From Granulosicoccus antarcticus IMCC3135 (GTDB lineage: Bacteria; Pseudomonadota; Gammaproteobacteria; Granulosicoccales; Granulosicoccaceae), in the NCBI RefSeq assembly GCF_002215215.1, contig NZ_CP018632.1, forward strand, positions 4,522,501-4,586,500: a stretch of DNA of 64,000 nt, written 5' to 3'. A program made the translations under genes and the position numbers. Under the pieces are notes generated by a model. The model did not search any database and had not been told where the DNA came from. It worked only from the letters and a program-made list of their open reading frames with translations. Positions 1 to 64,000 of the stretch are shown piece by piece. Position 1 is the stretch's first letter. Every line of letters starts with the position of its first letter.

Positions 1-361
1 GCACATGAGCTTGCAGACGATCTTTCAATTCGTTGACCGCAGCAATCTGCTCACTCAGATCCTTGCTGAGCGAAATATATCCCGGCAATCGATAGGTTGT
101 TGTCCTTTTCTGCCCGGCACTGATCGAAAAACGTTTTAGCGCACTGCAGGCCAGCTCGAGTGCCTCAGGTTCAACTCCGTCAATCACTCCAGATTTTTCA
201 ACCGGAAAATGAGAAGGAACAACGCTTTCCGCCTCCACCACGGGCAGCTGATAGACAACGACACCATCGCAATGCGATCGAACCTCGTCAACCAGACAGG
301 CAAGTTGCCCCAGCAGCTCTTGGTACAACTGTATTGCAGGATGACGATTGAGAGTTTCCAT
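1..361 (-). CDS. Tus-like replication terminus site-binding protein (N-terminal part, cut by window edge)
   Basis: Reading leftward from the ATG at 361, 120 codons are open to the window edge. Seen: an N-terminal helix-like stretch, a VVVYQLPVVEAE segment, then YRLPGYISL followed by IAAVNELKDRLQAHV. From memory this follows the order of E. coli Tus (VARVFSLPEV, then VRLPGVLC, then IQHINKLKTTFEHIV), including a run of about 45 residues of similar length between the blocks. Tus binds Ter sites and blocks replication forks from one side. The DNA-contacting C-terminal two thirds lie outside the window, so the call rests on a weak but ordered match. No Ter-like site (core GTTGTAAC) was seen in the 170 bases upstream, where E. 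coli tus carries one. An unrelated hypothetical protein remains possible. Confidence 0.45.
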   Translation of the reverse strand, partial: METLNRHPAIQLYQELLGQLACLVDEVRSHCDGVVVYQLPVVEAESVVPSHFPVEKSGVIDGVEPEALELACSALKRFSISAGQKRTTTYRLPGYISLSKDLSEQIAAVNELKDRLQAHV

Positions 362-530
362 CGAAAATCAGCACCTTTTTCCCTGTTTCATGATTAACAC
401 CCCCTGTTGCTGAACTTCAAATAATGGTCAGGGTTCAGGATGTCAGGGATGCGGCATATTCAGGCACTATAGCAATGGTGGTATATTTTTACCAGTCATT
501 GACTACCTCAACAAGCTTCGGCTATCGCCC

Positions 531-1379
531 TCAGCCATCCTCTGACATCATCAGCTGCGCATCGCGCATTTGTCGTTTCTCCTGACGCTTCAGAGCAATG
601 ATCGCTATCAGAATACCGATAGCAACAATGCCGATGATAATGGTTGCCAGGGCGTTGATATCCGGGCTGACACCCAGCCTGACCTTGGAGAAGATAACCA
701 TGGGCAAGGTGCTTGAACCCGGCCCTGAGACAAAGCTTGCAATAACCAGATCATCAATCGACAGTGTGAAAGCCAACAGCCATCCGGATATCAATGCCGG
801 TGCCACGATAGGCAGCGTAATGGCAAAAAACACCTTGGCAGGCTTTGCCCCCAGATCCATCGCAGCCTCCTCCAGCGAGGGATCCATATCCGCCAGACGC
901 GCCTGGACGATCACCGCCACATAGGCCATGGAAAAAGTGATGTGGGCAATCGTGATGGTGGTGACCCCTCGCCCATTAGGCCAGCCGGTCAGCTTCTCCA
1001 GTGCGACAAAGAACAACAGCAGCGACAAACCGGTAATCACTTCCGGCATCACCAGTGGTGCCATGGACATCCCGGTAAACAGGGTACGCCCCCGGAACTG
1101 ACGCATACGGGCCATGACGAAGCCTGCCAGCGTGCCAAATGCCACGGCAAAGCAGGCGCTGATAACCGCAATGCGCAAGCTCAGAAGGGCTGCCTGGATA
1201 ATCTGCTCGTTGCGGAACAGCTCACCGTACCATTTGGTCGAAAAACCACCCCAGACAGTAACCAGCTTTGACTCATTGAATGAGAAAACAATCAGCGAGA
1301 TGATGGGAATATAAAGAAAGGCATAGCCGAATATCAGACTGGCAAGCAGAAAGTTGAAGCGTTTGCGAATCTTCATCAT
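531..1379 (-). CDS. potI: Polyamine ABC transporter permease (PotI type)
   Basis: A 282-residue inner-membrane permease of the spermidine/putrescine importer, the second of two permeases. About six hydrophobic segments are visible, starting with a membrane helix at residues 10-30. The binding-protein-dependent permease (EAA) loop lies near residues 165-185 (EEAAMDLGAKPAKVFFAITLP), the site that docks on the ATPase. Length and order match PotI/YdcV. Its start overlaps the stop of the preceding permease by 4 bases (ATGA), so the two are translationally coupled. It is the last gene of the operon. Substrate is inferred from the potF-like binding protein; putrescine and spermidine cannot be told apart here. 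Confidence 0.88.
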   Translation of the reverse strand: MMKIRKRFNFLLASLIFGYAFLYIPIISLIVFSFNESKLVTVWGGFSTKWYGELFRNEQIIQAALLSLRIAVISACFAVAFGTLAGFVMARMRQFRGRTLFTGMSMAPLVMPEVITGLSLLLFFVALEKLTGWPNGRGVTTITIAHITFSMAYVAVIVQARLADMDPSLEEAAMDLGAKPAKVFFAITLPIVAPALISGWLLAFTLSIDDLVIASFVSGPGSSTLPMVIFSKVRLGVSPDINALATIIIGIVAIGILIAIIALKRQEKRQMRDAQLMMSEDG

Positions 1380-2359
1380 GCCTCCGGCTGTCGGTTCTGA
1401 TAGTGCTGGAACACCATGATCGGCACCACCAGAAATGCCAGCATGGCAATGGCAACAGCTGAAGCAACCGGCCAGTCACGGTTGTTGAAGAATTCATCCC
1501 ATAACACTCTGCCTATCATCAGAGTATCCGGTCCACCCAGCAACGAGGGGATCACGAATTCGCCAACGGCCGGTATGAACACCAGCATGGAGCCAGCAAT
1601 GATTCCCGGTAACGACAGCGGCAAGGTGATGACCAGAAAGGTCTTGAAAGGCTTGCACCCCAGATCGTAGGCAGCCTCCAGTAGTGTGCCGTCCAGCTTC
1701 TCCAGATTCGCATACAAGGGCAGAATCATGAAAGGCAGATAGGAATAGACAATACCCAGATAGACCGCAAAGTCGGTCTGCATCATGACGATGGGCTGAT
1801 CGATGATACCCAGACCCATCAGAATGTTATTGATGATGCCGTTGTTCTTCAAAATCCCCATCCAGGCATAGACACGCAACAGAAACGATGTCCAGAATGG
1901 CAGGATGACCAGCATCAGCAGAATGTTGCGATTGACGGGATTCGCACGCGCAATGGCATAAGCCATGGGATAGCCAATCAACAGACACCACAGGGTCGAA
2001 ATCAGGGCAATCCTTGCCGAGTTCAGATACGCGGCCCAATAGAGATCATCTTCAAGCAGGAACTGGAAGTTACCAAAATTCAGCTTGATGGAAACCACGG
2101 CATCCTCCCCCCACTCCAGCAGGTCGCTATAGGGAGGGATGGCGGTGGCGTACTCTGCCAGCGATATCTTCAGAACAATGACAAAAGGCAGCAGGAAAAA
2201 CAGGAACAACCACAAGAAGGGAATGGCGATAACACTGCTGCGGCCCGTCACGCCAAATGCACCCAACACGGCCGCCACGGCTCTGCCCAGAGAAGTATGC
2301 ATGAGCGGCTCGAAGAGCGAGATCAAGCCATTGCCCAGAGAGGGATGCCCGAACTTCAC
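1376..2359 (-). CDS. potH: Polyamine ABC transporter permease (PotH type)
   Basis: A 327-residue permease, first of the pair, with a long N-terminal cytoplasmic stretch (about 45 residues) before the first membrane helix, as in PotH. The EAA loop reads LEAAYDLGCKPFKTFLVITLP near residues 225-247. It overlaps potG upstream and potI downstream by 4 bases each, so G, H and I form one coupled translation unit. It forms a heterodimeric channel with the downstream permease in the inner membrane. The specific polyamine is inferred only from operon content. Confidence 0.88.
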   Translation of the reverse strand: MKFGHPSLGNGLISLFEPLMHTSLGRAVAAVLGAFGVTGRSSVIAIPFLWLFLFFLLPFVIVLKISLAEYATAIPPYSDLLEWGEDAVVSIKLNFGNFQFLLEDDLYWAAYLNSARIALISTLWCLLIGYPMAYAIARANPVNRNILLMLVILPFWTSFLLRVYAWMGILKNNGIINNILMGLGIIDQPIVMMQTDFAVYLGIVYSYLPFMILPLYANLEKLDGTLLEAAYDLGCKPFKTFLVITLPLSLPGIIAGSMLVFIPAVGEFVIPSLLGGPDTLMIGRVLWDEFFNNRDWPVASAVAIAMLAFLVVPIMVFQHYQNRQPEA

Positions 2360-3501
2360 GCTGTCAGTACCAGGCCGCTGTAGGGCTTCCAGCTCAAAAA
2401 CACTTCATCATCCCAGGTGAACTGCTCCGTATCCCGATCCAGATTAGGTTGTGTGACTTGAATCATGGGCCCCGCCTTCAGTTGTATCCGGTAGATGGAC
2501 AGGCTGCCCATATAAGCAACTTCGATTATCGTGCCGTAGGCAACATTGTCTTCCTGGTCAGGCTTCTGGCGCGATATTCTGATTTTTTCTGGCCGTACTG
2601 CCACCGATACGCGTGAGCCTTCACTGACGTTATTGACACCGTGATCGATGTACAGGTTACAGCCCGCTGCATCCGAACTGATTCGCACATGATCATCCGC
2701 ATCTTCAATGACATTGCCATCGAACAGATTGACCGAACCGATGAAGTTGGCAACAAATCGTGATGCAGGGTGTTCATAGATCTCGTTAGGGGAACCCACT
2801 TGTTCAATGCGTCCCTTGTCCATGACACCGATGCGGCTGGAAAGCGTCATGGCTTCTTCCTGATCATGGGTCACCACCACAAAGGTGATGTCCAGCTCTT
2901 CCTGCAAGGTCATCAGTTCAAACTGCGTATTCTCCCGCAGCTTTCTGTCCAACGCACCCAGTGGCTCATCCAGCAATAACAGCTTTGGCTGCTTGATCAG
3001 TGCCCGGGCCAGTGCCACACGCTGTCGCTGCCCGCCGGACAACTGGTGCGGCTTGCGTTTCCTGAAATCGCCTAGTTTCACCATCTCCAGCATGTCAGTC
3101 ACACGCTTGTTGATGTCGGCCTTGGCAACGCCCTCCTGCTTGAGGCCGAAGGCCACATTGGCTTCGATTGTCATATGCGGAAACAAGGCATAAGACTGAA
3201 ACATCATGTTGACAGGTCGCTCATAAGGCGGAATACCGGCCATGTCGACGCCATCGAGCAGAATGCGCCCGCTGCTAAGCTCCTCAAATCCTGCCAGCAT
3301 TCTCAGCAGAGTCGACTTGCCGCACCCCGACCCACCCAACAGACAGAACAGCTCTGATTTGTAGATATCCAGCGAGACATTGTCGACAGCCGAAAAGTTA
3401 CCGAACTTCTTGGTCACGTTCTCCAGCTGTATATAGGGCTTTGCCTCCGCGTCATTCCATGGCACCTTCACCTTGCTTGCCAGCTCACCGGTATCAGCCA
3501 T
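2356..3501 (-). CDS. potG: Polyamine ABC transporter ATPase (PotG type)
   Basis: A 381-residue ATP-binding subunit. Walker A is GGSGCGKST, the signature is LSGGQRQRVALARAL, Walker B is LLLLDEPLGALD and the H-loop is VVTHDQEEA. After about residue 250 comes a TOBE-type regulatory domain (VAVRPEKIRI), typical of PotA/PotG and maltose-type ATPases. The ATG at 3501 is chosen because GGAG lies 9 bases upstream; a GTG at 3516 is in frame but overlaps that ribosome site. It powers uptake with the two permeases downstream. Confidence 0.9.
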   Translation of the reverse strand: MADTGELASKVKVPWNDAEAKPYIQLENVTKKFGNFSAVDNVSLDIYKSELFCLLGGSGCGKSTLLRMLAGFEELSSGRILLDGVDMAGIPPYERPVNMMFQSYALFPHMTIEANVAFGLKQEGVAKADINKRVTDMLEMVKLGDFRKRKPHQLSGGQRQRVALARALIKQPKLLLLDEPLGALDRKLRENTQFELMTLQEELDITFVVVTHDQEEAMTLSSRIGVMDKGRIEQVGSPNEIYEHPASRFVANFIGSVNLFDGNVIEDADDHVRISSDAAGCNLYIDHGVNNVSEGSRVSVAVRPEKIRISRQKPDQEDNVAYGTIIEVAYMGSLSIYRIQLKAGPMIQVTQPNLDRDTEQFTWDDEVFLSWKPYSGLVLTA

Positions 3502-3528
3502 TGTTGATATCTCCACTTGCTCAAATTG

Positions 3529-3556
3529 CCCTGAACCAGGTCATTCTGGTTCAGGG
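3529..3556 (-). terminator. Intercistronic hairpin between potF and potG
   Basis: A perfect 11-bp inverted repeat, CCCTGAACCAG (3529-3539) and CTGGTTCAGGG (3546-3556), with a 6-base loop. There is no T-run after it in the direction of transcription. It sits between the binding-protein gene and the ATPase gene. Such hairpins commonly protect the upstream message from 3' decay, giving more binding protein than transporter. It is more likely a stabiliser or attenuator than a full terminator. Confidence 0.7.
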
Positions 3557-3589
3557 TATCGCTGAATCCGGCTGGGCCAGCCGTGCTAC

Positions 3590-4678
3590 CTACTTACCAG
3601 TCTTGATGGTGGTCCAGGCTCTGGAGAGCGCCCGGGTAAACTTTCTCTCGTCCGCCAAGTCGGCGAACAGCAAAGCCTTGACGGCTTCTGAAGGGTAGAT
3701 AGCCGGATCGCTCTTCACTTCGTCAGAGACAAATTCCGTTGATGCGCTGTTGGCATTGGCATAGAAAACATAGTTGGAAACATCAGCAATGACCTGCGGT
3801 CTCATCATGTAGTTGATGAACTGATGAGCATTGTCCGGATGGGGAGCATCAGCAGGCACGGCCAGGCTGTCGAACCAGATAGCGGCACCTTCTTTGGGAA
3901 TGACATACTTGATATCGACACCATTCGAAGCTTCGCTGGCGCGATCGCGGGCAATCAGCATATCGCCGTTGTATCCCATGGACACGCATATCTCACCGTT
4001 GGCAAGGTCATTGATATTCTGTGATGAATGAAAATACTTGATGAAAGGTCGTACCTTCAACATATGCTCTTCGAATAATTCGACATCCTTGACGTCGTTG
4101 CTATAAGGGTCTTTTCCCAGATAGGCCATGACAATACCGAAGACCTCGGTTGGCGCCTCCGCCACCGTCACGCCACATGACTGGAACTTCTCCGCAACCT
4201 CAGGGTTCAGGATCATGTCCCAGCTATCCACCGGCGCATCGGGCATTGCAGCGGCCACCTTGTCAACGTTGTAGGCAAAACCTGTCGTCCCCCAGGTATA
4301 AGGCACAGAATGGGCATTGTCCGGATCATGAGCGGCCATGCGTGTCAGGATCTCGGTATCCAGATTGCCGTAATTGGACAGCTTGCTGCGATCAAGCTCT
4401 GCGAAGACACCCGACATGATCTGTCGCTCCAGGAAAGGTGCTGTGGGCACGACAACATCGTAGCCACTGCTACCTGCTATCAGCTTGGATTCCAGCAGCT
4501 CATTGGAGTCATAGACATCGTAGTTGACCTTGATGCCGGTTTCTGCCTCGAAATTGGCAATGGTATCTTTGGCAATGTAATCCGACCAGTTGTAGATATT
4601 GAGAACCTTTTCCTCTTGAGCATGAGCCGTGCTGATGAGGGCGAATCCAACCATTGTTCGGACTATGTTCTTGAGCAT
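3590..4678 (-). CDS. potF: Polyamine-binding periplasmic protein (PotF type)
   Basis: A 362-residue solute-binding protein of the PotD/PotF family. A Sec signal peptide covers about residues 1-20, ending AHA before QEEKVLNIYNWSDYI; the motif NIYNWSDYI is diagnostic of the family. It captures the polyamine in the periplasm for the permease pair. The ATG at 4678 places a proper signal peptide at the N-terminus; the frame is open 38 codons further but that extension is not signal-like. It is the first gene of the potFGHI operon, separated from potG by a stable hairpin. Confidence 0.9.
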   Translation of the reverse strand: MLKNIVRTMVGFALISTAHAQEEKVLNIYNWSDYIAKDTIANFEAETGIKVNYDVYDSNELLESKLIAGSSGYDVVVPTAPFLERQIMSGVFAELDRSKLSNYGNLDTEILTRMAAHDPDNAHSVPYTWGTTGFAYNVDKVAAAMPDAPVDSWDMILNPEVAEKFQSCGVTVAEAPTEVFGIVMAYLGKDPYSNDVKDVELFEEHMLKVRPFIKYFHSSQNINDLANGEICVSMGYNGDMLIARDRASEASNGVDIKYVIPKEGAAIWFDSLAVPADAPHPDNAHQFINYMMRPQVIADVSNYVFYANANSASTEFVSDEVKSDPAIYPSEAVKALLFADLADERKFTRALSRAWTTIKTGK

Positions 4679-4707
4679 CTTGTTTTCTCTAGATAATTGC
4701 AGATTGT

Positions 4708-4721
4708 TGCCACAAGTGGCA
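4708..4721. promoter_or_regulatory. Palindrome upstream of potF (possible operator)
   Basis: TGCCAC-AA-GTGGCA, a perfect 6-bp inverted repeat with a 2-base centre, 30 bases before the potF start. Its place in the leader suggests an operator or a small mRNA hairpin. No known regulator consensus was recognised. Confidence 0.35.
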
Positions 4722-4895
4722 GAGACACGGAAGATGAAATACACCAGACAATCCAGGACGTCCGACAGCCTGAACTCCCCACATACCCCCACTCTACTCC
4801 CATGTGCATTGCGTGTGATTGATACCAGATATCCTCATCCTGCACAACTGTCCCCCTCATCGATAGCATCTTTATAGGCTCAGCAATGGTGCATG

Positions 4896-4909
4896 GCTTG
4901 CGCGCAAGC
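4896..4909. promoter_or_regulatory. 14-bp palindrome upstream of the TPP riboswitch
   Basis: GCTTGCGCGCAAGC is a perfect palindrome 60-70 bases before the riboswitch, in the intergenic region between the divergent pot and thi operons (4679-4969). It may be an operator or a hairpin near the thi transcription start. Apart from this and the palindrome at 4708 nothing else was recognised in that region. Confidence 0.3.
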
Positions 4910-4969
4910 TTGCCGATAATTGCATAAGGCGTTGGCGATCAGCCAAATAGCATGTTAGTCTCTGGCCCA

Positions 4970-5078
4970 CTTGACGGGGTGCTGGACAACCATATCGCAT
5001 GGGGGTTCGGCTGAGATGCTGCAGATGTCTGCACGATCCCGCTGAACCTGATGCGGATAATGCCGACGAAGGGATCAA
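4970..5078 (+). ncRNA. TPP riboswitch (thi box)
   Basis: The conserved landmarks occur in order: ACGGGGTGC near 4974, GGCTGAGATG near 5009, GATCCCGCTGAACCTGATG near 5035 and GGATAATGCCGACGAAGGGA near 5054. This is the thiamine pyrophosphate aptamer (pyrimidine-sensor CTGAGA and pyrophosphate-sensor arm). It lies 70 bases before thiD and reads in the same direction. When TPP binds, expression of the thiamine operon should fall; the expression platform looks translational (see 5121-5143). Confidence 0.94.
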
Positions 5079-5120
5079 GCCAAGGGAATGACCATGATTC
5101 CCATGCCCCGGTCTCTTTCA

Positions 5121-5143
5121 CACTCGGTATTAGCCGAGGAGTG
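5121..5143 (+). promoter_or_regulatory. Hairpin masking the thiD ribosome-binding site
   Basis: CTCGG (5123-5127) pairs with CCGAG (5134-5138), and CAC (5121-5123) can also pair with GTG (5141-5143). The Shine-Dalgarno GAGGAG (5136-5141) falls inside the right arm, 6 bases before the thiD ATG. It is the likely expression platform of the riboswitch, blocking translation when TPP is bound. A second small hairpin, GGGAAT/ATTCCC, lies near 5084-5102. Confidence 0.55.
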
Positions 5144-5147
5144 AATC

Positions 5148-6002
5148 ATGCAGACCAACAAAACCAGCTTGCCGCCCCAGAGCGCTGATACCCAGCGACA
5201 GCGAATCCCGATCGCCATGACCATTGCCGGATCGGATTCGGGCGGTGGTGCGGGCATCCAGGCAGACCTGAAGACTTTCAGCGCCCGAGGCGTTTATGGC
5301 GCCTCCACCATCACCGCGTTAACTGCCCAGAACACCTGCTCGGTCAGTGCCATTCATGAGGTGGCGCCTGAATTCGTGACGCAACAACTCGTCGCCGTCC
5401 TGTCCGATCTGAAGGTCGATGCCATCAAGATCGGCATGCTTGCCAGCATTCCCATCATTGAAGCCATCGGCGTGGTGCTCGACCAATACCCCGACATCCC
5501 CGTCGTGCTTGACCCTGTCATGGTGGCCAAGAGTGGCGATTCATTACTGCACTCAGACGCCATTGAGGCCTTGCGCGACATCCTCTTCCCGCGAGCCACC
5601 CTCATCACTCCCAACATCCCCGAAGCTGCCATGCTCTTGGGTGATGTCGAGGCCAGCAGCGAGGCGCAGATGGAAGCACAGGCAAGGGCACTGAGCCGGT
5701 TCGGCTGCTCGGCGGTTCTACTCAAGGGCGGACACCTGGCATCCTCGGACAGCACCGATCTGTTATTACAAGACGGCGCCATCCATCGCTTCTGCTACCC
5801 ACGCATCCCCACCAGCAACACACATGGCACCGGCTGCACCTTGTCATCGGCCATCACTGCCGAAATAGCCAAAGGACTGCCTTTGCACACAGCCATCGCC
5901 ATCGCCGAGCAATACATACACGAAGCGATTGCCTGTGCCGATCAACTGGACGTGGGGCACGGTCACGGTCCCGTACATCATTTTCATGCACTGTGGAGTT
6001 GA
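5148..6002 (+). CDS. thiD: Hydroxymethylpyrimidine/phosphomethylpyrimidine kinase
   Basis: A 284-residue cytosolic ribokinase-fold kinase that phosphorylates HMP and then HMP-P to HMP-PP, the pyrimidine half of thiamine. The family N-terminus [18 protein letters not shown] begins at about residue 26, DPVMVAKSG is central, and the catalytic anion-hole motif [10 protein letters not shown] is near residue 225. It is the first gene of the riboswitch-controlled operon and overlaps the next gene by 10 bases. Confidence 0.95.
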
Positions 6003-6757
6003 AGGTGACTCAGGCTCCGGCCATCGAGTTGCAGGCAGTCAGCCTGACACTGGGTGAGCATTGCATTTTTGATCGCCTGACACTCAGCATGGAATCGGCT
6101 CAATGGCACAGTATTCTGGGCCGCAGTGGCGCAGGCAAATCCTGCCTCCTGAGGCTGGTAGCAGGCTTGCAGCAGCCCGATTCGGGCTGCATTACAAGCT
6201 TTGGCAAACCGAGCGCATCCCGACAGATTGCCTATATGGCACAGGAGGACGGCCTACTACCCTGGTTGTCGAATCTGGACAATGTGCAGCTGGGAGCCCG
6301 CTTGCGTGGCGAACGCAGCCCTGCCAACCGGCAACGCGCGCAGGCACTGATTGAACAAGTCGGCCTGGCTGACTGGGCCGATGCTCTACCGGCTGTGCTC
6401 TCAGGAGGAATGCGCCAGCGCATAGCCCTGGCCCGCACCCTGTTCGAGGATCAACCTGTCGTACTGATGGACGAACCCTTCAGTCGACTGGATGCCATCA
6501 CCCGAGATGAACTGCAACTACTCGCCTTCGATCTGTTATCAAAGCGCACGGTACTGCTGGTAACCCATGATCCGATTGAGGCGCTGCGCCTGTCACAGGC
6601 AGTCCACGTACTCAGTGCTGCATCGCCCTCATCCATTCACAGCATTCGCCTGTCGACAGCTGCGCCTCGCGCCATGGATGATGCCTATGTCATGCAGCAC
6701 CTACCCACGGTATGGCATCACCTGCAATCGCTGAGCAGGCAAGTGGATGCCGCCTGA
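5993..6757 (+). CDS. thiZ: HMP-precursor ABC transporter ATPase (ThiZ type)
   Basis: A 254-residue ATPase of the nitrate/taurine/pyrimidine importer group. Walker A is GRSGAGKS, the signature is [14 protein letters not shown], Walker B is VVLMDEPFSRLD and the H-loop is LLVTHD. It starts at GTG 5993, inside thiD, so translation is coupled. With the permease and binding protein downstream it would import formylaminopyrimidine or another HMP precursor, which TenA then processes. Family members for other substrates look alike; the thi operon decides the call. Confidence 0.85.
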   Translation: MELKVTQAPAIELQAVSLTLGEHCIFDRLTLSMESAQWHSILGRSGAGKSCLLRLVAGLQQPDSGCITSFGKPSASRQIAYMAQEDGLLPWLSNLDNVQLGARLRGERSPANRQRAQALIEQVGLADWADALPAVLSGGMRQRIALARTLFEDQPVVLMDEPFSRLDAITRDELQLLAFDLLSKRTVLLVTHDPIEALRLSQAVHVLSAASPSSIHSIRLSTAAPRAMDDAYVMQHLPTVWHHLQSLSRQVDAA

Positions 6758-7559
6758 TATGCAAAAGCTGCCAACAACACAACGCCCCGCGCTGCTGAAC
6801 TTTGTCATCACCGCTGCCAGCATCCTTGTGTTCTGGCAATTGCTGGTGAGCATAACGGGCATCCCGAAATTCATGCTGCCAGCCCCCTTGGCCGTCTTCG
6901 AATCTGTCCTGACGCACGCCCAATCACTGGCCTCTCATTCATTGATCACGGGTTTCGAGATCGTTGTCGGCCTGGTGATCGGCAGCTGTCTGGGCATCAT
7001 CAGTGCCATTGGCCTGACCGCATCAACCTCTGTGCGTCGCTGGGCACTGCCTCTGATGGTCATCAGTCAGTCCCTGCCCGTCTTCGCACTGGCACCGCTA
7101 TTGACCCTGTGGTTTGGTTATGGCATCAGCTCGAAGATCATCATGGCCATACTCATTATCTATTTTCCCGTGGTGGCCGCAACCTTTGACGGACTCCGGC
7201 ACACCCAGCCCGCCATGCTGGATCTGGCACAGACACTACGGGCTACACCATTGAGCATCATGTTCCAGATCCGGCTGCCAGCCGCCCTGCCCTCAATTGC
7301 TTCAGGCATACGTGTTGCCACCTCCATTGCTCCCATTGGCGCGGTGGTCGGCGAATGGGTTGGCTCAAGCAAAGGTCTGGGCTATCTGATGCTGCACGCC
7401 AATGGCCGTATGCAAACCGATCTGATGTTCGCCGCATTATTGTGTCTGTGCCTTATCGCACTGCTGTTGTACTTCTGCGTTAACCGGCTACTTGACCGAA
7501 TCCTCTACTGGCAACGTGACTCCAGCCAGTTCCACACCGCTCAACCCCATCGAAACTGA
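6747..7559 (+). CDS. thiX: HMP-precursor ABC transporter permease (ThiX type)
   Basis: A 270-residue inner-membrane permease of the SsuC/TauC-like group with six predicted helices. The EAA-loop region near residues 155-180 reads LDLAQTLRATPLSIMFQIRLP. The first ATG (6747) overlaps the ATPase stop by 11 bases; an ATG at 6759 just after the stop is also possible. It forms the channel for pyrimidine precursor uptake. Confidence 0.85.
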   Translation: MPPDMQKLPTTQRPALLNFVITAASILVFWQLLVSITGIPKFMLPAPLAVFESVLTHAQSLASHSLITGFEIVVGLVIGSCLGIISAIGLTASTSVRRWALPLMVISQSLPVFALAPLLTLWFGYGISSKIIMAILIIYFPVVAATFDGLRHTQPAMLDLAQTLRATPLSIMFQIRLPAALPSIASGIRVATSIAPIGAVVGEWVGSSKGLGYLMLHANGRMQTDLMFAALLCLCLIALLLYFCVNRLLDRILYWQRDSSQFHTAQPHRN

Positions 7560-7563
7560 ACCC

Positions 7564-8502
7564 ATGAAACGATTGAACCTGCTACTGGCACTGTGGCTTT
7601 TCAGTACTGCAAGTCTGGCAGACGATAAACCACTGACCGTTTTACTAGACTGGTTTGTAAATCCGGACCATGCCCAATTGATACTGGCTAAAGAACTGGG
7701 TTACTTCAAGGAGGAAGGCCTGGATGTGGAACTGATCGAACCGGCAGATCCTTCCTTACCCCCCAAAATGGTCGCAGCTGGCAAAGCCGATGTTGCCATC
7801 AGCTATCAGCCGCAACTGCATGTACAGGTCGCTGAAGGCTTGCCGCTGTCGCGCTTTGGTACATTGATATCAACCCCCTTGAACTCACTGGTGGTACTGG
7901 CTGACGGTCCGGTAAAATCCATTGCTGACCTGAAGGGTCGCAAGGTTGGCTTTTCTGTGGGCGGTTTCGAAGATGCCTTGCTCAAAGCCATGCTGGACAC
8001 CGAGTCGCTGTCACTGGACGATATCGAACTGGTCAACGTCAACTTTTCCTTGTCTCCCGCGCTCATCACCGGACAGGTAGATGCCGTCATTGGTGCCTAT
8101 CGCAACTTTGAACTCAACCAGCTGGACATCGAGGGCTTTGCAGGCAAGGCCTATTACCCCGAAGAGCACGGCGTGCCACTTTATGACGAACTGATCCTGG
8201 TAACCAACAATGAATCACGCGACGCCGAATGGATCGTCCCTTTCCTGCGAGCTGTCGAACGTGCAACCACGTATCTGGCCAACCATTCTGACGATGCCTG
8301 GGAATTGTTCAAGAATACCAACACGGACATACTCGACAACGAGCTGAACCAGCGTGCCTGGCGCGATACCCTGCACCGTTTCGCACTGCGCCCCGCCGCA
8401 CTGGATACACGTCGATATGAAGACTTTGCGCGCTTTCTGCAAAAGCAGGGTCTGATCGATACCTTGCCTGAAACCAGCACCTACGCCTACGAGGCCCGCT
8501 GA
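7564..8502 (+). CDS. thiY: HMP-precursor binding protein (ThiY, NMT1/THI5-like)
   Basis: A 312-residue periplasmic solute-binding protein of the NMT1/THI5-like family. Signal peptide is residues 1-18 (MKRLNLLLALWLFSTASLA), then VLLDWFVNPDHAQLILAKELGYF, the typical ligand-site opening of ThiY. The chosen ATG at 7564 is 5 bases after thiX and starts a clean signal peptide. In characterised systems ThiY binds formylaminopyrimidine, a thiamine breakdown product from soil or sea water, feeding salvage through TenA and ThiD. Confidence 0.9.
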   Translation: MKRLNLLLALWLFSTASLADDKPLTVLLDWFVNPDHAQLILAKELGYFKEEGLDVELIEPADPSLPPKMVAAGKADVAISYQPQLHVQVAEGLPLSRFGTLISTPLNSLVVLADGPVKSIADLKGRKVGFSVGGFEDALLKAMLDTESLSLDDIELVNVNFSLSPALITGQVDAVIGAYRNFELNQLDIEGFAGKAYYPEEHGVPLYDELILVTNNESRDAEWIVPFLRAVERATTYLANHSDDAWELFKNTNTDILDNELNQRAWRDTLHRFALRPAALDTRRYEDFARFLQKQGLIDTLPETSTYAYEAR

Positions 8503-8506
8503 TATC

Positions 8507-9172
8507 ATGTCGACACTTCTGGAGCATCTGCAGAGCCAATGCGAACCGCAATGGCAGCAGTACACTCAGCACGCCTTTGTCAGACAGCTGGCCGATGGCA
8601 CACTGCCGCGCCATTGTTTCGAGCACTACCTGAAACAGGACTACCTTTTTCTGATTCACTTTGCTCGTGCTTTTGGCCTGGCCGCCTTCAAGAGTCGTAA
8701 TCTGACAGAACTGAAAAGGGCCAATGCCTCTTTGTCCGGTATTGTGGATGTCGAACTGGACTTGCACATCCAGTACTGCCATCAATGGGGCATCTCGCAA
8801 GAGCAGCTGGAAAACACCATCGAGTCGACACCCAATATGGCCTACACCCGCTATGTCATGGAGCGCGGCATGGCAGGCGAGCTGCTGGACCTGAACATAG
8901 CACTGGCCCCATGTATTCTGGGGTATGGCCAGATTGCCAACTGGCTGCTGGCACAACCGTTTCTGGTCCTTGAAAACAACCCATACGCTGAATGGATCAA
9001 TCTCTACGCAGGCGATGAATATCAGCAGGTTGCTGATGCTCACCGGGAGGCTTGCAATGCGGTTGAGCTATCAAATCTTGATGGTGCCCGTTTGCACACG
9101 CTGGTACAGACCTTCGATGCCGCCACGCGACTGGAAATCGACTTCTGGCAGATGGGACTGGATTGCAGCTGA
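8507..9172 (+). CDS. tenA: Aminopyrimidine aminohydrolase / thiaminase II (TenA)
   Basis: A 221-residue all-helical TenA-family enzyme. It hydrolyses aminomethylpyrimidine, from degraded thiamine, to HMP for ThiD. The nucleophile region LAPCILGYGQIA puts Cys136 in the expected place, so this is the TenA_C (active-site cysteine) class; EHYLKQDYLFL near residue 39 is also typical. It begins 4 bases after thiY and its stop overlaps the thiO start (TGATG). Confidence 0.93.
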   Translation: MSTLLEHLQSQCEPQWQQYTQHAFVRQLADGTLPRHCFEHYLKQDYLFLIHFARAFGLAAFKSRNLTELKRANASLSGIVDVELDLHIQYCHQWGISQEQLENTIESTPNMAYTRYVMERGMAGELLDLNIALAPCILGYGQIANWLLAQPFLVLENNPYAEWINLYAGDEYQQVADAHREACNAVELSNLDGARLHTLVQTFDAATRLEIDFWQMGLDCS

Positions 9173-10188
9173 TGCTCCCGATTATCGAAATCGTCGGCTC
9201 AGGGGTCGCTGGTCTGTGTTGCGCGCAGGCATTTGTTGAAAAAGGTTGTCAGGTCACGCTACGCAGCGCCAGTAACGGCATCGACGAAAGCTGCTGCTCA
9301 TGGTGGGCAGGTGGCATGCTGGCGCCCTGGTGTGAAAGCGAAAGTGCAGAACCGTTGATATTTCGGCTGGGGCAGGAAAGTCTGCGTTACTGGCAACAAC
9401 ACAGTCAGTCCATGCACAGCGGCGGCTCTCTGGTTCTGGCCCACCGACGCGACCAGGCGGATATCAGACAGTTTGCACAGCGCACCACCGACTATCAGGA
9501 ACTGAACCGAGACCAGATTGGCGAACTGGAACCTGATATCGATGGCCGATTCGACCTGGGCCTGCACTATCCACAGGAGGCGCACCTGAACCCTCGTGAG
9601 ACACTGCAGGCACTGCTGGACAGACTGCTTGCAAGCGAGCTCTTTACCGCCGTCTTCAATGAAAGGCTGGATGATCAGTATTTACAGAGTGCACCCGACG
9701 GTGGCTGGAGAATAGATTGCCGAGGCCTGGCCGCGCGCGATAGCCTCAGCGATCTGCGAGGCGTGAAGGGTGAGATGTTGATACTGGAAACCGCAGAGAT
9801 CACACTGAGCCGTCCTGTGCGAGTGCTACACCCACGTCATCCGATCTATATAGTTCCGCGCAGCAATGATCAGTTCATGGTCGGTGCTACCATGATCGAA
9901 AGTGATGACAGAACCCATGCCTCGGCGCGCTCTGTCATGGAACTACTCTCCAGTGCCTATGCTCTGCATCCGGCATTCGCAGATGCCGCTATTGTGCAGA
10001 TCGGCACTGATGTACGCCCCGCGTTTACAGACAACCTGCCCCGCCTCAGAAGACGCGGCCAGCTTGTCTATGTGAACGGTCTTTACCGACACGGGTTTCT
10101 ATGCGCGCCAGCCATGGCGCAACGTGCCGTTTCTCTGGTACTGGAAGGCAATATTGACGAAGAGGTAGTCGATGAAAATCATGATTAA
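9172..10188 (+). CDS. thiO: FAD-dependent glycine oxidase (ThiO)
   Basis: A 338-residue flavoenzyme of the DAO family. The FAD-binding GxGxxG is in IVGSGVAGLCCA near the N-terminus; the C-terminal GLYRHGFLCAPAMA closes the FAD fold. It makes dehydroglycine, the glycine-derived piece of the thiazole ring, in aerobic bacteria that lack ThiH. The ATG at 9172 shares a base with the tenA stop; a TTG three codons upstream is less likely. Confidence 0.92.
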   Translation: MLPIIEIVGSGVAGLCCAQAFVEKGCQVTLRSASNGIDESCCSWWAGGMLAPWCESESAEPLIFRLGQESLRYWQQHSQSMHSGGSLVLAHRRDQADIRQFAQRTTDYQELNRDQIGELEPDIDGRFDLGLHYPQEAHLNPRETLQALLDRLLASELFTAVFNERLDDQYLQSAPDGGWRIDCRGLAARDSLSDLRGVKGEMLILETAEITLSRPVRVLHPRHPIYIVPRSNDQFMVGATMIESDDRTHASARSVMELLSSAYALHPAFADAAIVQIGTDVRPAFTDNLPRLRRRGQLVYVNGLYRHGFLCAPAMAQRAVSLVLEGNIDEEVVDENHD

Positions 10189-10369
10189 CGGCGAGAAAGC
10201 AACCGTGAACTGCACCAGACTTGATGCTTTGCTGAAAGAGCTTGGCCATCGACCAGAAACAGTCGCCACGGCGGTCAATCAGGAATTTGTGCCTGTTGGT
10301 CAGAGGGCTGAGTGTGAACTGGCTGAAGATGATTCGATCGACATCATCGCCCCGATGTCAGGAGGCTGA
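10172..10369 (+). CDS. thiS: Thiamine sulfur-carrier protein (ThiS)
   Basis: A 65-residue ubiquitin-fold protein ending in the required Gly-Gly. As a C-terminal thiocarboxylate it delivers sulfur to ThiG. Here GAAGAGG precedes the ATG at 10172, inside the end of thiO (17-base overlap); a second ATG lies at 10181. The ThiF adenylyltransferase that loads ThiS is not in the window. Confidence 0.94.
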
Positions 10370-10373
10370 TCCG

Positions 10374-11153
10374 GTGTCATTGACTGTCTATGGTACAACG
10401 CTCACATCACGCCTGTTTCTGGGTACCTCACTGTACCCTTCCCCACAGATCATGCTCAATGCGATCGCAGCCTCTGGCTGTGAAGTGGTCACCGTGTCTC
10501 TGCGCCGCGAATCCAGTGCAGAGAAATCCGGCCAGGCATTCTGGTCATTGATCGAATCGGCCAATGTCCGGGTGCTGCCCAACACCGCCGGTTGTCGAGG
10601 CGTGAAAGAGGCTGTCAACACCGCCCACATGGCTCGAGAGCTCTTCAAGACGCCCTGGATCAAGCTGGAAGTCATTGGCAATGATGACACGCTGCAACCC
10701 GATGTATTCGGCCTGGTCGAAGCTGCCCGCATTCTGATAGACGAAGGCTTTGAGGTATTTCCCTACACCACCGATGACCTGGTCGTTGCCGAGCGACTGC
10801 TCAACGCCGGCTGTCAGGTATTGATGCCCTGGGGGGCACCGATAGGCAGTGGCAGAGGCTTGAACAACCGCTACGCCCTGAAATCCTTACGGGCAAATTT
10901 TCCTGACGTGCCTCTGATCGTCGATGCCGGCATTGGCTTGCCATCGCATGCGACTGACGCACTGGAGCTGGGTTACGATGCCATTTTGCTGAATACCGCG
11001 GTAGCCAAGGCAGGCGACCCTGTTGCCATGGCCCGGGCTTTTTCGCTTGCAGTCCAGGCAGGTCGAAGCGCCTGGCAAGCTCAGCCCATGTTGCCACGGG
11101 ACATGGCCGCCCCTTCCACGCCGGTGCTGGGCACCCCTTTTCGAGACTTGTGA
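10374..11153 (+). CDS. thiG: Thiazole synthase (ThiG)
   Basis: A 259-residue TIM-barrel enzyme that joins deoxyxylulose phosphate, dehydroglycine and ThiS thiocarboxylate into thiazole phosphate. The Schiff-base lysine is Lys97 in [10 protein letters not shown], and the phosphate-binding motif [11 protein letters not shown] is present. The start is GTG 10374, preceded by GGAGG; the frame is open upstream but overlaps thiS. It lies 4 bases after thiS. Confidence 0.94.
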
Positions 11154-11154
11154 C

Positions 11155-11757
11155 ATGCTGCATCCCTTTTATCTGATCGTCGGTGAAACCGATCATCTCG
11201 AAGAATTTCTGGCAGCCGGCGTTCGCTGCGTGCAACTGCGAATCAAGGACGGCTCGGTCGAACATTGCCGCCGTGAGATAAGGCGTGCCCGGCAACTGTG
11301 CGAATCGGCCGGTTGCTCACTGATCATCAACGACTACTGGCAGCTGGCAATAGATGAGGGCTGCCAGGCTATTCATCTGGGCCAGGAGGATCTGCAGGCG
11401 GCACAGATGGAGACCATCAAGGCGGCAGGCATCAAATTTGGTATCAGTACACATGATCGGGCAGAGCTGAATATCGCCCTGTCGCACTCGCCGGATTACA
11501 TTGCATTGGGCCCCGTCTACGCAACACTGCTCAAGAAAATGCCCTGGCGCCCCCAGGGCTTGCCCAAACTGCAACGCTGGAAAGATTCGATCGGTGATAT
11601 TCCTCTGGTTGCTATCGGCGGCTTCACACCCGAACGCGCAGCGGGTGCCTTCGAGCACGGTGCTGATTCTGTTTGTGTCGTCACCGATATCGCTACCCAT
11701 GCCGATCCGCTGGCACGCATAACACAGTGGTTGGCAGTGACTCAGAAGGGAGCTTGA
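11155..11757 (+). CDS. thiE: Thiamine phosphate synthase (ThiE)
   Basis: A 200-residue TIM-barrel that condenses HMP-PP with thiazole phosphate to thiamine phosphate. Visible motifs are VQLRIKD near residue 24, LIINDYW, IHLGQEDL, GISTHDRAEL, YIALGPVYAT and AIGGFTPE. It starts one base after thiG. It is the final gene of the operon, which thus covers salvage of pyrimidine, thiazole synthesis and coupling; thiC, thiF and thiI are not here. Confidence 0.93.
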   Translation: MLHPFYLIVGETDHLEEFLAAGVRCVQLRIKDGSVEHCRREIRRARQLCESAGCSLIINDYWQLAIDEGCQAIHLGQEDLQAAQMETIKAAGIKFGISTHDRAELNIALSHSPDYIALGPVYATLLKKMPWRPQGLPKLQRWKDSIGDIPLVAIGGFTPERAAGAFEHGADSVCVVTDIATHADPLARITQWLAVTQKGA

Positions 11758-11917
11758 AGCCGGATTCTGCCTTAGCCAGAATACTTGACAGAGAGCAGGA
11801 AATACCGCTATCTTTACTGCGCATGAATACTTCAAGCCAGAATGTCCAGCTCTCTAAACCGGATTTCTCAAAACCGGCAGTCAACACTGCGCGCGCTTAG
11901 AACCGGCTCAATTTTTT

Positions 11918-11958
11918 AAAAAACTCCGGCGAACCTTTGCGGCTCCCGGAGTTTTTTT
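11918..11958 (+). terminator. Rho-independent terminator of the thi operon
   Basis: AAAAAACTCCGG (11918-11929) pairs with CCGGAGTTTTTT (11946-11957) over 12 bases, with a 16-base loop and a run of seven T. The A-run on the left arm means it could also act on the other strand. It lies between thiE and dapA. The 160 bases before it hold no recognisable gene. Confidence 0.88.
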
Positions 11959-12001
11959 CGCTCTGGAATCCGTAAAAGTTCGCCTCAAACGAGGCACCAT
12001 C

Positions 12002-12877
12002 ATGTTTGCAGGATCGTACGTCGCACTGATCACCCCCATGAACGCCAATGGCGAACTCGATGAATTGGCACTGCGCAAGCTGGTTGCCTGGCATATCCAG
12101 AACGGCACTGATGGTTTGGTTCCGGTAGGTACTACGGGCGAATCTCCGGTACTGTCTGCCAAAGAGCACCGCAAGATCGTGCGTCTTGTCGTTAAAGAGG
12201 CAGCCGGGAGAATCCCTGTCGTTGCTGGCTGCGGTTCCAACAACACCTCAGAGGCCCTGAAATTTCATGACTATGCACACAAGGTAGGCGCCGATGGGGC
12301 CTTGCATGTCACCGGCTACTACAACCGGCCCAGCCAGGAAGGCTTGTTCCGGCACTTCGAAGTGTTGAGCAAGAGCAATGAGCTGCCCATCATTGTCTAC
12401 AACATTCCGGCACGAGCCATTGTCGATATTTCTGCCGACACCATGGCCCGCCTGGCAACTCTTCCTACCGTTGTCGGCGTCAAGGATGCCACAACCGATC
12501 TGGCCAGACCCGCTGTCGAGCGACAGCTTATTACAAAGCCCTTCTCCTGGCTGTCCGGCGAGGATGGCACCGCAGTCGCCTACAATGCCGCAGGCGGAAA
12601 CGGCTGTATATCAGTCACAGCCAATGTCGCCCCGGCCCTGTGTGCCAGTATGCATAAAGCATGTGCTGATAATGATTTCCATACTGCCAGAGACATACAG
12701 AACTCATTGATGCCATTGCATCAATCCCTGTTCCTGGAGCCCAGTCCTGCAGGCATAAAATACGCTTGCTCACGACTTGGCTTATGCACAGATACCGTGC
12801 GCCTGCCGATTGTTACCCTGCAAGACTCTACCAAGGAAAAAATTGACCTGGCCCTGCAGTCCCTGAATCTTCTTTGA
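12002..12877 (+). CDS. dapA: 4-hydroxy-tetrahydrodipicolinate synthase
   Basis: A 291-residue TIM-barrel aldolase condensing pyruvate with aspartate semialdehyde, the first step of the lysine/diaminopimelate branch. Catalytic residues sit at the classic positions: Thr44 and Thr45 in GTTGES, Tyr133 in VYNIP and Lys161 in VGVKDAT; the pyruvate-proton relay Tyr107 is in YYNRP. From memory it resembles the alphaproteobacterial DapA type more than the E. coli one (SPAGIKYACSRLGLC near the C-terminus). It is a single gene. Relatives act on other keto acids, but the motif set favours DapA. Confidence 0.9.
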   Translation: MFAGSYVALITPMNANGELDELALRKLVAWHIQNGTDGLVPVGTTGESPVLSAKEHRKIVRLVVKEAAGRIPVVAGCGSNNTSEALKFHDYAHKVGADGALHVTGYYNRPSQEGLFRHFEVLSKSNELPIIVYNIPARAIVDISADTMARLATLPTVVGVKDATTDLARPAVERQLITKPFSWLSGEDGTAVAYNAAGGNGCISVTANVAPALCASMHKACADNDFHTARDIQNSLMPLHQSLFLEPSPAGIKYACSRLGLCTDTVRLPIVTLQDSTKEKIDLALQSLNLL

Positions 12878-12884
12878 TAACTAC

Positions 12885-12917
12885 AAGCCCGTCCCACGCT
12901 CGATTGCGGGTGGGCTT
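12885..12917 (+). terminator. Hairpin after dapA
   Basis: AAGCCC (12885-12890) pairs with GGGCTT (12912-12917), with further CCC/GGG pairing inside. It begins 7 bases after the dapA stop and lies between converging genes. The T-tract is weak, so termination efficiency is uncertain. Confidence 0.5.
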
Positions 12918-12936
12918 GGTCGTTAAATATCAACGA

Positions 12937-13395
12937 TCAATCAGAATCCACGGACGGCCTACGCTGAACCAGGTAGATGTGTTCGCAATACAAAACGCAG
13001 ACCCCCTCCTGGTTGATGACATTGACTGACTCTATGACACGACCATGATCAGCGTGCTTCTTGTCCGGATACTTGTCCTTGATCGCCAGAACGGTGTGAA
13101 TCGTGTCGCCTATATGCACAGGCTTCAGAAATCGTAGTCGGTCATATCCCAGACTGAAAGCGACCGGGTTGATCACGCTCGCTGACAGACCTATACCGAT
13201 GGTGAATATCATCGTGCCATGCGCAATGCGCTGGCCAAACTCCTGAGTTGCACACCATTCAGCGTCCATATGATGCGGGAAATAATCACCGCTATGACCT
13301 GCATGTACAACGAAATCGGTTTCTGTAATCGTGCGACCGAAGGTCTGCCGACCGGCCCCGATTTCATGGTCCTCGAAAAATTGCTGGACGATCAT
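12937..13395 (-). CDS. MaoC-like hot-dog dehydratase
   Basis: A 152-residue protein of the MaoC/(R)-specific enoyl-CoA hydratase family. The family's start, [27 protein letters not shown], and the catalytic region [12 protein letters not shown] (Asp/His) are seen, followed by the hot-dog helix with [10 protein letters not shown]. It would hydrate an enoyl-CoA or dehydrate a hydroxyacyl substrate in the cytosol; the actual substrate cannot be read. The ATG at 13395 is preferred because it starts at the conserved [13 protein letters not shown]; the frame is open 18 codons more. It converges on dapA. Confidence 0.8.
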
Positions 13396-13549
13396 CCTGT
13401 ACTCACTGCCATTGAGGTATTGGGTTCTGGCAGTACAATACAACGCCAATATTCATTTGTAAAATGATGTTTTATATATGATTGATTAAACCTGAACAAT
13501 CGAACCGGTAAAACGGATCAAAGAAGTATTTTGCAAGACAAAGTCTGTG

Positions 13550-13948
13550 ATGATCTACCGCCTGCAAATCATCGGTGACGACTACCAGGTAACCAGCGCA
13601 CCATTAGTTGAACAGGCGGCTGATGAGGGTGCCTGCAACGCGGTTCTGATCAAAGTCAATCAATCAGGCACCATTTCAGAATCACTGGACTGCCTGTCCA
13701 CGGCACGACAACGCGGTTACCGTGCCGTCGTCTCGGCCCGTTCCGGTGAGAGCGAAGATGTGACCATCGCGCACCTGGCCGTCGGTCTGAATGCCGGCCA
13801 ATTGAAAGTCGGCTCATTTACCCGCTCCGAGCGCATGGCCAAATGGAATGAATGCCTGCGTATAGCTGACCAGCTCGGCCCGGATTCTTTCGTAAAAGGC
13901 CTGCCGCTGGCGGATACCTGGTGGGCAAGACAATCAGTAAAAAGCTGA
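13550..13948 (+). CDS. Stand-alone enolase C-terminal fragment
   Basis: About 132 codons matching only the C-terminal quarter of enolase: LQIIGDDYQVTSAPL, then NAVLIKVNQSGTISESL, VVSARSGESEDVTIAHLAVGLNAGQLKVGS and RSERMAKWNECLRI. The metal Asp (GDD), the two active-site lysines (IKVNQ and QLKVGS) and Arg-Ser of the S-x-R-S-G-E loop are kept. The substrate-side His of SHRSGE is Ala, and the N-terminal domain and first metal ligands are absent. The 100 bases upstream do not encode the rest. It cannot be a working enolase by itself; it may be a relic or a repurposed domain. ATG 13550 (or GTG 13547) has only a weak ribosome site. Confidence 0.75.
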   Translation: MIYRLQIIGDDYQVTSAPLVEQAADEGACNAVLIKVNQSGTISESLDCLSTARQRGYRAVVSARSGESEDVTIAHLAVGLNAGQLKVGSFTRSERMAKWNECLRIADQLGPDSFVKGLPLADTWWARQSVKS

Positions 13949-14005
13949 ACCCTGTCAAATCCGGAGACCGGTGCTTGAGCAATCCGACTCAGTGTCGTCC
14001 TGCCT

Positions 14006-14668
14006 TCAGGTAATCCCAAGAACACGCATCTGTTGCGACATCTGCTTGAAGGAGCCTCCGGTATGGCGCTTGATAACGGCAAGAGACTCTTCCACATCGT
14101 TCTTGCGTAACGCTGCAAGCAGTGCGCGATGCTCCACGAGAATGGTTTCATGTCGCGGCGTCTTGATACTCAGCTTTGCCCCGTAGACATTCAATGCCCG
14201 TCGCAGCTTGTACCAGGTCTCAGCCGCAGGCTGGTTGTAATGTCGCTTGCAGATCGCCCAATGAAACTCATAGTCCAGCTTGCGAAAGACAGCCAGCTCG
14301 GAGATAGGTGTTTTCTCTATCTTTTCCTGAATCGCTTCCATCTCGTCAAGCAGATCTGGCGGTGCGAATTCGGCAAACCAGGCGACAAAATAAGGCTCCA
14401 GCAATTCGAGTATCTCGAAGATATTCTGAATGGTATTCGCATCACCCATGCGAATCGTTGCCCCGCGATTCGGGCTGATCACGACATAGCCCTCGCCTTG
14501 CATACGTCGCAGGACTTCGCGAACCGGACTTGTACTGACCCCATAACGCCTGGCCAGCTCAGCAACTTTCAGGCGTTGTCCGCCCTCCAGTTCGCCGGTA
14601 GAAATATCATTCAGAACCGCCTCATAGAGCGAGTTCGTCTCTTCTTGTTCAGTGCCGTTGGAAGTCAA
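14006..14668 (-). CDS. GntR-family regulator (FCD/FadR-type C-domain)
   Basis: A 220-residue regulator. The winged helix at about residues 14-80 contains LKVAELARRYGVSTSPVREVLRRMQGEGYV, the standard GntR recognition helix; the remaining all-helical FCD domain (FRKLDYEFHWAIC, ILVEHRALLAAL) holds the Asp/His ligands for a metal and small acid. It is transcribed divergently from the sulfatase operon across 196 bases with an AT-rich palindrome, so it probably represses that operon until a sugar-acid ligand appears. Confidence 0.88.
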   Translation of the reverse strand: MTSNGTEQEETNSLYEAVLNDISTGELEGGQRLKVAELARRYGVSTSPVREVLRRMQGEGYVVISPNRGATIRMGDANTIQNIFEILELLEPYFVAWFAEFAPPDLLDEMEAIQEKIEKTPISELAVFRKLDYEFHWAICKRHYNQPAAETWYKLRRALNVYGAKLSIKTPRHETILVEHRALLAALRKNDVEESLAVIKRHTGGSFKQMSQQMRVLGIT

Positions 14669-14748
14669 GGTGATGTGTCATTCAAATTAGTAGACGTATT
14701 TAACCCGTTCGAGCCTGTATAGATCAACAAAAATCGTTCATGTGATTC

Positions 14749-14764
14749 AAATAATATATTATTT
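14749..14764. promoter_or_regulatory. 16-bp perfect palindrome, candidate GntR operator
   Basis: AAATAATATATTATTT lies between the divergent gntR-type gene and the sulfatase gene. Position and symmetry suit a dimeric regulator. It is also simply AT-rich and could be promoter -10 sequence. Confidence 0.4.
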
Positions 14765-14864
14765 CTTCGCTTTCATGATACTTTGTCTCTCAGATACTCT
14801 AATCACAGGGAGCTAATGGTCGTGAAACTCTTTTCTATTCGGTTTACAAATGAGGACTGCACTC

Positions 14865-16427
14865 ATGCCTGATGATGGAATTCCGAGCCAGGTAAAGCGT
14901 CCCAACGTTATTCTGATCACCACGGATCAACAACGTGGAGACTGTGTCGGCTATCAGCCGCGCGGTGTCAAAACTCCCCATATCGATCGAATCGCACAAG
15001 CCGGCACCCGTTTTGACACCTGCATAACTCCACACCCCATGTGTCAGGCAGCACGCGCCTCCATACTCACCGGCAAGCTGCCCTACACCCATGGTGTACG
15101 TGACAACGGTCGCAATCTGGCCAATCATTTTGGTGCCGATGGCCTGGGGGGAATATTTTCACAGGCGGGTTATCAAACTCAGTTCATTGGCAAAGCCCAC
15201 CTATCTACCCATGAAACATTCAATGCCACCGGCCAGCCCGAGTGCTATTACAGCACTGCGGATTATCCGGCTGACTGGGGTGGCCCCTACTTCGGATTCG
15301 AATCTGTCGAACTGTTGCTTCGCCCACATCATCACTGCGCGTGGAACGATCCTCCGTACACATTGCATTATGAAAACTATCTGAACACGGACAATGCCGG
15401 TCGTCAACGCTGGGAGAAAGCCAAGGTGCATGCCAACCCGCAAGGCCTGCCAGATACCACTCATCTGCAAGTCTGGCGCTCGGCACTGGAAGATGAATGG
15501 CACTCAACCCCCTGGATTGCTGATCGCACGGTAGACATGATTCAAGACATGGGTGATGAACCCCTGTTTGCCTGGGTCTCCTTCCCTGATCCGCATCCAC
15601 CGTTCCTTGCTGCCGAGCCTTGGGCCAGCATGTATCACCCTGATGAGGTCGACATTCCGGAACACCGTGAACTGGATCTGGACAATCGTCCCTGGTGGCA
15701 TCGAGCCTTTCTGGAAAGCCCCATACGCAAGAACGTCAAACGACCTCATGCAGAAGCAGGCAAGGACTGGGGAGAATCCAAAGCTCTGACAGAGACTGAA
15801 TTGCGAGATATCACCGCACTCTATTACGGCATGATTACCGCCATCGATCATCAGGTGGGCCGCATTCTGGATGCTCTGGAAGAAAGGGGCGAGCTGGAGA
15901 ACACCATCATCATATTCACCAGCGATCACGGTGAATGGCTGGGTGATCATGGCTTGCTGCTAAAGGGGCCAATGTTGTATGACGGGCTGTTGCGAGTACC
16001 TTACGTCATGAGCGGACCGAATATTCCAGCTGGAAAAATAGTCCACGATCCGGTATCCACACTCGATATTCGCGCAACCCTGGCTGACATGTGCGGCCTG
16101 CAGGTCAGCGCTGATAACGGTGAATCACTCGTCGGCCTCCTGCAGAACACGGCAAGCCGCGACTTTGCACTCAATGAATGGGAGGTTGATGAAACACGCA
16201 GTGGTATCGGCATGGATCTGAGCACAGTACGCAGTCAACGCTATCGCATGTCCGTCGACTTGCGAACTGACACCGGCGAGCTGTACGACCTGCAGGAGGA
16301 TCCCCATGAAATGCACAATCTGTTTGGCGATCCCGGGTATGCAAAAACCCAGGCCGAACACCTGTCAATGATCAACTCCCGGCCTGACGATCAGATACCT
16401 GTGGCCCCTCGTGTCGGCTGGCACTAA
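14865..16427 (+). CDS. Type I sulfatase (formylglycine-dependent)
   Basis: A 520-residue sulfatase/alkaline-phosphatase-fold hydrolase. Cys60 in PMCQAARASILTG fits the C-x-A-x-R pattern that is oxidised to formylglycine; TTDQQR near residue 19 and FTSDHGEWLGDHG near residue 350 give calcium ligands. There is no signal peptide, so it probably acts in the cytosol on an imported sulfate ester. The ATG at 14865 is chosen because GAGGA lies 8 bases before it, rather than the ATG at 14850. It heads an operon with a sugar-acid dehydratase and an ABC importer; the exact substrate is unknown. A phosphonate monoester hydrolase activity cannot be excluded. Confidence 0.88.
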   Translation: MPDDGIPSQVKRPNVILITTDQQRGDCVGYQPRGVKTPHIDRIAQAGTRFDTCITPHPMCQAARASILTGKLPYTHGVRDNGRNLANHFGADGLGGIFSQAGYQTQFIGKAHLSTHETFNATGQPECYYSTADYPADWGGPYFGFESVELLLRPHHHCAWNDPPYTLHYENYLNTDNAGRQRWEKAKVHANPQGLPDTTHLQVWRSALEDEWHSTPWIADRTVDMIQDMGDEPLFAWVSFPDPHPPFLAAEPWASMYHPDEVDIPEHRELDLDNRPWWHRAFLESPIRKNVKRPHAEAGKDWGESKALTETELRDITALYYGMITAIDHQVGRILDALEERGELENTIIIFTSDHGEWLGDHGLLLKGPMLYDGLLRVPYVMSGPNIPAGKIVHDPVSTLDIRATLADMCGLQVSADNGESLVGLLQNTASRDFALNEWEVDETRSGIGMDLSTVRSQRYRMSVDLRTDTGELYDLQEDPHEMHNLFGDPGYAKTQAEHLSMINSRPDDQIPVAPRVGWH

Positions 16428-16443
16428 CAGAAAACCAGATTCC

Positions 16444-17598
16444 ATGACAAAAATAGCATCCATAGAACCCATACTGGCCCGCGTCGGCATCCGTAACCAG
16501 CTGCTGGTGAAAGTGACGACAGAAAGCGGCATTGTCGGCTGGGGTGAGTCCGGACTCTCTGCACGAGAAGAATCGGTAGCCGCCACCATCAGGCATTTTT
16601 CCGAATTCCTCATTGGCCAGGATTCAAGAAATATTTCGCGAATCTGGCAGGAAACCTACCGCAGTCAATACTTTGAAGGCGGACGTGTACTGACGGCTGC
16701 CATGTCAGCAATCGATATTGCTCTCTATGACATTCTGGGCAAACGCCTGGAGGTGCCGGTCTATCAGCTACTGGGGGGTAAACAACGCGATGTCATTCCT
16801 ACCTTTGGCTGCTGTACCGGCAACAGCATCGAGGAGCTAGTCGACAATGTAAGAACACTGGTCAAGGATGGCTGGACCAGCGTGCGTATCAACTCATCAG
16901 GCTTTGAAACCGGCCAGATCTTTGATCCTCGTACCGCGATGGTCATCGCCGCAGAGGAACTGAAGCAGATACGCAAGGAATTCGGGCCCCAGCTCTGTCT
17001 GGGTATCGATCTGCATCATCGCCTGTCAGTGGCAGAAACCGCCAGCTTCTGCAACATGATGCCAAGCGGTACCGTCGACTATATTGAAGAACCCATTCGC
17101 GACGAGTCTCCCGAGGCCTACGCCAGCCTGAGGACACTTACCCAGATTCCGTTTGCCATCGGCGAAGAATTCTCTTCAAAATGGCAGGCAGCACCTTTCC
17201 TGGAACGTGGCCTGACGCAATACATGCGGGTTGATATCTGCAACATTGGCGGTTTCACCGAAGCCATGAAGCTGGCCGGCTGGAGTGAAGCTCATTACGT
17301 CGACATGATGCCACACAACCCCCTGGGTCCTGTCTGCACTGCCGCAACCGTGCATTTTTCAGCCGCAGTACCCAACTTCAGCTGGCTTGAAACACGCCAG
17401 TCCTCAGTTGAACAACTCGGTTTTCATGATCCCGAAATCTTTCCGAAACAAGTACAGATGGATGGAGCTGTCTATATTGTACCCGATGGCCCGGGGCTAG
17501 GCGTCGAAGTCAACGAAGAGATCATCAGAAAGCAAACCCCATTACATGTCGAACCTCCCCATCTGCGACGTCCGGATGGATCGGTAACCAACTGGTAG
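16444..17598 (+). CDS. Mandelate racemase/enolase-superfamily sugar-acid dehydratase (DgoD-like)
   Basis: A 384-residue member of the enolase superfamily, nearest in pattern to D-galactonate dehydratase. N-terminal capping domain: LLVKVTTESGIVGWGE and GRVLTAAMSAIDIALYDILGK. Barrel domain: metal ligands in LCLGIDLHHRLS, DYIEEPI and FAIGEEF, and a general-base His in DMMPHNPLGPV. It would dehydrate a sugar acid to a 2-keto-3-deoxy acid. It starts 16 bases after the sulfatase, suggesting desulfation then dehydration of one substrate. No aldolase or kinase for the product is adjacent. Confidence 0.85.
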   Translation: MTKIASIEPILARVGIRNQLLVKVTTESGIVGWGESGLSAREESVAATIRHFSEFLIGQDSRNISRIWQETYRSQYFEGGRVLTAAMSAIDIALYDILGKRLEVPVYQLLGGKQRDVIPTFGCCTGNSIEELVDNVRTLVKDGWTSVRINSSGFETGQIFDPRTAMVIAAEELKQIRKEFGPQLCLGIDLHHRLSVAETASFCNMMPSGTVDYIEEPIRDESPEAYASLRTLTQIPFAIGEEFSSKWQAAPFLERGLTQYMRVDICNIGGFTEAMKLAGWSEAHYVDMMPHNPLGPVCTAATVHFSAAVPNFSWLETRQSSVEQLGFHDPEIFPKQVQMDGAVYIVPDGPGLGVEVNEEIIRKQTPLHVEPPHLRRPDGSVTNW

Positions 17599-17635
17599 AT
17601 TTATAAAAATACACACCAACCACAGTAGAGGAGCT

Positions 17636-19576
17636 ATGACCACCAAAAACAACAAAATAAAATACCTGGAAACGGGGGTAGCAGGTGCCATTATGGCGTT
17701 TGCCACAGTAATGCCCGCATACGCCTACGAGCAGGCACCCTCATTGGATGAACAGGTGCAGGCAGGCACTCTGCCCGCCGTTGATGAGCGCCTGCCCAAG
17801 GAACCTCTGGTACTTGAGGTCGTTGAACAGCCCGGAGAATATGGCGGTACTTTGCGACGTGCCATTCTGGGAGGTGGCGATCAGCACAACCTGGTACGTA
17901 CCATTGGCAGCGACAACCTGGTGCGCTGGGATGCCAACTGGACCGAAGTACGTCCCAACATTGCCAAGAGTTGGGAAGTATCAGCAGACGCCTCCAGCTT
18001 CATCTTCGAGCTACGTGAGGGCATGCGCTGGTCCGATGGTGCGCCCTTCAACGCTGATGACATCATGTTCTGGTACGAGGACATATTTCTGAACAGTGAT
18101 CTGACACCCAACAAGGATCCAACCTTCATAGGCTCCACAGGGCCAGTCAAAGTCAGCAAGATTGATGACTACAAAGTCGAGTTCAACTTCGGGTCACCCA
18201 ACGGCCTGTTCCTGCAAAACATGGCCTACGGCTTCGGTTATCACGTCACCGCTTACCCGAAGCACTATCTCAGTCAGTTCATGGAGAAGTACAACCCTGA
18301 TCTGCAGACACTGGTTGATGCAGAACCTGCCGCAGCAGACTGGATACAACTGTTCAATCTGAAAGCAGGGCCGATGGACACCCCTCTGTTCTGGCAAAAT
18401 CCGGATCGCCCTACCTTGCACGCCTGGAACCTGCGCAACGCCTACGGTTCAACCGAACGTGTCGTGGCAGAACGCAACCCCTACTACTACAAGGTTGACG
18501 AGAAAGGCCAGCAACTACCCTATATCGATCGCATAACCTACGATCAGGTAGAAGATGTCGAGACCATCCTGTTGAAAGCCTTCAACGGCGAGATCGACTA
18601 TATGCTGCGTCATGTGGGCCGTCCTGCCAACAAGGCCTCACTGACCGACAACATGGAACGTGGAAAATATCACTTTTTCGATGTCGGCGATCTGCCGGGC
18701 AATATCATGATTCTCATGCTCAACCTGAATCATCCTGACCCGGTGAAGCGCGAAGTCATCAATAACAAGGATTTTCGTATCGGTCTGAGTCATGCCGTCA
18801 ACCGTCAGGAGATCATCGATCTGTTGTACTTCGGTGCTGCAATACCTGCCCAGACTGCTCCCAGAGAAGGCTCAGAACTCTACAAGGAATGGTATCTGAA
18901 GCAGTTTACCGAGTTTGATACCGAGCTGGCCAACAAGCATCTGGACATGGCCGGACTCGACAAGCGCGACGACGAAGGGTTCCGCCTTGGCCCTGATGGC
19001 AAACGCTTTACCCTGGTTTTTCTGGTAGCTGATGTATTTGGTCTGCAATACCCGGATGCCATGGAACTGATTGCAGGCTATGCCGCTGATGTCGGCCTGG
19101 ATATACAGGTACGGGCAACTGATCGCTCACGACTGATTTCCTTGCATACCGCTAATGAACAGGATGCCTATCTGTGGAACTGTTCAGGTGGCCAGGCTGA
19201 CGCTTATACCGCGCCATTGTGCTATGTACCGATGATCAGCAATTCCGTCAGCTGGGCGCGACTCTGGGCTGAATGGGGTGTAGACAATACCCGTGGCGAA
19301 GAACCTCCGCAGGCAGTCAAAGACATCTTTACCGCTTATAACGAAGTCAAGGCTGCCCCCACACCTGAAGAAATGAAAAACAGGATGGGAGAGCTACTCG
19401 ACATGTCAATGGAGCAGTTCTTCACTATTGGCCTGGTGCAGAACAACCCGGTATTCGGAATTGCCCGCAACAACATGCGCAACGTTCCTGATCCGTTGCC
19501 TATTGCCGGACAGCTTTGGTTTCCAGCGCCTTATACCGCCCAGATGTATTTTGAAGGCGGCACCAACCTGCCCTGA
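17636..19576 (+). CDS. ABC transporter substrate-binding protein, family 5
   Basis: A 646-residue periplasmic protein of the SBP_bac_5 (peptide/nickel/oligosaccharide) class, longer than DppA/OppA (about 530). The signal peptide ends near residue 31 (PAYA). Typical blocks are PNIAKSWEVSADASSFIFELREGMRWSDG and NPYYYKVDEKGQQLPYIDRI. GAGGAG precedes the ATG. Family-5 proteins of this length in sulfatase or uronate clusters often bind oligosaccharides, which would fit here, but the ligand is not readable. Confidence 0.87.
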   Translation: MTTKNNKIKYLETGVAGAIMAFATVMPAYAYEQAPSLDEQVQAGTLPAVDERLPKEPLVLEVVEQPGEYGGTLRRAILGGGDQHNLVRTIGSDNLVRWDANWTEVRPNIAKSWEVSADASSFIFELREGMRWSDGAPFNADDIMFWYEDIFLNSDLTPNKDPTFIGSTGPVKVSKIDDYKVEFNFGSPNGLFLQNMAYGFGYHVTAYPKHYLSQFMEKYNPDLQTLVDAEPAAADWIQLFNLKAGPMDTPLFWQNPDRPTLHAWNLRNAYGSTERVVAERNPYYYKVDEKGQQLPYIDRITYDQVEDVETILLKAFNGEIDYMLRHVGRPANKASLTDNMERGKYHFFDVGDLPGNIMILMLNLNHPDPVKREVINNKDFRIGLSHAVNRQEIIDLLYFGAAIPAQTAPREGSELYKEWYLKQFTEFDTELANKHLDMAGLDKRDDEGFRLGPDGKRFTLVFLVADVFGLQYPDAMELIAGYAADVGLDIQVRATDRSRLISLHTANEQDAYLWNCSGGQADAYTAPLCYVPMISNSVSWARLWAEWGVDNTRGEEPPQAVKDIFTAYNEVKAAPTPEEMKNRMGELLDMSMEQFFTIGLVQNNPVFGIARNNMRNVPDPLPIAGQLWFPAPYTAQMYFEGGTNLP

Positions 19577-19589
19577 GCAAGCATGCGAA

Positions 19590-19611
19590 GTCCGGGGCGC
19601 CTGCCCCGGAC
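19590..19611 (+). terminator. GC-rich hairpin after the binding-protein gene
   Basis: GTCCGGGGC and GCCCCGGAC form a perfect 9-bp stem with a GCCT loop, 13 bases after the stop. No T-run follows. It probably stabilises the binding-protein message or reduces read-through into the permease genes, like the hairpin after potF. Confidence 0.7.
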
Positions 19612-19672
19612 ATCGACGTCTTGCAACAATCAAATCACCTTAGCGTTCTAAACACCTCAGGGGTATCAGACA

Positions 19673-20656
19673 ATGATGGGGTTTTGCCTGCGACGGATCA
19701 TGTACATGATTCCGACGCTGATTCTGGTGTCAATCGTCACCTTCATAATCATCCAGCTACCACCGGGTGACTATCTTGATTCCCTTGCCGCTGACATGGG
19801 GGAGTCAGGGTCTGACAATACGGCGGTCGTCGAGACCTTACGTCAGCAATATGGCCTCGGCCAGCCCATATACGTGCAGTATTACAAATGGATGAAGGGC
19901 ATTCTTCTGCACGGCAATTTCGGTATTTCATTCGAGAAGAATGTTCTCGTGACCGATCTGATATGGGACCGGCTCGGCTGGACATTCGGCATTTCGATAA
20001 TGACGCTGTTATTCATCTGGGTAACGGCACTTCCCATCGGAATTTACTCGGCAGTCAAGAAATATTCGTTTGGCGACTATACCGCGACCCTGTTCGGATT
20101 CATTGGCCTGGCAGTACCAAACTTCCTGTTGGCACTGGTCATGATGTACGTCTCCTTCAAGTTTTTCGGGCAAAGTGTTGGCGGCCTGGTCAGTCCCGAA
20201 TACATAGAGGCAGCCTGGAGTTTTGATAAGGTCATCGATCTTCTGAAGCATATCTGGATGCCGATTGTCGTTGTCGGAACCTCAGGGGCCGCCGCTCTGA
20301 TTCGCATCATGCGTGCAAATCTGCTCGATGAGATCTATCGACCCTACGTAGTCACAGCACGTGCCAAGGGCATGTCCGAATTCCAGCTTCTGATGAAATA
20401 CCCTGTGCGTGTCGCCCTGAACCCATTCATATCGACGATCGGCTGGATTCTGCCAAGTCTGGTCTCAGGAGAAATCATTGTCGCCGTCGTCATGAACCTG
20501 CCGACCACCGGCCCACTACTCCTGCGAGCATTGCTGGTACAGGACATGTATCTGGCCGGATCATTGATCCTGATCGTAAGCCTGCTGACGGTGATCGGAA
20601 CACTGATTTCAGACTTGCTCCTGGCATGGATTGACCCGAGAATTCGCTACCAATGA
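19673..20656 (+). CDS. ABC transporter permease (DppB/OppB type)
   Basis: A 327-residue inner-membrane permease. N-terminal helix at residues 9-29 (MYMIPTLILVSIVTFIIIQL) followed by the periplasmic LPPGDY motif, then five more helices. The EAA-loop region near residues 220-245 is YVVTARAKGMSEFQLLMKYPVRVALNPF, typical of DppB. It overlaps the next gene by 4 bases (ATGA). Confidence 0.9.
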   Translation: MMGFCLRRIMYMIPTLILVSIVTFIIIQLPPGDYLDSLAADMGESGSDNTAVVETLRQQYGLGQPIYVQYYKWMKGILLHGNFGISFEKNVLVTDLIWDRLGWTFGISIMTLLFIWVTALPIGIYSAVKKYSFGDYTATLFGFIGLAVPNFLLALVMMYVSFKFFGQSVGGLVSPEYIEAAWSFDKVIDLLKHIWMPIVVVGTSGAAALIRIMRANLLDEIYRPYVVTARAKGMSEFQLLMKYPVRVALNPFISTIGWILPSLVSGEIIVAVVMNLPTTGPLLLRALLVQDMYLAGSLILIVSLLTVIGTLISDLLLAWIDPRIRYQ

Positions 20657-21804
20657 ACATGAGTCAGAGCACCACTACAACTCCAGTCCAGGATGCGGAT
20701 GATGTTCCCGCACCCGTGCTACTCAGCCCAAGAGCATTGACATGGCGCAAGTTCAAACGACACAGAATCGCCTGGTACAGTCTGTACATTGTCGCCTTCA
20801 TCTACCTCATGGCACTGGTGGGGGAATTCATGACTCCGGCAGATATCCACAAGACCAGTACCCGACGTGCCTTTGCACCGCCTCAGGGAATACACCTCTT
20901 TGCTCCCAACGCCCAGGGTGGTACTGACTTTCAACTGCATGCCAAAGGACTGAAGCTGGAGATCGATCGCAAGGCCATGCGCAGAATCTTTGTCACTGAT
21001 GAGGAAAAGATAATTCCACTCGGTTTTTTCGTCAAAGGCTACGAATACAAGTTATTGGGACTATTCCCCAGCAAGGTGCATCTGTTCGGCCCGGTGGACC
21101 CAAAACAGAGCGTCTACTTCATGGGTGCGGACCGACTGGGCCGCGATATCATGAGTCGTATTATCATCGGCACACGAGTGTCGATGTCGATCGGCCTGAT
21201 CGGTGTCATCGTATCGCTGTTTGTTGGCGTCACTCTGGGAGGTATTTCAGGCTTCTTCGGCGGCTGGGTCGACAATCTGATTCAGCGCTTGATCGAATTC
21301 ATACGCTCCATTCCCACCATTCCCCTGTGGATGGGACTGGCCGCGGCGATACCACTTGACTGGCCACCTTTGAGAACGTATTTCGTTGTCACGCTGATCG
21401 TGTCGATGATTGGCTGGACCAGTCTGGCCCGAGAAGTTCGGGGCAAATTCCTGTCACTCAGGTTTGAAGACTTCATCATTGCCGCCCGACTCGATGGTTT
21501 GAGCGATATGGAAGTCATACGCAAACACATGGTGCCCTCGTTCTCCAGTCATATCATTGCCTCTCTGACTCTGGCGGTACCGCTGATGATACTGGCCGAG
21601 ACTTCGCTCTCATTTCTGGGTGTCGGCCTGCAGCCCCCCGTAGTCTCATGGGGCACCTTACTCAAAGAGGCACAAAACGTACGCACTATTATTGAAGCTC
21701 CCTGGCTTCTGATCGCCCCGGCAACGATGATCGTTATCGCTGTGCTGGCCCTCAACTTTCTAGGAGACGGACTTCGTGATGCAGCAGACCCTCATGCACA
21801 CTGA
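20653..21804 (+). CDS. ABC transporter permease (DppC/OppC type)
   Basis: A 383-residue permease, longer than the usual 300 because about 80 residues are inserted between the first helix (near 36-58) and the PLGADRLGRDI-like block (YFMGADRLGRDIMSRII). The EAA loop is FIIAARLDGLSDMEVIRKHMVPS. It pairs with the DppB-like subunit. The inserted periplasmic region is a feature of the branch that goes with large family-5 binding proteins. Confidence 0.89.
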   Translation: MNMSQSTTTTPVQDADDVPAPVLLSPRALTWRKFKRHRIAWYSLYIVAFIYLMALVGEFMTPADIHKTSTRRAFAPPQGIHLFAPNAQGGTDFQLHAKGLKLEIDRKAMRRIFVTDEEKIIPLGFFVKGYEYKLLGLFPSKVHLFGPVDPKQSVYFMGADRLGRDIMSRIIIGTRVSMSIGLIGVIVSLFVGVTLGGISGFFGGWVDNLIQRLIEFIRSIPTIPLWMGLAAAIPLDWPPLRTYFVVTLIVSMIGWTSLAREVRGKFLSLRFEDFIIAARLDGLSDMEVIRKHMVPSFSSHIIASLTLAVPLMILAETSLSFLGVGLQPPVVSWGTLLKEAQNVRTIIEAPWLLIAPATMIVIAVLALNFLGDGLRDAADPHAH

Positions 21805-22840
21805 CCCAGCAATGGCGACCATCAGCAAACCCGAGGGCCCGCCTCTACTGGAGATCTCTGGCCTGAAGACGCAGTTCTTTACCGATGACGGTGTCGTCAA
21901 GGCCGTCAACGGGGTGGATCTTTCAATATTCAGTAATCGCACCTTATGCGTACTGGGAGAGAGCGGCTGCGGCAAATCGATTCTGGCACGCTCGATCCTC
22001 AGAATTGTCGATGCACCGGGCAGAATTACAGAGGGCAGCATTGTCTATCGTTCGGCTGATGGTCGCAGCATCGACCTTGCCGCCGCCAGGCAAGGCTCCA
22101 GGGAATTGCGGGCGATTCGTGGTGATGATATTGCCATGATCTTTCAGGAGCCCATGTCATCGCTAGGCCCGATCACCCGCATCGGCAAGCAGATTACCGA
22201 AACGATTCTGCTACATCGAAAAATTTCCAAAGCCGAGGCAAAGGAGATTGCCATCGAGTTACTGGACAAGGTCGGTATTCCAAAACCTGCTGAACGCCTC
22301 AACTCCTACCCCTTCGAATTATCGGGTGGCATGCGCCAGCGAGCGATGATTGCAATGGCCCTGAGTTGCCGTCCGCGTCTGCTGATCGCTGACGAACCAA
22401 CGACCGCACTGGATGTGACAACGCAGGCACAGATCCTCGATCTGATCGCAGAGCTCAAGGAAGAGCTGGAGATGGGTGTCATGCTGATCACTCATGACCT
22501 GGGAGTCGTTGCCGAGGTAGCCGAGGATGTTGCCGTGATGTATATGGGAAAAATTGTGGAAAAGGGCGACGTTTTCTCAATTTTCGAAAACCCTCAACAC
22601 CCCTATACCAGAGCCTTGCTCAAATCCGTGCCACGTATCGGCGCTAGCCGCAAGGCTCGACTGCCGGCCATTCGCGGCATGGTCCCCCACCCTCTTGCAG
22701 TGCCTTCTGGTTGTACGTTCCGGACGCGCTGTGACAGTTTCATGCCCGGCGTCTGCGATCAGAAGCAACCCGCGCTGGTCGAACACGATGATTCGCAGGT
22801 TGCCTGCTTTCTTCATTCGCAGGAGACAACAGATGACTGA
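21779..22840 (+). CDS. ABC transporter ATPase (DppD/OppD type)
   Basis: A 353-residue ATPase. Walker A is GESGCGKS, the signature is [15 protein letters not shown], Walker B is [12 protein letters not shown] and the H-loop is LITHDLGVV. The C-terminal cysteine region ([26 protein letters not shown]) is the OppD/F 4Fe-4S-like motif. The start lies 26 bases inside the preceding permease gene, after GGAGAC; GTG 21776 is an alternative. Confidence 0.9.
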
Positions 22841-23816
22841 TGCCATAATGCAGGTCAGAGATCTGAACATGCAGTTTCGCAGTGGCGGAGGCCTGTTCGG
22901 AGGCAACCCCAATATCGTTCAAGCCGTAGACAACGCCTCGTTTGACGTCTATCGCGGTGAGACACTGGGTATTGTTGGTGAGAGCGGCAGTGGCAAGACA
23001 ACACTGGGTCGTTGTCTCATGCGTATCCTGGATCCCACCAGCGGCTCAGTGCGCTTTCATCGAAAACACAAGGAAATCATTGAGCTGGTCGATTGCGACA
23101 AGAAGGCGCTGCGTAGTGTCTGGAGAGACCTGCGTATGGTTTTCCAGGACCCCCAGTCTTCACTGAATCCACGCCTGCGGGTAATCGACATTGTCGGTCA
23201 ATGTCTGCGTAAAACGGAGAATCTTTCCGGCAAGGCACTTTCAATTCGAGTCGCCGATTTACTTGAAAAAGTCGGTTTGCGACCTGAATACCTGCTGCGT
23301 TACCCCAATGCGTTCTCAGGCGGTCAACGCCAGCGTCTGGGCATTGCACGGGCCTTGGCAACTCAGCCAGAGCTGATCATCGCCGATGAAGCCGTCTCGG
23401 CGCTGGATGTCTCCATACAGGCACAGACCCTGAACCTGTTGCAGGATCTGCAGGAACAATTTTCGCTGACCTACGTCTTCATTGCTCATGATCTTGCGGT
23501 CGTTGAACATATCTGCGACCGGATAGCCGTCATGTACCTTGGCCAGATTGTCGAGCTTGCTACCACCGATGAATTGTTCAACAATCCGAAGCACCCTTAC
23601 ACTCGCGCTCTGTTAAGCGCCGTACCGGTGCCAGATCCGCGCGCCAGGCTTAACCGGAAAAAACGGGTTGCACTCAAAGACGGGACATCGACAAATACAG
23701 GCTGTCATTTTGCAGCTCGCTGTCCACATGCCACTGATCTGTGTCTGACACAAGCCCCGCCAAGGAAAACGATCGATGGGGCCGATGTACTTTGTCACTA
23801 TGCGGGAGAGTTATGA
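22833..23816 (+). CDS. ABC transporter ATPase (DppF/OppF type)
   Basis: A 327-residue ATPase with Walker A GESGSGKTT, signature FSGGQRQRLGIARAL, Walker B LIIADEAVSALDVS and the same C-terminal cysteine motif (TGCHFAARCPHATDLC). Note DEAVSALD, common in OppF. The ATG at 22833 overlaps the DppD-like stop by 8 bases; the frame is open far upstream but that part is antisense to nothing meaningful and lies within dppD-like coding sequence. Last gene of the importer operon. Confidence 0.9.
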   Translation: MTDAIMQVRDLNMQFRSGGGLFGGNPNIVQAVDNASFDVYRGETLGIVGESGSGKTTLGRCLMRILDPTSGSVRFHRKHKEIIELVDCDKKALRSVWRDLRMVFQDPQSSLNPRLRVIDIVGQCLRKTENLSGKALSIRVADLLEKVGLRPEYLLRYPNAFSGGQRQRLGIARALATQPELIIADEAVSALDVSIQAQTLNLLQDLQEQFSLTYVFIAHDLAVVEHICDRIAVMYLGQIVELATTDELFNNPKHPYTRALLSAVPVPDPRARLNRKKRVALKDGTSTNTGCHFAARCPHATDLCLTQAPPRKTIDGADVLCHYAGEL

Positions 23817-23858
23817 CAACTCAGGCCCCTGAAACCGGAACGACCGATCAGCCGGCTT

Positions 23859-24186
23859 CTAGCGGCCTGCTTTCAAGCGCCAGGCTGCGAACAGCTCAAG
23901 CGTTTCCGGATGCGTTGCCGGGTATAGGCCAATGATGCTGGCGCCTTCAAGCACCCGTTCAGTGACAAAGTCTTCAAAACAGGTCATTTCGGCCGCCTCA
24001 TCAGCGATGAGGGCCGCTGAGGATGCTCGGGGTTTCCGAAAACCTCCAGCTGATTGAGATCTTCACGGGCCGGAATGTATCTCAGCGTATAGGCAGGCCC
24101 AACCATATTGCCTCGGCCATTGCGCAACAGCAGCACATTGTTGAGATCGGCTCCCGCTTCGTGCGAATCAATGGACTTGTATCGGG
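23859..24186 (-). pseudogene. Collapsed RraA-family gene
   Basis: On the minus strand two pieces of one RraA-like protein are read in different frames. The first, from about 24177, gives DSHEAGADLNNVLLLRNGRGNMVGPAYTLRYIPAREDL and runs to ...NPEHPQR near 24015. The second gives ADEAAEMTCFEDFVTERVLEG and IIGLYPATHPETLELFAAWR, ending at the stop at 23859. Both ends of the family are present but the central roughly 100 residues are gone. No start codon is in frame. RraA-like proteins of this type (4-hydroxy-4-methyl-2-oxoglutarate aldolase relatives) often sit in sugar-acid clusters. The rest of 23817-24464 holds no gene. Confidence 0.75.
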
Positions 24187-24464
24187 AAACATATTAACAT
24201 CTTAGTTTGACACATCTAGTATATATGTGGCTTGACGCAGAATGATCCGATGAACTTGATGAGTAACCCGAATAGCTTTCTTTAGTGCTGTCAATGCAGG
24301 TATTCACCGAACTTCTGAGCACCCGACTATCATTCGCGCCAGCTGATTCAGTACTCGCAGATTCGGACAAAACCTGACTAACCCAGGTGTCATGCGCTGT
24401 CGCCTATACCTATATCTGTTATTCTGATTTTTTCCCTTTATCGACTACTCAAGAACGGATAAGA

Positions 24465-25247
24465 ATGGCCAACGACAAATCACTGGATAATGTGCAGCCA
24501 TTCTCGGAACTGTTCAGCGATTTTTCGCTATCCGGCAAGGAAAGCATGGTCAACCAGATCCATGCCATTCTCTGGGAACTGATAACCACGACAAAATTGC
24601 TGCCCGGACAACTCTTGTCTGAAAAGGAATTGTCAGAGGCACTCAACGCCAGCCGCACACCGGTTCGCGAAGCACTCATCCGGCTCGAAGATGCCGGACT
24701 GGTTTACGTGATACCCAAAAGCGGTACCTACGTCACACCCGTACGTATCAGCACCTATATCGAAGCCTGCTTCATCCGTATCCAGCTCGAAACCGGTGCC
24801 GTCCGACGCGCTACCGAAAGATTTGCAAGCTACCAGTCCGATGAAGACCTGAGCGGCATCATCAAACGCCAGAAGGCGGCTCTGAAAGAAGACGATTACT
24901 CAAAGTTCTTCCAGCTTGACGAGCTGTTGCATCAAGCCATTTTCACAATGGCAGGCCTGCCGGGAGTCTGGGATGTGATGCGCCGAACCCAGTCGGAAGT
25001 CTATCGAATCCGGCATCTCAAACGCGAGTTTCAATTACGCCATGGGGCGAAGGTACTCAAGGCGCATCAGAACATCGTTGACTGCATCAAGGCCGGCGAT
25101 CCGGATGCCTCAGAAGCAGCGATGATTGATCATCTGGGCCCCCTTGAACGCGAGATAGAACAGCTAACCGCGTTCCCTGAGTTGCTTAAATTCATCGAGC
25201 AGCAAAATGCAGACACGCCTCGCTCTCGTCGACGCTCGTCCAAGTAG
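24465..25247 (+). CDS. GntR-family regulator (FCD type)
   Basis: A 260-residue regulator. A winged helix at about residues 27-95 (LLSEKELSEALNASRTPVREALIRLEDAGLV) follows an N-terminal tail of some 25 residues; the FCD ligand domain includes FFQLDELLHQAIFTMAG. The ATG at 24465 is preferred over an upstream in-frame ATG at 24387 because GGATAAG precedes it. It is placed after the ABC importer and the RraA relic, so it may control that cluster. Confidence 0.87.
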   Translation: MANDKSLDNVQPFSELFSDFSLSGKESMVNQIHAILWELITTTKLLPGQLLSEKELSEALNASRTPVREALIRLEDAGLVYVIPKSGTYVTPVRISTYIEACFIRIQLETGAVRRATERFASYQSDEDLSGIIKRQKAALKEDDYSKFFQLDELLHQAIFTMAGLPGVWDVMRRTQSEVYRIRHLKREFQLRHGAKVLKAHQNIVDCIKAGDPDASEAAMIDHLGPLEREIEQLTAFPELLKFIEQQNADTPRSRRRSSK

Positions 25248-25286
25248 GTAAAAAGCACTTCACTGGAAACCGGTTGATTCGAACAC

Positions 25287-26975
25287 ATGCGCAACTCCTC
25301 TGATTCCACCCAGAAAAAAACTGCCAGTCCGATAAAACCAAGCTCGTCACTTGCGCCTTTCAGTAACCCCGTCTTTCGCTCACTCTGGTTTGCAACACTG
25401 ATTTCAAACCTGGGCGGCCTGATACAGGCGGTCGCCGCCGGTTGGGCCATGACCACCCTGACGGATTCGGAATACATGGTGGCTCTGGTCACCGCATCAA
25501 CCACACTACCGATCATGGCCTTGTCTCTGGTTTCCGGAGTGCTGGCTGACAACTATGATCGCCGCCGTATCATGATGGTGGCACAGACACTGATGCTGCT
25601 GGCCTCTCTGGGTCTGACGCTGGCTACCTACTTCGGTGTACTGACCCCGTGGATGCTGCTGTTCTTTACCTTCCTCATCGGTTCTGGTGCCGCCTTGAAC
25701 AACCCGTCCTGGCAGGCTTCGGTCGGCGATATCGTTCCCCGTGAACAGGTGCCGGCAGCTGTCATGGCCAACGGCATGTCATTCAACCTGATGCGCAGCA
25801 TTGGCCCGGCCCTGGGCGGTCTCGTCATTGTGGCTGCGGGTGTGACCACCGCTTTCACCCTGAACACCGTCAGTTATCTGGCCATGATTCTGGCGCTCGC
25901 CTTGTGGAGCCGCCCCCCGTCCGAGCGCACACTACCGCGTGAACGATTTGGCCAGGCAGCTGCTGCGGGTATTCGCTATGTGGGGCTTTCTCCGAATCTG
26001 TTGCGCATCATCCTGCGCGGCTCCCTCTTCGGCCTGACCGGTGTTTCGGTATTGGCACTACTACCGCTTGTCGCTCGTGACGCCCTGAACGGCAGTGCTT
26101 CCACCTACGGCTTTTTACTCGGATTTTTTGGAATAGGTGCCGTCATCGGGGCCCTCAACAATGCTCGCATTCGCGCAAAACTCAACAACGAGACGATCGT
26201 GCGCAGTACCTTTATCGGCATGGCACTGGGCGTACTGTTGTTGTCGGCTGGTCATGGCATGCTGTTATCAGCCATCGCCTTGCTCATCTGTGGTGCCTGC
26301 TGGGTAACCACCAACGCTTTACTGAATGTCTCCTTGCAGCTATCAACACCACGCTGGGTGGTTGGCAGAGCACTGTCGTTCTACATGATGGGCAATGCTG
26401 CGGGTATGGCAGGGGGTAGCTGGATCTGGGGTTTGGTTGCAGAACAACATGGCTTGCAGCTGGCTCTGATGATATCCGCAGCGACACTGATAGTGGGCAG
26501 CATCATCGGTTATCTGCTACCGCTACCCGAGTTCGATCGCTTGAATCTTGATCCGCTCAACCGCTTTATCGAGCCGACGCTGGCGGTACAACTGGCGCCA
26601 CAAACCGGCCCCATCATGGTCACTGTCGATTTTGATATTGCCGAACATGACATACCGGCTTTTCTGGCGGGCATGGCCGCACGTCGTCGTATCCGCTTGC
26701 GTGATGGGGCCCGACGATGGTCACTGCTGCGTGACCTGGAGCACCCCAATATCTGGACCGAGAAATATTATGTAGCGACCTGGGTGGAATATGTTCGCCA
26801 CAATCAGCGCCGAACCGTCTCCGACTCGGGCATCTCAGAAACACTCCACGCTCTGCACCGTGGTAATGAGCCGCCCAAGGTACGCCGCATGATTGAACGA
26901 CAAACAGTCCCTAAACTCGCAGAACCCCATATCGAAGGATATGAGGAACCGCGATTCGAAGAGGTGCCACACTAG
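25287..26975 (+). CDS. MFS transporter with C-terminal cytoplasmic domain
   Basis: A 562-residue membrane protein. The first about 410 residues hold 12 helices of the MFS_3 (EntS/exporter-like) group, with the loop motif GVLADNYDRRRIMM between helices 2 and 3. The last about 125 residues (from GPIMVTVDFDIAEHD) form a soluble domain with RDGARRWSLLRDLEHPNIWTEKYYVATWVEYVRH, resembling the antibiotic-biosynthesis-monooxygenase/NIPSNAP-like fold found fused to this MFS subgroup. Substrate is unknown; efflux is more likely than uptake. Confidence 0.82.
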   Translation: MRNSSDSTQKKTASPIKPSSSLAPFSNPVFRSLWFATLISNLGGLIQAVAAGWAMTTLTDSEYMVALVTASTTLPIMALSLVSGVLADNYDRRRIMMVAQTLMLLASLGLTLATYFGVLTPWMLLFFTFLIGSGAALNNPSWQASVGDIVPREQVPAAVMANGMSFNLMRSIGPALGGLVIVAAGVTTAFTLNTVSYLAMILALALWSRPPSERTLPRERFGQAAAAGIRYVGLSPNLLRIILRGSLFGLTGVSVLALLPLVARDALNGSASTYGFLLGFFGIGAVIGALNNARIRAKLNNETIVRSTFIGMALGVLLLSAGHGMLLSAIALLICGACWVTTNALLNVSLQLSTPRWVVGRALSFYMMGNAAGMAGGSWIWGLVAEQHGLQLALMISAATLIVGSIIGYLLPLPEFDRLNLDPLNRFIEPTLAVQLAPQTGPIMVTVDFDIAEHDIPAFLAGMAARRRIRLRDGARRWSLLRDLEHPNIWTEKYYVATWVEYVRHNQRRTVSDSGISETLHALHRGNEPPKVRRMIERQTVPKLAEPHIEGYEEPRFEEVPH

Positions 26976-26985
26976 CCTTAAAAGT

Positions 26986-27996
26986 TCAGGGCGCTACACC
27001 AGCACCCGCTTGAACAGCAGTAACGGCAATCAGCTTGTACACATCATCGGCATTACAGCCTCGCGAAAGATCATTTGCAGGCTTGGCCAAGCCTTGCAAT
27101 ATCGGTCCAATCGCGATGGCACCACCAATACGCTGGGCAATCTTGTAACCGATATTACCGGCAGCCAGATCAGGAAATACCATGATATTGGCATTACCTG
27201 CCAGTTTGGAATCAGGCGCCTTGTGAGCAGCGATGTCAGGTACAAACGCTGCATCAAACTGGAACTCACCATCGATCATCAGTTCAGGCGCCAGTTCACG
27301 GGCACGATCAGTAGCCTCGATGACATGCGTAACCAGAGGATGCTTCGCACTACCCGCCGTTGAGAAAGACAGCATGGCAACCCGCGCTGTCTCACCCGAC
27401 AGAGCCTCAAAGGAGGTTGCGGATGACACGGCAATCTGCGCAAGCTCTTCCACACTCGGCTGTATAACCAGAGCACAGTCGGCAAACACCAGCACCCGGG
27501 GCGTGCCATGATGTTCCTGTTCAAGAAACATCAGAAAGAAACTCGATACCGTACTCACACCCTTTGCCCGACCAATGACCTGCAATGCGGCACGTACCGT
27601 ATCGCCTGTCGTATGTATCGCACCACCGATAGTGGCATCCGCCTGCCCCTCACGCACCATCATAGCTGCAAAAACCAGGGGATTACCGGTGACAGCCTCA
27701 AGGGCCATGGCAGCATCCACGCCCTTGTGGGCACGCAATGCATGATAGGCAGCAGCGTAGTCAGGCGTCAGTTGCGAATTGGCAGGATCAATGATTTCAA
27801 TGGATTCCGATGAACCACCAAACTGCTTGAGTAGTGGTTCAACCTGTCCGGCCTTGCCCACCAGAACCGGCTGCGCCAGGCCTTCGTTGAAGGCGCGCAC
27901 AGCGCCTTCAACGATTCTTGGATCTTCTCCTTCGGACAACACGATCCGTTGATTCAGACCGCGTGCCCGACTCATGATTGATTCAAGAATACTCAT
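26986..27996 (-). CDS. pta: Phosphate acetyltransferase
   Basis: A 336-residue short-form Pta, starting MSILESIMSRARGLNQRIVLSEGEDPRIV. It turns acetyl phosphate plus CoA into acetyl-CoA. Blocks GGAIHTTGDTVRAALQVIG and ADCALVIQPSVEELAQIA are characteristic. Here it takes the acetyl phosphate made by Xsc, two genes upstream; xsc and pta are commonly paired in sulfonate clusters. It overlaps the sulfate exporter stop by 4 bases. Confidence 0.93.
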   Translation of the reverse strand: MSILESIMSRARGLNQRIVLSEGEDPRIVEGAVRAFNEGLAQPVLVGKAGQVEPLLKQFGGSSESIEIIDPANSQLTPDYAAAYHALRAHKGVDAAMALEAVTGNPLVFAAMMVREGQADATIGGAIHTTGDTVRAALQVIGRAKGVSTVSSFFLMFLEQEHHGTPRVLVFADCALVIQPSVEELAQIAVSSATSFEALSGETARVAMLSFSTAGSAKHPLVTHVIEATDRARELAPELMIDGEFQFDAAFVPDIAAHKAPDSKLAGNANIMVFPDLAAGNIGYKIAQRIGGAIAIGPILQGLAKPANDLSRGCNADDVYKLIAVTAVQAGAGVAP

Positions 27997-29036
27997 TTGA
28001 GATACCAGAGTCCGCCCAGAATGAATAGCGCAAGGAAAACGGTTTCCGCCACAATCAGAATAATGGCCTGACCACCGACATCAAAGATGGTTTTCAAGGA
28101 GCACTTCATACCCACTGCAGCAATCGCTATCAGCAGTGCCCAGCGCGACAATTCACTCAGAAACGATGCAACTACGGCAGGGATCAGACCCAGTGAATTA
28201 AGGCCAGCAAAAACCATGAAGGCAATGACAAAACCAGGGACAAGTGGTGGTTTGACAGCAGGCTTGCCACTCTCATCCGCATCACTTTCCATATTCCTGA
28301 ACATCAAGGCAAACAGCAGTACCACAGGGGCCAGCATGCTGACGCGTATCAGTTTGACCAGAGTAGCCGTTTCACCAGCGGCATCTGACACCGAGAATCC
28401 GGCACCCACCACCTGAGCAACATCGTGAATAGTGCCACCCAGAAATACGCCAATCATCTGTTCATCCATACCCAGGGTCTGCGCAATAATCGGATACACG
28501 ATCATGGCAATCGTACTCAGAACCGTCACACTCAGAACCGTGAACAGCAGATTGCGTTCCGAGTGTTCATTCTTGGGTAGTACTGCCGCAATGGCCATGG
28601 CAGCCGAGGCACCACATATAGCAACAGAACCACCTGTCAACAGAGCAAAACGCCAGCCACGTCCCAGAAATTTCGCACCTACCCAGGCAAACAGGATAGT
28701 AACCACGACGCCCAGTACCACCAGCCCGATCAGCTCGACACCCAGCCCGATTAACAACTCGACACTGATTCTCGCTCCCAACAAGGCAACCCCCATACGC
28801 AATACGGTTCGTGCCGTAAAGTTGATACCCGATACACAACGGCCCTCTTCGGCCAGAAAGTGAAATGCAATGCCCAGTAATAAAGCCATTAACATGGCAG
28901 GGGCGCCATAGTGCTCAGACAAGAACTGAGCACAAATGCCAATGACGGTTGCAACAGCTATTCCCTGCACAAGCCCGTCAATTGGGCCGAACTGTTGTTC
29001 GGCCCAGCCTTTCAAAGAGAAAGTAGTCAACGTCAA
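27993..29036 (-). CDS. YeiH-family sulfate exporter
   Basis: A 347-residue integral membrane protein of the YeiH/TauZ family (PF03601) with about ten hydrophobic segments. Family motifs include RMGVALLGARISVE, GGSVAICGASAAMAIA and GTIHDVAQVVGAGF. In organosulfonate operons these proteins are proposed to export the sulfite or sulfate released by Xsc. It is placed between xsc and pta with 4-base overlaps on both sides, which supports that role. Confidence 0.87.
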   Translation of the reverse strand: MTLTTFSLKGWAEQQFGPIDGLVQGIAVATVIGICAQFLSEHYGAPAMLMALLLGIAFHFLAEEGRCVSGINFTARTVLRMGVALLGARISVELLIGLGVELIGLVVLGVVVTILFAWVGAKFLGRGWRFALLTGGSVAICGASAAMAIAAVLPKNEHSERNLLFTVLSVTVLSTIAMIVYPIIAQTLGMDEQMIGVFLGGTIHDVAQVVGAGFSVSDAAGETATLVKLIRVSMLAPVVLLFALMFRNMESDADESGKPAVKPPLVPGFVIAFMVFAGLNSLGLIPAVVASFLSELSRWALLIAIAAVGMKCSLKTIFDVGGQAIILIVAETVFLALFILGGLWYLK

Positions 29037-30811
29037 ACCGTCTGCTGAGGAATCATGTCAGCCAGATCAATACCTGCAACAGAAACTGGCTGCTTCATGG
29101 CATCACGACGGAAGGGTTCGCCCAGCTCTTGATTCAGCAGAATTTCGATGAAGGTCGTTACGCCGTCTTCCATCTGTTCCTTGACCGCGGTATTCAGCGC
29201 TTCGGTCAACGCCTCAGTGCTGTCAACCTGAACGCCTTTCAGGCCACAAGCTTCAGCAATTTTTGCGTAGTTGACTTGCAGATCCAGCTCGGTACCCACG
29301 AAGTTGTCATCAAACCACAATGTGGTATTGCGCTTTTCAGCACCCCATTGGTAGTTTCTGAAGATAACCATAGTGATAGGTGGCCAGTCGTTGCGTCCAC
29401 AGGCAGTCATTTCATTCATCGAAATGCCGAATGCACCGTCACCTGCAAAACCGATAACAGGTACGTCAGGACAACCGATTTTCGCACCCAGAATCGCAGG
29501 AAAACCGTAACCGCAAGGACCAAACAGACCTGGCGAGAGATACTTTCTACCTTGCTCGAAGGTTGGATAGGCATTACCGATCGCGCAGTTGTTGCCGATG
29601 TCGCTTGAGATGATGGCATCAGCCGGCATCGCATCACGAATTGCCAACCACGCGTTACGCGGTGACATTTTTTTCGGTTCACGCTCACGAGCCCGTTCGT
29701 TCCAGTTAGTGCCCGGATCATCATCTTCATGCTCCATGGATACCAGTTCCTGGCTCCAGCGCTTCTTGGTCTGATCGATCAGAGATTTGCGCTCTGCACG
29801 ATCAGCGTTACCAGCAGAGGCTGACAGCTGCTCCAGGAGTTGTTCGGCCACTCGCTTGGCATCACCCTGGATAGGCACGGCAACCGCTTTGGTCAGTCCG
29901 ATACGATCGGCGTTAATATCAACCTGAATAAGCTTCGCATCTTTTGGCCAGTAATCGATGCCATAACCAGGCAAGGTTGAGAACGGGTTGAGACGTGTGC
30001 CCAGGGCCAGAACCACATCGGCCTTGGAAATGATTTCCATGGCAGCTTTGGAACCATTGTAGCCAAGCGGGCCCATCGACAAAGGATGGCTGCCAGGAAA
30101 GGCGTCGTTATGCTGATAGTTGCAGCAAACAGGCGCATCCAGCTTCTCGGCCAACTTGGCTGATGCATCGATACCACCGGCAAGCACAACTCCGGCACCA
30201 TTGAGGATGACAGGGAATTTTGCTTCTGACAACAAAGCGGCAGCATCCTGGATGGCCTGCTCACCACCACGTGGTCGTTCCAGACGGAAAACCTGTGGCA
30301 ATTCGATATCGATGACTTGTGTCCAGTAGTCACGAGGAATGTTGATCTGTGCAGGGCCTGCCAGTCTGTGAGCCTGCAGAATGACGCGATTCAGAACCTC
30401 GGCAATACGCGAAGGATCACGAACCTCTTCCTGATAGGCAACCATGTCTTCAAACAGAGCCATCTGCTTGATTTCCTGAAAACCGCCCTGACCGATGGTC
30501 TTGTTGGCAGCCTGAGGCGTTACCAGCAACATGGGTGTGTGGTTCCAGTAAGCCGTCTTGACCGGCGTTACAAAGTTTGTGATTCCCGGGCCATTCTGTG
30601 CGATAGCCATGGACATCTTGCCAGTGGCACGCGTGTAGCCATCAGCACTCATTCCCGCGTTGCACTCGTGCGCGCAATCCCAGAACTTGATACCGGCCGC
30701 AGGAAACAGATCCGAAATAGGCATCATTGCGGAACCGATGATACCGAACGCGTGTTCGATGCCATGACGTTGCAAGACTTTTACGAACGCCTCTTCAGTG
30801 GTCATTTTCAT
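29033..30811 (-). CDS. xsc: Sulfoacetaldehyde acetyltransferase
   Basis: A 592-residue thiamine-diphosphate enzyme that converts sulfoacetaldehyde and phosphate to acetyl phosphate and sulfite. Xsc-specific blocks are FGIIGSAMMPISDLFPAAGIKFWDCAHE and YTRATGKMSMAIAQNGPG. The ThDP/Mg motif is GDGAFGISMNEMTA...VIFRN. The length agrees with Xsc. GAGG lies 8 bases before the start. It follows a TRAP transporter operon and precedes exporter and pta, the classic sulfonate C2 degradation set. Confidence 0.95.
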   Translation of the reverse strand: MKMTTEEAFVKVLQRHGIEHAFGIIGSAMMPISDLFPAAGIKFWDCAHECNAGMSADGYTRATGKMSMAIAQNGPGITNFVTPVKTAYWNHTPMLLVTPQAANKTIGQGGFQEIKQMALFEDMVAYQEEVRDPSRIAEVLNRVILQAHRLAGPAQINIPRDYWTQVIDIELPQVFRLERPRGGEQAIQDAAALLSEAKFPVILNGAGVVLAGGIDASAKLAEKLDAPVCCNYQHNDAFPGSHPLSMGPLGYNGSKAAMEIISKADVVLALGTRLNPFSTLPGYGIDYWPKDAKLIQVDINADRIGLTKAVAVPIQGDAKRVAEQLLEQLSASAGNADRAERKSLIDQTKKRWSQELVSMEHEDDDPGTNWNERAREREPKKMSPRNAWLAIRDAMPADAIISSDIGNNCAIGNAYPTFEQGRKYLSPGLFGPCGYGFPAILGAKIGCPDVPVIGFAGDGAFGISMNEMTACGRNDWPPITMVIFRNYQWGAEKRNTTLWFDDNFVGTELDLQVNYAKIAEACGLKGVQVDSTEALTEALNTAVKEQMEDGVTTFIEILLNQELGEPFRRDAMKQPVSVAGIDLADMIPQQTV

Positions 30812-30880
30812 GATAAATACCTCAGCTAAAACCAGTAGGGGTGAATTAGAGTGAAACGCGCATGAACTTAAAAACTACGA

Positions 30881-30898
30881 GGATCAATCCGTTGATCC
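30881..30898 (-). terminator. Hairpin between iseM and xsc
   Basis: GGATCAA-TCCG-TTGATCC, a perfect 7-bp stem. In the direction of transcription it is followed by TCGTAGTTTTT, a modest T-tract. It lies in the 111-base gap between the TRAP permease gene and xsc and may attenuate read-through, so the transporter and enzyme genes can be made in different amounts. Confidence 0.6.
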
Positions 30899-30922
30899 GG
30901 ACAGTACAATAAAGATTGTTAC

Positions 30923-32209
30923 TTAGCTAAGGCCAGGTGCCATCGCCAGAGAGAACCAGGGAACAAAGGCGATCAACAACCACGCTATCAACAGGCCTCC
31001 CAGATACATCAGTGCAAAGGGCACAATCTTCGAATAAGGAATACCTGTGGTGCCACTGGCAACGAAAAGATTCAGACCAAAAGGCGGTGTGATAAAGCCG
31101 ATCGCAGCACCGACAAGAAAGATGACACTGAAGTGAACCGGATCGACACCGTGGGCCATGGCAATAGGTGCCAGGATCGGTGCAAATATCACGGTCACGG
31201 GCAGACTTTCAAGAATACAACCAGCCGCCATGACGATTCCCATACACACCAGCAGCACCACCACTTCACTATCGCCAAACCAGGCCACGAAGTTGGCAAC
31301 CGCATCGGCAGCACCCAGCAAACCGAAAACCTGCTGCATGACGATCGATATGGCAATCATCGGCGCCAGCATGCCGGTCAACTGACCGGAGCGCAGCAAG
31401 ATCGTAGGGATTTCCCGAAACTTGATTTCCCGAGTAAACAACAAACCTGCTATCAGACAGAAGCCTACGGTAATGGCCGCCGCCTCGGTTGGTGAAAAGA
31501 TACCTGAATAGATGCCATAGATAACAATGAAGATGGCAAAGAATCCCAGATAGGCCCGTCGAGCAGTACGCCCTACCCGTTTCATATCCAAAGGCTCTAC
31601 CGAACCCCAACCATTCTTCTTGGCAAGGTACCAGCAGACACCCTGCATCGCCAGGACCATCAGTATGCCTGGCATGATGCCAGCAACGAACAGGTCCGAT
31701 ATGGACAGATTCATCAAGAAGCCATAGACAATGAAGATGATTGACGGTGGAATGATGATCCCTACCGTGCCACCTGCCGCAGCCGTCGCTGCTGCGAACC
31801 GCGAATCATAGCCATCCTTCACCAATACCGGATGCATGATGCCGCCAATGGTCGCCGTGGTTGCAGAGTTGGAGCCAGAGATCGCAGCAAACAGGCCACA
31901 GGAACTGATCGTGGCAAGCCCCAGACCACCACGCATCCAGCTCAGACAGGCGTGAGCAAAGTCGGCCAGTCGTTTGGCTATACCCGCCGCGGCAATCAAG
32001 TCCCCCGTGAGAATGAACAGTGGCAGCGACAGTAGACCGAAGAAATTCAGACCTTCAAACAGTGTGAAACCGATATTGGCCAACGTAAAGTCGATGATGA
32101 TGGACACACCCACCACCCAGAATCCGATGACCAGAAAAATGGGCACCCCGACCAAGAACAGCAGAAAAACACCGAACGACACTAAACCTATCAACATTCC
32201 CTGATCCAT
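30923..32209 (-). CDS. TRAP transporter large permease (DctM type; IseM/TauM-like)
   Basis: A 428-residue membrane protein with about 12 helices, family PF06808. Motifs are GLATISSCGLFAAISGSNSATTATIG and GIIIPPSIIFIVYGFLMNLSI. The ATG at 32209 has AGGAG upstream and lies 10 bases after the small permease. It drives sodium-coupled uptake of the ligand held by the DctP-type protein, here probably isethionate or another C2 sulfonate. Confidence 0.88.
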   Translation of the reverse strand: MDQGMLIGLVSFGVFLLFLVGVPIFLVIGFWVVGVSIIIDFTLANIGFTLFEGLNFFGLLSLPLFILTGDLIAAAGIAKRLADFAHACLSWMRGGLGLATISSCGLFAAISGSNSATTATIGGIMHPVLVKDGYDSRFAAATAAAGGTVGIIIPPSIIFIVYGFLMNLSISDLFVAGIMPGILMVLAMQGVCWYLAKKNGWGSVEPLDMKRVGRTARRAYLGFFAIFIVIYGIYSGIFSPTEAAAITVGFCLIAGLLFTREIKFREIPTILLRSGQLTGMLAPMIAISIVMQQVFGLLGAADAVANFVAWFGDSEVVVLLVCMGIVMAAGCILESLPVTVIFAPILAPIAMAHGVDPVHFSVIFLVGAAIGFITPPFGLNLFVASGTTGIPYSKIVPFALMYLGGLLIAWLLIAFVPWFSLAMAPGLS

Positions 32210-32219
32210 GATGATCTCC

Positions 32220-32753
32220 TCAGTCCTGTCCGATGGCTTGAATATCGAGGATAAAATCTTCGCGCTTTCTGAAGCGGCGAATATCATCGATCAGATTCTG
32301 AACCACCCTGATCATCAGCAGCACCCAGGCAACCGGTGTGGCCAGGTAGAACCACCACTGCATGACATTGTCGGTTCCCTGCACGATGGCCCAGTTCATT
32401 TGCACCAGGCGGGTCTGCTCTATCGTGAAATAGACAACTATTGATGCAAAGACCAGCCACAGAATGGCATCCAGCCACATGCAGGCATACTGCAAGGCGT
32501 AAGGCAGTCGCAGACGAATGTCATTGAAAACCAGATGACTGCGCTTGCGAACATTGTATGAACAACCGATCCATGTCACCCACAGGAACAGATAGATCGG
32601 TATGGATGAACTCCACGGAATTTGCGTTTTCAATACAAAACGCTCGAATACGGCATAGACAATGATCAAAGCCATGGCCGAGTATGCGATCAAGATCAGC
32701 ACTCGTTCCACGTTTCGATCAAGCCACCTGAGACAGGCCATCAACGCTTTCAT
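32220..32753 (-). CDS. TRAP transporter small permease (DctQ type; IseL/TauL-like)
   Basis: A 177-residue, four-helix membrane protein (PF04290). The typical segment is SIPIYLFLWVTWIGCSYNVRKRSHLVFNDIRLRLP. It partners the large permease directly downstream. Substrate follows from context only. Confidence 0.85.
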   Translation of the reverse strand: MKALMACLRWLDRNVERVLILIAYSAMALIIVYAVFERFVLKTQIPWSSSIPIYLFLWVTWIGCSYNVRKRSHLVFNDIRLRLPYALQYACMWLDAILWLVFASIVVYFTIEQTRLVQMNWAIVQGTDNVMQWWFYLATPVAWVLLMIRVVQNLIDDIRRFRKREDFILDIQAIGQD

Positions 32754-32846
32754 AGGAGAACACCCTTAGGGGTAAAAACACTCTGGAATAACCTGGGGTA
32801 GCACAAAGGCTCCCCCAGGAAGAAGGAACAGCAGACTCGTTAAAGC

Positions 32847-34070
32847 CTATCCTTGCCACCAACGGCGGGCTTCAACCGATGCCACATCAGCATCAGCCGG
32901 AATCTCACGAGCGATGTCGTAGATTTCCTTGTACACATCAAGACCACCTGACATCTTGTTCAGGCGTGAGCGCCACTGCTCCCACTCTGCCGGTTGGAAT
33001 TCAGGGGAACACATCTGCTCGGCCTTCTTGATTTCCTCATCAGACAAGGTCGCCACGCGAACACCATTATCACCAAACACTGTGCCTGCCGGTGGGTTCT
33101 CGACAGCACCAACCACTTCGATCAGTGCTCGCTCCTGCTCACGCTGCGTATATTGTTGCGCTTCGAAGGATGTTTCCATGACAATGTCCTGCAAATGGGC
33201 AGGCAAGGACTCGAAGGTGTCGTTGTTCATGGCTGTATGCTCAGTACCGCAGAAGAACTTCAGATCAACAGCCTGTGACAGTACGGGTGACATATTGGCG
33301 TAGGCCGCGGCACCCATCCAGGTTTCAGCACCATCAATCAATCCCTGCTTGAGACCGTCCAGTGTTTCCTCCCAGGCAATCGGCACCGGATTCAGTCCCA
33401 TCAACTGCATGGCAATACGTCCAAGCTGTGTGCCAGTAACACGGTTCTTGGTACCAGCCAGCTCGTCAATGCTGGTAATGGTTGGCGCATCAGAAAACTT
33501 CTTGCCCAGCATCAGACCACGCAATTCACAATGGGTATAGAGGAACTGGATATTGTGCAAACGACGCATGGGTTCACGCAGCAGCTCTTCACTTTTTGGA
33601 TGATAGAAAAAGTGATGCTGAGCTGCACGACTGGGGAACATATAGGCAAAATCCAGCACGTTGTAGTATGGCGCCGAACCCGCTGAGTTCTGAGTACTTG
33701 CCGTAAACAGATCAACAATGCCCTGCTGCGTCTTCTTGACACAATCGAGCTGATTACAGATCGCGTTGCTACCAATGAAATCGATCTTCAGTGCACCGTC
33801 GCTGTTTTTTTCCAGCTGGCGGGCAAACCAGAGCTGACCGGATTCCTGAATCTTCAGGTTCTGTTCATTGAATCCCGAGGCGCCAAACTTCAGCGTTTTA
33901 ACCGGTGTTGTTTTGTCTCTATCCGCCTCAGTCGCAGCAGCGGCAGTACCTACTCCTTCCAGAGTCAGTGGCCCTACTGTTCCGGCAACAGCCAGCAGTG
34001 CAGAGGTATAGCCGTATCGACTTGCGATTCGCAAGAATCCACGTCGGTCGAGTGGTGTCTTTTTGCTCAT
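32847..34070 (-). CDS. TRAP transporter binding protein (DctP type; IseK/TauK-like), Tat-exported
   Basis: A 407-residue periplasmic receptor of the DctP family, with the fold blocks FGASGFNEQNL and AWEETLDGLKQGLIDGAETW. Its N-terminus carries a twin-arginine signal, DRRGFLRIA, followed by a hydrophobic run and an alanine-rich tail, so it is exported folded. This is less usual than Sec for DctP proteins. It is first gene of the TRAP operon and lies beside the GMC dehydrogenase; the ligand is probably isethionate or taurine. Confidence 0.85.
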   Translation of the reverse strand: MSKKTPLDRRGFLRIASRYGYTSALLAVAGTVGPLTLEGVGTAAAATEADRDKTTPVKTLKFGASGFNEQNLKIQESGQLWFARQLEKNSDGALKIDFIGSNAICNQLDCVKKTQQGIVDLFTASTQNSAGSAPYYNVLDFAYMFPSRAAQHHFFYHPKSEELLREPMRRLHNIQFLYTHCELRGLMLGKKFSDAPTITSIDELAGTKNRVTGTQLGRIAMQLMGLNPVPIAWEETLDGLKQGLIDGAETWMGAAAYANMSPVLSQAVDLKFFCGTEHTAMNNDTFESLPAHLQDIVMETSFEAQQYTQREQERALIEVVGAVENPPAGTVFGDNGVRVATLSDEEIKKAEQMCSPEFQPAEWEQWRSRLNKMSGGLDVYKEIYDIAREIPADADVASVEARRWWQG

Positions 34071-34179
34071 GAGTATTCGACTCCTTGTTTCACCCGATTC
34101 GATGTCAGGTGTTTATTTGAAATCAGTGCCGTATACCACTGGCACTGTCAGGTATTACCACCGCAAAAAAACTACTCAG

Positions 34180-35853
34180 TCAAACCGAGGTGGTGGCAGG
34201 CTCAGTCTTGGGGTCATGACGTGCTGAAACATCCTCACTTCCCGAACCTTTTCTGGCATCTTCCAGAATCATGTCAACCGCTTTCTCAGCCATCGCAACG
34301 ACAGGTCCATTGGTATTACCAGACACAAGCGTTGGCATGGATGAACAGTCAATAACACGCAGCGCCTCGATACCTCGTACCCGCAAACGCTCATCCAGAA
34401 CCGCCATCGGATCACTGGCAACACCCATCTTGCAGGTACCCGATGGATGGAAAATGGTGGCGCCATGATTACGACTGAATTCCAGCAATTCCTCATCAGT
34501 GGTGGCATCCGGACCGGGTTTGACTTCGCGCTTGACGTAAGGCTTCATGGAAGCAGACTCGGCGATCGCTCTGGCAGCACGCAAACTGGCAACAGCCGTG
34601 CGTCGGTCAAGATCGGTCGACAGATAGTTAGGCACCATTGCCGGTGGCACCATCGGGTCAGCGGATTGAATATGGGCATGACCTCTCGATTCAGGTCGCA
34701 GCTGACACACTGACAGAGTGAAACCGGAGAACGGATGCACACTGCCTCCCGCCATGTCGGCCGATAGCGTGGCGACATGGAACTGGATGTCAGGTGATTT
34801 TGCTTCATCAGGCAAAGCCTTCATGAAACACCCGCCTTGATTGATACCCACAGCCAATGGACCAGAGCGATGCAGTAACCACTGCAGACCCAGCTTGGCT
34901 TGACCTATCAATGAATTCAACTGATCGTTAGTGGTCGGTATCGTGGCTTCATAGGTTGCACGAATCTGTAAATGATCCTGCAGGTTCTCGCCCACACCTG
35001 GCAGTTCGTGTACTACCGGAATGCCAAACTTCTGCAAGACCGCGGCAGGACCGATGCCTGACAATTGCAGCAGTTGTGGAGATTGCAATGCGCCGGCAGA
35101 AAGTAACACTTCGCCCGTCGCCCGTGCTTCATGTGAAATGCCACCTTGAACATAGCGCACACCGACTGCCCTCTTGCCCTCAAGGATGAGCCCGGTGGCC
35201 TGCGCATTGGTTTCAACCGTCAGATTGGAGCGATTTCTGGCAGGCTTCAAATACCCCTTGGCCGTACTCCAGCGCCAGCCCTTCCAGGTGGTCAGCTGAT
35301 AGTAACCAGCTCCTTCTTGCTTTTCACCGTTGAAGTCATCAGTTCTGGGCACACCGCTTTCACCCGCACCGCTGATAAAGGCTTCGATGAGTTCATTCTT
35401 GTCACCGATATCGGAGACAGACAGAGGGCCATCGCCACCGTGATACTCACTGGCGCCACGCTGATTACGCTCCGAACGAATGAAATAAGGTAGAAGCTCA
35501 TCATAGGACCAGCCACTGTTGCCCAGTTCTGCCCAGTGATCGTAATCTTCTCGCTGTCCACGTATGTAGATCAGACCATTAATGGAACTACAACCACCCA
35601 GTGTCTTGCCGCGTGGCCAGTAGATGCTTCGATTGTTCATACCCGGATCGGGTTCGGTGTGGAAGCACCAGTTATACTTTTTACTCCACATCGTCTTGCC
35701 GTAACCGATGGGCAGATGTATCCAGAATGAGTTGTCCTTGGGCCCGGCTTCGAGAAGCAGCACGTTGACAGCTGGATTTTCACTAAGCCGCGAGGCAAGA
35801 ACTGCACCGGCAGAACCGGCCCCCACTACAATGTAATCGTAACTTCCTTTCAT
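34180..35853 (-). CDS. iseJ: GMC-family FAD dehydrogenase, probable isethionate dehydrogenase
   Basis: A 557-residue GMC oxidoreductase, choline-dehydrogenase-like. The FAD-binding start is YDYIVVGAGSAGAVLASRL; GMC signatures are RGKTLGGCSSINGLIYIRG and GALQSPQLLQLSGIGP; the catalytic His is in NHGATIFHPSGTCKMG. In Cupriavidus-type bacteria IseJ, a GMC dehydrogenase, oxidises isethionate to sulfoacetaldehyde, the Xsc substrate. Xsc, TRAP transporter and IclR regulator alongside support that role over choline. ATG 35853 is chosen because the FAD motif starts right after it; an in-frame extension to 35982 looks non-coding. Confidence 0.72.
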   Translation of the reverse strand: MKGSYDYIVVGAGSAGAVLASRLSENPAVNVLLLEAGPKDNSFWIHLPIGYGKTMWSKKYNWCFHTEPDPGMNNRSIYWPRGKTLGGCSSINGLIYIRGQREDYDHWAELGNSGWSYDELLPYFIRSERNQRGASEYHGGDGPLSVSDIGDKNELIEAFISGAGESGVPRTDDFNGEKQEGAGYYQLTTWKGWRWSTAKGYLKPARNRSNLTVETNAQATGLILEGKRAVGVRYVQGGISHEARATGEVLLSAGALQSPQLLQLSGIGPAAVLQKFGIPVVHELPGVGENLQDHLQIRATYEATIPTTNDQLNSLIGQAKLGLQWLLHRSGPLAVGINQGGCFMKALPDEAKSPDIQFHVATLSADMAGGSVHPFSGFTLSVCQLRPESRGHAHIQSADPMVPPAMVPNYLSTDLDRRTAVASLRAARAIAESASMKPYVKREVKPGPDATTDEELLEFSRNHGATIFHPSGTCKMGVASDPMAVLDERLRVRGIEALRVIDCSSMPTLVSGNTNGPVVAMAEKAVDMILEDARKGSGSEDVSARHDPKTEPATTSV

Positions 35854-35877
35854 AGACGATTCCTTACCGCTGGATGC

Positions 35878-35929
35878 ACTTGTACGGTGCAAGTTCACTT
35901 TTATGTGCCTTTTATTCACAAGTGACTTG
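35878..35929. promoter_or_regulatory. Two related inverted repeats between iseJ and the IclR gene
   Basis: ACTTG-TACGGTG-CAAGT (35878-35894) and CAAGT-G-ACTTG (35919-35929) share the half-site ACTTG/CAAGT in the 151-base divergent intergenic region. They are candidate operators of the IclR protein encoded next door. Confidence 0.5.
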
Positions 35930-36004
35930 CCACGAGTGAAGTATACATTTATCTTATTTCGGAACGCAACATTCCATTTCAATTATTTTTACAACCTATT
36001 GATC

Positions 36005-36778
36005 ATGAAACTCACGGAAAGCTCGAATCAGTCACGCGGAAGCAGCTCTGCAGAGCGCACTCTTCGTTTGCTCCAATACGTGGCAGAGCGCTCTCAGTCG
36101 GTGCCACTGGCGGAATTATCCACGGCCCTGGACCTGCCAAAACCGACAGCGCACCGCATGTGTCAGATGCTGCTGGAGCTTGGGATGCTTGCCAATGATG
36201 TCAACGAAAAGGCCTTTCTCATTGGTCCTGCCCTGCGACGATTGGCGCTGGATACACTGACCCACGGCACTCTGAGCGCTTTGCGCCATACCGTGCTTGA
36301 TGACCTGGTGGATGAAGTAGGCGAAACCTGTAACTTCACCACCCTGAGCGGCTCCTCAGTACTTTATCTGGATCGAGTCGAGACTCGCCATGCCTGGCGC
36401 TTGACGATCAATGTCGGCGAGCGAGTGCCTATCCATTGCACTGCCAGTGGCAAACTGTTTCTGGCCTTCATGTCCTCGACAAAGAGAAACTACCTGCTCA
36501 GAAATATAGAGCTTCGCAAACTGACCGATATGACCGAAACGGATCCTGCCAAATTGCGCACCATGCTCGACGCGATAGCCAGCGACGGGTACTCGGAAGA
36601 CAGGCAGGAGTTCATCACCGGACTGGTAGCCATTGCAGTACCCGTTTTTGATACCAACAACGAGCTGCGGGCCGCGGTGGCCATGCATGCACCGATCAGC
36701 CGTGTCAGCAGTAGCGATGCTCTGGATATGCTGCCCGCCCTGAAAAAAGCGGCTCAGCGACTGACGGCGTTGCTGTAG
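36005..36778 (+). CDS. IclR-family regulator (IseR-like)
   Basis: A 257-residue regulator. Winged helix near residues 10-75 (AERTLRLLQYVAERSQSVPLAELSTALDLPKPTAHRM), then the IclR effector domain with ETCNFTTLSGSSVLYLDRVET and VPIHCTASGKLFLAFM. It is divergent from the GMC dehydrogenase. IclR-type regulators control isethionate genes in other bacteria. The ATG at 36005 begins just before the HTH; upstream in-frame codons cover the promoter. Confidence 0.87.
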   Translation: MKLTESSNQSRGSSSAERTLRLLQYVAERSQSVPLAELSTALDLPKPTAHRMCQMLLELGMLANDVNEKAFLIGPALRRLALDTLTHGTLSALRHTVLDDLVDEVGETCNFTTLSGSSVLYLDRVETRHAWRLTINVGERVPIHCTASGKLFLAFMSSTKRNYLLRNIELRKLTDMTETDPAKLRTMLDAIASDGYSEDRQEFITGLVAIAVPVFDTNNELRAAVAMHAPISRVSSSDALDMLPALKKAAQRLTALL

Positions 36779-36828
36779 CTGTGCCGTTCACGTAATCACG
36801 CTTGGTGGCACAAGCCTCAGTCTCTCAA

Positions 36829-37218
36829 TCAGCGAACAGCTGCCAGTTCGCCAAGAACCTCGGCAACAACGATTTGATTATCGGCGCTGATGATGATGGG
36901 CACAGCATCCAGACAGGCTCCTATCCCCAACCCCTCAACTCCCTCACCATTGATCACCGAAAATCCTGCACCGTGATTGCTACAGCGCAAGATCGAGCCA
37001 TCAGCAGACAGCAGTTTCTCGCCGCGGTGATTCAATGGTAGATACTGATGGGGACAGGCATTGACGTATGCCTTGACGCTTCGGCCCTTGCGGGCCAGGA
37101 CAATGGGAAAGCCATCGTGCACAATGCACAAGCTCCCCCCATCGGGAATGTCCACGAATGGACAAAGTGCGGTGCCAGGCATCGGTGCACCTGACCAGGA
37201 ATCCCATAAATCGCTCAT
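36829..37218 (-). CDS. Rieske [2Fe-2S] protein
   Basis: A 129-residue soluble protein with one Rieske centre: C55-P-H57 (NACPHQYLPLN) and C79-S-N-H82 (RCSNHGAGF). This is a ferredoxin-like Rieske protein, as in the small electron carriers of oxygenases or NirD-like proteins. No oxygenase gene is adjacent. The ATG at 37218 starts just before the domain. It converges on the IclR gene. Confidence 0.83.
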   Translation of the reverse strand: MSDLWDSWSGAPMPGTALCPFVDIPDGGSLCIVHDGFPIVLARKGRSVKAYVNACPHQYLPLNHRGEKLLSADGSILRCSNHGAGFSVINGEGVEGLGIGACLDAVPIIISADNQIVVAEVLGELAAVR

Positions 37219-37423
37219 CGTCTTCTGACCACCGGACTTCACCCTGTGAGAAGCGACAGACGAAACTGTCCCTGAATCCACTGCTTCTGTTATTAAGGAA
37301 ATACCGCGCCGTATGAGTAACCCGTAACCTGTCACCCTCTGGCCAACATGAAGCTAGCAGCCTATATAGCCGCTAGTCAACACCTTAATGGTTTCGTAAT
37401 TTACGATTGTTTTAATCAAATGA

Positions 37424-37445
37424 GGGGCGTTCTCGTTTACGCCCC
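37424..37445 (-). terminator. Hairpin after the XRE-cupin gene
   Basis: GGGGCGT (37424-37430) and ACGCCCC (37439-37445) form a perfect 7-bp stem 15 bases beyond the stop at 37460. The T-tract following is weak (CTCATTTGATT). Confidence 0.55.
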
Positions 37446-37459
37446 ACAAGGGCTCATAT

Positions 37460-38026
37460 TCACGAACCCGTGACAATCAACAGAGCCCTGCCCGCCTTGC
37501 CATCGGCTCGGATGGAATGAGGACGATCAGCGACATAACGAATCGTATCGCCTTTGTTAACCGCTTCTGACTCGCCATCCGATGTCACGATCAGACGACC
37601 ATTCAGCACTGTCAGGCTTTCCATACAGCCCGAACGATGCGGATCACTTTCAAGCGCACCGCCGGCATCGAACATCAAATCGTAAACCTCGGTATCACCC
37701 ACCGTTTCTGGTGCACTCAATATGCGAATCTTGCAGCCTTGGCCCTGCGAATGAATCACCGGAGTCTGATCAGAACGAATGACTTCCCTGATAGGACCAC
37801 GCTCATTCGGACCACCATCCAGCAAACCGGAGAAGTCGATATGCAGCGCCTGTGTCAGATTCCACAAGATGGCGACCGTCGGGCTGCTTTCAGCCCGCTC
37901 GATCTGTGAAAGCATGGAGCGGGAAACACCGGACAATCGTGCCAGCGCCTCAAGGCTGAGGCTACGTGATTTTCTGGCATCCTTGAGCCGGCTGGCCAGC
38001 CTGACTGAAATTTCGTCACTACTCAA
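37460..38026 (-). CDS. XRE-family regulator with C-terminal cupin
   Basis: A 188-residue protein: helix-turn-helix at about residues 9-65 (LKDARKSRSLSLEALARLSGVSRSMLSQIERAESSPTVAILWNL) and a cupin barrel at about 110-185. This architecture senses a small metabolite and represses nearby catabolic genes. It lies 40 bases downstream of tdh on the same strand, so it is probably the last gene of a kbl-tdh-regulator operon and may respond to threonine, glycine or aminoketobutyrate. Confidence 0.87.
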   Translation of the reverse strand: MSSDEISVRLASRLKDARKSRSLSLEALARLSGVSRSMLSQIERAESSPTVAILWNLTQALHIDFSGLLDGGPNERGPIREVIRSDQTPVIHSQGQGCKIRILSAPETVGDTEVYDLMFDAGGALESDPHRSGCMESLTVLNGRLIVTSDGESEAVNKGDTIRYVADRPHSIRADGKAGRALLIVTGS

Positions 38027-38066
38027 TCAACTACCCTCTTGCATTGCATTAGTTTACGAGGCGATA

Positions 38067-39116
38067 TCAAACCCCTGTCCAGTCCAGCACGACCTTGCCG
38101 CTGGAGCCGCCCATCATCGTCGCAAAGCCTGTTTCAAAATCCTGCGCCGCATAACGATGAGTGATGATGCCTGACACATCCAGCCCATTTTGCAACATGG
38201 AGATCATCTTGTACCAGGTTTCGAATATTTCACGGCCATAAACGCCCTTGACCGTCAGCGCCTTGAACACAATGCGTGACCAGTCAACCGGACTCTTGCC
38301 AGGCGGTATGCCCAACATGGCGATACGCCCTCCCATGACCAGAGACTCGATCATCTGATCCAGAGCAGGCTGACTACCCGACATTTCCAGGCCAACATCG
38401 AACCCCTGTTTTATACCAAGCCTGGCACAAACATCATTGAGATCTTCGCTGGAGACATCAACCGGAACGACATCAGCCACCTGAGCGGCCAGAGCCAGGC
38501 GCTCCTTGTTGATATCGGTGATGACCACATGACGTGCCCCGGCATGCCGGGCGACTGCTGCCGCCATGATGCCAATGGGGCCTGCCCCCGTGATAAGCAC
38601 ATCTTCGCTGACCAGATCAAAACTCAAGGCGGTATGAACAGCATTGCCCAACGGATCCAGAATGGCTCCTATATCGTCACTGATAGCATCCGGCAACGGC
38701 ACCACATTAAATGAATCCAGTCGCAGATATTGTGCAAACGCACCATTCTCCTGCACACCAATTCCCAGTGTTTGTGGATCCAGATGAAATTTTCCCGCAC
38801 GCGATTGACGTGACTCCTTGCCCACCAGGTGCCCTTCGCCACTGACACGCTGGCCAAGTGCCAGACCTTCAACCTGACTGCCCATTTCGACAATTTCTCC
38901 GGCAAACTCATGGCCGATGATCAACGGTACCGGTACGGTCTTGGCCGCCCACTCGTCCCACTTCCATATATGCACATCAGTACCGCAGATACCGGTCTTG
39001 TTGACACGGATAAGCACATCCTTGGCACCTATTTGCGGAACCGGCGCACTCTGCATCCACAGGCCTTCTGAAGCATGTGCCTTGACCAGTGCTTTCATTT
39101 CAGTATTTGTCGTCAT
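38067..39116 (-). CDS. tdh: L-threonine 3-dehydrogenase, variant without structural zinc
   Basis: A 349-residue zinc alcohol-dehydrogenase-family enzyme oxidising threonine to 2-amino-3-ketobutyrate with NAD+. Catalytic zinc ligands: Cys44 (GICGTDVH) and His69-Glu70 (IIGHEFAGE). NAD motif: GAGPIGIMAAAVARHAGARHVVITD. Where E. coli Tdh has four structural-zinc cysteines (GHxxCxxCxxCxxxxxxxC) this one has GHLVGKESRQSRAGKFHLD, no cysteine. Such variants seem to occur in rhizobial-type Tdh. ATG 39116 follows the kbl stop by 2 bases; an ATG at 39098 aligns with the usual MKAL start. Confidence 0.93.
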   Translation of the reverse strand: MTTNTEMKALVKAHASEGLWMQSAPVPQIGAKDVLIRVNKTGICGTDVHIWKWDEWAAKTVPVPLIIGHEFAGEIVEMGSQVEGLALGQRVSGEGHLVGKESRQSRAGKFHLDPQTLGIGVQENGAFAQYLRLDSFNVVPLPDAISDDIGAILDPLGNAVHTALSFDLVSEDVLITGAGPIGIMAAAVARHAGARHVVITDINKERLALAAQVADVVPVDVSSEDLNDVCARLGIKQGFDVGLEMSGSQPALDQMIESLVMGGRIAMLGIPPGKSPVDWSRIVFKALTVKGVYGREIFETWYKMISMLQNGLDVSGIITHRYAAQDFETGFATMMGGSSGKVVLDWTGV

Positions 39117-39118
39117 GT

Positions 39119-40327
39119 TCAACCAATCACACCGGTCTTGCGACCTGCAATATCAAATGCATTCAAGGCCCGATCCAGATCATCGCGAGTCAGTGCGGCA
39201 CTCATCTGAGTCCGTATTCGTGCCTGGCCTTTGGGAACCACTGGAAAGAAGAAACCCGATACATAGACTCCCAGCTCAAACAGCTCTCTGGACAAGCTTT
39301 GAGCCAGCTGCGCCTCGCCCAGCATGACCGGAATGATGGGATGTTCACCCTCTGCCAGCGTAAAACCCAGAGAGCTCAAACCTGAACGCCAGTACGCGGC
39401 ATTTTCGAACAATCGAGCCCGTAGCTCGTCCCCTTCTTCCACCAGCCGAATGGCCTCGATGGAAGCGGCAACAATGCTCGGCGCCAGTGAGTTGGAAAAC
39501 AGATACGGACGAGCCCGCTGTCGTAGCAGATCAATTACAGCCGCAGGACCTGCCACGTATCCACCCATGGCCCCTCCCAGAGCCTTGCCCAAGGTACCGG
39601 TCAGAATATCTACCTTGTCGTTAACACCAAAATGCGCAGCCGTACCCTGCCCCTTTGGCCCCATGAATCCGGTGGAATGGCAATCATCAACCATCACCAT
39701 CGCGTCATAGCGTTCGGCCAGTGCTGTAATTTCCGGCAGTTTCGCCAGGTAACCGTCCATGGAAAACACACCGTCGGTGGCAATCATGATGAAGCGCGCA
39801 CCACTCTCTTTTGCGGTCTTCAGTTTTTCTTCCAGATCATCCATATCTGAATTCTTGTAGCGATATCGCTGCGCCTTGCACAGGCGGATGCCGTCGATGA
39901 TGGATGCATGATTCAGGGAATCTGAAATGATCGCATCTTCAGGACCCAGCAATGGTTCAAACAAGCCACCATTGGCATCAAAACAGGCCGCGAAAAGAAT
40001 AGCGTCATCCTTACCCAGAAACTGCGCCAGACGACGCTCCAGTTCCAGGTGAATATCCTGCGTGCCACAGATGAAACGAACACTGGCCAGCCCGAAACCA
40101 TGTTGATCCATGGCCTCTTTGGCGGCTTGAATCAGGCTCGGATGATTGGCCAGACCCAAGTAGTTGTTGGCGCACAGATTGATGACATCATCACGTTGAG
40201 TGCCATCGAGCTGGACCGATACTCTGCCAGATTGTGCCGTAAGAATGGCACGTTCGGATTTGAGCAATCCTGCAGACTCGATGTCTTCAAGCTCATGCTG
40301 TAGATGCGTCAGAAATTGATTGTTCAC
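39119..40327 (-). CDS. kbl: Glycine C-acetyltransferase (2-amino-3-ketobutyrate CoA ligase)
   Basis: A 402-residue PLP enzyme of the alpha-oxoamine synthase family that cleaves aminoketobutyrate with CoA to glycine and acetyl-CoA. Landmarks: [32 protein letters not shown] and the PLP-lysine [18 protein letters not shown]. Length matches E. coli Kbl (398). It is the first gene of the kbl-tdh operon. Confidence 0.95.
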
Positions 40328-40363
40328 GATAGGCTCCCCTCAAACAGGAGCGTATCATATAGC

Positions 40364-40388
40364 GGATAATATCCAATATCAAGGATAT
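40364..40388. promoter_or_regulatory. Paired palindromes upstream of kbl
   Basis: GGATAATATCC (40364-40374, perfect palindrome about a central base) is followed by ATATC-AAG-GATAT (40376-40388). They share GATAT half-sites and lie about 40 bases before the kbl start, between kbl and the end of the TRAP operon. A candidate operator for the XRE-cupin protein. Confidence 0.45.
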
Positions 40389-40408
40389 CTAAGCACTGAA
40401 CAGATCGC

Positions 40409-41689
40409 CTATGAGCGGTAGATCAAGGTTGGCAACCATAGAGCCAGGTCAGGAATAAAGACCACCAGCATCAGCACAATCACTAACGGCACCAGAAACG
40501 GCATGGTGGCCGTGACACAGCGCTCAAAACGCACCCCGGACACTTGCGACAGGACATACAACACCATCCCCACAGGCGGTGTCAGCAGGCCCAGCATCAG
40601 GTTCAGGATGACAATAATGCCCAGATGAACCGGATCGATACCGACCTGAGTGGCAATCGGTAACAGAACCGGTACCAGGATGGTGATGGCTGCGATGGTT
40701 TCCATGAACAGGCCGATGGCCAGTACCAGCACCATCATGATGAGCAGCAGTACATTCTTGTTGTCGGATATTCCCAGCAACGTATCACCCAGTGAAGCGG
40801 CAACCTGGTTGGCGGTCAGAATGTAGGCAAAAATCGAAGCTGCAGATACGATCATCAGTATGGAGGCCGATGTTTCGATCGTATCCATTGAAACGCGAAT
40901 CAGATGCTTGAAGCTTAGCGTCCGGTAGACAACCAGACCGAGAAACAAGGCGTAGGTGACGGCAGCTACCGCCGACTCGGTTGGTGTAAACACTCCCGTT
41001 ACGATGCCACCGATGATGATCATGGGCGTCAGCAACGGCAGAAAAGCGGCTTTGAAAGTGGTGATGAGTCGAGACATCTCGAAACTTGAATCACGCGGGT
41101 AATTTCGCTTTCGCGAATACCAGGCCACCATGACCATCAGAGACACCGCCATCAACAAGCCGGGAATCAGGCCAGCAGCAAACAGCTCGCCAATGGAGAC
41201 CGACGCCATGACACCATAGATAACCAATGGCAGGGAGGGAGGAATGATAGGGCCGATGGTGGAGGATGCCGCCGTGATACCGACTGAGAAATCGGTGTCG
41301 TAACCCGCATCACGCATGGCCTTGATTTCAATAGTGCCCAGGCCACCGGCATCGGCAACGGCGGCACCTGACATGCCAGCAAAGATGACACTGGCACCCA
41401 CGTTCACATGCCCCAGACCACCATGCATCCAGCCGACCAGCGCGCGGGCGAAGGCAAAGATCTTGTTGGTAATGCCGGCGGTATTCATCAGATGTCCGGC
41501 CAGGATGAAGAACGGTATGGCCAGCAAGGGAAAACTGTCGACACCATTGATCATGGTGTGAATCATGACAACCGCAGGACGGCCTTCTATCAGGATGTAA
41601 ATCAGTGAAGCACCGGCCAAAGAGACTGCAACCGGCACGCCGATAATCAGCAACAGGGCCAGCAGAACGAACATGAATGTCAATGCCAT
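40409..41689 (-). CDS. TRAP transporter large permease (DctM type)
   Basis: A 426-residue membrane protein, with typical blocks GHVNVGASVIFAGMSGAAVADAGGLGTIE and ASSTIGPIIPPSLPLVIYGVMASVSIGELF. It ends the second TRAP operon, two bases after the small permease. Substrate unknown; the DctP partner is of the C4-dicarboxylate/sugar-acid-like group. Confidence 0.89.
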   Translation of the reverse strand: MALTFMFVLLALLLIIGVPVAVSLAGASLIYILIEGRPAVVMIHTMINGVDSFPLLAIPFFILAGHLMNTAGITNKIFAFARALVGWMHGGLGHVNVGASVIFAGMSGAAVADAGGLGTIEIKAMRDAGYDTDFSVGITAASSTIGPIIPPSLPLVIYGVMASVSIGELFAAGLIPGLLMAVSLMVMVAWYSRKRNYPRDSSFEMSRLITTFKAAFLPLLTPMIIIGGIVTGVFTPTESAVAAVTYALFLGLVVYRTLSFKHLIRVSMDTIETSASILMIVSAASIFAYILTANQVAASLGDTLLGISDNKNVLLLIMMVLVLAIGLFMETIAAITILVPVLLPIATQVGIDPVHLGIIVILNLMLGLLTPPVGMVLYVLSQVSGVRFERCVTATMPFLVPLVIVLMLVVFIPDLALWLPTLIYRS

Positions 41690-41691
41690 GA

Positions 41692-42267
41692 TTAGCTACC
41701 AGCCGGCTGTGATAGGCCAAGTCTTTCAGCAGCGATGTCGGCTGCCGGGCGCTTGATCAATTTGAGAATATTGATGAATGAGGTCACAGCCATGGCAAAA
41801 CAGGCCACTACCACCACCCAGTAGATAATGCCCTTGGGCAGATCAACGGAAATCATTCGCTGTGCCAGTGTCCGTTGCGCCAGTCCGATACAGTAATAAC
41901 CGGCAGCACTGAAAAAGACGGTAACAATCGTTTCGCAGACGATGGCCAATGGCTTGATGAAGCTGACTGGCAGATAGCGATAGAAAAATTCGAGATAGAT
42001 ATGAGAGCCCTTGCGAACACAGGTAATCGAACCGATGTAGGCCAGAAAGATCAGAAAGAAACGTGCAATCTCCTCAGTCCATGCCAGTGAATCGTTAAGC
42101 ACGTAGCGCGTGAAGAATTGCAGAGCCACAATGAAGAACAATACCCAGAAAATGAGAAGAGCCGGATAATCAGTCCACTTGACATCCGAGATGTCGTTGG
42201 TGACTTCATCAAATGCAGCCGACTCGAGGTCTGTTTTAGGCGTATCAGAACTGGGAGGGCTTGTCAT
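41692..42267 (-). CDS. TRAP transporter small permease (DctQ type)
   Basis: A 191-residue protein with an acidic N-terminal tail of about 35 residues and four helices; EIARFFLIFLAYIGSITCVRKGSHIYLEFF is the family segment. Partner of the large permease two bases downstream. Confidence 0.87.
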   Translation of the reverse strand: MTSPPSSDTPKTDLESAAFDEVTNDISDVKWTDYPALLIFWVLFFIVALQFFTRYVLNDSLAWTEEIARFFLIFLAYIGSITCVRKGSHIYLEFFYRYLPVSFIKPLAIVCETIVTVFFSAAGYYCIGLAQRTLAQRMISVDLPKGIIYWVVVVACFAMAVTSFINILKLIKRPAADIAAERLGLSQPAGS

Positions 42268-42356
42268 CGGTAACTCCGCGGGACAGGGGGCGACACCCGG
42301 TCGACAGTGACCGGGTACGAAAATCGCTTGAAACGGTTAGTGGTAGAAAACGCGGA

Positions 42357-43343
42357 TCAGGAAGCGTCAGGGATAGCTTGCAGCCGTTCGTACACATCAC
42401 TAGGCCAAGGCATATCATCACTGATCAGAAACGGTTTTACCGCGTCGATAAAAGGTGCGCGATCAACCTCGTTGACGGTATTGCCCTGCTCGCGAAACCA
42501 TTCTGCAAGCTCACCTTCAGCTGTTTCAATCTGCGTGCTGGCATCATCAGCAGCATCCTTGAGCACCTCAACCAGGATATCTCGATCGGCCTCATCCATG
42601 GATGACAATGTACTACCAGCGACAACCGTAATCAGAGAGTTGGTGATGTGCGCTGTCAGATTGATGTTGCTCTGCACTTCATAGAATTTCTTGAACTGGA
42701 TGGTAGGTAGTGGGTTTTCCTGAGCATCCACGACACCTTGTTGCAGTGCCAGATAAACTTCAGCAAACGCCATTGGCGTCGGGTTGGCACCGACGGCTTC
42801 TGGAAAAAGCAGGTAGGACGGTGCATTGGGTACCCGTATTTTCAGATTTTTCATGTCTGCCGGGGTCAGGATAGGCTTGTTGGCTGTCACATGGCGAGCG
42901 CCGTAATAGGTCAAAGCGACAATTTCATTGCCCGTGGCATTCTTGTAGCCATCGGAGAGTTCCGCGAACAGATCACTTTCACGATATGACTTCCAGTGAT
43001 TCAGACCACGCAAGGTGAATGGGTAGTCAGAGATCGAAATAGGTCCGTAGGCATTGGCAGCAAATCCGACACCTGTGTAGATGATATCGACGGTTCCCAG
43101 CGAAAGCCCCTCGTTGATAGCGGTCTCCTTACCCAGAGATGAGGCCGGGAATACTTTCATTTCGTACCGGCCTTCGGTGCGCGCCTCTAACTCTTCAGCC
43201 GCCTTGAGAATAGCCTGATGATAAGGAGTGGCCATCTCGTAGACGTGTGCGAACTGCAGCGTCTTGGCGGCACTTGCCGGCAAGGCAACGGCCATAGCGA
43301 CAGTTGCCAGCGCAAAAGCGCCTGCCAGTTTTCTGATTTTCAT
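42357..43343 (-). CDS. TRAP transporter binding protein (DctP type)
   Basis: A 328-residue periplasmic receptor with a Sec signal peptide ending PASA (residue 25), then AKTLQFAHVYEMATPYHQAILKAAEELEARTEGRYEMKVFPASSLG. The conserved ligand Arg region is MKNLKIRVPNAPSYL and the VDAQENPL motif is present. The ligand is likely a carboxylate but not identifiable. It heads the operon and is divergent from the amine-dehydrogenase operon. Confidence 0.89.
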   Translation of the reverse strand: MKIRKLAGAFALATVAMAVALPASAAKTLQFAHVYEMATPYHQAILKAAEELEARTEGRYEMKVFPASSLGKETAINEGLSLGTVDIIYTGVGFAANAYGPISISDYPFTLRGLNHWKSYRESDLFAELSDGYKNATGNEIVALTYYGARHVTANKPILTPADMKNLKIRVPNAPSYLLFPEAVGANPTPMAFAEVYLALQQGVVDAQENPLPTIQFKKFYEVQSNINLTAHITNSLITVVAGSTLSSMDEADRDILVEVLKDAADDASTQIETAEGELAEWFREQGNTVNEVDRAPFIDAVKPFLISDDMPWPSDVYERLQAIPDAS

Positions 43344-43774
43344 ACTGCTTCTCTCCTTGATACCGTCGATGACGGCAGGGGTTATGGCGAATCCGCAGAC
43401 TCACTGAAAAAGCGTCAGGCAAATAATCTTGTCTCTGCACGCCTTTTTAGTCCGACCAAGAAAAGGTACGAATTGAGACTGAACGACATACTTGCCCGAT
43501 AGTCGACTATATTCATGACTATGGTACGACAATATTTCTATTTTGTCACGAAACATATTCTTGAACTGCAAGCGCTGTAAACAGCACATCCATCAATCAA
43601 TATGAGCCCGGCGCATGTCAAGGCAATGAAGAGCTCTTATAAAGACTCACACATTCAACGCTGGAAATACAGAAAAACTTGGAGTAGGCTCAGTTCACGG
43701 TTTAGCGGAGCAGACGAAAATTTGTCTGATGCCAACCTACCCGCACAACATCAAGACGACGAGGTGAAGCTAGC
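43344..43774. promoter_or_regulatory. Divergent intergenic region between the TRAP and qhp operons
   Basis: 431 bases without a credible gene. It must hold promoters for both operons. One inverted repeat, GACAA (43528-43532) and TTGTC (43543-43547), is visible. The qhpA ribosome site GAGGTGA is at 43761-43767, seven bases before its ATG. No AraC-type qhpR gene, the usual regulator, is in the window. Confidence 0.4.
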
Positions 43775-45319
43775 ATGCGATTGACGACGCTTTTCATTCT
43801 ACTGGTCCCCCTGACGCTCCTTGGCGCCTCAGCGTCAGCCTCCGAAGCACTGCTCAACTCCAAGTGCTCTTCGTGCCATGTTGCGCAAGACGACGGAAGT
43901 CTGTATCGCGTCAGTGAACAGCGCAAGACACCGGAAGGTTGGAACATGACCCTGTTCCGCATGGAAAAATCACACGGCCTGAAAATCACTGACGACGAAC
44001 GTCAGGATCTCATCCGCTATCTGTCCAATACGCTAGGTCTGGCACCGCAGGAAACCGCCTCACAAAGAGCGATTCTCGAGCGTCGGCCCGATTACATAGA
44101 AACACCGGCTGACGAGGATCTCAATGTTCTGTGCGCACGTTGCCATACCTTTGGACGTATCGCCCTACAGCGACGTACCGAAGTTGAATGGTTGAAGCAT
44201 GTGCATTTCCATGTCGGTCAGTTCCCCACTATCGAATATCAGGCGCTCTCTCGTGATCGCAACTGGTTCGACGATGCAATCAATATCGCGGTCCCCAAGT
44301 TGGCTGAACTATACCCACTGAAAACAGCAGAATGGGACGCCTGGCAAGCGGCCGACAAGCCATCGCCTGTTGGTGACTGGGTCGTGTTTGGGCACTGGCC
44401 CGGACGTGGAGATTTCAACGCCCTTATGAGTGCCAGCGGCGATAGCGAATCCATGGATATCACGATCAAGGGTCAATACAACGATGGCACAGCCATTGAT
44501 GATCAGGGACAGGCAACCTTGTATACCGGCTATGAATGGCGTGCTGATGCCAATGGCATTCGACAGATCATGGCCATGAGCGAAGATGGCAAAACCCTCA
44601 CTGGACGCTGGTTCAGGACAGAAGATGATTCTCTGGGCGCTCAGGTGAGCGCCGCTCGCATCGGCAGCGATGCAGGCGCTATTGCGCTCTCCCCTTCAGC
44701 GGCAAGAACGGGCAACACTACAAGTATCACCCTTTATGGTACTGAGCTGCCAGAGACCTTGTCGGCAGAGGGTATTCAGTTCACGAACGTCAGCCGTTCC
44801 AGTGACGGCACACAGTTGAGCGCCGATGCACTGGTTGCCGAAGGTGCCGCAGCCGGGCCACGTACACTGGCCGGTGGCGTGGAACTGATCGTCTTCGAAC
44901 AGATCGATCGCATCGCTGTGGAGCCTGCAGAAACCATTGCGCGGGTCGGATCCAATGGCGGACCGATTGCCGCAGTACCCGCACAATTCGACGCCATCGC
45001 CTGGTCAAATGGCAGCGATGGCGCTGCAGATACTGATGATGATCTTCGCATTGGTGTCGTCGAGGCAAGCTGGTCGAGCAACGCTTTTGATGCGCTCGCC
45101 GAAGAGGAAAAGGATGCTGAGTATGCAGGCAGCATCGATAGTACGACTGGCCTGTTTTCTCCGGCTGGCGCAGGTCCGAATCCGGAGCGTCGCTTCGGTA
45201 CCAATAATGTCGGCAATCTTTCCATTGACGCAACGGTCAATGAAAACGGGACCGACCTGACAGGCAGTGCACACCTTATTGTGACGGTACAACGTTTCAA
45301 TGATCCCCCTATTCGATAA
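43775..45319 (+). CDS. qhpA: Quinohemoprotein amine dehydrogenase alpha subunit (diheme)
   Basis: A 514-residue periplasmic protein. Signal peptide covers residues 1-22. Two heme c sites, C31-S-S-C-H35 and C120-A-R-C-H124, fill the N-terminal cytochrome domain; beta-rich domains follow, including LSPSAARTGNTTSITLYGTELP near residue 307. It carries electrons from the gamma-subunit quinone to an external cytochrome or azurin during amine oxidation. The order alpha, maturase, gamma, beta matches known qhp operons. Length is normal. Confidence 0.95.
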   Translation: MRLTTLFILLVPLTLLGASASASEALLNSKCSSCHVAQDDGSLYRVSEQRKTPEGWNMTLFRMEKSHGLKITDDERQDLIRYLSNTLGLAPQETASQRAILERRPDYIETPADEDLNVLCARCHTFGRIALQRRTEVEWLKHVHFHVGQFPTIEYQALSRDRNWFDDAINIAVPKLAELYPLKTAEWDAWQAADKPSPVGDWVVFGHWPGRGDFNALMSASGDSESMDITIKGQYNDGTAIDDQGQATLYTGYEWRADANGIRQIMAMSEDGKTLTGRWFRTEDDSLGAQVSAARIGSDAGAIALSPSAARTGNTTSITLYGTELPETLSAEGIQFTNVSRSSDGTQLSADALVAEGAAAGPRTLAGGVELIVFEQIDRIAVEPAETIARVGSNGGPIAAVPAQFDAIAWSNGSDGAADTDDDLRIGVVEASWSSNAFDALAEEEKDAEYAGSIDSTTGLFSPAGAGPNPERRFGTNNVGNLSIDATVNENGTDLTGSAHLIVTVQRFNDPPIR

Positions 45320-45334
45320 GTTGGAGCCCAGCCC

Positions 45335-46789
45335 TTGTCCTCAATGCTCAACTATGTTCATCACAACTGCCACGATGTAGAGGTGGATCAACGCCGTGTG
45401 TTGTTCCACATTCCCAGCTCTGCATTGTTCAACCTTGACCCCCTGAGTGCCGAGTTACTTGATCTTTTCAAGAATCAGGGAGCCCTGAGTGCAGTCGACC
45501 TGGAGACCCACTTTCGTGGTCGCTGCACCCCGGATAGCCTGCTTGAAGCCTTGCAGGAATTTCGTGACCTGGAAATAATCAGTGAGAACGCTGATCAGGT
45601 ACCCGCCAACCCCAAGGTCAGTATCGAGCAATACCCGCTTTCAACTCTGGTACTCAATGTGAATACGGGTTGCAACCTTGGCTGCACCTATTGTTACAAG
45701 GAAGACCTCACCACGCCCACACGCGGTGAGAAAATGGCCTTCGATACCGCTTGTAGCAGTATCGATCTGTTGCTCAAGGAAGGGGCCAGCCGCGAGCGCA
45801 TCAATATCGTGTTCTTCGGTGGTGAACCTCTGTCCAATTTACCACTCATCAAGGCCGCTACCGAGTATGCCGAGACGCGCTGTGCCGAACTGGGAGTCAC
45901 CGTTGATTTCTCGATGACAACCAACGCCACACTACTCAAAGAAGACACCGTGGACTGGCTCAACGCTCATCGCTTCTCCATTGCCATCAGCATGGACGGC
46001 CCGGCTGTCATTCATGACCGTCATCGCAAGACCATTGGCGGCAAAGGCACGCACGAACTGGTTGCTGCCAAGGCGCGCATGTTGCTCTCTCGATACGACT
46101 CACGTCCGGTGGGCGCCCGCGTTACTCTGACAAACGGCAACACCGACCTGCAAGCCATTCATCATCATCTGCGTGACGAGCTGGGTTTTTTCGAAGTCGG
46201 CTACGCACCGGTCACCACCAGCGATGTGGCTGTATTCAACCTTGATTCTGATGAATTGAAGACGGTGTTCGAAGGCATGAAAGCGCTGGGCCAGGATTAT
46301 CTCGAAAAAGCACTGGCCGGTTCCAACAACGGTTTTTCCAACATGCATCAATTGATGACCGACCTGCACCTGGGCTCTCGCAAGGCGCTGCCTTGCGGAG
46401 CTGGCGTCGGCATGCTGGCCGTGGATCACGAAGGAGAACTCAATCTCTGCCACCGATTTACCGGCTCCGATCTACCCACCTTCGGCAATGTCAAGATTGG
46501 CATCGACAAGCCCTCACTGGGCAAATTTCTGAACAAAGCTGCAGATCGATCGGGTCGAGGCTGTGAAACCTGCCAGATTCGCAACCTGTGCTCAGGTGGT
46601 TGCTATCACGAATCCTATGCGCACGATGGTGACCCGCTGAAGCCGGTCTATCACTATTGTGATCTGATGCGTGACTGGGTCGATTTCGGCATTGGTATCT
46701 ACAGCAGAATCATCGATGAAAATCCGGCGTTCTTTGACAAGCATGTGATGCCACGGAGAGTAAATTATGAAACGACTACAACCCATTAA
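45335..46789 (+). CDS. qhpD: Radical SAM/SPASM maturase of the amine dehydrogenase gamma subunit
   Basis: A 484-residue radical-SAM enzyme: C113-x3-C117-x2-C120 ([13 protein letters not shown]) plus a C-terminal SPASM/twitch cluster (CGAGVG...LCHRF and [14 protein letters not shown], ending HYC). QhpD forms the intrapeptidyl thioether bonds between Cys and Asp/Glu in QhpC in the cytosol. TTG 45335 is taken as start because GGAG lies 8 bases ahead; ATG 45344 is alternative. It overlaps qhpC by 23 bases. Confidence 0.95.
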
Positions 46790-47087
46790 TCGCAAGGCAG
46801 ATCTACTCAGGCAAGCCGTCGAAGAAGGCAAGCAAAAGGAGGTCTACAGCATGGCCACCATCGCAGGTTGCGCCAGCACCCTGGATCCGGGCTGGGAAGT
46901 TGATGCCTTTGGCGGCGTGGCAGCTCTCTGCCAGCCGATGGAAGCTGATCTGTACGGGTGTTCGGATCCTTGCTGGTGGCCTGCACAGGTACCCGATACC
47001 CTGAACACTTATCCAGACTGGGGGACAGGAGCTGATGATGCAGCCGAAGACTGGCGCAAGCTACAAAGCGTATTCCCCAAAAAATAA
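46767..47087 (+). CDS. qhpC: Quinohemoprotein amine dehydrogenase gamma subunit precursor (CTQ-bearing)
   Basis: A 106-residue precursor: a 28-residue leader, then a mature peptide beginning MATIAGC. Counting from there, the known crosslink positions are all kept: Cys7-Glu16, Cys27-Asp33 and Cys41-Asp49 thioethers, and Cys37 with Trp43 to form cysteine tryptophylquinone (YGCSDPCWW). The spacing agrees exactly with the Pseudomonas putida enzyme. The leader guides QhpD and is cut off by QhpE. It is the catalytic subunit. Confidence 0.96.
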
Positions 47088-47120
47088 TCCGGATAGTTCA
47101 GAAACCGCAGGAGATAGAGC

Positions 47121-48211
47121 ATGAGCTGTAAAGGGCAGACTTTCCGAGCGCTTCTGTGCGTATTGGGCCTGGCAGTATCCGGTATCTGTAGCGCTACCGA
47201 ATACCTGGTGGTAGCCAGCAAACCCAACTTGCTAAACATCGTCGATGTGAAGGCGCGCACGGTCGAAAAAAGCATCGAAATGCCGGACGCAGGTCCGGGG
47301 GCATGACCATATCCATAGACGAAGAACGTCATATTGCCTACGTGCTACTCAACAGTTGGGGCAGTGTGGCCGGCATTGATCTGAAAACCGGTGAGCAGGT
47401 ATTCCGCGCCGACCTTTCCCGTGATGGCAGACGTGTTCGAGCCATTCAGGGTATGGAGATCAGTCCCGACGGCAAACATGTATATGTCAACTGCTTACCG
47501 GTGAAGATAGGCTTGGGTGAATACGAGGTAGAAGACAACTACATCGCCGTGTTCAACACAGAGGATGGCTTGAATGCCGAGCCGGTACGCAAGATACCTG
47601 TCCCACGACGCGTAGCCGTATTGATGAGTTCCAATGACGGCACCGAGATTTATGCTTTGGGCCACGACCTGTACGTCTATGACGCGGCCACCGGTGAACA
47701 CCTGCGCGACTACCCTATTCGCGGCTGGGATGCCGCTGATCGCACGGCTCCCGATATTCTGGACTTCTGGAATCAGTGGGAACAATCCGATACCTTCTCC
47801 ACCCCCTTCTTTACCGTCGACACCTCAAAAGCGGAAGACGACCCAGCCGCTTACCGTATGGGTATGTTGACAATGGATCTGGAGAAAAAGGATTTCAGAA
47901 TGGATGAGTACGAGAATTTTGAAGTCATCATTTTCTCGACCGTAGTCAATCCCGTACGGCGCAACGAGGCCTACGGTGTGTACACACAATTGACCAAGAT
48001 CGACTTGGAAAAAGATGAACTCATTGCACGCAAGGATCTTGATCACACCTACTATGCTGTGAACGTTTCCAGTGATGGCAGTGAGCTGTATGCCGGAGGC
48101 ACGCTCAACGACATCGCCATCTATGACACGCAAACACTCGATAAAAAGGGCGAAATCATCATTCCGGGCGGCAACATGTCACTGAGTTCCATGAGAATGG
48201 TGGATATGTAA
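47121..48211 (+). CDS. qhpB: Quinohemoprotein amine dehydrogenase beta subunit, interrupted by a frameshift
   Basis: Two frames make one seven-bladed beta-propeller protein. 47121-47306 gives a signal peptide and blade 1 to MPDAGPGA-stop; 47303-48211 (302 residues) continues with MTISIDEERHIAYVLLNSWG, in the -1 frame. Paracoccus QhpB reads ...IADAGPTPM..., which shows the join. The shift lies at a run of five G (47297-47301); one more base there restores about 363 residues. Possible causes: a mutation, a base-call error in the homopolymer, or -1 slippage on GGGGG; ATGA at 47303 could even allow coupled restart of the second part. AGGAGA precedes the first ATG. Confidence 0.88.
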
Positions 48212-48247
48212 AGGCGCACGACAGCACTGAAGGAGGCGAAGACCTGC

Positions 48248-49924
48248 TTGCGTATTTCTGCCTCGCAGTACCAGTGGATACGACAGTTTCTGCAGCCGCG
48301 AATCCTGCCTTTGGCAGGCGTCATGGCGTTGGCTTTTCTGGGCACAGCCCTGAGTGTGCTCACGCCCTGGATTACCCGCAAGATCATCGACGATGGACTA
48401 ATCGCCGGTAACGTCAGTGTGCTGCAGAACTGGGTTGGCATCATGCTGCTGGTTGCAATCAGCGCAGCCCTGCTGACCGGCATCAACCGCATTGCCTATG
48501 TCGCCCTGTCCAGCGACATGCTCATGAGCATGCGTGCCTATTTGTTCGATCATCTGGGCTCGCTCTCACCCGGTTTCTACTTGCGCTGGCGGCAAGGCGA
48601 TCTGATCGCCCGGCTCGATGGCGATATGGGCGAAGTTCAGAGATTTCTCGTCGACAGCCTGCTGGCAGCCTTCAACAGTGTGCTGGCCTTTATCGGTGTT
48701 ATCTGGTTGATGCTGCTGTTAAGCCCGCAACTGACCTTGATCGCCTTTGTGTTGGTGCCTGCCAGTGTCCTGTTCCTCAAGCTCATGCGACCGCGCCTGG
48801 AGGCGCAGACCCGGCGCTTTCGCGAAAGCTCAACGGATGTGTCAGCCCTACTGGTTGACCGCCTGCCCAATATGCTGTTACTGCAGTCTTTTCTGGCCGT
48901 GACCAGCACCCGCAAAGAACTGGACAGCGTTCAATCACGCTATCGCGATGAACTGCTGCGCAATCAGGTTCTGGGCTATTGGGTGGCAACGGTGCCAGCC
49001 TTGTTCAACACCCTGGCAACAGCTGCGGTCTTCATTATCGGTGGTCATGCCGTTATCAACGGCAGCCTGACCCTGGGGACCCTGATTGCGTTCGCCAGCT
49101 ATCTGGGACGAGCCGCCGGGCCTGTCAACACCCTGCTCGGCTTGTATGTTGCCGCACAACGAGTCAAGGTCAGCCTGGCTCGCCTGCAACAACTGCTGGA
49201 CGAAGACCCAGCTGCCAGTGACCCGGTACAGCCACTGGAACTGCCGGCAGGACACGGCAAGCTGCAATTCACAAAGGTGAGTCACACCGCTGCGGGCACG
49301 GGTTCAGCCCCCTTGTGGCAGCCAGCCTCATTGATTATTCCCGCTGCCGCCCGCGTCTGGATCAGTGGTGATTCCGGGGCCGGGAAAACCACCTTGCTGC
49401 ATCTGCTGCAACGTCATGCGGATCCTGCACACGGCATCATTTCACTGGATTCTGTCGCACTGTCTGATCTGACGATCAACGATTTACGCCAGGCAATACT
49501 GCTGCTGCAACAGGATGCACCGATACTGGATGCAACGGTGCGTGACAACCTGACCCTGGGTGGCACGTTCAGTGACGAACAACTGATCGAGGCGATGAAC
49601 AATGCGCAATTGCACCCCTGGCTGAATTCACTTGACGCAGGTCTGGACACACGACTGGGCAACCGCGGTGCCCGCCTGTCCGGTGGTGAACGCCAACGCC
49701 TGGCATTGACACGTGCGTTTCTCAGACAACCGCGCGTGCTGCTGCTCGACGAGATCAGTGCCGCCATGGATACCGAACTGGAAAACAGAATCTGGCTAAC
49801 AGTGGATCGCCTGTTCACCCGTCAAAGCCTGCTGATTGTCAGCCATAGAAGGCCCGAACTGCCAGGGCTCAGCCATGAATTACGATTGCACGATGGTCGC
49901 TGGCAGCTGGAGGCACTGCCATGA
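48248..49924 (+). CDS. qhpF: ABC exporter for the crosslinked gamma subunit
   Basis: A 558-residue half-transporter: six membrane helices in residues 1-310 (ABC type-1 exporter fold, with ITRKIIDDGL and LARLDGDMGEVQRFLVD) and an ATPase with Walker A GDSGAGKTT, signature LSGGERQRLALTRAF, Walker B VLLLDEISAAMD. QhpF is thought to carry QhpC to the periplasm. The start is TTG 48248, behind AGGAGG. Its stop overlaps qhpE by 4 bases. A conventional lipid or peptide exporter is the only alternative; the locus decides. Confidence 0.92.
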   Translation: MRISASQYQWIRQFLQPRILPLAGVMALAFLGTALSVLTPWITRKIIDDGLIAGNVSVLQNWVGIMLLVAISAALLTGINRIAYVALSSDMLMSMRAYLFDHLGSLSPGFYLRWRQGDLIARLDGDMGEVQRFLVDSLLAAFNSVLAFIGVIWLMLLLSPQLTLIAFVLVPASVLFLKLMRPRLEAQTRRFRESSTDVSALLVDRLPNMLLLQSFLAVTSTRKELDSVQSRYRDELLRNQVLGYWVATVPALFNTLATAAVFIIGGHAVINGSLTLGTLIAFASYLGRAAGPVNTLLGLYVAAQRVKVSLARLQQLLDEDPAASDPVQPLELPAGHGKLQFTKVSHTAAGTGSAPLWQPASLIIPAAARVWISGDSGAGKTTLLHLLQRHADPAHGIISLDSVALSDLTINDLRQAILLLQQDAPILDATVRDNLTLGGTFSDEQLIEAMNNAQLHPWLNSLDAGLDTRLGNRGARLSGGERQRLALTRAFLRQPRVLLLDEISAAMDTELENRIWLTVDRLFTRQSLLIVSHRRPELPGLSHELRLHDGRWQLEALP

Positions 49925-50601
49925 GCGCCGGCCCGGTAAAAATTGGCATTCTTGATACGGGTTGTATCGGTACCGTTGCCGAACGCAAAGCCTTTCCTGC
50001 TCAAGACGACCCTGCCTGGCCAGCCGTCACCGTTAACGATCATGGCCATCGAATAGCAACCATCATCAGAACCCATTGCCCTGAGGCATGGCTATATGAT
50101 GGGCGCGCCCTGACTCAGGGGCTTGCCAGCAGCACCGAGCAGATCGCCAGCGCTTTGGAATGGCTGCTTGAGCAACAGGTGCATATCATCAACCTGAGTA
50201 TCGGACTGCGCCAGGACCGGCAGATTCTGGCCGATGCCATTTGTCGCGCTCACGACAAGAATGTTCTGCTGGTAGCCTCCGCCCCTGCATTGGGGTCTCC
50301 GGTATACCCCGCCGCCTATCATGGAGTCCTGGCGGTGACCGGTGATGCACGCTGCGCTGCCGGAGACTTTGCCAGTCTTGCACCATCGTCTGCAGGCGCA
50401 CCCCCTCACGCTCTGGATTTTGGTGCAGCCCCAGGTGGGCCACATCACCGCGCACACTCTCGCGGCATGGGAGCCAGTTTTGCCTGCGCACATGTCAGCG
50501 CTCGCCTGGCACAGCTATGGCTGACATCACCTGCTGGCGCTGATATCGTCGAGCGGCTTCATCAGCAATGCCTGTTCCGGGGTCGGGAATGCCAGCACTG
50601 A
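49921..50601 (+). CDS. qhpE: Subtilisin-like leader peptidase of the gamma subunit
   Basis: A 226-residue S8 serine protease without signal peptide, hence cytosolic. Catalytic triad: Asp12 (ILDTG), His41 (NDHGHRIA) and Ser186 (GMGASFACAH). It is shorter than classical subtilisins, as QhpE is. It removes the 28-residue leader from crosslinked QhpC. The start overlaps qhpF (ATGA); its end overlaps the next gene by about 13 bases. Confidence 0.93.
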   Translation: MSAGPVKIGILDTGCIGTVAERKAFPAQDDPAWPAVTVNDHGHRIATIIRTHCPEAWLYDGRALTQGLASSTEQIASALEWLLEQQVHIINLSIGLRQDRQILADAICRAHDKNVLLVASAPALGSPVYPAAYHGVLAVTGDARCAAGDFASLAPSSAGAPPHALDFGAAPGGPHHRAHSRGMGASFACAHVSARLAQLWLTSPAGADIVERLHQQCLFRGRECQH

Positions 50602-52658
50602 CTCTGATTGGTAATGCTCTGCTGCTTATCAGCCTGATAAGCCTTGCCCTGGGCTTGTATCGAAAGACAATCAGTCTCACACCCATCGTCTGTCTCTGGT
50701 CTGCCATTGTTCTACTGGAACTGGCACTGGCGTTCGATCGATTCGAGCTTGTTTATGTGTATAGCTACAGTGCAACAGCATTGCCCCTGTGGCTAAAGCT
50801 TGCCAGCCTCTGGGGTGGTGAGCAAGGCACGCTGCTGCTACTGAGTACCCTGCTCGCAACCCTTGGCTGGCATTATCGCGCCTGGCCCTCGACCCGAGTC
50901 GGTATGCAGCTCATTGCCCTGGCCATGTTGCTGGGTTGTCTCTGGTTCAATCCCTTTGCAGCCACCGGCACAATGGCCAACGAGGGACTCGGGCTCAACG
51001 CACATCTGGTCTCGCCCTGGATGGCGCTACACCCGCCAGCTGTATTACTCGCCTACAGTTTTCTGTGGCTGCCTGTCGGTGCCGCCATCCACGGTCTCAA
51101 CGGCGCCAACTCGGCCGCCTGGCTGGTCGCTGTTCGCGGCGCTGCCAGTGTCGGCTGGGGGCTGATGTGCCTGGGTCTGGCCAGCGGCATGTGGTGGGCC
51201 TTTCAGGATTTTACCTACGGCCAGTTCTGGCACTGGGATCCGGTTCAGACTGCCGTTTTCACGGTCTGGGCACTGGCCAGTGGGCAACTGCACGGCATAC
51301 GCCAGCTCAACCCGCAAAAACCGGCCCCCGCTCTGCTGCTCTGGTCCAGCGTTCTGTGCGCCATCAGCATTCCGTTAGCCTTGCTGATCGTGCGGGACAG
51401 TACTCTGGCAAGCTCGCACCGCTATATCGGCGATACCAGTCTGTGGCTGATGCTGATACTGGCTGCGGGTCAATTGCTAGCGGCACTCTGGGCTCGTTTT
51501 TCTCGCCAGCAGCGCACTATTGCCTCCAGGCAAGCCGTCATATTGATCATTGCCTGCTGGATGTTTTTCGCGATGGCTGCCGGTGCTGCCGGATCGCTCG
51601 CCTACAGTTATATCTGCGAGAATCTGCACTGTTCCCGAGATTTTGTGCCATTCAGACAAGCCGTCCTGAGTTGGACTGGCGGTGCTGAATATGCACACCT
51701 AGCCAAGGTGTTCGACCAATGGGAAGTCGATCATTTCGTGGTGGTGAGACTGCTGTTACCGCTAATGGCGGTCTTGCTGTTGATGACCGGTTACGCCTTT
51801 ATCCGTACCTCAACCAAGCGTGCCTTGTCGCTTACCGTAATTGCCGGCATTACCGGGCTTGCTGTCGGCCTTTATTTCAAACCACTTGAAAATCTGATCG
51901 ACGGTACCGGTGTAACAACCGCCCATACCATGCAGTTGTTCTCGGTACTCGACGTATTACTGATGTGGTGCCTCTGGGCGATACTGGCCACCCTGCTTTG
52001 GTGCTACCAGGCTTGGCGCAGGCGTGGCTGGAATGCCTGGTCTCGGCTGATACCGGTCGGCCTTGTTCATCTGGGTGCCATCCTCTTCATTGTCGGGGCA
52101 ACCATTGCCAGCACGCTTGACAGCAGTTTGCAGAAGACATTCAGCCTGCCAGCCCAGTACGGCAAACAGATTCGACTGGGCAGTGAATTCACGGTTACCC
52201 TGGATGCACCACAGTGGATTCAGAGCCATGATGGTATTGCAGGAGGCTCAGCCCTGAGCGCCCTGAGTCGTTGGCAATTCAGCACCTCGGATGGGCTTGC
52301 CCAGCAAGAGCACGCCAGTATCCTGTACCGGGACACACGGGCACAGCAAGATGGCACGCAGATGGGTAGCTTCAGACAACGCTGCATGATTCTGGACTAT
52401 CGATTTGCACGGGCGCTTGATCGTCCGGGCTATATGCTGCATCCGGTCATCAATCGAGGCTTGCTGGCCGACTGGCAAATCTGGATGCCCGCCGAGCCGC
52501 CACCATTGCAGGGCGAATCAAGGGAGCAACTGATGATTGCCCGACGCTTCCCCATGATGTCTTTGCTTTGGTCCGGACTTGTATTGATATTAGTGGGTAC
52601 AAGCCTGATTCTGTTGTCCGGCTTGCGGCGGACCGTCTATCCGGTCACTTCCCAGTGA
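50589..52658 (+). CDS. CcmF-like cytochrome c heme lyase in the qhp operon
   Basis: A 689-residue membrane protein with about 14-15 helices and one periplasmic domain near the C-terminus. CcmF/NrfE landmarks: SLWGGEQGTLLLL, the tryptophan-rich WWD-like block FWHWDPVQTAVFTVW, and the histidines of MALHPPAVLLAY, TLASSHRYIGD and VTTAHTMQLFS. CcmF attaches heme to CXXCH apocytochromes. It overlaps qhpE, so it is cotranslated with the amine-dehydrogenase genes; QhpA has two heme sites. I know of no CcmF in described qhp operons. ATG 50589, after GGGG, is preferred to ATG 50568. Confidence 0.9.
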   Translation: MPALTLIGNALLLISLISLALGLYRKTISLTPIVCLWSAIVLLELALAFDRFELVYVYSYSATALPLWLKLASLWGGEQGTLLLLSTLLATLGWHYRAWPSTRVGMQLIALAMLLGCLWFNPFAATGTMANEGLGLNAHLVSPWMALHPPAVLLAYSFLWLPVGAAIHGLNGANSAAWLVAVRGAASVGWGLMCLGLASGMWWAFQDFTYGQFWHWDPVQTAVFTVWALASGQLHGIRQLNPQKPAPALLLWSSVLCAISIPLALLIVRDSTLASSHRYIGDTSLWLMLILAAGQLLAALWARFSRQQRTIASRQAVILIIACWMFFAMAAGAAGSLAYSYICENLHCSRDFVPFRQAVLSWTGGAEYAHLAKVFDQWEVDHFVVVRLLLPLMAVLLLMTGYAFIRTSTKRALSLTVIAGITGLAVGLYFKPLENLIDGTGVTTAHTMQLFSVLDVLLMWCLWAILATLLWCYQAWRRRGWNAWSRLIPVGLVHLGAILFIVGATIASTLDSSLQKTFSLPAQYGKQIRLGSEFTVTLDAPQWIQSHDGIAGGSALSALSRWQFSTSDGLAQQEHASILYRDTRAQQDGTQMGSFRQRCMILDYRFARALDRPGYMLHPVINRGLLADWQIWMPAEPPPLQGESREQLMIARRFPMMSLLWSGLVLILVGTSLILLSGLRRTVYPVTSQ

Positions 52659-53219
52659 TCATCGACGCTACTCCGTCATTTTTTAGCTGTCCGGTACTGT
52701 TGGGTAGCTTCAGTCGGCTAAGTGCCCATTGCTGTCTATTGGAGTTACAGAAAACAGCAGATAATTTAGTCCGCTCTAACCCTTAAAGCCGCCGTTGGTT
52801 GCTTTAAAAAGTGTCTTATTTGTGATGCGGATGCATATCCGCAGATCGCAACTCTGTAGCACGAGTATGCAATGCGCAATGACGCTTGTATGTCACCAAA
52901 CAGACTGACAATATAGCGTTCAACGATGCAAAGGCATTATCAGACAAGCATTGAGCAGCCCTTGCTCCAGATCGGCAAAACTTATCTGAGACCGAGAGTG
53001 AGTTTTGCGCCCATTTAATCGCATCATATTTTTCTTTTTTCGCCGAAAACACTTGGTTTTATTGCCTTGATGACAGCACCATAAACAAATTTATGTCAGG
53101 TATTGCATTTAATTCTGATGCCCTTATATTTTCCGGTTAACTGTTGATCGATGTGCTGTCAGTACAAGTGGTAGCCCTGTCTCGCGTCTATCTACACTCG
53201 TCGATTCAGAGGATAAATA
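52659..53219. other. Intergenic junction between the qhp operon and the CBASS operon
   Basis: 561 bases with no credible gene. Two inverted repeats lie here: TTAAAGC/GCTTTAA (52783-52807) and TGCGGAT-GCAT-ATCCGCA (52826-52843), the first a possible weak terminator after the CcmF-like gene. Composition turns AT-richer from here on. The cdn ribosome site GAGG is just before 53220. No tRNA, integrase or obvious attachment repeat was seen. Confidence 0.4.
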
Positions 53220-54260
53220 ATGGGGCTTCAGGCGCACTTCAACACATTTCACAACAAGATCAAGCTTAGTCGCGAAGACGAGGCATATAAAAAAGCACGT
53301 GAACGTGACAACAGCATAACGGCTGACGTAAAAGAGGAATTCAAAGATGCCGGTTACCCGGTAATCGATGACTTTCTCACGGGTTCACACGGCAACAACA
53401 CTGCCATTCATCCACTTTCGGGCGATCTGGATATTGATCGAACACTGGTTATTGATGACGATCAGGCGCCTGAGAATCCGCTGGACCCTAAGAAAAAAAC
53501 GCTCTCGGTACTGGAAGATCGAGGATTTAAGAATGCCAAAATCAAAATGTCCTGTGTCACCGCAGACTACGCAAGTGACAACGTGCATATCGACTACCCC
53601 ATTTACAAAAAATCGGGTGATTCGTATTCACTAGCCATCGGGAAGAATAACTCAGACGAGAAAAACCGTGAATGGTCTCCTTCCGATCCGAAAGGACTAA
53701 AAAGCTGGGTGAAAGATCAGTCGGTACACGCCGCGCCGGCTGAAAAGAAGCACGATCAATATCGTCGTCTCGTTCGCTATCTGAAACGGTGGAGAGATTT
53801 CAAATTTTCCGATCCTGTTCTATCTAAGGTCTATTCGATCGGACTCACGGTCATGGCAAAAGAGTGCTTTGTCTCTGACCTTGATTCTGAGGGCTTTCCG
53901 AGCGACCTGTCAGCGCTAAGTCAAACCGTTAGCCAGATACTAGACAACGAGTACTTTACATGCGTTGACGTGGATGCAGATCGCTACAAAGTGCAGGTCG
54001 CTTTACCGGTTTCACCCTATCGCGATATTTTCGATGGCTCCAGCGCTGACACGGGGACGCAGTTTCGCAATCGACTAAAGAAGATGCTCAGTAAGCTCGA
54101 AGAAGCGGAAGGCCTGGACGATGTGCGCAAGCAGTGCCAGATCATGAATGAGTTGTTCGGTGATGACTTCCCTGTGCCCGATGCCCCGAAGACGCCAGAT
54201 GGAAAAGCCGCGAAGACGTTCTCTTCAGCTGGTGCGGTTGGTACATCACAAGGCGCATGA
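53220..54260 (+). CDS. CBASS cyclic-nucleotide synthase (CD-NTase)
   Basis: A 346-residue cGAS/DncV-like nucleotidyltransferase. The active-site strand reads TGSHGNNTAIHPLSGDLDIDRTLVI: Gly55-Ser56 and the acidic D69-x-D71-x-D73 cluster; the third metal carboxylate is Asp126 in VHIDYPIY. It makes a cyclic oligonucleotide alarm on phage infection. The tail is long and flexible and ends in Gly-Ala, suited to Cap2-dependent conjugation through the C-terminus. First gene of the operon; it overlaps cap2 by 4 bases. The nucleotide product cannot be read from sequence. Confidence 0.9.
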   Translation: MGLQAHFNTFHNKIKLSREDEAYKKARERDNSITADVKEEFKDAGYPVIDDFLTGSHGNNTAIHPLSGDLDIDRTLVIDDDQAPENPLDPKKKTLSVLEDRGFKNAKIKMSCVTADYASDNVHIDYPIYKKSGDSYSLAIGKNNSDEKNREWSPSDPKGLKSWVKDQSVHAAPAEKKHDQYRRLVRYLKRWRDFKFSDPVLSKVYSIGLTVMAKECFVSDLDSEGFPSDLSALSQTVSQILDNEYFTCVDVDADRYKVQVALPVSPYRDIFDGSSADTGTQFRNRLKKMLSKLEEAEGLDDVRKQCQIMNELFGDDFPVPDAPKTPDGKAAKTFSSAGAVGTSQGA

Positions 54261-55084
54261 ATCACGTTGAAATAGTTGAACACCTGGTAGCAACTGGATT
54301 CAACGCAATGCATAATGAGAGCTGTGACTGCCTTTCAGTGTCGTTCGATATCAACGGCCAGAAAGCAACGCTGCTCCATCGCTTTCCCGAAGGTAAACTG
54401 ATAGAAAAGCTCCCGGTCTTTTCCTTGCTTGAGCCGATGCAATTTGGGCACCTTGCTCATCTCATGTATAGCGCGGATAAACAGAGCGCCGCTATTTGCG
54501 CAGGAGACAACGGAACGGTATCGATCAACTATGACGTTCCTACTCTGGTGTACGAATACGCACTGAATCGGCAAGTCGAACTGGTGCGGCAGGCGGCAAC
54601 TGATGCCGGCTGGAATCACACTGAACTGATTCGGGAGTTCTCACCTAATTGGGCTTTAATTTGCGACAAAATAGTCTGTCCCACCCTGTACTGTGCGGCT
54701 TCAGATGATGACAATGAACACGTACAAACAAAAACGCCTGCGCCAAAAGAGGAATTTGGCCTTCAGTCCAAACTACTTGCTTTAGCTGAGCCGCTATCAC
54801 ATGGAGACGTGTTTAAAGCGATACGTCACTCTGCAAAATGGGACTCCAGGCCAGTATCCGGAAAAACGATCATGCTCGATTTGAGCGCGATCGAGGCAGC
54901 ACCATTACTTGCTGATGACGTACCAAGATGGTATGCGAACGCGGTAAAGTCACTAACGACTTCATCAGGTAACAGATTTAATCGCTATGCTCGACTCAAG
55001 AGTAAGCGTCATTGGGTGATATTCAATGCGAGCACACCGACGGGGATTGTTCGCTGTGCAGTACGGTTCGATAGCCTAAGGTAA
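54257..55084 (+). CDS. cap2: Cap2, E2-like N-terminal part (gene frameshifted)
   Basis: 275 residues forming the E2 half of Cap2 and its linker. The likely E2 catalytic cysteine is Cys81 in SAAICAGDNG, followed by NYDVPTLVYEYALNR, the common pattern of bacterial E2-like domains. Intact Cap2 is one E2-E1 protein of about 580-600 residues that conjugates the CD-NTase C-terminus to a target and so primes signalling. Here the frame ends at TAA 55082 while the sequence continues in another frame (next entry). Confidence 0.82.
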   Translation: MNHVEIVEHLVATGFNAMHNESCDCLSVSFDINGQKATLLHRFPEGKLIEKLPVFSLLEPMQFGHLAHLMYSADKQSAAICAGDNGTVSINYDVPTLVYEYALNRQVELVRQAATDAGWNHTELIREFSPNWALICDKIVCPTLYCAASDDDNEHVQTKTPAPKEEFGLQSKLLALAEPLSHGDVFKAIRHSAKWDSRPVSGKTIMLDLSAIEAAPLLADDVPRWYANAVKSLTTSSGNRFNRYARLKSKRHWVIFNASTPTGIVRCAVRFDSLR

Positions 55085-55985
55085 CAACAAACGATCCATT
55101 CCTTTATCTGAAGCTGATTGCAAGCTATGGAAAATAGATCCCGTTGAGGTCGCTGTATTAGATCGGGATAGGTTATTACCACGCAGTGGCGCATTGACTG
55201 AGCTACACGAAAAATCGATTCTCATTGTAGGCTGCGGATCTGTGGGGAGTGAGCTTGCAACCGCTATCGCGTGCACCGGTGTTGGTGAAATCCACCTTTC
55301 CGATCCGGATAATTTTTCAAGCGACAATTTGTACAGACATACATTGGGTTTGCGTAGCGTCGGCATGCCAAAATCTGTCTGTGTCGCGCACGATCTTAGC
55401 CTTCATTATCCGTGGATTGTTACGCAGTGGGATCAAGAGACGCTTCAGTTAAAGACAGATGTGGAGAAGCTCAATCAGTACGACCTTATTGTCGTTGCGA
55501 TTGGCACGCCGACCATCGAGCGACAATTTCATGATTTTGTAACAACAAATGATGTGAAGACGCCCGTTCTCTATACCTGGCTAGAAGGTTACGGCATCGG
55601 CGGTCATGCTGTACTCGATATACCCAAGTCTCAAGGGTGTCTTCGATGCGCATACCTCGATCCAGACACCTGTGAGCAAGGACTCGCATCGAACTTGAAT
55701 TTTCTTTCCCCGAACCAGGACATCACGACAACGCTGGCTGGGTGTGGGCATCAATTCATCCCGTACAGCGGTATTTCAGCAAAGACGACTGCAGCCATGG
55801 CGGCAGAAATGGCGATGGGATACCTAAACGGGCTGAATACCAAATCGTCGCGAGTTAGCTGGAGAGGAAGTGAGCAGGCAGCCCTCGATGTAGGTCTTTC
55901 AGTTTCTTATCGATATCATTCCTTCACTCAATCCTTACAGGTTGAGCCACTGAAAAACCGAGAATGTGATGTCTGTGTTGGCTGA
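55080..55985 (+). CDS. cap2: Cap2, E1-like C-terminal part (out of frame with E2 part)
   Basis: From 55080 the +1 frame is open for about 301 codons: linker (VAVLDRDRLLPRSGALTELHEKSI), then the ThiF/E1 nucleotide-binding motif LIVGCGSVGSELA, SDPDNFSSDNLYRHTLG, a zinc pair (GCLRC and ECDVC), and a candidate catalytic Cys in LAGCGHQFIPYS. The only start-like codon, TTG 55194, lies inside the conserved linker, so this is not an independent gene; a one-base lesion near 55079-55084 explains the split. Joined length is about 577 residues, normal for Cap2. Confidence 0.82.
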   Translation, partial: GNNKRSIPLSEADCKLWKIDPVEVAVLDRDRLLPRSGALTELHEKSILIVGCGSVGSELATAIACTGVGEIHLSDPDNFSSDNLYRHTLGLRSVGMPKSVCVAHDLSLHYPWIVTQWDQETLQLKTDVEKLNQYDLIVVAIGTPTIERQFHDFVTTNDVKTPVLYTWLEGYGIGGHAVLDIPKSQGCLRCAYLDPDTCEQGLASNLNFLSPNQDITTTLAGCGHQFIPYSGISAKTTAAMAAEMAMGYLNGLNTKSSRVSWRGSEQAALDVGLSVSYRYHSFTQSLQVEPLKNRECDVCVG

Positions 55986-56472
55986 CTACCCTGTTCACTA
56001 TGCAGGCCTAGGCCGATCGGTCCACATACATCACAAGGTTTGGCTGCTTTGGCGTTCTCAAAGGCAAATCAGGCTTGAAACGCCCGAAACTGCAGGTGTT
56101 CTCATTGGCCTTTCAAGCGAGGATAATAAGACTATCTGGATTCAGGATTCGACAATAGCGACACCCTTTGATGAGCAATCGCGTCACTATTTCAAGCTTA
56201 CCGATAGCATGCATCAGAGCATGGTCAACGACGCCTACGAAAAATCAAACGGTGCTCAAATCTACCTGGGAACGTGGCACACACATCCACAAGATATACC
56301 CAACCCATCTCACGTTGATCTAGATGATTGGAAACACTGTGTACACAGAAATACGGGACGACCATTGGTGTTTGCCATTGTGGGCACTCAGGCAGTGCGC
56401 CTGTACTCCAAATGGGGAAATCACTTCAAATCACTAAAGCTAAAGGAATGTGCAATCGATGAATTGCGGTAA
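55969..56472 (+). CDS. cap3: Cap3, JAMM/JAB deconjugating protease
   Basis: A 167-residue metalloprotease with a complete JAMM motif: Glu40 (PETAGVLIG), then H104-T-H106-P, Ser114 and Asp117 (HTHP-x6-S-x2-D). It cleaves CD-NTase conjugates made by Cap2, setting the signal level. The start overlaps the end of cap2 by 17 bases (GTG 55966 also possible). The gene appears intact. Confidence 0.92.
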   Translation: MSVLADYPVHYAGLGRSVHIHHKVWLLWRSQRQIRLETPETAGVLIGLSSEDNKTIWIQDSTIATPFDEQSRHYFKLTDSMHQSMVNDAYEKSNGAQIYLGTWHTHPQDIPNPSHVDLDDWKHCVHRNTGRPLVFAIVGTQAVRLYSKWGNHFKSLKLKECAIDELR

Positions 56473-57406
56473 CACACTTATTCAAACAACCGAAAAGCCT
56501 TTTTCAACGTTAAAGCAGGCAACTGAGTTTCTTGAGTTGGTGGGAAGTGAATTGGCCTGGACAGGCGCAGGGGTAATTTATGATAAAGAGCCCGGTGCGA
56601 TTCTATTTTTATTGCTGGTCGACGAGGCTATCGTCTGTGTTTTTCGCTGTGCCTTAGCGTTAGACGATACCGTTGCTATTGCAACTTTAATGGTGGGTTC
56701 AACTACTGACGAATTCATCATTGCTTCAACGCCAGGGTTATCGTTTCCACACGACGATGTTCGTAGCCTTGAAAAATTGAACGAGCACTGGGGTATCGCC
56801 CAGTCTGCCGGAGTGTCGATCGCCGAACTACATAATCTATTCGATTCTTTGTTCAAGAGCATTCTGACTAAAGGGCGTGGGGCAAATATAAAAACAGACA
56901 CTCGAAATCAAGTGTTGTTGGATTCACACGGTCGATGTATGTTTGATGGATGCTCAGTTGATTTGACAATAGATCATCTCACTGGTAAAACAGGCAATTA
57001 CAAAACTTTGGCACATAATGTCGCTTCGTCAGAGCAAGGTGCTCGAGGCGTGGTTTATTTATCAAATGAGCTGTCCAATAAGCCTGAGAACATTCTGGTG
57101 TTGTGTGATGTCCATCATCGATTGGTGGATTCTGTGGCTAAAGCCGAATACCCAGCGCATGTAATTACCGATATGCGTTCACGATTTTGTAATCAGGCCA
57201 AAAATCTTCTCGACTCAATGCGCTACGAGCCGATGCCCGCGATATGTGTATGTTGGCCAGTACGAGACGATCAATTTTCCTTGCCTACTGAACAGCAAAT
57301 AGCGGAGTCACTTAAACCCCTAAAAGCACGATGGTCTGGTGAGTTTCTTCCGATAGTAGAAAAGGATGAGACACTGAGATCGATGGATCAGGCAGACCGA
57401 TGGAGA
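56459..57406 (+). pseudogene. Cap5-like HNH-SAVED effector, N-terminal part (split by IS66 element)
   Basis: 316 codons before the insertion: an uncharacterised domain (residues 1-145), then an HNH nuclease: C160-x4-C165, D172-H173 (TIDHL), N211 (ENILVLC), C216-x2-H219-H220. The frame runs 26 codons into the element and stops at 57484. Joining 57406 to 59029 gives ...ADRWRV|LPAAINAAA in frame and about 525 residues. Canonical Cap5 is about 380-400 residues, HNH then SAVED, so the N-terminal domain is extra. ATG 56459 follows AAGGA; GTG 56450 is possible. Without SAVED the nuclease should not be activated. Confidence 0.85.
57399..57406. repeat. Target-site duplication, left copy
   Basis: GATGGAGA, repeated at 59021-59028; the flanking C makes it 9 bp if the element ends at 59019. 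The wider identical string is ACCGATGGAGAGT (57396-57408 and 59018-59030), because the element ends happen to match the target by a few bases. Confidence 0.85.
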
Positions 57407-57492
57407 GTAAGCGTTCACGGCGTTGGAATAGCGTTTTCTGACTATGTAGGCTATTCTGAAGAAAAGGCCCTGCGAGTTTATTAGCCATCATC

Positions 57493-58968
57493 GTGCCCGA
57501 TCCTCATCTATTAAATCCACCCCAAACGCTTGATGAGGCTCGCACTCAGATCGAGCAATTGTGGGGTGTGGTCGGTCAGTTAGAATCGATAGTCTCAGAA
57601 CTTAAAGCGCAAAATGAGGAGCTTGTTGAACAGGTTCGAGAGCTGAACGAACGCATGGGCAAAAGCTCGCGTAACTCCTCCCGTCCACCCTCTTCAGACT
57701 CCACCTCGCAACGAGCCAACCGAAAAAAGAAACCCAAATCTACAAAACGAAAGGGTGCGCAGCCGGGTCATGAAAAGCACGAACGCCCGCTGGTACCCGA
57801 AAGTGATGTCGATCAGATTCAGCGCTATTTTCCGACCGCGGCCTGTGGCTGTGGTGGCTCTATTTTTGTCGATCCCGAGCCACGCTGTCGTCACCAGGTG
57901 TTTGATATCCCGGTGGTGCGTTTTTCAGTGATTGAGCATCAGCTGTTCGGTGGGCAATGCAACGGGTGTGGCAAACATCATTGCGCCCAGACTCCCGATA
58001 GCGTGCCTTCGGGGCAGATGGGCCCCAATCTGGTGGCACTTATCGCTCATCTGTCCGGGCGTTATCATTTGTCGATTCGTAATATTCAGGATTATCTGGT
58101 TGAGCACTGGCAGTTGCATTTCAGTCTCGGTGCCCTCTCTCAGGCTCAGGCAAAAGCGACGAGCGCATTAGGCGACCCGTACCGACAGATTGGCGATTTT
58201 GTTCGCCAACAACCCGTGGCGCATGCCGATGAAACACGGCATTTTCGCGGCAATGAGTGCCGTTGGCTGTGGTCGTTAGTGTGTGTGCAAGCTTGCTATT
58301 TCCTGACACAGGCCTCGCGCGGCAAAGAGGCTGCCGATAGGCTGTTAGGCGAATTCACAGGGTATTTGGTCACTGATGACTACGTGGGTTATAACCGTGT
58401 ACCGGAAAGTCGTCGTCAACTGTGTTGGCCGCACCTGATTCGAAAATTCATCGATATTGCTGGACGGGTAAGCAATGGCGGCAAGATCGGACGCCGACTT
58501 TTATTACTTGCCCACGCGGTTATCCGCACCCGACATCGATGGCAAGATCAACTCATCGACGAGGCCGTTTATTACCGGCGAATGCAGCGACTACGCCGCA
58601 GCTTTCACCAGACGCTGGAGCGAGGTGCCCGGCTACGAATCGATGGGCGAACCAAACGTCAATGCCAACATCTTCTCAAGCGAGAATCTATGTGTTGGAC
58701 CTTTCTCAAAGATCACAGGATCCCGCTAGACAACAATAGCGCTGAGCGTGCGCTTCGGCCCTATGTGATCTGGCGCAAGTTGAGCTTTGCCACCCAATCT
58801 TATCAAGGCGATCAGTTTCGTCCCTTGATACTGAGCATCGTGGGCACTGCACAACGGATAGGGATCTCAAGCTATCAGTTTATCCGCATCGCGTGTCACC
58901 AGTCGATGATTGAGGGCGAGGTGAAAGTGCGCTTTCCGTTTGATACGCCTCGGTTAGCGACTAGCTGA
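57493..58968 (+). CDS. IS66-family transposase (TnpC type)
   Basis: A 491-residue DDE transposase. N-terminal coiled coil (residues 12-55, EQLWGVVGQLESIVSELKAQNEEL), an S/P-rich SSRNSSRPPSSDS segment, a zinc-binding region (CGCGG...CNGCGKH), then the core: Asp in HADETRHF, Asp in VTDDYVGYNR and Glu in LDNNSAERALRPYVIWRK. The start is GTG 57493. The frame is uninterrupted, so the element may still be mobile. Confidence 0.93.
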   Translation: MPDPHLLNPPQTLDEARTQIEQLWGVVGQLESIVSELKAQNEELVEQVRELNERMGKSSRNSSRPPSSDSTSQRANRKKKPKSTKRKGAQPGHEKHERPLVPESDVDQIQRYFPTAACGCGGSIFVDPEPRCRHQVFDIPVVRFSVIEHQLFGGQCNGCGKHHCAQTPDSVPSGQMGPNLVALIAHLSGRYHLSIRNIQDYLVEHWQLHFSLGALSQAQAKATSALGDPYRQIGDFVRQQPVAHADETRHFRGNECRWLWSLVCVQACYFLTQASRGKEAADRLLGEFTGYLVTDDYVGYNRVPESRRQLCWPHLIRKFIDIAGRVSNGGKIGRRLLLLAHAVIRTRHRWQDQLIDEAVYYRRMQRLRRSFHQTLERGARLRIDGRTKRQCQHLLKRESMCWTFLKDHRIPLDNNSAERALRPYVIWRKLSFATQSYQGDQFRPLILSIVGTAQRIGISSYQFIRIACHQSMIEGEVKVRFPFDTPRLATS

Positions 58969-58991
58969 AAGAATCAGCTGCGGTTCCTACA

Positions 58992-59005
58992 CCCCGCATG
59001 CGGGG
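58992..59005 (+). terminator. Perfect 14-bp palindrome after the transposase gene
   Basis: CCCCGCATGCGGGG, 23 bases after the transposase stop and directly inside the right inverted repeat. It may end the transposase message or hinder read-in from outside. There is no T-run. Confidence 0.5.
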
Positions 59006-59020
59006 CCGTGAACGGTTACC

Positions 59021-59028
59021 GATGGAGA
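59021..59028. repeat. Target-site duplication, right copy
   Basis: GATGGAGA, the partner of 57399-57406. Removing the element with one copy restores the reading frame of the effector. Confidence 0.85.
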
Positions 59029-59658
59029 GTGCTTCCTGCAGCGATAAATGCCGCGGCCACAAGAGTTGAGGTAGTCGCATCAGGTAAAAACTACCGCGCT
59101 GCACTATTCGCAACCGGCACCATGCCTGCGCTTATCGCACTTGGTGCGAAAATAGGAAACAAGTCCTCTATTTTCCCAATGCTGAAGCATCGTGAAGGTG
59201 GAAAATGGTTTTGGCCTGCAAATGATCCGACAGACGATTGTTCAAACATCACTGGACTGGGCGAGCTGTCTGCAAACGAACCGGAGGTCACCATCCAGTT
59301 AGCATTGACCGCTCTACCAGAGGGCATGGAGAAAGCTGCCAGTGATCTGGGTCATAAGATCCTGATGATCAGGCCCGAAGGTGATCTTACTAATGGTGTG
59401 CTGGGGCATCCGGAAGATGCTTTGTCGTTCAGACAACGTATTCAAGAGTTGCTCCATCTGCTCAAAGATAAGCACAACGTCAGTAAAGTCCATCTTATGC
59501 CTTGTGCATCGAATGCCGCCTGTGTCTGCTTTGGTCAGGCAATAGACAACTACCATCCAGATATTTTGCTCTACGACTTCATCGATGAGGCAAAAACCAT
59601 GGAACCTCGTATCCTGATTTCTACTACCGGGAATAGATGTGAAATCCACACTGCTTAA
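59029..59658 (+). pseudogene. Cap5-like effector, SAVED-domain C-terminal part
   Basis: 209 codons after the insertion: LPAAINAAATRVEVVASGKNYRA, then EGGKWFWPANDP and ending ILISTTGNRCEIHTA. The helical LSFRQRIQELLHLLKD and HLMPCASNAACVCFGQAIDNYHPDILLYDF blocks are the second Rossmann-like half of SAVED (P-A-ACV-FG...P...YDF), the ligand sensor for cyclic oligonucleotides. An in-frame ATG at 59008 inside the element could start a short SAVED-only protein, but it lacks the nuclease. Together with 56459-57406 it forms one ancestral gene. Confidence 0.82.
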
Positions 59659-60278
59659 GGCGATGAATCTTGACACCGCAGGAGTTTCGCCGTGTGGTCA
59701 CACGTAGTTGTATATTAAGTATACATACTGGCTTTTTCTAGTAAAAGGTGAGGGTATATGACTCAAGGACAAACAAACGGACCCGCCGCATAAAGTCGAC
59801 GAGCCTGTTGCTTCCCGGATACAAGTTTCCTAAACCATTTCCAATGGCCGCTACCAAGCACTAAGCAGACCTACGCTATCGCAACGCTCGTATGTCGGGT
59901 GTTGGCCAGAACCGGCTGGACAGTAATCCCCCAATCCGCGTTGGGTAGCGTTCCAACTCAGAAGTATTGATCCGTGCGAAAATAACTAACTTCATTTACA
60001 CCCCACAACTGGAACGGTGCGGTTTTCCTGAACTGTGAAAATTCAAAATTTTCAGGAAATAAACCTCCTATGCGTGCACCTGTAACTACCTCACTTTTCT
60101 CTATGCGATAGAGCTAGCGCCTCGGTACGTCTTCGATCGTAATGTTCTCAGCACCGTCTGGCAAACAAATGTCCTCGGATTTCTGCGGAAAGAGAATCCT
60201 TGCTGACGAAAGTTGGCCTTCGTCGTTTGGGTATTGCAACTAGCGCGTTGAACGCTGGCTGCCCGATCGCCTCTTGCT
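59659..60278. other. Non-coding stretch after the CBASS operon
   Basis: 620 bases without a recognisable gene. It holds GTATA-TTAAG-TATAC near 59712, and two mutually exclusive hairpins: TTTCCTGAA/TTCAGGAAA (60024-60059) and TGAAAATT-CAA-AATTTTCA (60036-60054). It may be the worn right edge of the acquired segment. No integrase, tRNA or repeat matching 52659-53219 was noticed. Confidence 0.4.
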
Positions 60279-60932
60279 TTAATCCGGCAGTCGGTCCAAG
60301 TCGAATTCCAACACTACCTGTTTCTCCAGGAATTCCTGCTTGATAGCGACAAGCTGAACTTCATCAACTCGAAACCCACAAGGTGTTTTGACTTGCTCTT
60401 GACACAACATCTCCCATTCCCGCCAACTAGTACAATTAGTCTCTATACCTCTGGGCTCAGAGATTGACGTCAAGTACTCGCCCTCAACCGAATAGCTCGC
60501 TGTTTCGAACCTGGGGTATTGTTGGTTTAAAGACGCTTTTAAAACGCCAACGGCTAACTTGCCAAGCTTGTCTGTCACCGGCAACAGGATGACGTTCTCA
60601 TATTTCGTCCAGGCTCTTCCGTCAGCCATTTGAGCCACTCCTTCGCCGAACATGGAAACACTGAATTCTTCACCAATGGCGACAAAATCCATTCGCCCAG
60701 CCAGCTGAAATCTCCCATCGGTGCCTATGAGCCATTGGCTGTCACTGGACACTCTCATATCGTGCCCATTCTGTCGGCTCGAATGCGTTGCCCCACAAAC
60801 CCAATTACCAGCGAGCGACTCTGGAACCCTGATCTCTTGTCCCTCCTTCACCAGCGACACTGGTGAAGGGGCACTGCAAGCTGTTAGCGCTACAAGGAAA
60901 AATGCCGAAGCTGGAATATGTCCATTGCGCAT
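60279..60932 (-). CDS. Hypothetical lipoprotein
   Basis: A 217-residue protein with a lipoprotein signal: hydrophobic run ASAFFLVALTAC with the lipobox LTAC (Cys19), so it is probably anchored in a membrane. The mature part is beta-rich with SLAGNWVCGATHSSRQNGHDM and a pair of later cysteines; no family was recognised. Its codon use and AT content resemble the acquired segment. It ends 50 or so bases after a gene-free region and lies 27 bases from the acyl-CoA synthetase stop. Confidence 0.7.
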   Translation of the reverse strand: MRNGHIPASAFFLVALTACSAPSPVSLVKEGQEIRVPESLAGNWVCGATHSSRQNGHDMRVSSDSQWLIGTDGRFQLAGRMDFVAIGEEFSVSMFGEGVAQMADGRAWTKYENVILLPVTDKLGKLAVGVLKASLNQQYPRFETASYSVEGEYLTSISEPRGIETNCTSWREWEMLCQEQVKTPCGFRVDEVQLVAIKQEFLEKQVVLEFDLDRLPD

Positions 60933-60959
60933 TGAATGACTCTTCTCAGGGTGTGGATC

Positions 60960-62705
60960 TCAAGCCGTTTTCGCCTCAACCAGCTCCAGCTTTTCTACCA
61001 TGCGTTTTCGCATGATGAATTTCTGCGCCTTACCGGTCACGGTCATGGGGATCTCCTCAACAACCTGCACATAGCTGGGAATCTTGTAATGGGCGATCTT
61101 GCCCTTGCAAAAATCCGTCACTGATTCTTTGGTTATGGATTGCCCATCGGCATCATTCCGGCAGACTATCCAGGCACACACCGCCTCGATATATTTTTCA
61201 TCCGGCACACCAAAAACCTGTACCTGGGTGACACCGGGCATGGTGTACAGATATTCTTCTATTTCACGCGGATAAACATTTTCACCACCACGTACGATCA
61301 TGTCTTTGACTCGTCCGGTTATATTGCAAAAACCTTCTGCATCGAGCGTGGCCAGGTCACCGGTGTGCATCCAGCCTTGCGAATCGATACTGCCTTGCGT
61401 CTGCTCAGCATCTTCCCAATAGCCTTGCATGACCGAATATCCCCGAGTACAGAGCTCTCCCTGAGTGCCTACAGGCACGACATTCTGGTCCTCATCAATA
61501 ATCTTCACACTCACATGCGGATGCACCTGTCCTACCGAGGAGACACGTTTTTCCAGTGAGTCGTTGACACTGCTCTGAAACGATACCGGACTGGTTTCTG
61601 TCATGCCGTAGGCAATCGTGACCTGATCCATATTCAGTGTGGACTGGACGCGCTTCATGACTTCAACAGGACACGGCGAGCCTGCCATGATGCCGGTACG
61701 CAGGTGCTTGAATTCGAAGTCCTTCAATTCAGGGTGGTCCAGCATGGCAACAAACATGGTAGGTACACCGTACATCGCAGTGCACTGCTCATTGCTGAGT
61801 ACGCGCAAGGTGGCAAGTGGCTCAAAGCCTTCTGTCGGTACGACCATCGTTGCCCCCTTGCTGACACAACCCAGCGTACCCATGACCATGCCAAAACAAT
61901 GGTAGAACGGTACCGGTATGCACAGACGATCGTTTTCAGTCAGGCCAATGGCTCGGGTGACAAAATGCGCGTTGTTGACGATATTGCGATGCGTCAGGGT
62001 GGCCCCTTTGGGCATGCCCGTGGTACCGCTGGTAAACTGGATATTGATGGCATCATCGATATCAATACTTGCTGTCAATCGATCAAGTTGCTGCAACTGC
62101 GCCTCTGTCGCCTTACCAGTACCACCTGCTATGTCATCAAAGGCGTATATGCCGGCTGCCGCATCCCCCACCTTGATCACGATCTGCAAGGCGGGCAGAC
62201 GGGCTGATACCAGTTCGCCCGCCTGACAGCTATCAAGCTCGGGCGCCAGCTCGCGCAGCATGTCAACATAGTTTGATGATTTGAACTGTTCAGCCGTAAT
62301 CAGCGCCTTGCAACTGACCTTGTTGAGAGAATATTCAAGCTCACTGGTCCGGTAGGCCGGATTGATGTTCACCAGTATCAAGCCAATACGCGCCGAGGCG
62401 AATTGGGCCAATAACCATTCCACCCGGTTGGGTGACCATATGCCGACTCGATCACCCGCCTGCAAACCCAGATTCAGCAAGCCGATAGCCAGAGCATCGA
62501 CTCGATCGGAAAACTCCTTATAGCTCCAGCGTATCCCCTGAGCAACGAACACGGCTGCGTCCCGATTGCCATGTAAGGCAACTGTCTGTTGCAGCAATGC
62601 CGGAATACTCAGCGTCAACAATGGCTCTGACACAGGCCCTGTTACTTGCGAAAGCCCTTCCGAAGGAATACGTCCGTCCTTACTCTCGTGCTCGTCGTTG
62701 CTCAT
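60960..62705 (-). CDS. AMP-forming acyl-CoA synthetase (fatty-acyl-CoA synthase-like)
   Basis: A 581-residue adenylate-forming enzyme. P-loop-like motif IQFTSGTTGMPKGATLTHRNIVNN, adenine site AYGMTETSPVSFQ, then GWMHTGDLATLDAEGFCNITGRVKDMIVRGGENVYPREIEEYL, and the catalytic lysine in MTVTGKAQKFIMRKRM. It activates a carboxylic acid to its CoA ester. ATG 62705 has GGGAGA upstream; an in-frame ATG at 62765 overlaps the probable promoter of divergent qhpG. It may activate the acid derived from the aldehyde made by the amine dehydrogenase, but that is inference. Confidence 0.9.
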   Translation of the reverse strand: MSNDEHESKDGRIPSEGLSQVTGPVSEPLLTLSIPALLQQTVALHGNRDAAVFVAQGIRWSYKEFSDRVDALAIGLLNLGLQAGDRVGIWSPNRVEWLLAQFASARIGLILVNINPAYRTSELEYSLNKVSCKALITAEQFKSSNYVDMLRELAPELDSCQAGELVSARLPALQIVIKVGDAAAGIYAFDDIAGGTGKATEAQLQQLDRLTASIDIDDAINIQFTSGTTGMPKGATLTHRNIVNNAHFVTRAIGLTENDRLCIPVPFYHCFGMVMGTLGCVSKGATMVVPTEGFEPLATLRVLSNEQCTAMYGVPTMFVAMLDHPELKDFEFKHLRTGIMAGSPCPVEVMKRVQSTLNMDQVTIAYGMTETSPVSFQSSVNDSLEKRVSSVGQVHPHVSVKIIDEDQNVVPVGTQGELCTRGYSVMQGYWEDAEQTQGSIDSQGWMHTGDLATLDAEGFCNITGRVKDMIVRGGENVYPREIEEYLYTMPGVTQVQVFGVPDEKYIEAVCAWIVCRNDADGQSITKESVTDFCKGKIAHYKIPSYVQVVEEIPMTVTGKAQKFIMRKRMVEKLELVEAKTA

Positions 62706-62788
62706 CAATGATTTCTCCCGCGTATCAGTCGCGTTGCGACCCATGCTGTACTCTATTAACAACATCGGTGCAAGTCAAAGGTTCAGAC

Positions 62789-64000
62789 ATGAAATCCCCT
62801 TGCCCCACTCCATACGATGTATTCATCAGTGGCAGTGGACCCGCCGGCAGCCTGCTCGCTATTCATTTGCAACGCTTTGGCCTCAAGGTGCTGTTGTGCG
62901 GAACTGCACGCCGATTCGATTCACTGGAAGGCATGACGGAACGTGGTGTGCTTGCCCTGCGTGCATCCGACTGCAAGAACGCCCTGGCCTCTTTGGGCCC
63001 TTTGGTGTTGCGACAGGCAAGGTGGTCAGGCGAACAATTCGGGGGCAACCAGGAATACCTGGTACAGCGTTCTGAATTTGACAAGGCCTTGTGGCAAGAT
63101 GCCGGCGAGGCGGATGTTGACAGACTGCCTGGTCGAGTCGACAGAGTTATCTGGCAAGAGGGTTGCTGGCAAACTACCGTCGACAAGCAACCGATCTGCG
63201 CCCGCTATTGGGTCGATGCGCGCGGCAGACAAGCACCTGCCAATGCGATGCTGCAGCAAGCCCCGGGAATATTGGGAGTCGGTGCCTGGTGGCAAGGTGC
63301 TGCGACAACGCCTGCTGCAGGCATCACCTCCTTTGCCGATGGCTGGTGCTGGTATGCACGCCTGCCTGATGGGCGCACCCAGATGCAGATGTTCGTGGAT
63401 GCCACCACGCATCGCCCACCTTCACGCGCACAACTGCGCAGCTACTACCTGCAGCTGATTTCGCAGTGTGACGAGGCGGCCGCTATTGTCCAGGACTCAC
63501 ACCTTTTGATTGAGCCCTATGTACGAGGCTCCGGATTGAACTATTCGGAACCCATGCCCGGCCCGTTTCATGCCCGTGCCGGTGATGCGGCGCTGGCACT
63601 GGACCCTCTTGCCGGCCATGGAATGTTCGAAGCCATGGCCTTGTCGATGACTCTGGCCAGCTGTATCCGGACGCAGCTTGATCGCCCTGAAAACGCGCAG
63701 CTCGCCATGAACTTCTACCGTGATCGAGTCCACGATGAATTCTGGCGACTGGCCCGGACTGGTCGCGATTTCTATCAATTGGAAACGCATTGGCCGGAGC
63801 ATAGCTTCTGGTCTCGACGCCAACACTGGCCCGATGCCGAACCTTCTCACCCAGCCCCGGAACCGGGTATCGGGCAAATCGAAATCCGGCCAGTCTCGAT
63901 CAATGGCTATATAGAGAATCGTCAGGTGGTGAGCTGCCCCGATACGCCTCGCGGCACCTGGGTGGTTGGCGAGGTTCCATTGGTAGAACTGCTGGAATAC
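62789..64000 (+). CDS. qhpG: Flavin-dependent monooxygenase of the amine dehydrogenase pathway (partial)
   Basis: 404 codons, running off the window. An FAD-binding GxGxxG (FISGSGPAGSLLA) opens the protein, ARYWVDARGR and the second FAD motif RAGDAALALDPLAGHGMFEAMALS (G-D-A-x-x-x-x-P) follow, placing it with tryptophan-halogenase-like monooxygenases. QhpG hydroxylates the QhpC tryptophan for quinone formation. It completes the qhp set but lies 10 kb from the others, beyond the CBASS segment, and divergent from the acyl-CoA synthetase. Confidence 0.85.
   Translation, partial: MKSPCPTPYDVFISGSGPAGSLLAIHLQRFGLKVLLCGTARRFDSLEGMTERGVLALRASDCKNALASLGPLVLRQARWSGEQFGGNQEYLVQRSEFDKALWQDAGEADVDRLPGRVDRVIWQEGCWQTTVDKQPICARYWVDARGRQAPANAMLQQAPGILGVGAWWQGAATTPAAGITSFADGWCWYARLPDGRTQMQMFVDATTHRPPSRAQLRSYYLQLISQCDEAAAIVQDSHLLIEPYVRGSGLNYSEPMPGPFHARAGDAALALDPLAGHGMFEAMALSMTLASCIRTQLDRPENAQLAMNFYRDRVHDEFWRLARTGRDFYQLETHWPEHSFWSRRQHWPDAEPSHPAPEPGIGQIEIRPVSINGYIENRQVVSCPDTPRGTWVVGEVPLVELLEY

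Follow-up and report, generated by a model that had tools for sequence, protein, structure and literature searches.

A divergent CcmF homologue linked to quinohemoprotein amine dehydrogenase genes and possibly dedicated to one heme site of the alpha subunit

Introduction

Why should an operon for quinohemoprotein amine dehydrogenase carry a CcmF homologue of its own? System I synthases are regarded as tolerating nearly every CXXCH, and dedicated System I-type synthases are known for odd motifs; to our knowledge, no earlier System I-type synthase has been seen to select among plain CXXCH sites. The DNA analysed here, a stretch of 64,000 nucleotides from Granulosicoccus antarcticus IMCC3135 referred to as the window, does contain a qhp-linked CcmF homologue, as an earlier note on this sequence had observed, and for it we coined the label ccmFq in this analysis. 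Our literature search found no paper linking CcmF with quinohemoprotein amine dehydrogenase by name. The gene encodes a strongly altered, probably dedicated CcmF that accompanies an enzyme with plain motifs, and its presence predicts one residue beside one of two heme sites. What cytochrome c synthases read beyond CXXCH hence becomes testable through single substitutions.

The qhp locus of the window

All genes of the locus lie on the forward strand, where ccmFq continues the series qhpA-qhpD-qhpC-qhpB-qhpF-qhpE, in line with the earlier note. NCBIfam cut-offs were exceeded by five upstream genes: qhpA (43775–45319; alpha subunit of quinohemoprotein amine dehydrogenase with two c-type hemes; TIGR03908, 582.7 bits, cut-off 274), qhpD (45335–46789; radical SAM maturase; TIGR03906, 728.6 bits, cut-off 453), qhpC (46767–47087; gamma subunit, the CTQ precursor; NF037958, 167 bits, cut-off 50), qhpB (47121–48211; beta subunit; TIGR03907, 377 bits from profile position 37) and qhpE (49921–50601; subtilisin-like protease; NF049966, 189 bits, cut-off 165). 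The ABC exporter gene qhpF (48248–49924) was assigned by its place, its ABC_membrane and ABC_tran domains and its 41% identity to an exporter encoded in a different qhp locus. In this assembly qhpB lies in two frames, divided at approximately 47300, with the N-terminal piece starting at 47121 and the remainder in the other frame from 47303, and both pieces resemble other QhpB in sequence matches.

The ccmFq gene is an intact open reading frame at 50568–52658 (696 aa), with an in-frame ATG at 50589 that gives a protein of 689 aa (50589–52658). It overlaps qhpE, as had been claimed, by 13 bp from the ATG at 50589 or by 34 bp from the possible earlier start at 50568. The flavoprotein monooxygenase gene qhpG (62789–64000, extending past the window end) follows approximately 10 kb downstream of ccmFq, and its product shows 35% identity over 400 aa to that of a qhpG-like gene in another qhp locus. 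As qhpG is present here, and also beside ccmFq in other loci, the idea that ccmFq replaces QhpG was dropped. The gene is co-oriented with the operon but lies outside the qhpABCDEFGR set given in the part of the published description covered here (Oozeki et al. 2021, PMC7876137); within that limit, the suggestion that it is an addition to the known set holds, and it would be the ninth gene of this cofactor pathway.

Family, fold and conserved residues

The encoded protein is a CcmF relative that falls far beneath the named family, scoring 86 bits with TIGR00353 against a curated cut-off of 569. It matches PF01578 (Cytochrom_C_asm) at 69.1 bits (cut-off 29.9), as do all 18 of the qhp-linked copies at E ≤ 0.1, and NrfE profiles are among the three profiles that match 18/18 copies. 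The WWD core is also common to CcsA/CcsBA of System II, the side to which the NCBIfam profile TIGR03144 belongs; this profile matches only 8 of the 18 copies (best 9.4e-08). The predicted model (pTM 0.82) has the fold of CcmF. With this model, Foldseek returned 6zmq as its sole match at E ≤ 0.001 (9e-15), and VIA aligned 6zmq at Z 29.2 over 543 residues and 3.5 Å; CcsBA (7s9y) aligned at Z 19.1 over 269 residues, a match that covers model residues 4–318 only. VIA rows beyond 6zmq, CcsBA and CcmC represent common helical arrangements and were disregarded.

As CcmF hallmarks, the earlier note had named FWHWDPVQ and three histidine motifs. WHWDPVQ (51228–51248) is an altered form of the WWD motif, and the histidines number four: H148 (51030–51032), H235 (51291–51293), H277 (51417–51419) and H494 (52068–52070), each conserved in 18/18 qhp copies and 33/33 CcmF/NrfE sequences. 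We take these to be, in the same order, P-His1 (H173 of E. coli CcmF), TM-His1 (H261), P-His2 (H303) and TM-His2 (H491). Compared with CcmF (TIGR00353; Thermus 6zmq; E. coli), ccmFq thus has in common the fold, the WWD region, the four heme-ligand histidines and the two proposed electron-conduit tryptophans (W216 and W253 in CcmF numbering, 18/18 copies); W229, W240 and D243 are likewise retained in 18/18. It differs by its location outside the ccm operon and by the substitutions Phe241 to His, Trp236 to Tyr/Phe, Asn247 to Thr and Glu246 to Gln. It also has an extra segment with an invariant cysteine, C599 (52383–52385), in the C-terminal part ahead of the last helix, which is present in 18/18 copies and aligns with a gap in 33/33 CcmF/NrfE. 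H139 and H215 are, like C599, new invariant residues in the alignment of the 18 copies.

The position of E. coli CcmF Glu246, occupied by Q220 in the window's protein, is Gln in all 18 qhp copies and Glu in all 33 CcmF/NrfE sequences. Replacement of Glu246 by Ala or Cys is null in CcmF according to the part of the source covered here (PMC10746174). Since Glu246 is essential in CcmF, the change counts against a lyase role, and ccmFq offers a Glu-to-Gln exchange made by nature at a position considered essential. It could instead be a CcmF-derived heme protein that has lost attachment, its membrane and periplasmic hemes carrying electrons between QhpA and the quinone pool, for instance during the last oxidation in CTQ formation or during enzyme turnover. 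The loss of the attachment residue from a protein that keeps its heme ligands and tryptophan conduit favours such an electron path, as do the new invariant residues and the finding, from the same partial source, that all CcmF WWD alanine variants still co-purified with CcmH and holoCcmE (PMC10746174). However, the kept P-His2, W229 and D243, which take part in heme presentation in CcmF, are better explained by attachment.

Clade, gene order and distribution

A tree was built from 18 qhp-linked copies, 32 ordinary CcmF sequences and E. coli NrfE. In this unrooted tree all 18 qhp-linked copies fall on one side and all 33 CcmF/NrfE sequences on the opposite side, with 100/100 support, hence the qhp-linked copies do form one clade apart from the general ccmF, and the refuting outcome named in the earlier note, that they would not group together, fails. 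Their group, drawn from Alpha-, Beta- and Gammaproteobacteria, sits on a very long branch.

The analogy with NrfE, also drawn in the earlier note, fared less well. NrfE (NrfEFG) and SirE (SirEFG) are, like ccmFq, private CcmF homologues whose genes accompany those of a single cytochrome enzyme, in addition to a general CcmF. Unlike ccmFq, E. coli NrfE falls among ordinary CcmF sequences and retains the Glu (SirE was not in the tree), which rules out ccmFq as NrfE kin even though NrfE profiles match it. In the part of the literature covered here, NrfE and SirE serve the odd motifs CXXCK and CX12NKGCH with F/G partners (PMC6976685), whereas the candidate target of ccmFq in QhpA is a plain CXXCH rather than the CXXCK of NrfA. 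A CcmH-like partner gene was also looked for: searches for CcmH, CcmG and CcmE genes beside ccmFq gave no match at E 0.01 in 20 ccmFq loci; NrfF and NrfG were not among the queries, and two ccm loci used as controls were both recovered.

Other genomes also carry a CcmF-family gene adjacent to their qhp genes, which the earlier note had suggested checking. We mapped 42 linked loci, in all of which ccmFq lies on the strand of qhpD, with a median gap of 275 bp to the nearest qhp gene (measured between tblastn hit ends). Nine of the 42, including the window, place ccmFq between qhpE and qhpG, an arrangement that would suit a protein working in the maturation or export of QhpC (CTQ) and not on QhpA. 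Against this, ccmFq stands directly ahead of qhpA in 21 of the 42, all from one genus with the order ccmFq-A-D-C-B. In this genus all 22 copies lie within approximately 6 kb of qhpD, and the sole qhpD-less genome of 25 is also without ccmFq.

Among the best 80 of 512 named qhp loci there were 16 distinct ccmFq genes, and 56 of 107 QhpA rows came from genomes where no ccmFq was found, some of which are incomplete MAGs. Most sampled qhp loci are without ccmFq, hence the gene is not generally required, and the many qhp operons that do without it weigh against an electron path. Mapped onto the QhpD tree as a locus-level label, presence/absence changes 10 times, 7 of these changes being forced by well-supported branches, so that ccmFq does not mark a single qhp lineage. 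Such patchy presence, together with the large share of loci without the gene, could also be expected if ccmFq were a redundant CcmF paralogue of the ordinary sort, retained through linkage and lacking a dedicated role, but the deep separate clade and the changes at functional positions in 18/18 copies speak against redundancy.

A plasmid search gave no matches at E 1e-30. Within a 369-genome sample of the window's class, with the best three candidates per genome scored, ccmFq was detected at E 1e-45 in its own genome only. QhpD exceeded its cut-off in one of 48 genomes of the window's order, again its own, while two other genomes of the order have a relative at 311–315 bits, under the cut-off of 453. 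This pattern suggests acquisition of the operon.

The general Ccm pathway in the same genomes

The window's own genome has a separate ccm operon in which a normal ccmF adjoins ccmC/E/G/H, and ccmFq is therefore not the housekeeping ccmF. Within a scan of 36 QHP genomes, ordinary ccmF was found in all 18 other genomes with ccmFq (17 chosen as carriers plus P. jinjuensis, found to hold a copy), which bears out the view of ccmFq as an extra, qhp-associated copy. CcmE was present in 18/18 genomes with and 16/18 genomes without ccmFq, which is no evidence either way on a CcmE-free use of ccmFq, and no System II hosts using ccmFq without CcmE were seen among the 36.

The ordinary ccmF and the CcmE found in all 18 scanned carriers are compatible with ccmFq being an accessory to the general CcmFH lyase that is specific for QhpA. 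It would act as a chaperone or docking partner, improving how the heme domain is loaded or folded, and perform no chemistry itself. The loss of Glu246 points the same way, as does a locus in which ccmFq is missing beside an otherwise intact structural operon (L010). We nevertheless consider an accessory of this kind unlikely, because a protein that conserves all four heme ligands along with the conduit tryptophans would seem to handle heme and electrons itself.

Co-variation with the alpha subunit

The heme sites of the window's QhpA are CSSCH (heme I, 43865–43879) and CARCH (heme II, 44132–44146), both CXXCH motifs. Two plain CXXCH occur in 86 of 88 QhpA rows, with or without ccmFq, the other two rows (L023, L027) being cut at the start; an odd heme motif is thus ruled out as the reason for the gene. 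The earlier suggestion that a special lyase is required for the heme sites of QhpA is weakened by these plain motifs and by the many loci without ccmFq, and gains from co-variation at heme I.

The QhpA position that best follows the presence of ccmFq is the third residue ahead of the first CXXCH (−3), Asn28 in the window (43856–43858). Asn occupies it in 44 of 51 rows with ccmFq in the genome, the seven exceptions being five Arg in Thauera and two Lys, versus 5 of 56 rows from genomes without; this link is a correlation, and heme attachment is not shown by it. The column was chosen as the best of 1454 QhpA/B/C/D columns, with a score of 7.76 versus 5.75 for the second. Approximately eight of 12 independent pairs agree with the tie and none oppose it (p 0.0078). 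Under a stricter "tightly linked" label five of eight pairs are informative, at 5 to 0 (p 0.0625). QhpA accounts for 11 of the 12 best-ranked columns and QhpD for the twelfth; none belongs to QhpC, and the chance of at least 10 of 12 falling in QhpA is 0.0009. The earlier note's alternative was that heme loading may be timed with QhpC export; the co-variation points to QhpA over QhpC. A function of ccmFq in QhpC maturation or export is very improbable.

Individual loci illustrate the tie. The locus without ccmFq mentioned above (L010) has flanks 89% identical to those of L011, and its QhpA carries Ser at −3, versus Asn in L009 and L011. Three genomes have Asn QhpA and no ccmFq in the qhp locus as far as examined; they have a copy elsewhere (L163–L165), with no qhp genes in the surrounding DNA examined. 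P. jinjuensis (L041/L130), too, has Asn QhpA with ccmFq away from that qhp locus, and its copy adjoins a second qhpA. In the QHNDH alpha chains of known structure, 1jju and 1jmx, position −3 is Gln instead of the Asn that accompanies ccmFq. For a redundant paralogue, the Asn tie would be a by-product of shared ancestry; the retention of unlinked copies along with Asn QhpA, and pairs that run approximately eight to none, make redundancy quite improbable. A co-varying residue beside heme I would also suit the electron path, but a tie to the −3 position of a CXXCH is more in keeping with a maturation factor that reads an unfolded site, and we regard a pure electron path as rather unlikely.

Proposed role of ccmFq

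The separate clade, the model fold, the retained heme ligands, the association with qhp genes, the co-variation with Asn −3 and the housekeeping ccmF alongside are directly supported. On balance we lean towards ccmFq being a CcmF-type protein dedicated to heme I of QhpA and a putative lyase, its lyase activity being what we infer. That its presence tracks one residue by heme I suggests, at the level of sequence, that it serves that one site. Such a protein would most likely reside in the inner membrane, with a presumed b heme between TM-His1 and TM-His2, and would take up heme at the periplasmic P-His1/P-His2/WWD site, the donor probably being the general chaperone CcmE. After export of QhpA, ccmFq may help to attach heme at the first CXXCH, and the Asn three residues ahead of it may be recognised or needed by ccmFq. 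The second QhpA heme would be loaded by the general Ccm pathway, which in species without ccmFq would load both.

A wider statement can be offered tentatively: with Gln for the attachment Glu in all copies compared, ccmFq may be either a lyase that reads Asn −3 of one CXXCH or a permanent two-heme electron path at the membrane, by which the amine dehydrogenase is matured or re-oxidised. If true, a site-specific lyase and a two-heme electron path would each be a new job of the CcmF fold. Neither "ccmF" nor "cytochrome c biogenesis" occurs in the main text of a study of Methyloversatilis, the part of which covered here reports that during growth on methylamine qhpA, qhpB and the SAM-radical activating subunit (there named "QhpC") are approximately 10-fold up (PMC5023235).

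ccmFq is additional to the general CcmF

The gene that we call ccmFq, the qhp-linked CcmF homologue of the window, occupies an intact reading frame at 50568–52658 on the forward strand; the ATG at 50589, the start chosen in the earlier note, gives a 689 aa product and a 13 bp overlap with qhpE. It is preceded by qhpA, D, C, B and E (NCBIfam equivalogs, each above cut-off), with the ABC exporter gene qhpF between qhpB and qhpE. The protein matched PF01578 with 69.1 bits (cut-off 29.9) and TIGR00353 with 86 bits, below the cut-off of 569, and no NCBIfam model exceeded its cut-off for this copy.

The earlier note proposed that this gene encodes a private heme lyase, which the lack of any other ccmF in the genome, or a failure of qhp-linked copies to group, would refute; neither was the case. 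The genome (7.78 Mb, one contig) has three other loci matching PF01578, namely a standard CcmF and CcmC within a ccm cluster and a CcsA-like protein, hence ccmFq as the housekeeping ccmF is ruled out. Among 36 QHP genomes scanned, ordinary CcmF was found in all 18 ccmFq carriers (17 picked as such plus Pseudomonas jinjuensis), as was CcmE (34/36 genomes overall). An unrooted tree covered 18 qhp-linked copies together with 32 ordinary CcmF and Escherichia coli NrfE, after removal of three CcmF rows repeating other loci; L044, close to L043, had been excluded from the alignment. All 18 qhp-linked copies fell on one side with 100/100 support, and NrfE grouped with ordinary CcmF. The branches flanking this split (2.83 and 3.36 changes per column) exceed the CcmF–NrfE branches, and 13 rows, mostly from qhp-linked copies, were flagged for atypical residue composition. 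Because the window row is long (2.01), its position inside the qhp clade is uncertain.

Distribution and gene order

Genome contigs were searched with a QhpD alignment, and the best 80 of 512 loci were examined for ccmFq using a profile of 21 sequences picked by tblastn, which hence match by construction. The profile separated cleanly: complete copies in these best 80 loci scored at least 818 bits, three copies cut by locus or contig ends scored 822, 797 and 429 bits, and the housekeeping CcmF of the window's own genome, outside the profile set, scored 109 bits. ccmFq was present in 17 of these 80 best loci; L038 and L080 cover one and the same gene, which leaves 16 distinct genes. At a contig edge, L039 carries a 74 aa fragment (20.6 bits). 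Hosts include Thauera, Methyloversatilis, Pseudomonas thermotolerans, and Emcibacter and Rhodospirillales MAGs.

One genus of 25 genomes, judged to include the P. jinjuensis genome (G946, G463), carried ccmFq in 21 and QhpD in 24, with 22/22 ccmFq copies no more than about 6 kb away from a qhpD; three genomes (G105, G951, G958) had QhpD and no ccmFq, and G952 had neither. ccmFq was detected in 6/121 genomes from the family of Thauera sp. Sel9, linked to qhp in all three of the six whose loci were examined (L150–L152), and in 1/369 of the sampled Gammaproteobacteria (three candidates scored per genome), namely the window's own. Three copies in Emcibacter-like MAGs (L163–L165) were unlinked to qhp within the surrounding DNA examined, these genomes having qhpA-D-C loci elsewhere; L163 and L164 lie near a glutathione-transferase-like gene of the same kind as in L024, and a single in-frame TAG occurs within the match from the L163 genome.

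A search for a CcmF-family gene adjacent to other qhp operons, a check that the earlier note had proposed, placed ccmFq on the qhpD strand in 42/42 linked loci mapped. Its closest qhp neighbour lay at a median distance of 275 bp (between tblastn hit ends), with more than 600 bp in only three loci (L068, L086, L091). The order ccmFq-A-D-C-B occurred in 21 of the 42, every one from the P. jinjuensis genus, and A-D-C-B-F-E-ccmFq-G in nine, counting the window if its 10 kb ccmFq–qhpG interval is ignored. No CcmH, CcmG or CcmE homologues were found within 20 ccmFq loci. Small proteins of ~265 aa with a signal-like start lie close behind ccmFq at L037:15340-16125 and L047:17528-18331, and a similar-looking one follows qhpG at L035:18788-19579.

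Conserved and altered residues of the ccmFq protein

An AlphaFold2 model from an 18-row alignment (pLDDT 77.1, pTM 0.82; residues 577–602, including C599, poor) had CcmF (6zmq) as its only Foldseek match with E ≤ 0.001, and structure comparison gave Z 29.2 over 543 residues for 6zmq, followed by CcsBA (19.1). Residues were compared between 18 qhp-linked copies and 33 CcmF/NrfE rows in E. coli CcmF numbering. H173, H261, H303 and H491, which we take to be P-His1, TM-His1, P-His2 and TM-His2, are kept in 18/18 qhp-linked copies, as are W216, W253, W229, W240 and D243. Roles for the four heme-ligand histidines and the conduit tryptophans W216/W253 are described in passages of PMC10663686 and PMC10746174.

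Glu246 is replaced by Gln in 18/18 qhp-linked copies. It is one of two residues at which Ala and Cys substitutions are both reported to eliminate the synthase function of CcmF, and Gln is absent among the Glu246 variants described in the available passages of that source (PMC10746174). Phe241 is His and Asn247 is Thr in all 18, and Trp236 is replaced by Tyr or Phe. In the numbering of the window copy, newly invariant residues are H139 and R596/C599/D603/Y604/A607/R608, the latter in a qhp-clade segment without CcmF counterpart; WHWDPVQ and the Cys are also present in eight further ccmFq copies.

A QhpA residue beside heme I follows ccmFq

QhpA has two plain CXXCH motifs in 86/88 rows, the remaining two being cut at the start. 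Seeking the partner protein of ccmFq, we set loci that carry the gene against loci that lack it, column by column in QhpA, B, C and D, leaving out 17 loci as cut short, ambiguous or duplicate. The best column was N28 of QhpA, three residues before the first CXXCH (heme I), with Asn in 23/28 loci with ccmFq versus 4/54 without (Fisher 9e-12, not corrected for kinship). At genome level, using 107 QhpA rows (L039, L071, L064, L023 and L027 dropped; L012 and L015 omitted as duplicates of L072 and L073), Asn occurred in 44/51 rows with ccmFq in the genome versus 5/56 without.

The QhpD tree gave 12 independent pairs on supported branches differing in ccmFq: Asn changed in the same direction in about eight, in the opposite direction in none and showed no difference in about four (p 0.0078). 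As N28 was picked as the best among many columns, this single p value is no test; the evidence is the absence of opposing pairs and its first rank among 1454 columns (7.76 versus 5.75 for the second; remaining columns mean 0.46, sd 1.03). Eleven of the top 12 columns are in QhpA and one in QhpD; the chance of at least 10/12 in QhpA is 0.0009 assuming independent columns, which neighbouring columns are not. Labelling only tightly linked ccmFq gave Asn in 37/38 versus 5/56, with only five of eight pairs informative (5 to 0, p 0.0625).

Exceptions occur in both directions. ccmFq is present without Asn in five Thauera rows with Arg, including L068, L086 and L091, where no qhp gene lies within 5 kb of it, and with Lys in L085 (tightly linked) and L178, which belongs to a second qhp cluster lacking a copy of its own. 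Asn occurs with no ccmFq found in L022 and L025 (2.6 Mb MAGs), L029 and L032 (Azohydromonas) and L090, and without a local copy in P. jinjuensis L041, where the genome's copy adjoins a second qhpA. L010 is a clean absence, ccmFq being missing between flanks that share 89% identity with L011; the residues ahead of CQACH in its QhpA are IISAK, against IINAK in L009 and L011. The solved QHNDH alpha chains 1jju and 1jmx have Gln at this position. Two qhp clusters share one contig in Thauera sp. Sel9 (L086, L037), with ccmFq downstream of each, and in T. butanivorans (L038, L080); the second-cluster QhpA has Arg before heme I.

Most simply, the ccmFq protein would be a maturation factor for the first heme site of QhpA, given its intact heme-handling core and its tracking of a residue beside heme I. 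The Glu-to-Gln change calls for caution over its role: it could act as a lyase whose mechanism has changed, as a helper without catalytic activity or as an electron conduit. The qhp genes were reportedly identified by Nakai et al. in 2014. The published set is given as qhpABCDEFGR in a passage of Oozeki et al. 2021 (PMC7876137). Full-text searches of the open-licence PMC literature returned no paper that joins (quinohemoprotein) amine dehydrogenase with ccmF, nor did wider searches of it, among the matches listed, return one linking CcmF with quinohemoprotein amine dehydrogenase.

The qhp locus of the window

Of 48 genomes from the window's order, only its own has a QhpD scoring above the family cut-off, suggesting acquisition of the qhp operon (43775–50601). 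qhpB (47121–48211) is split, with an N-terminal piece from 47121 and the remainder from 47303 in a different frame, the break falling around a run of five G; either the one-contig assembly contains a sequencing error here or the beta subunit is broken. Between ccmFq and qhpG, at 53220–59658, are type II CBASS-like genes (cyclase, E1-E2, JAB and SAVED-HNH effector), which part qhpG from the remaining qhp genes. This island looks degraded, since E1-E2 is spread over two ORFs and the effector match ends just before the ORF at 57493–58968, which we take to resemble an IS66-type transposase.
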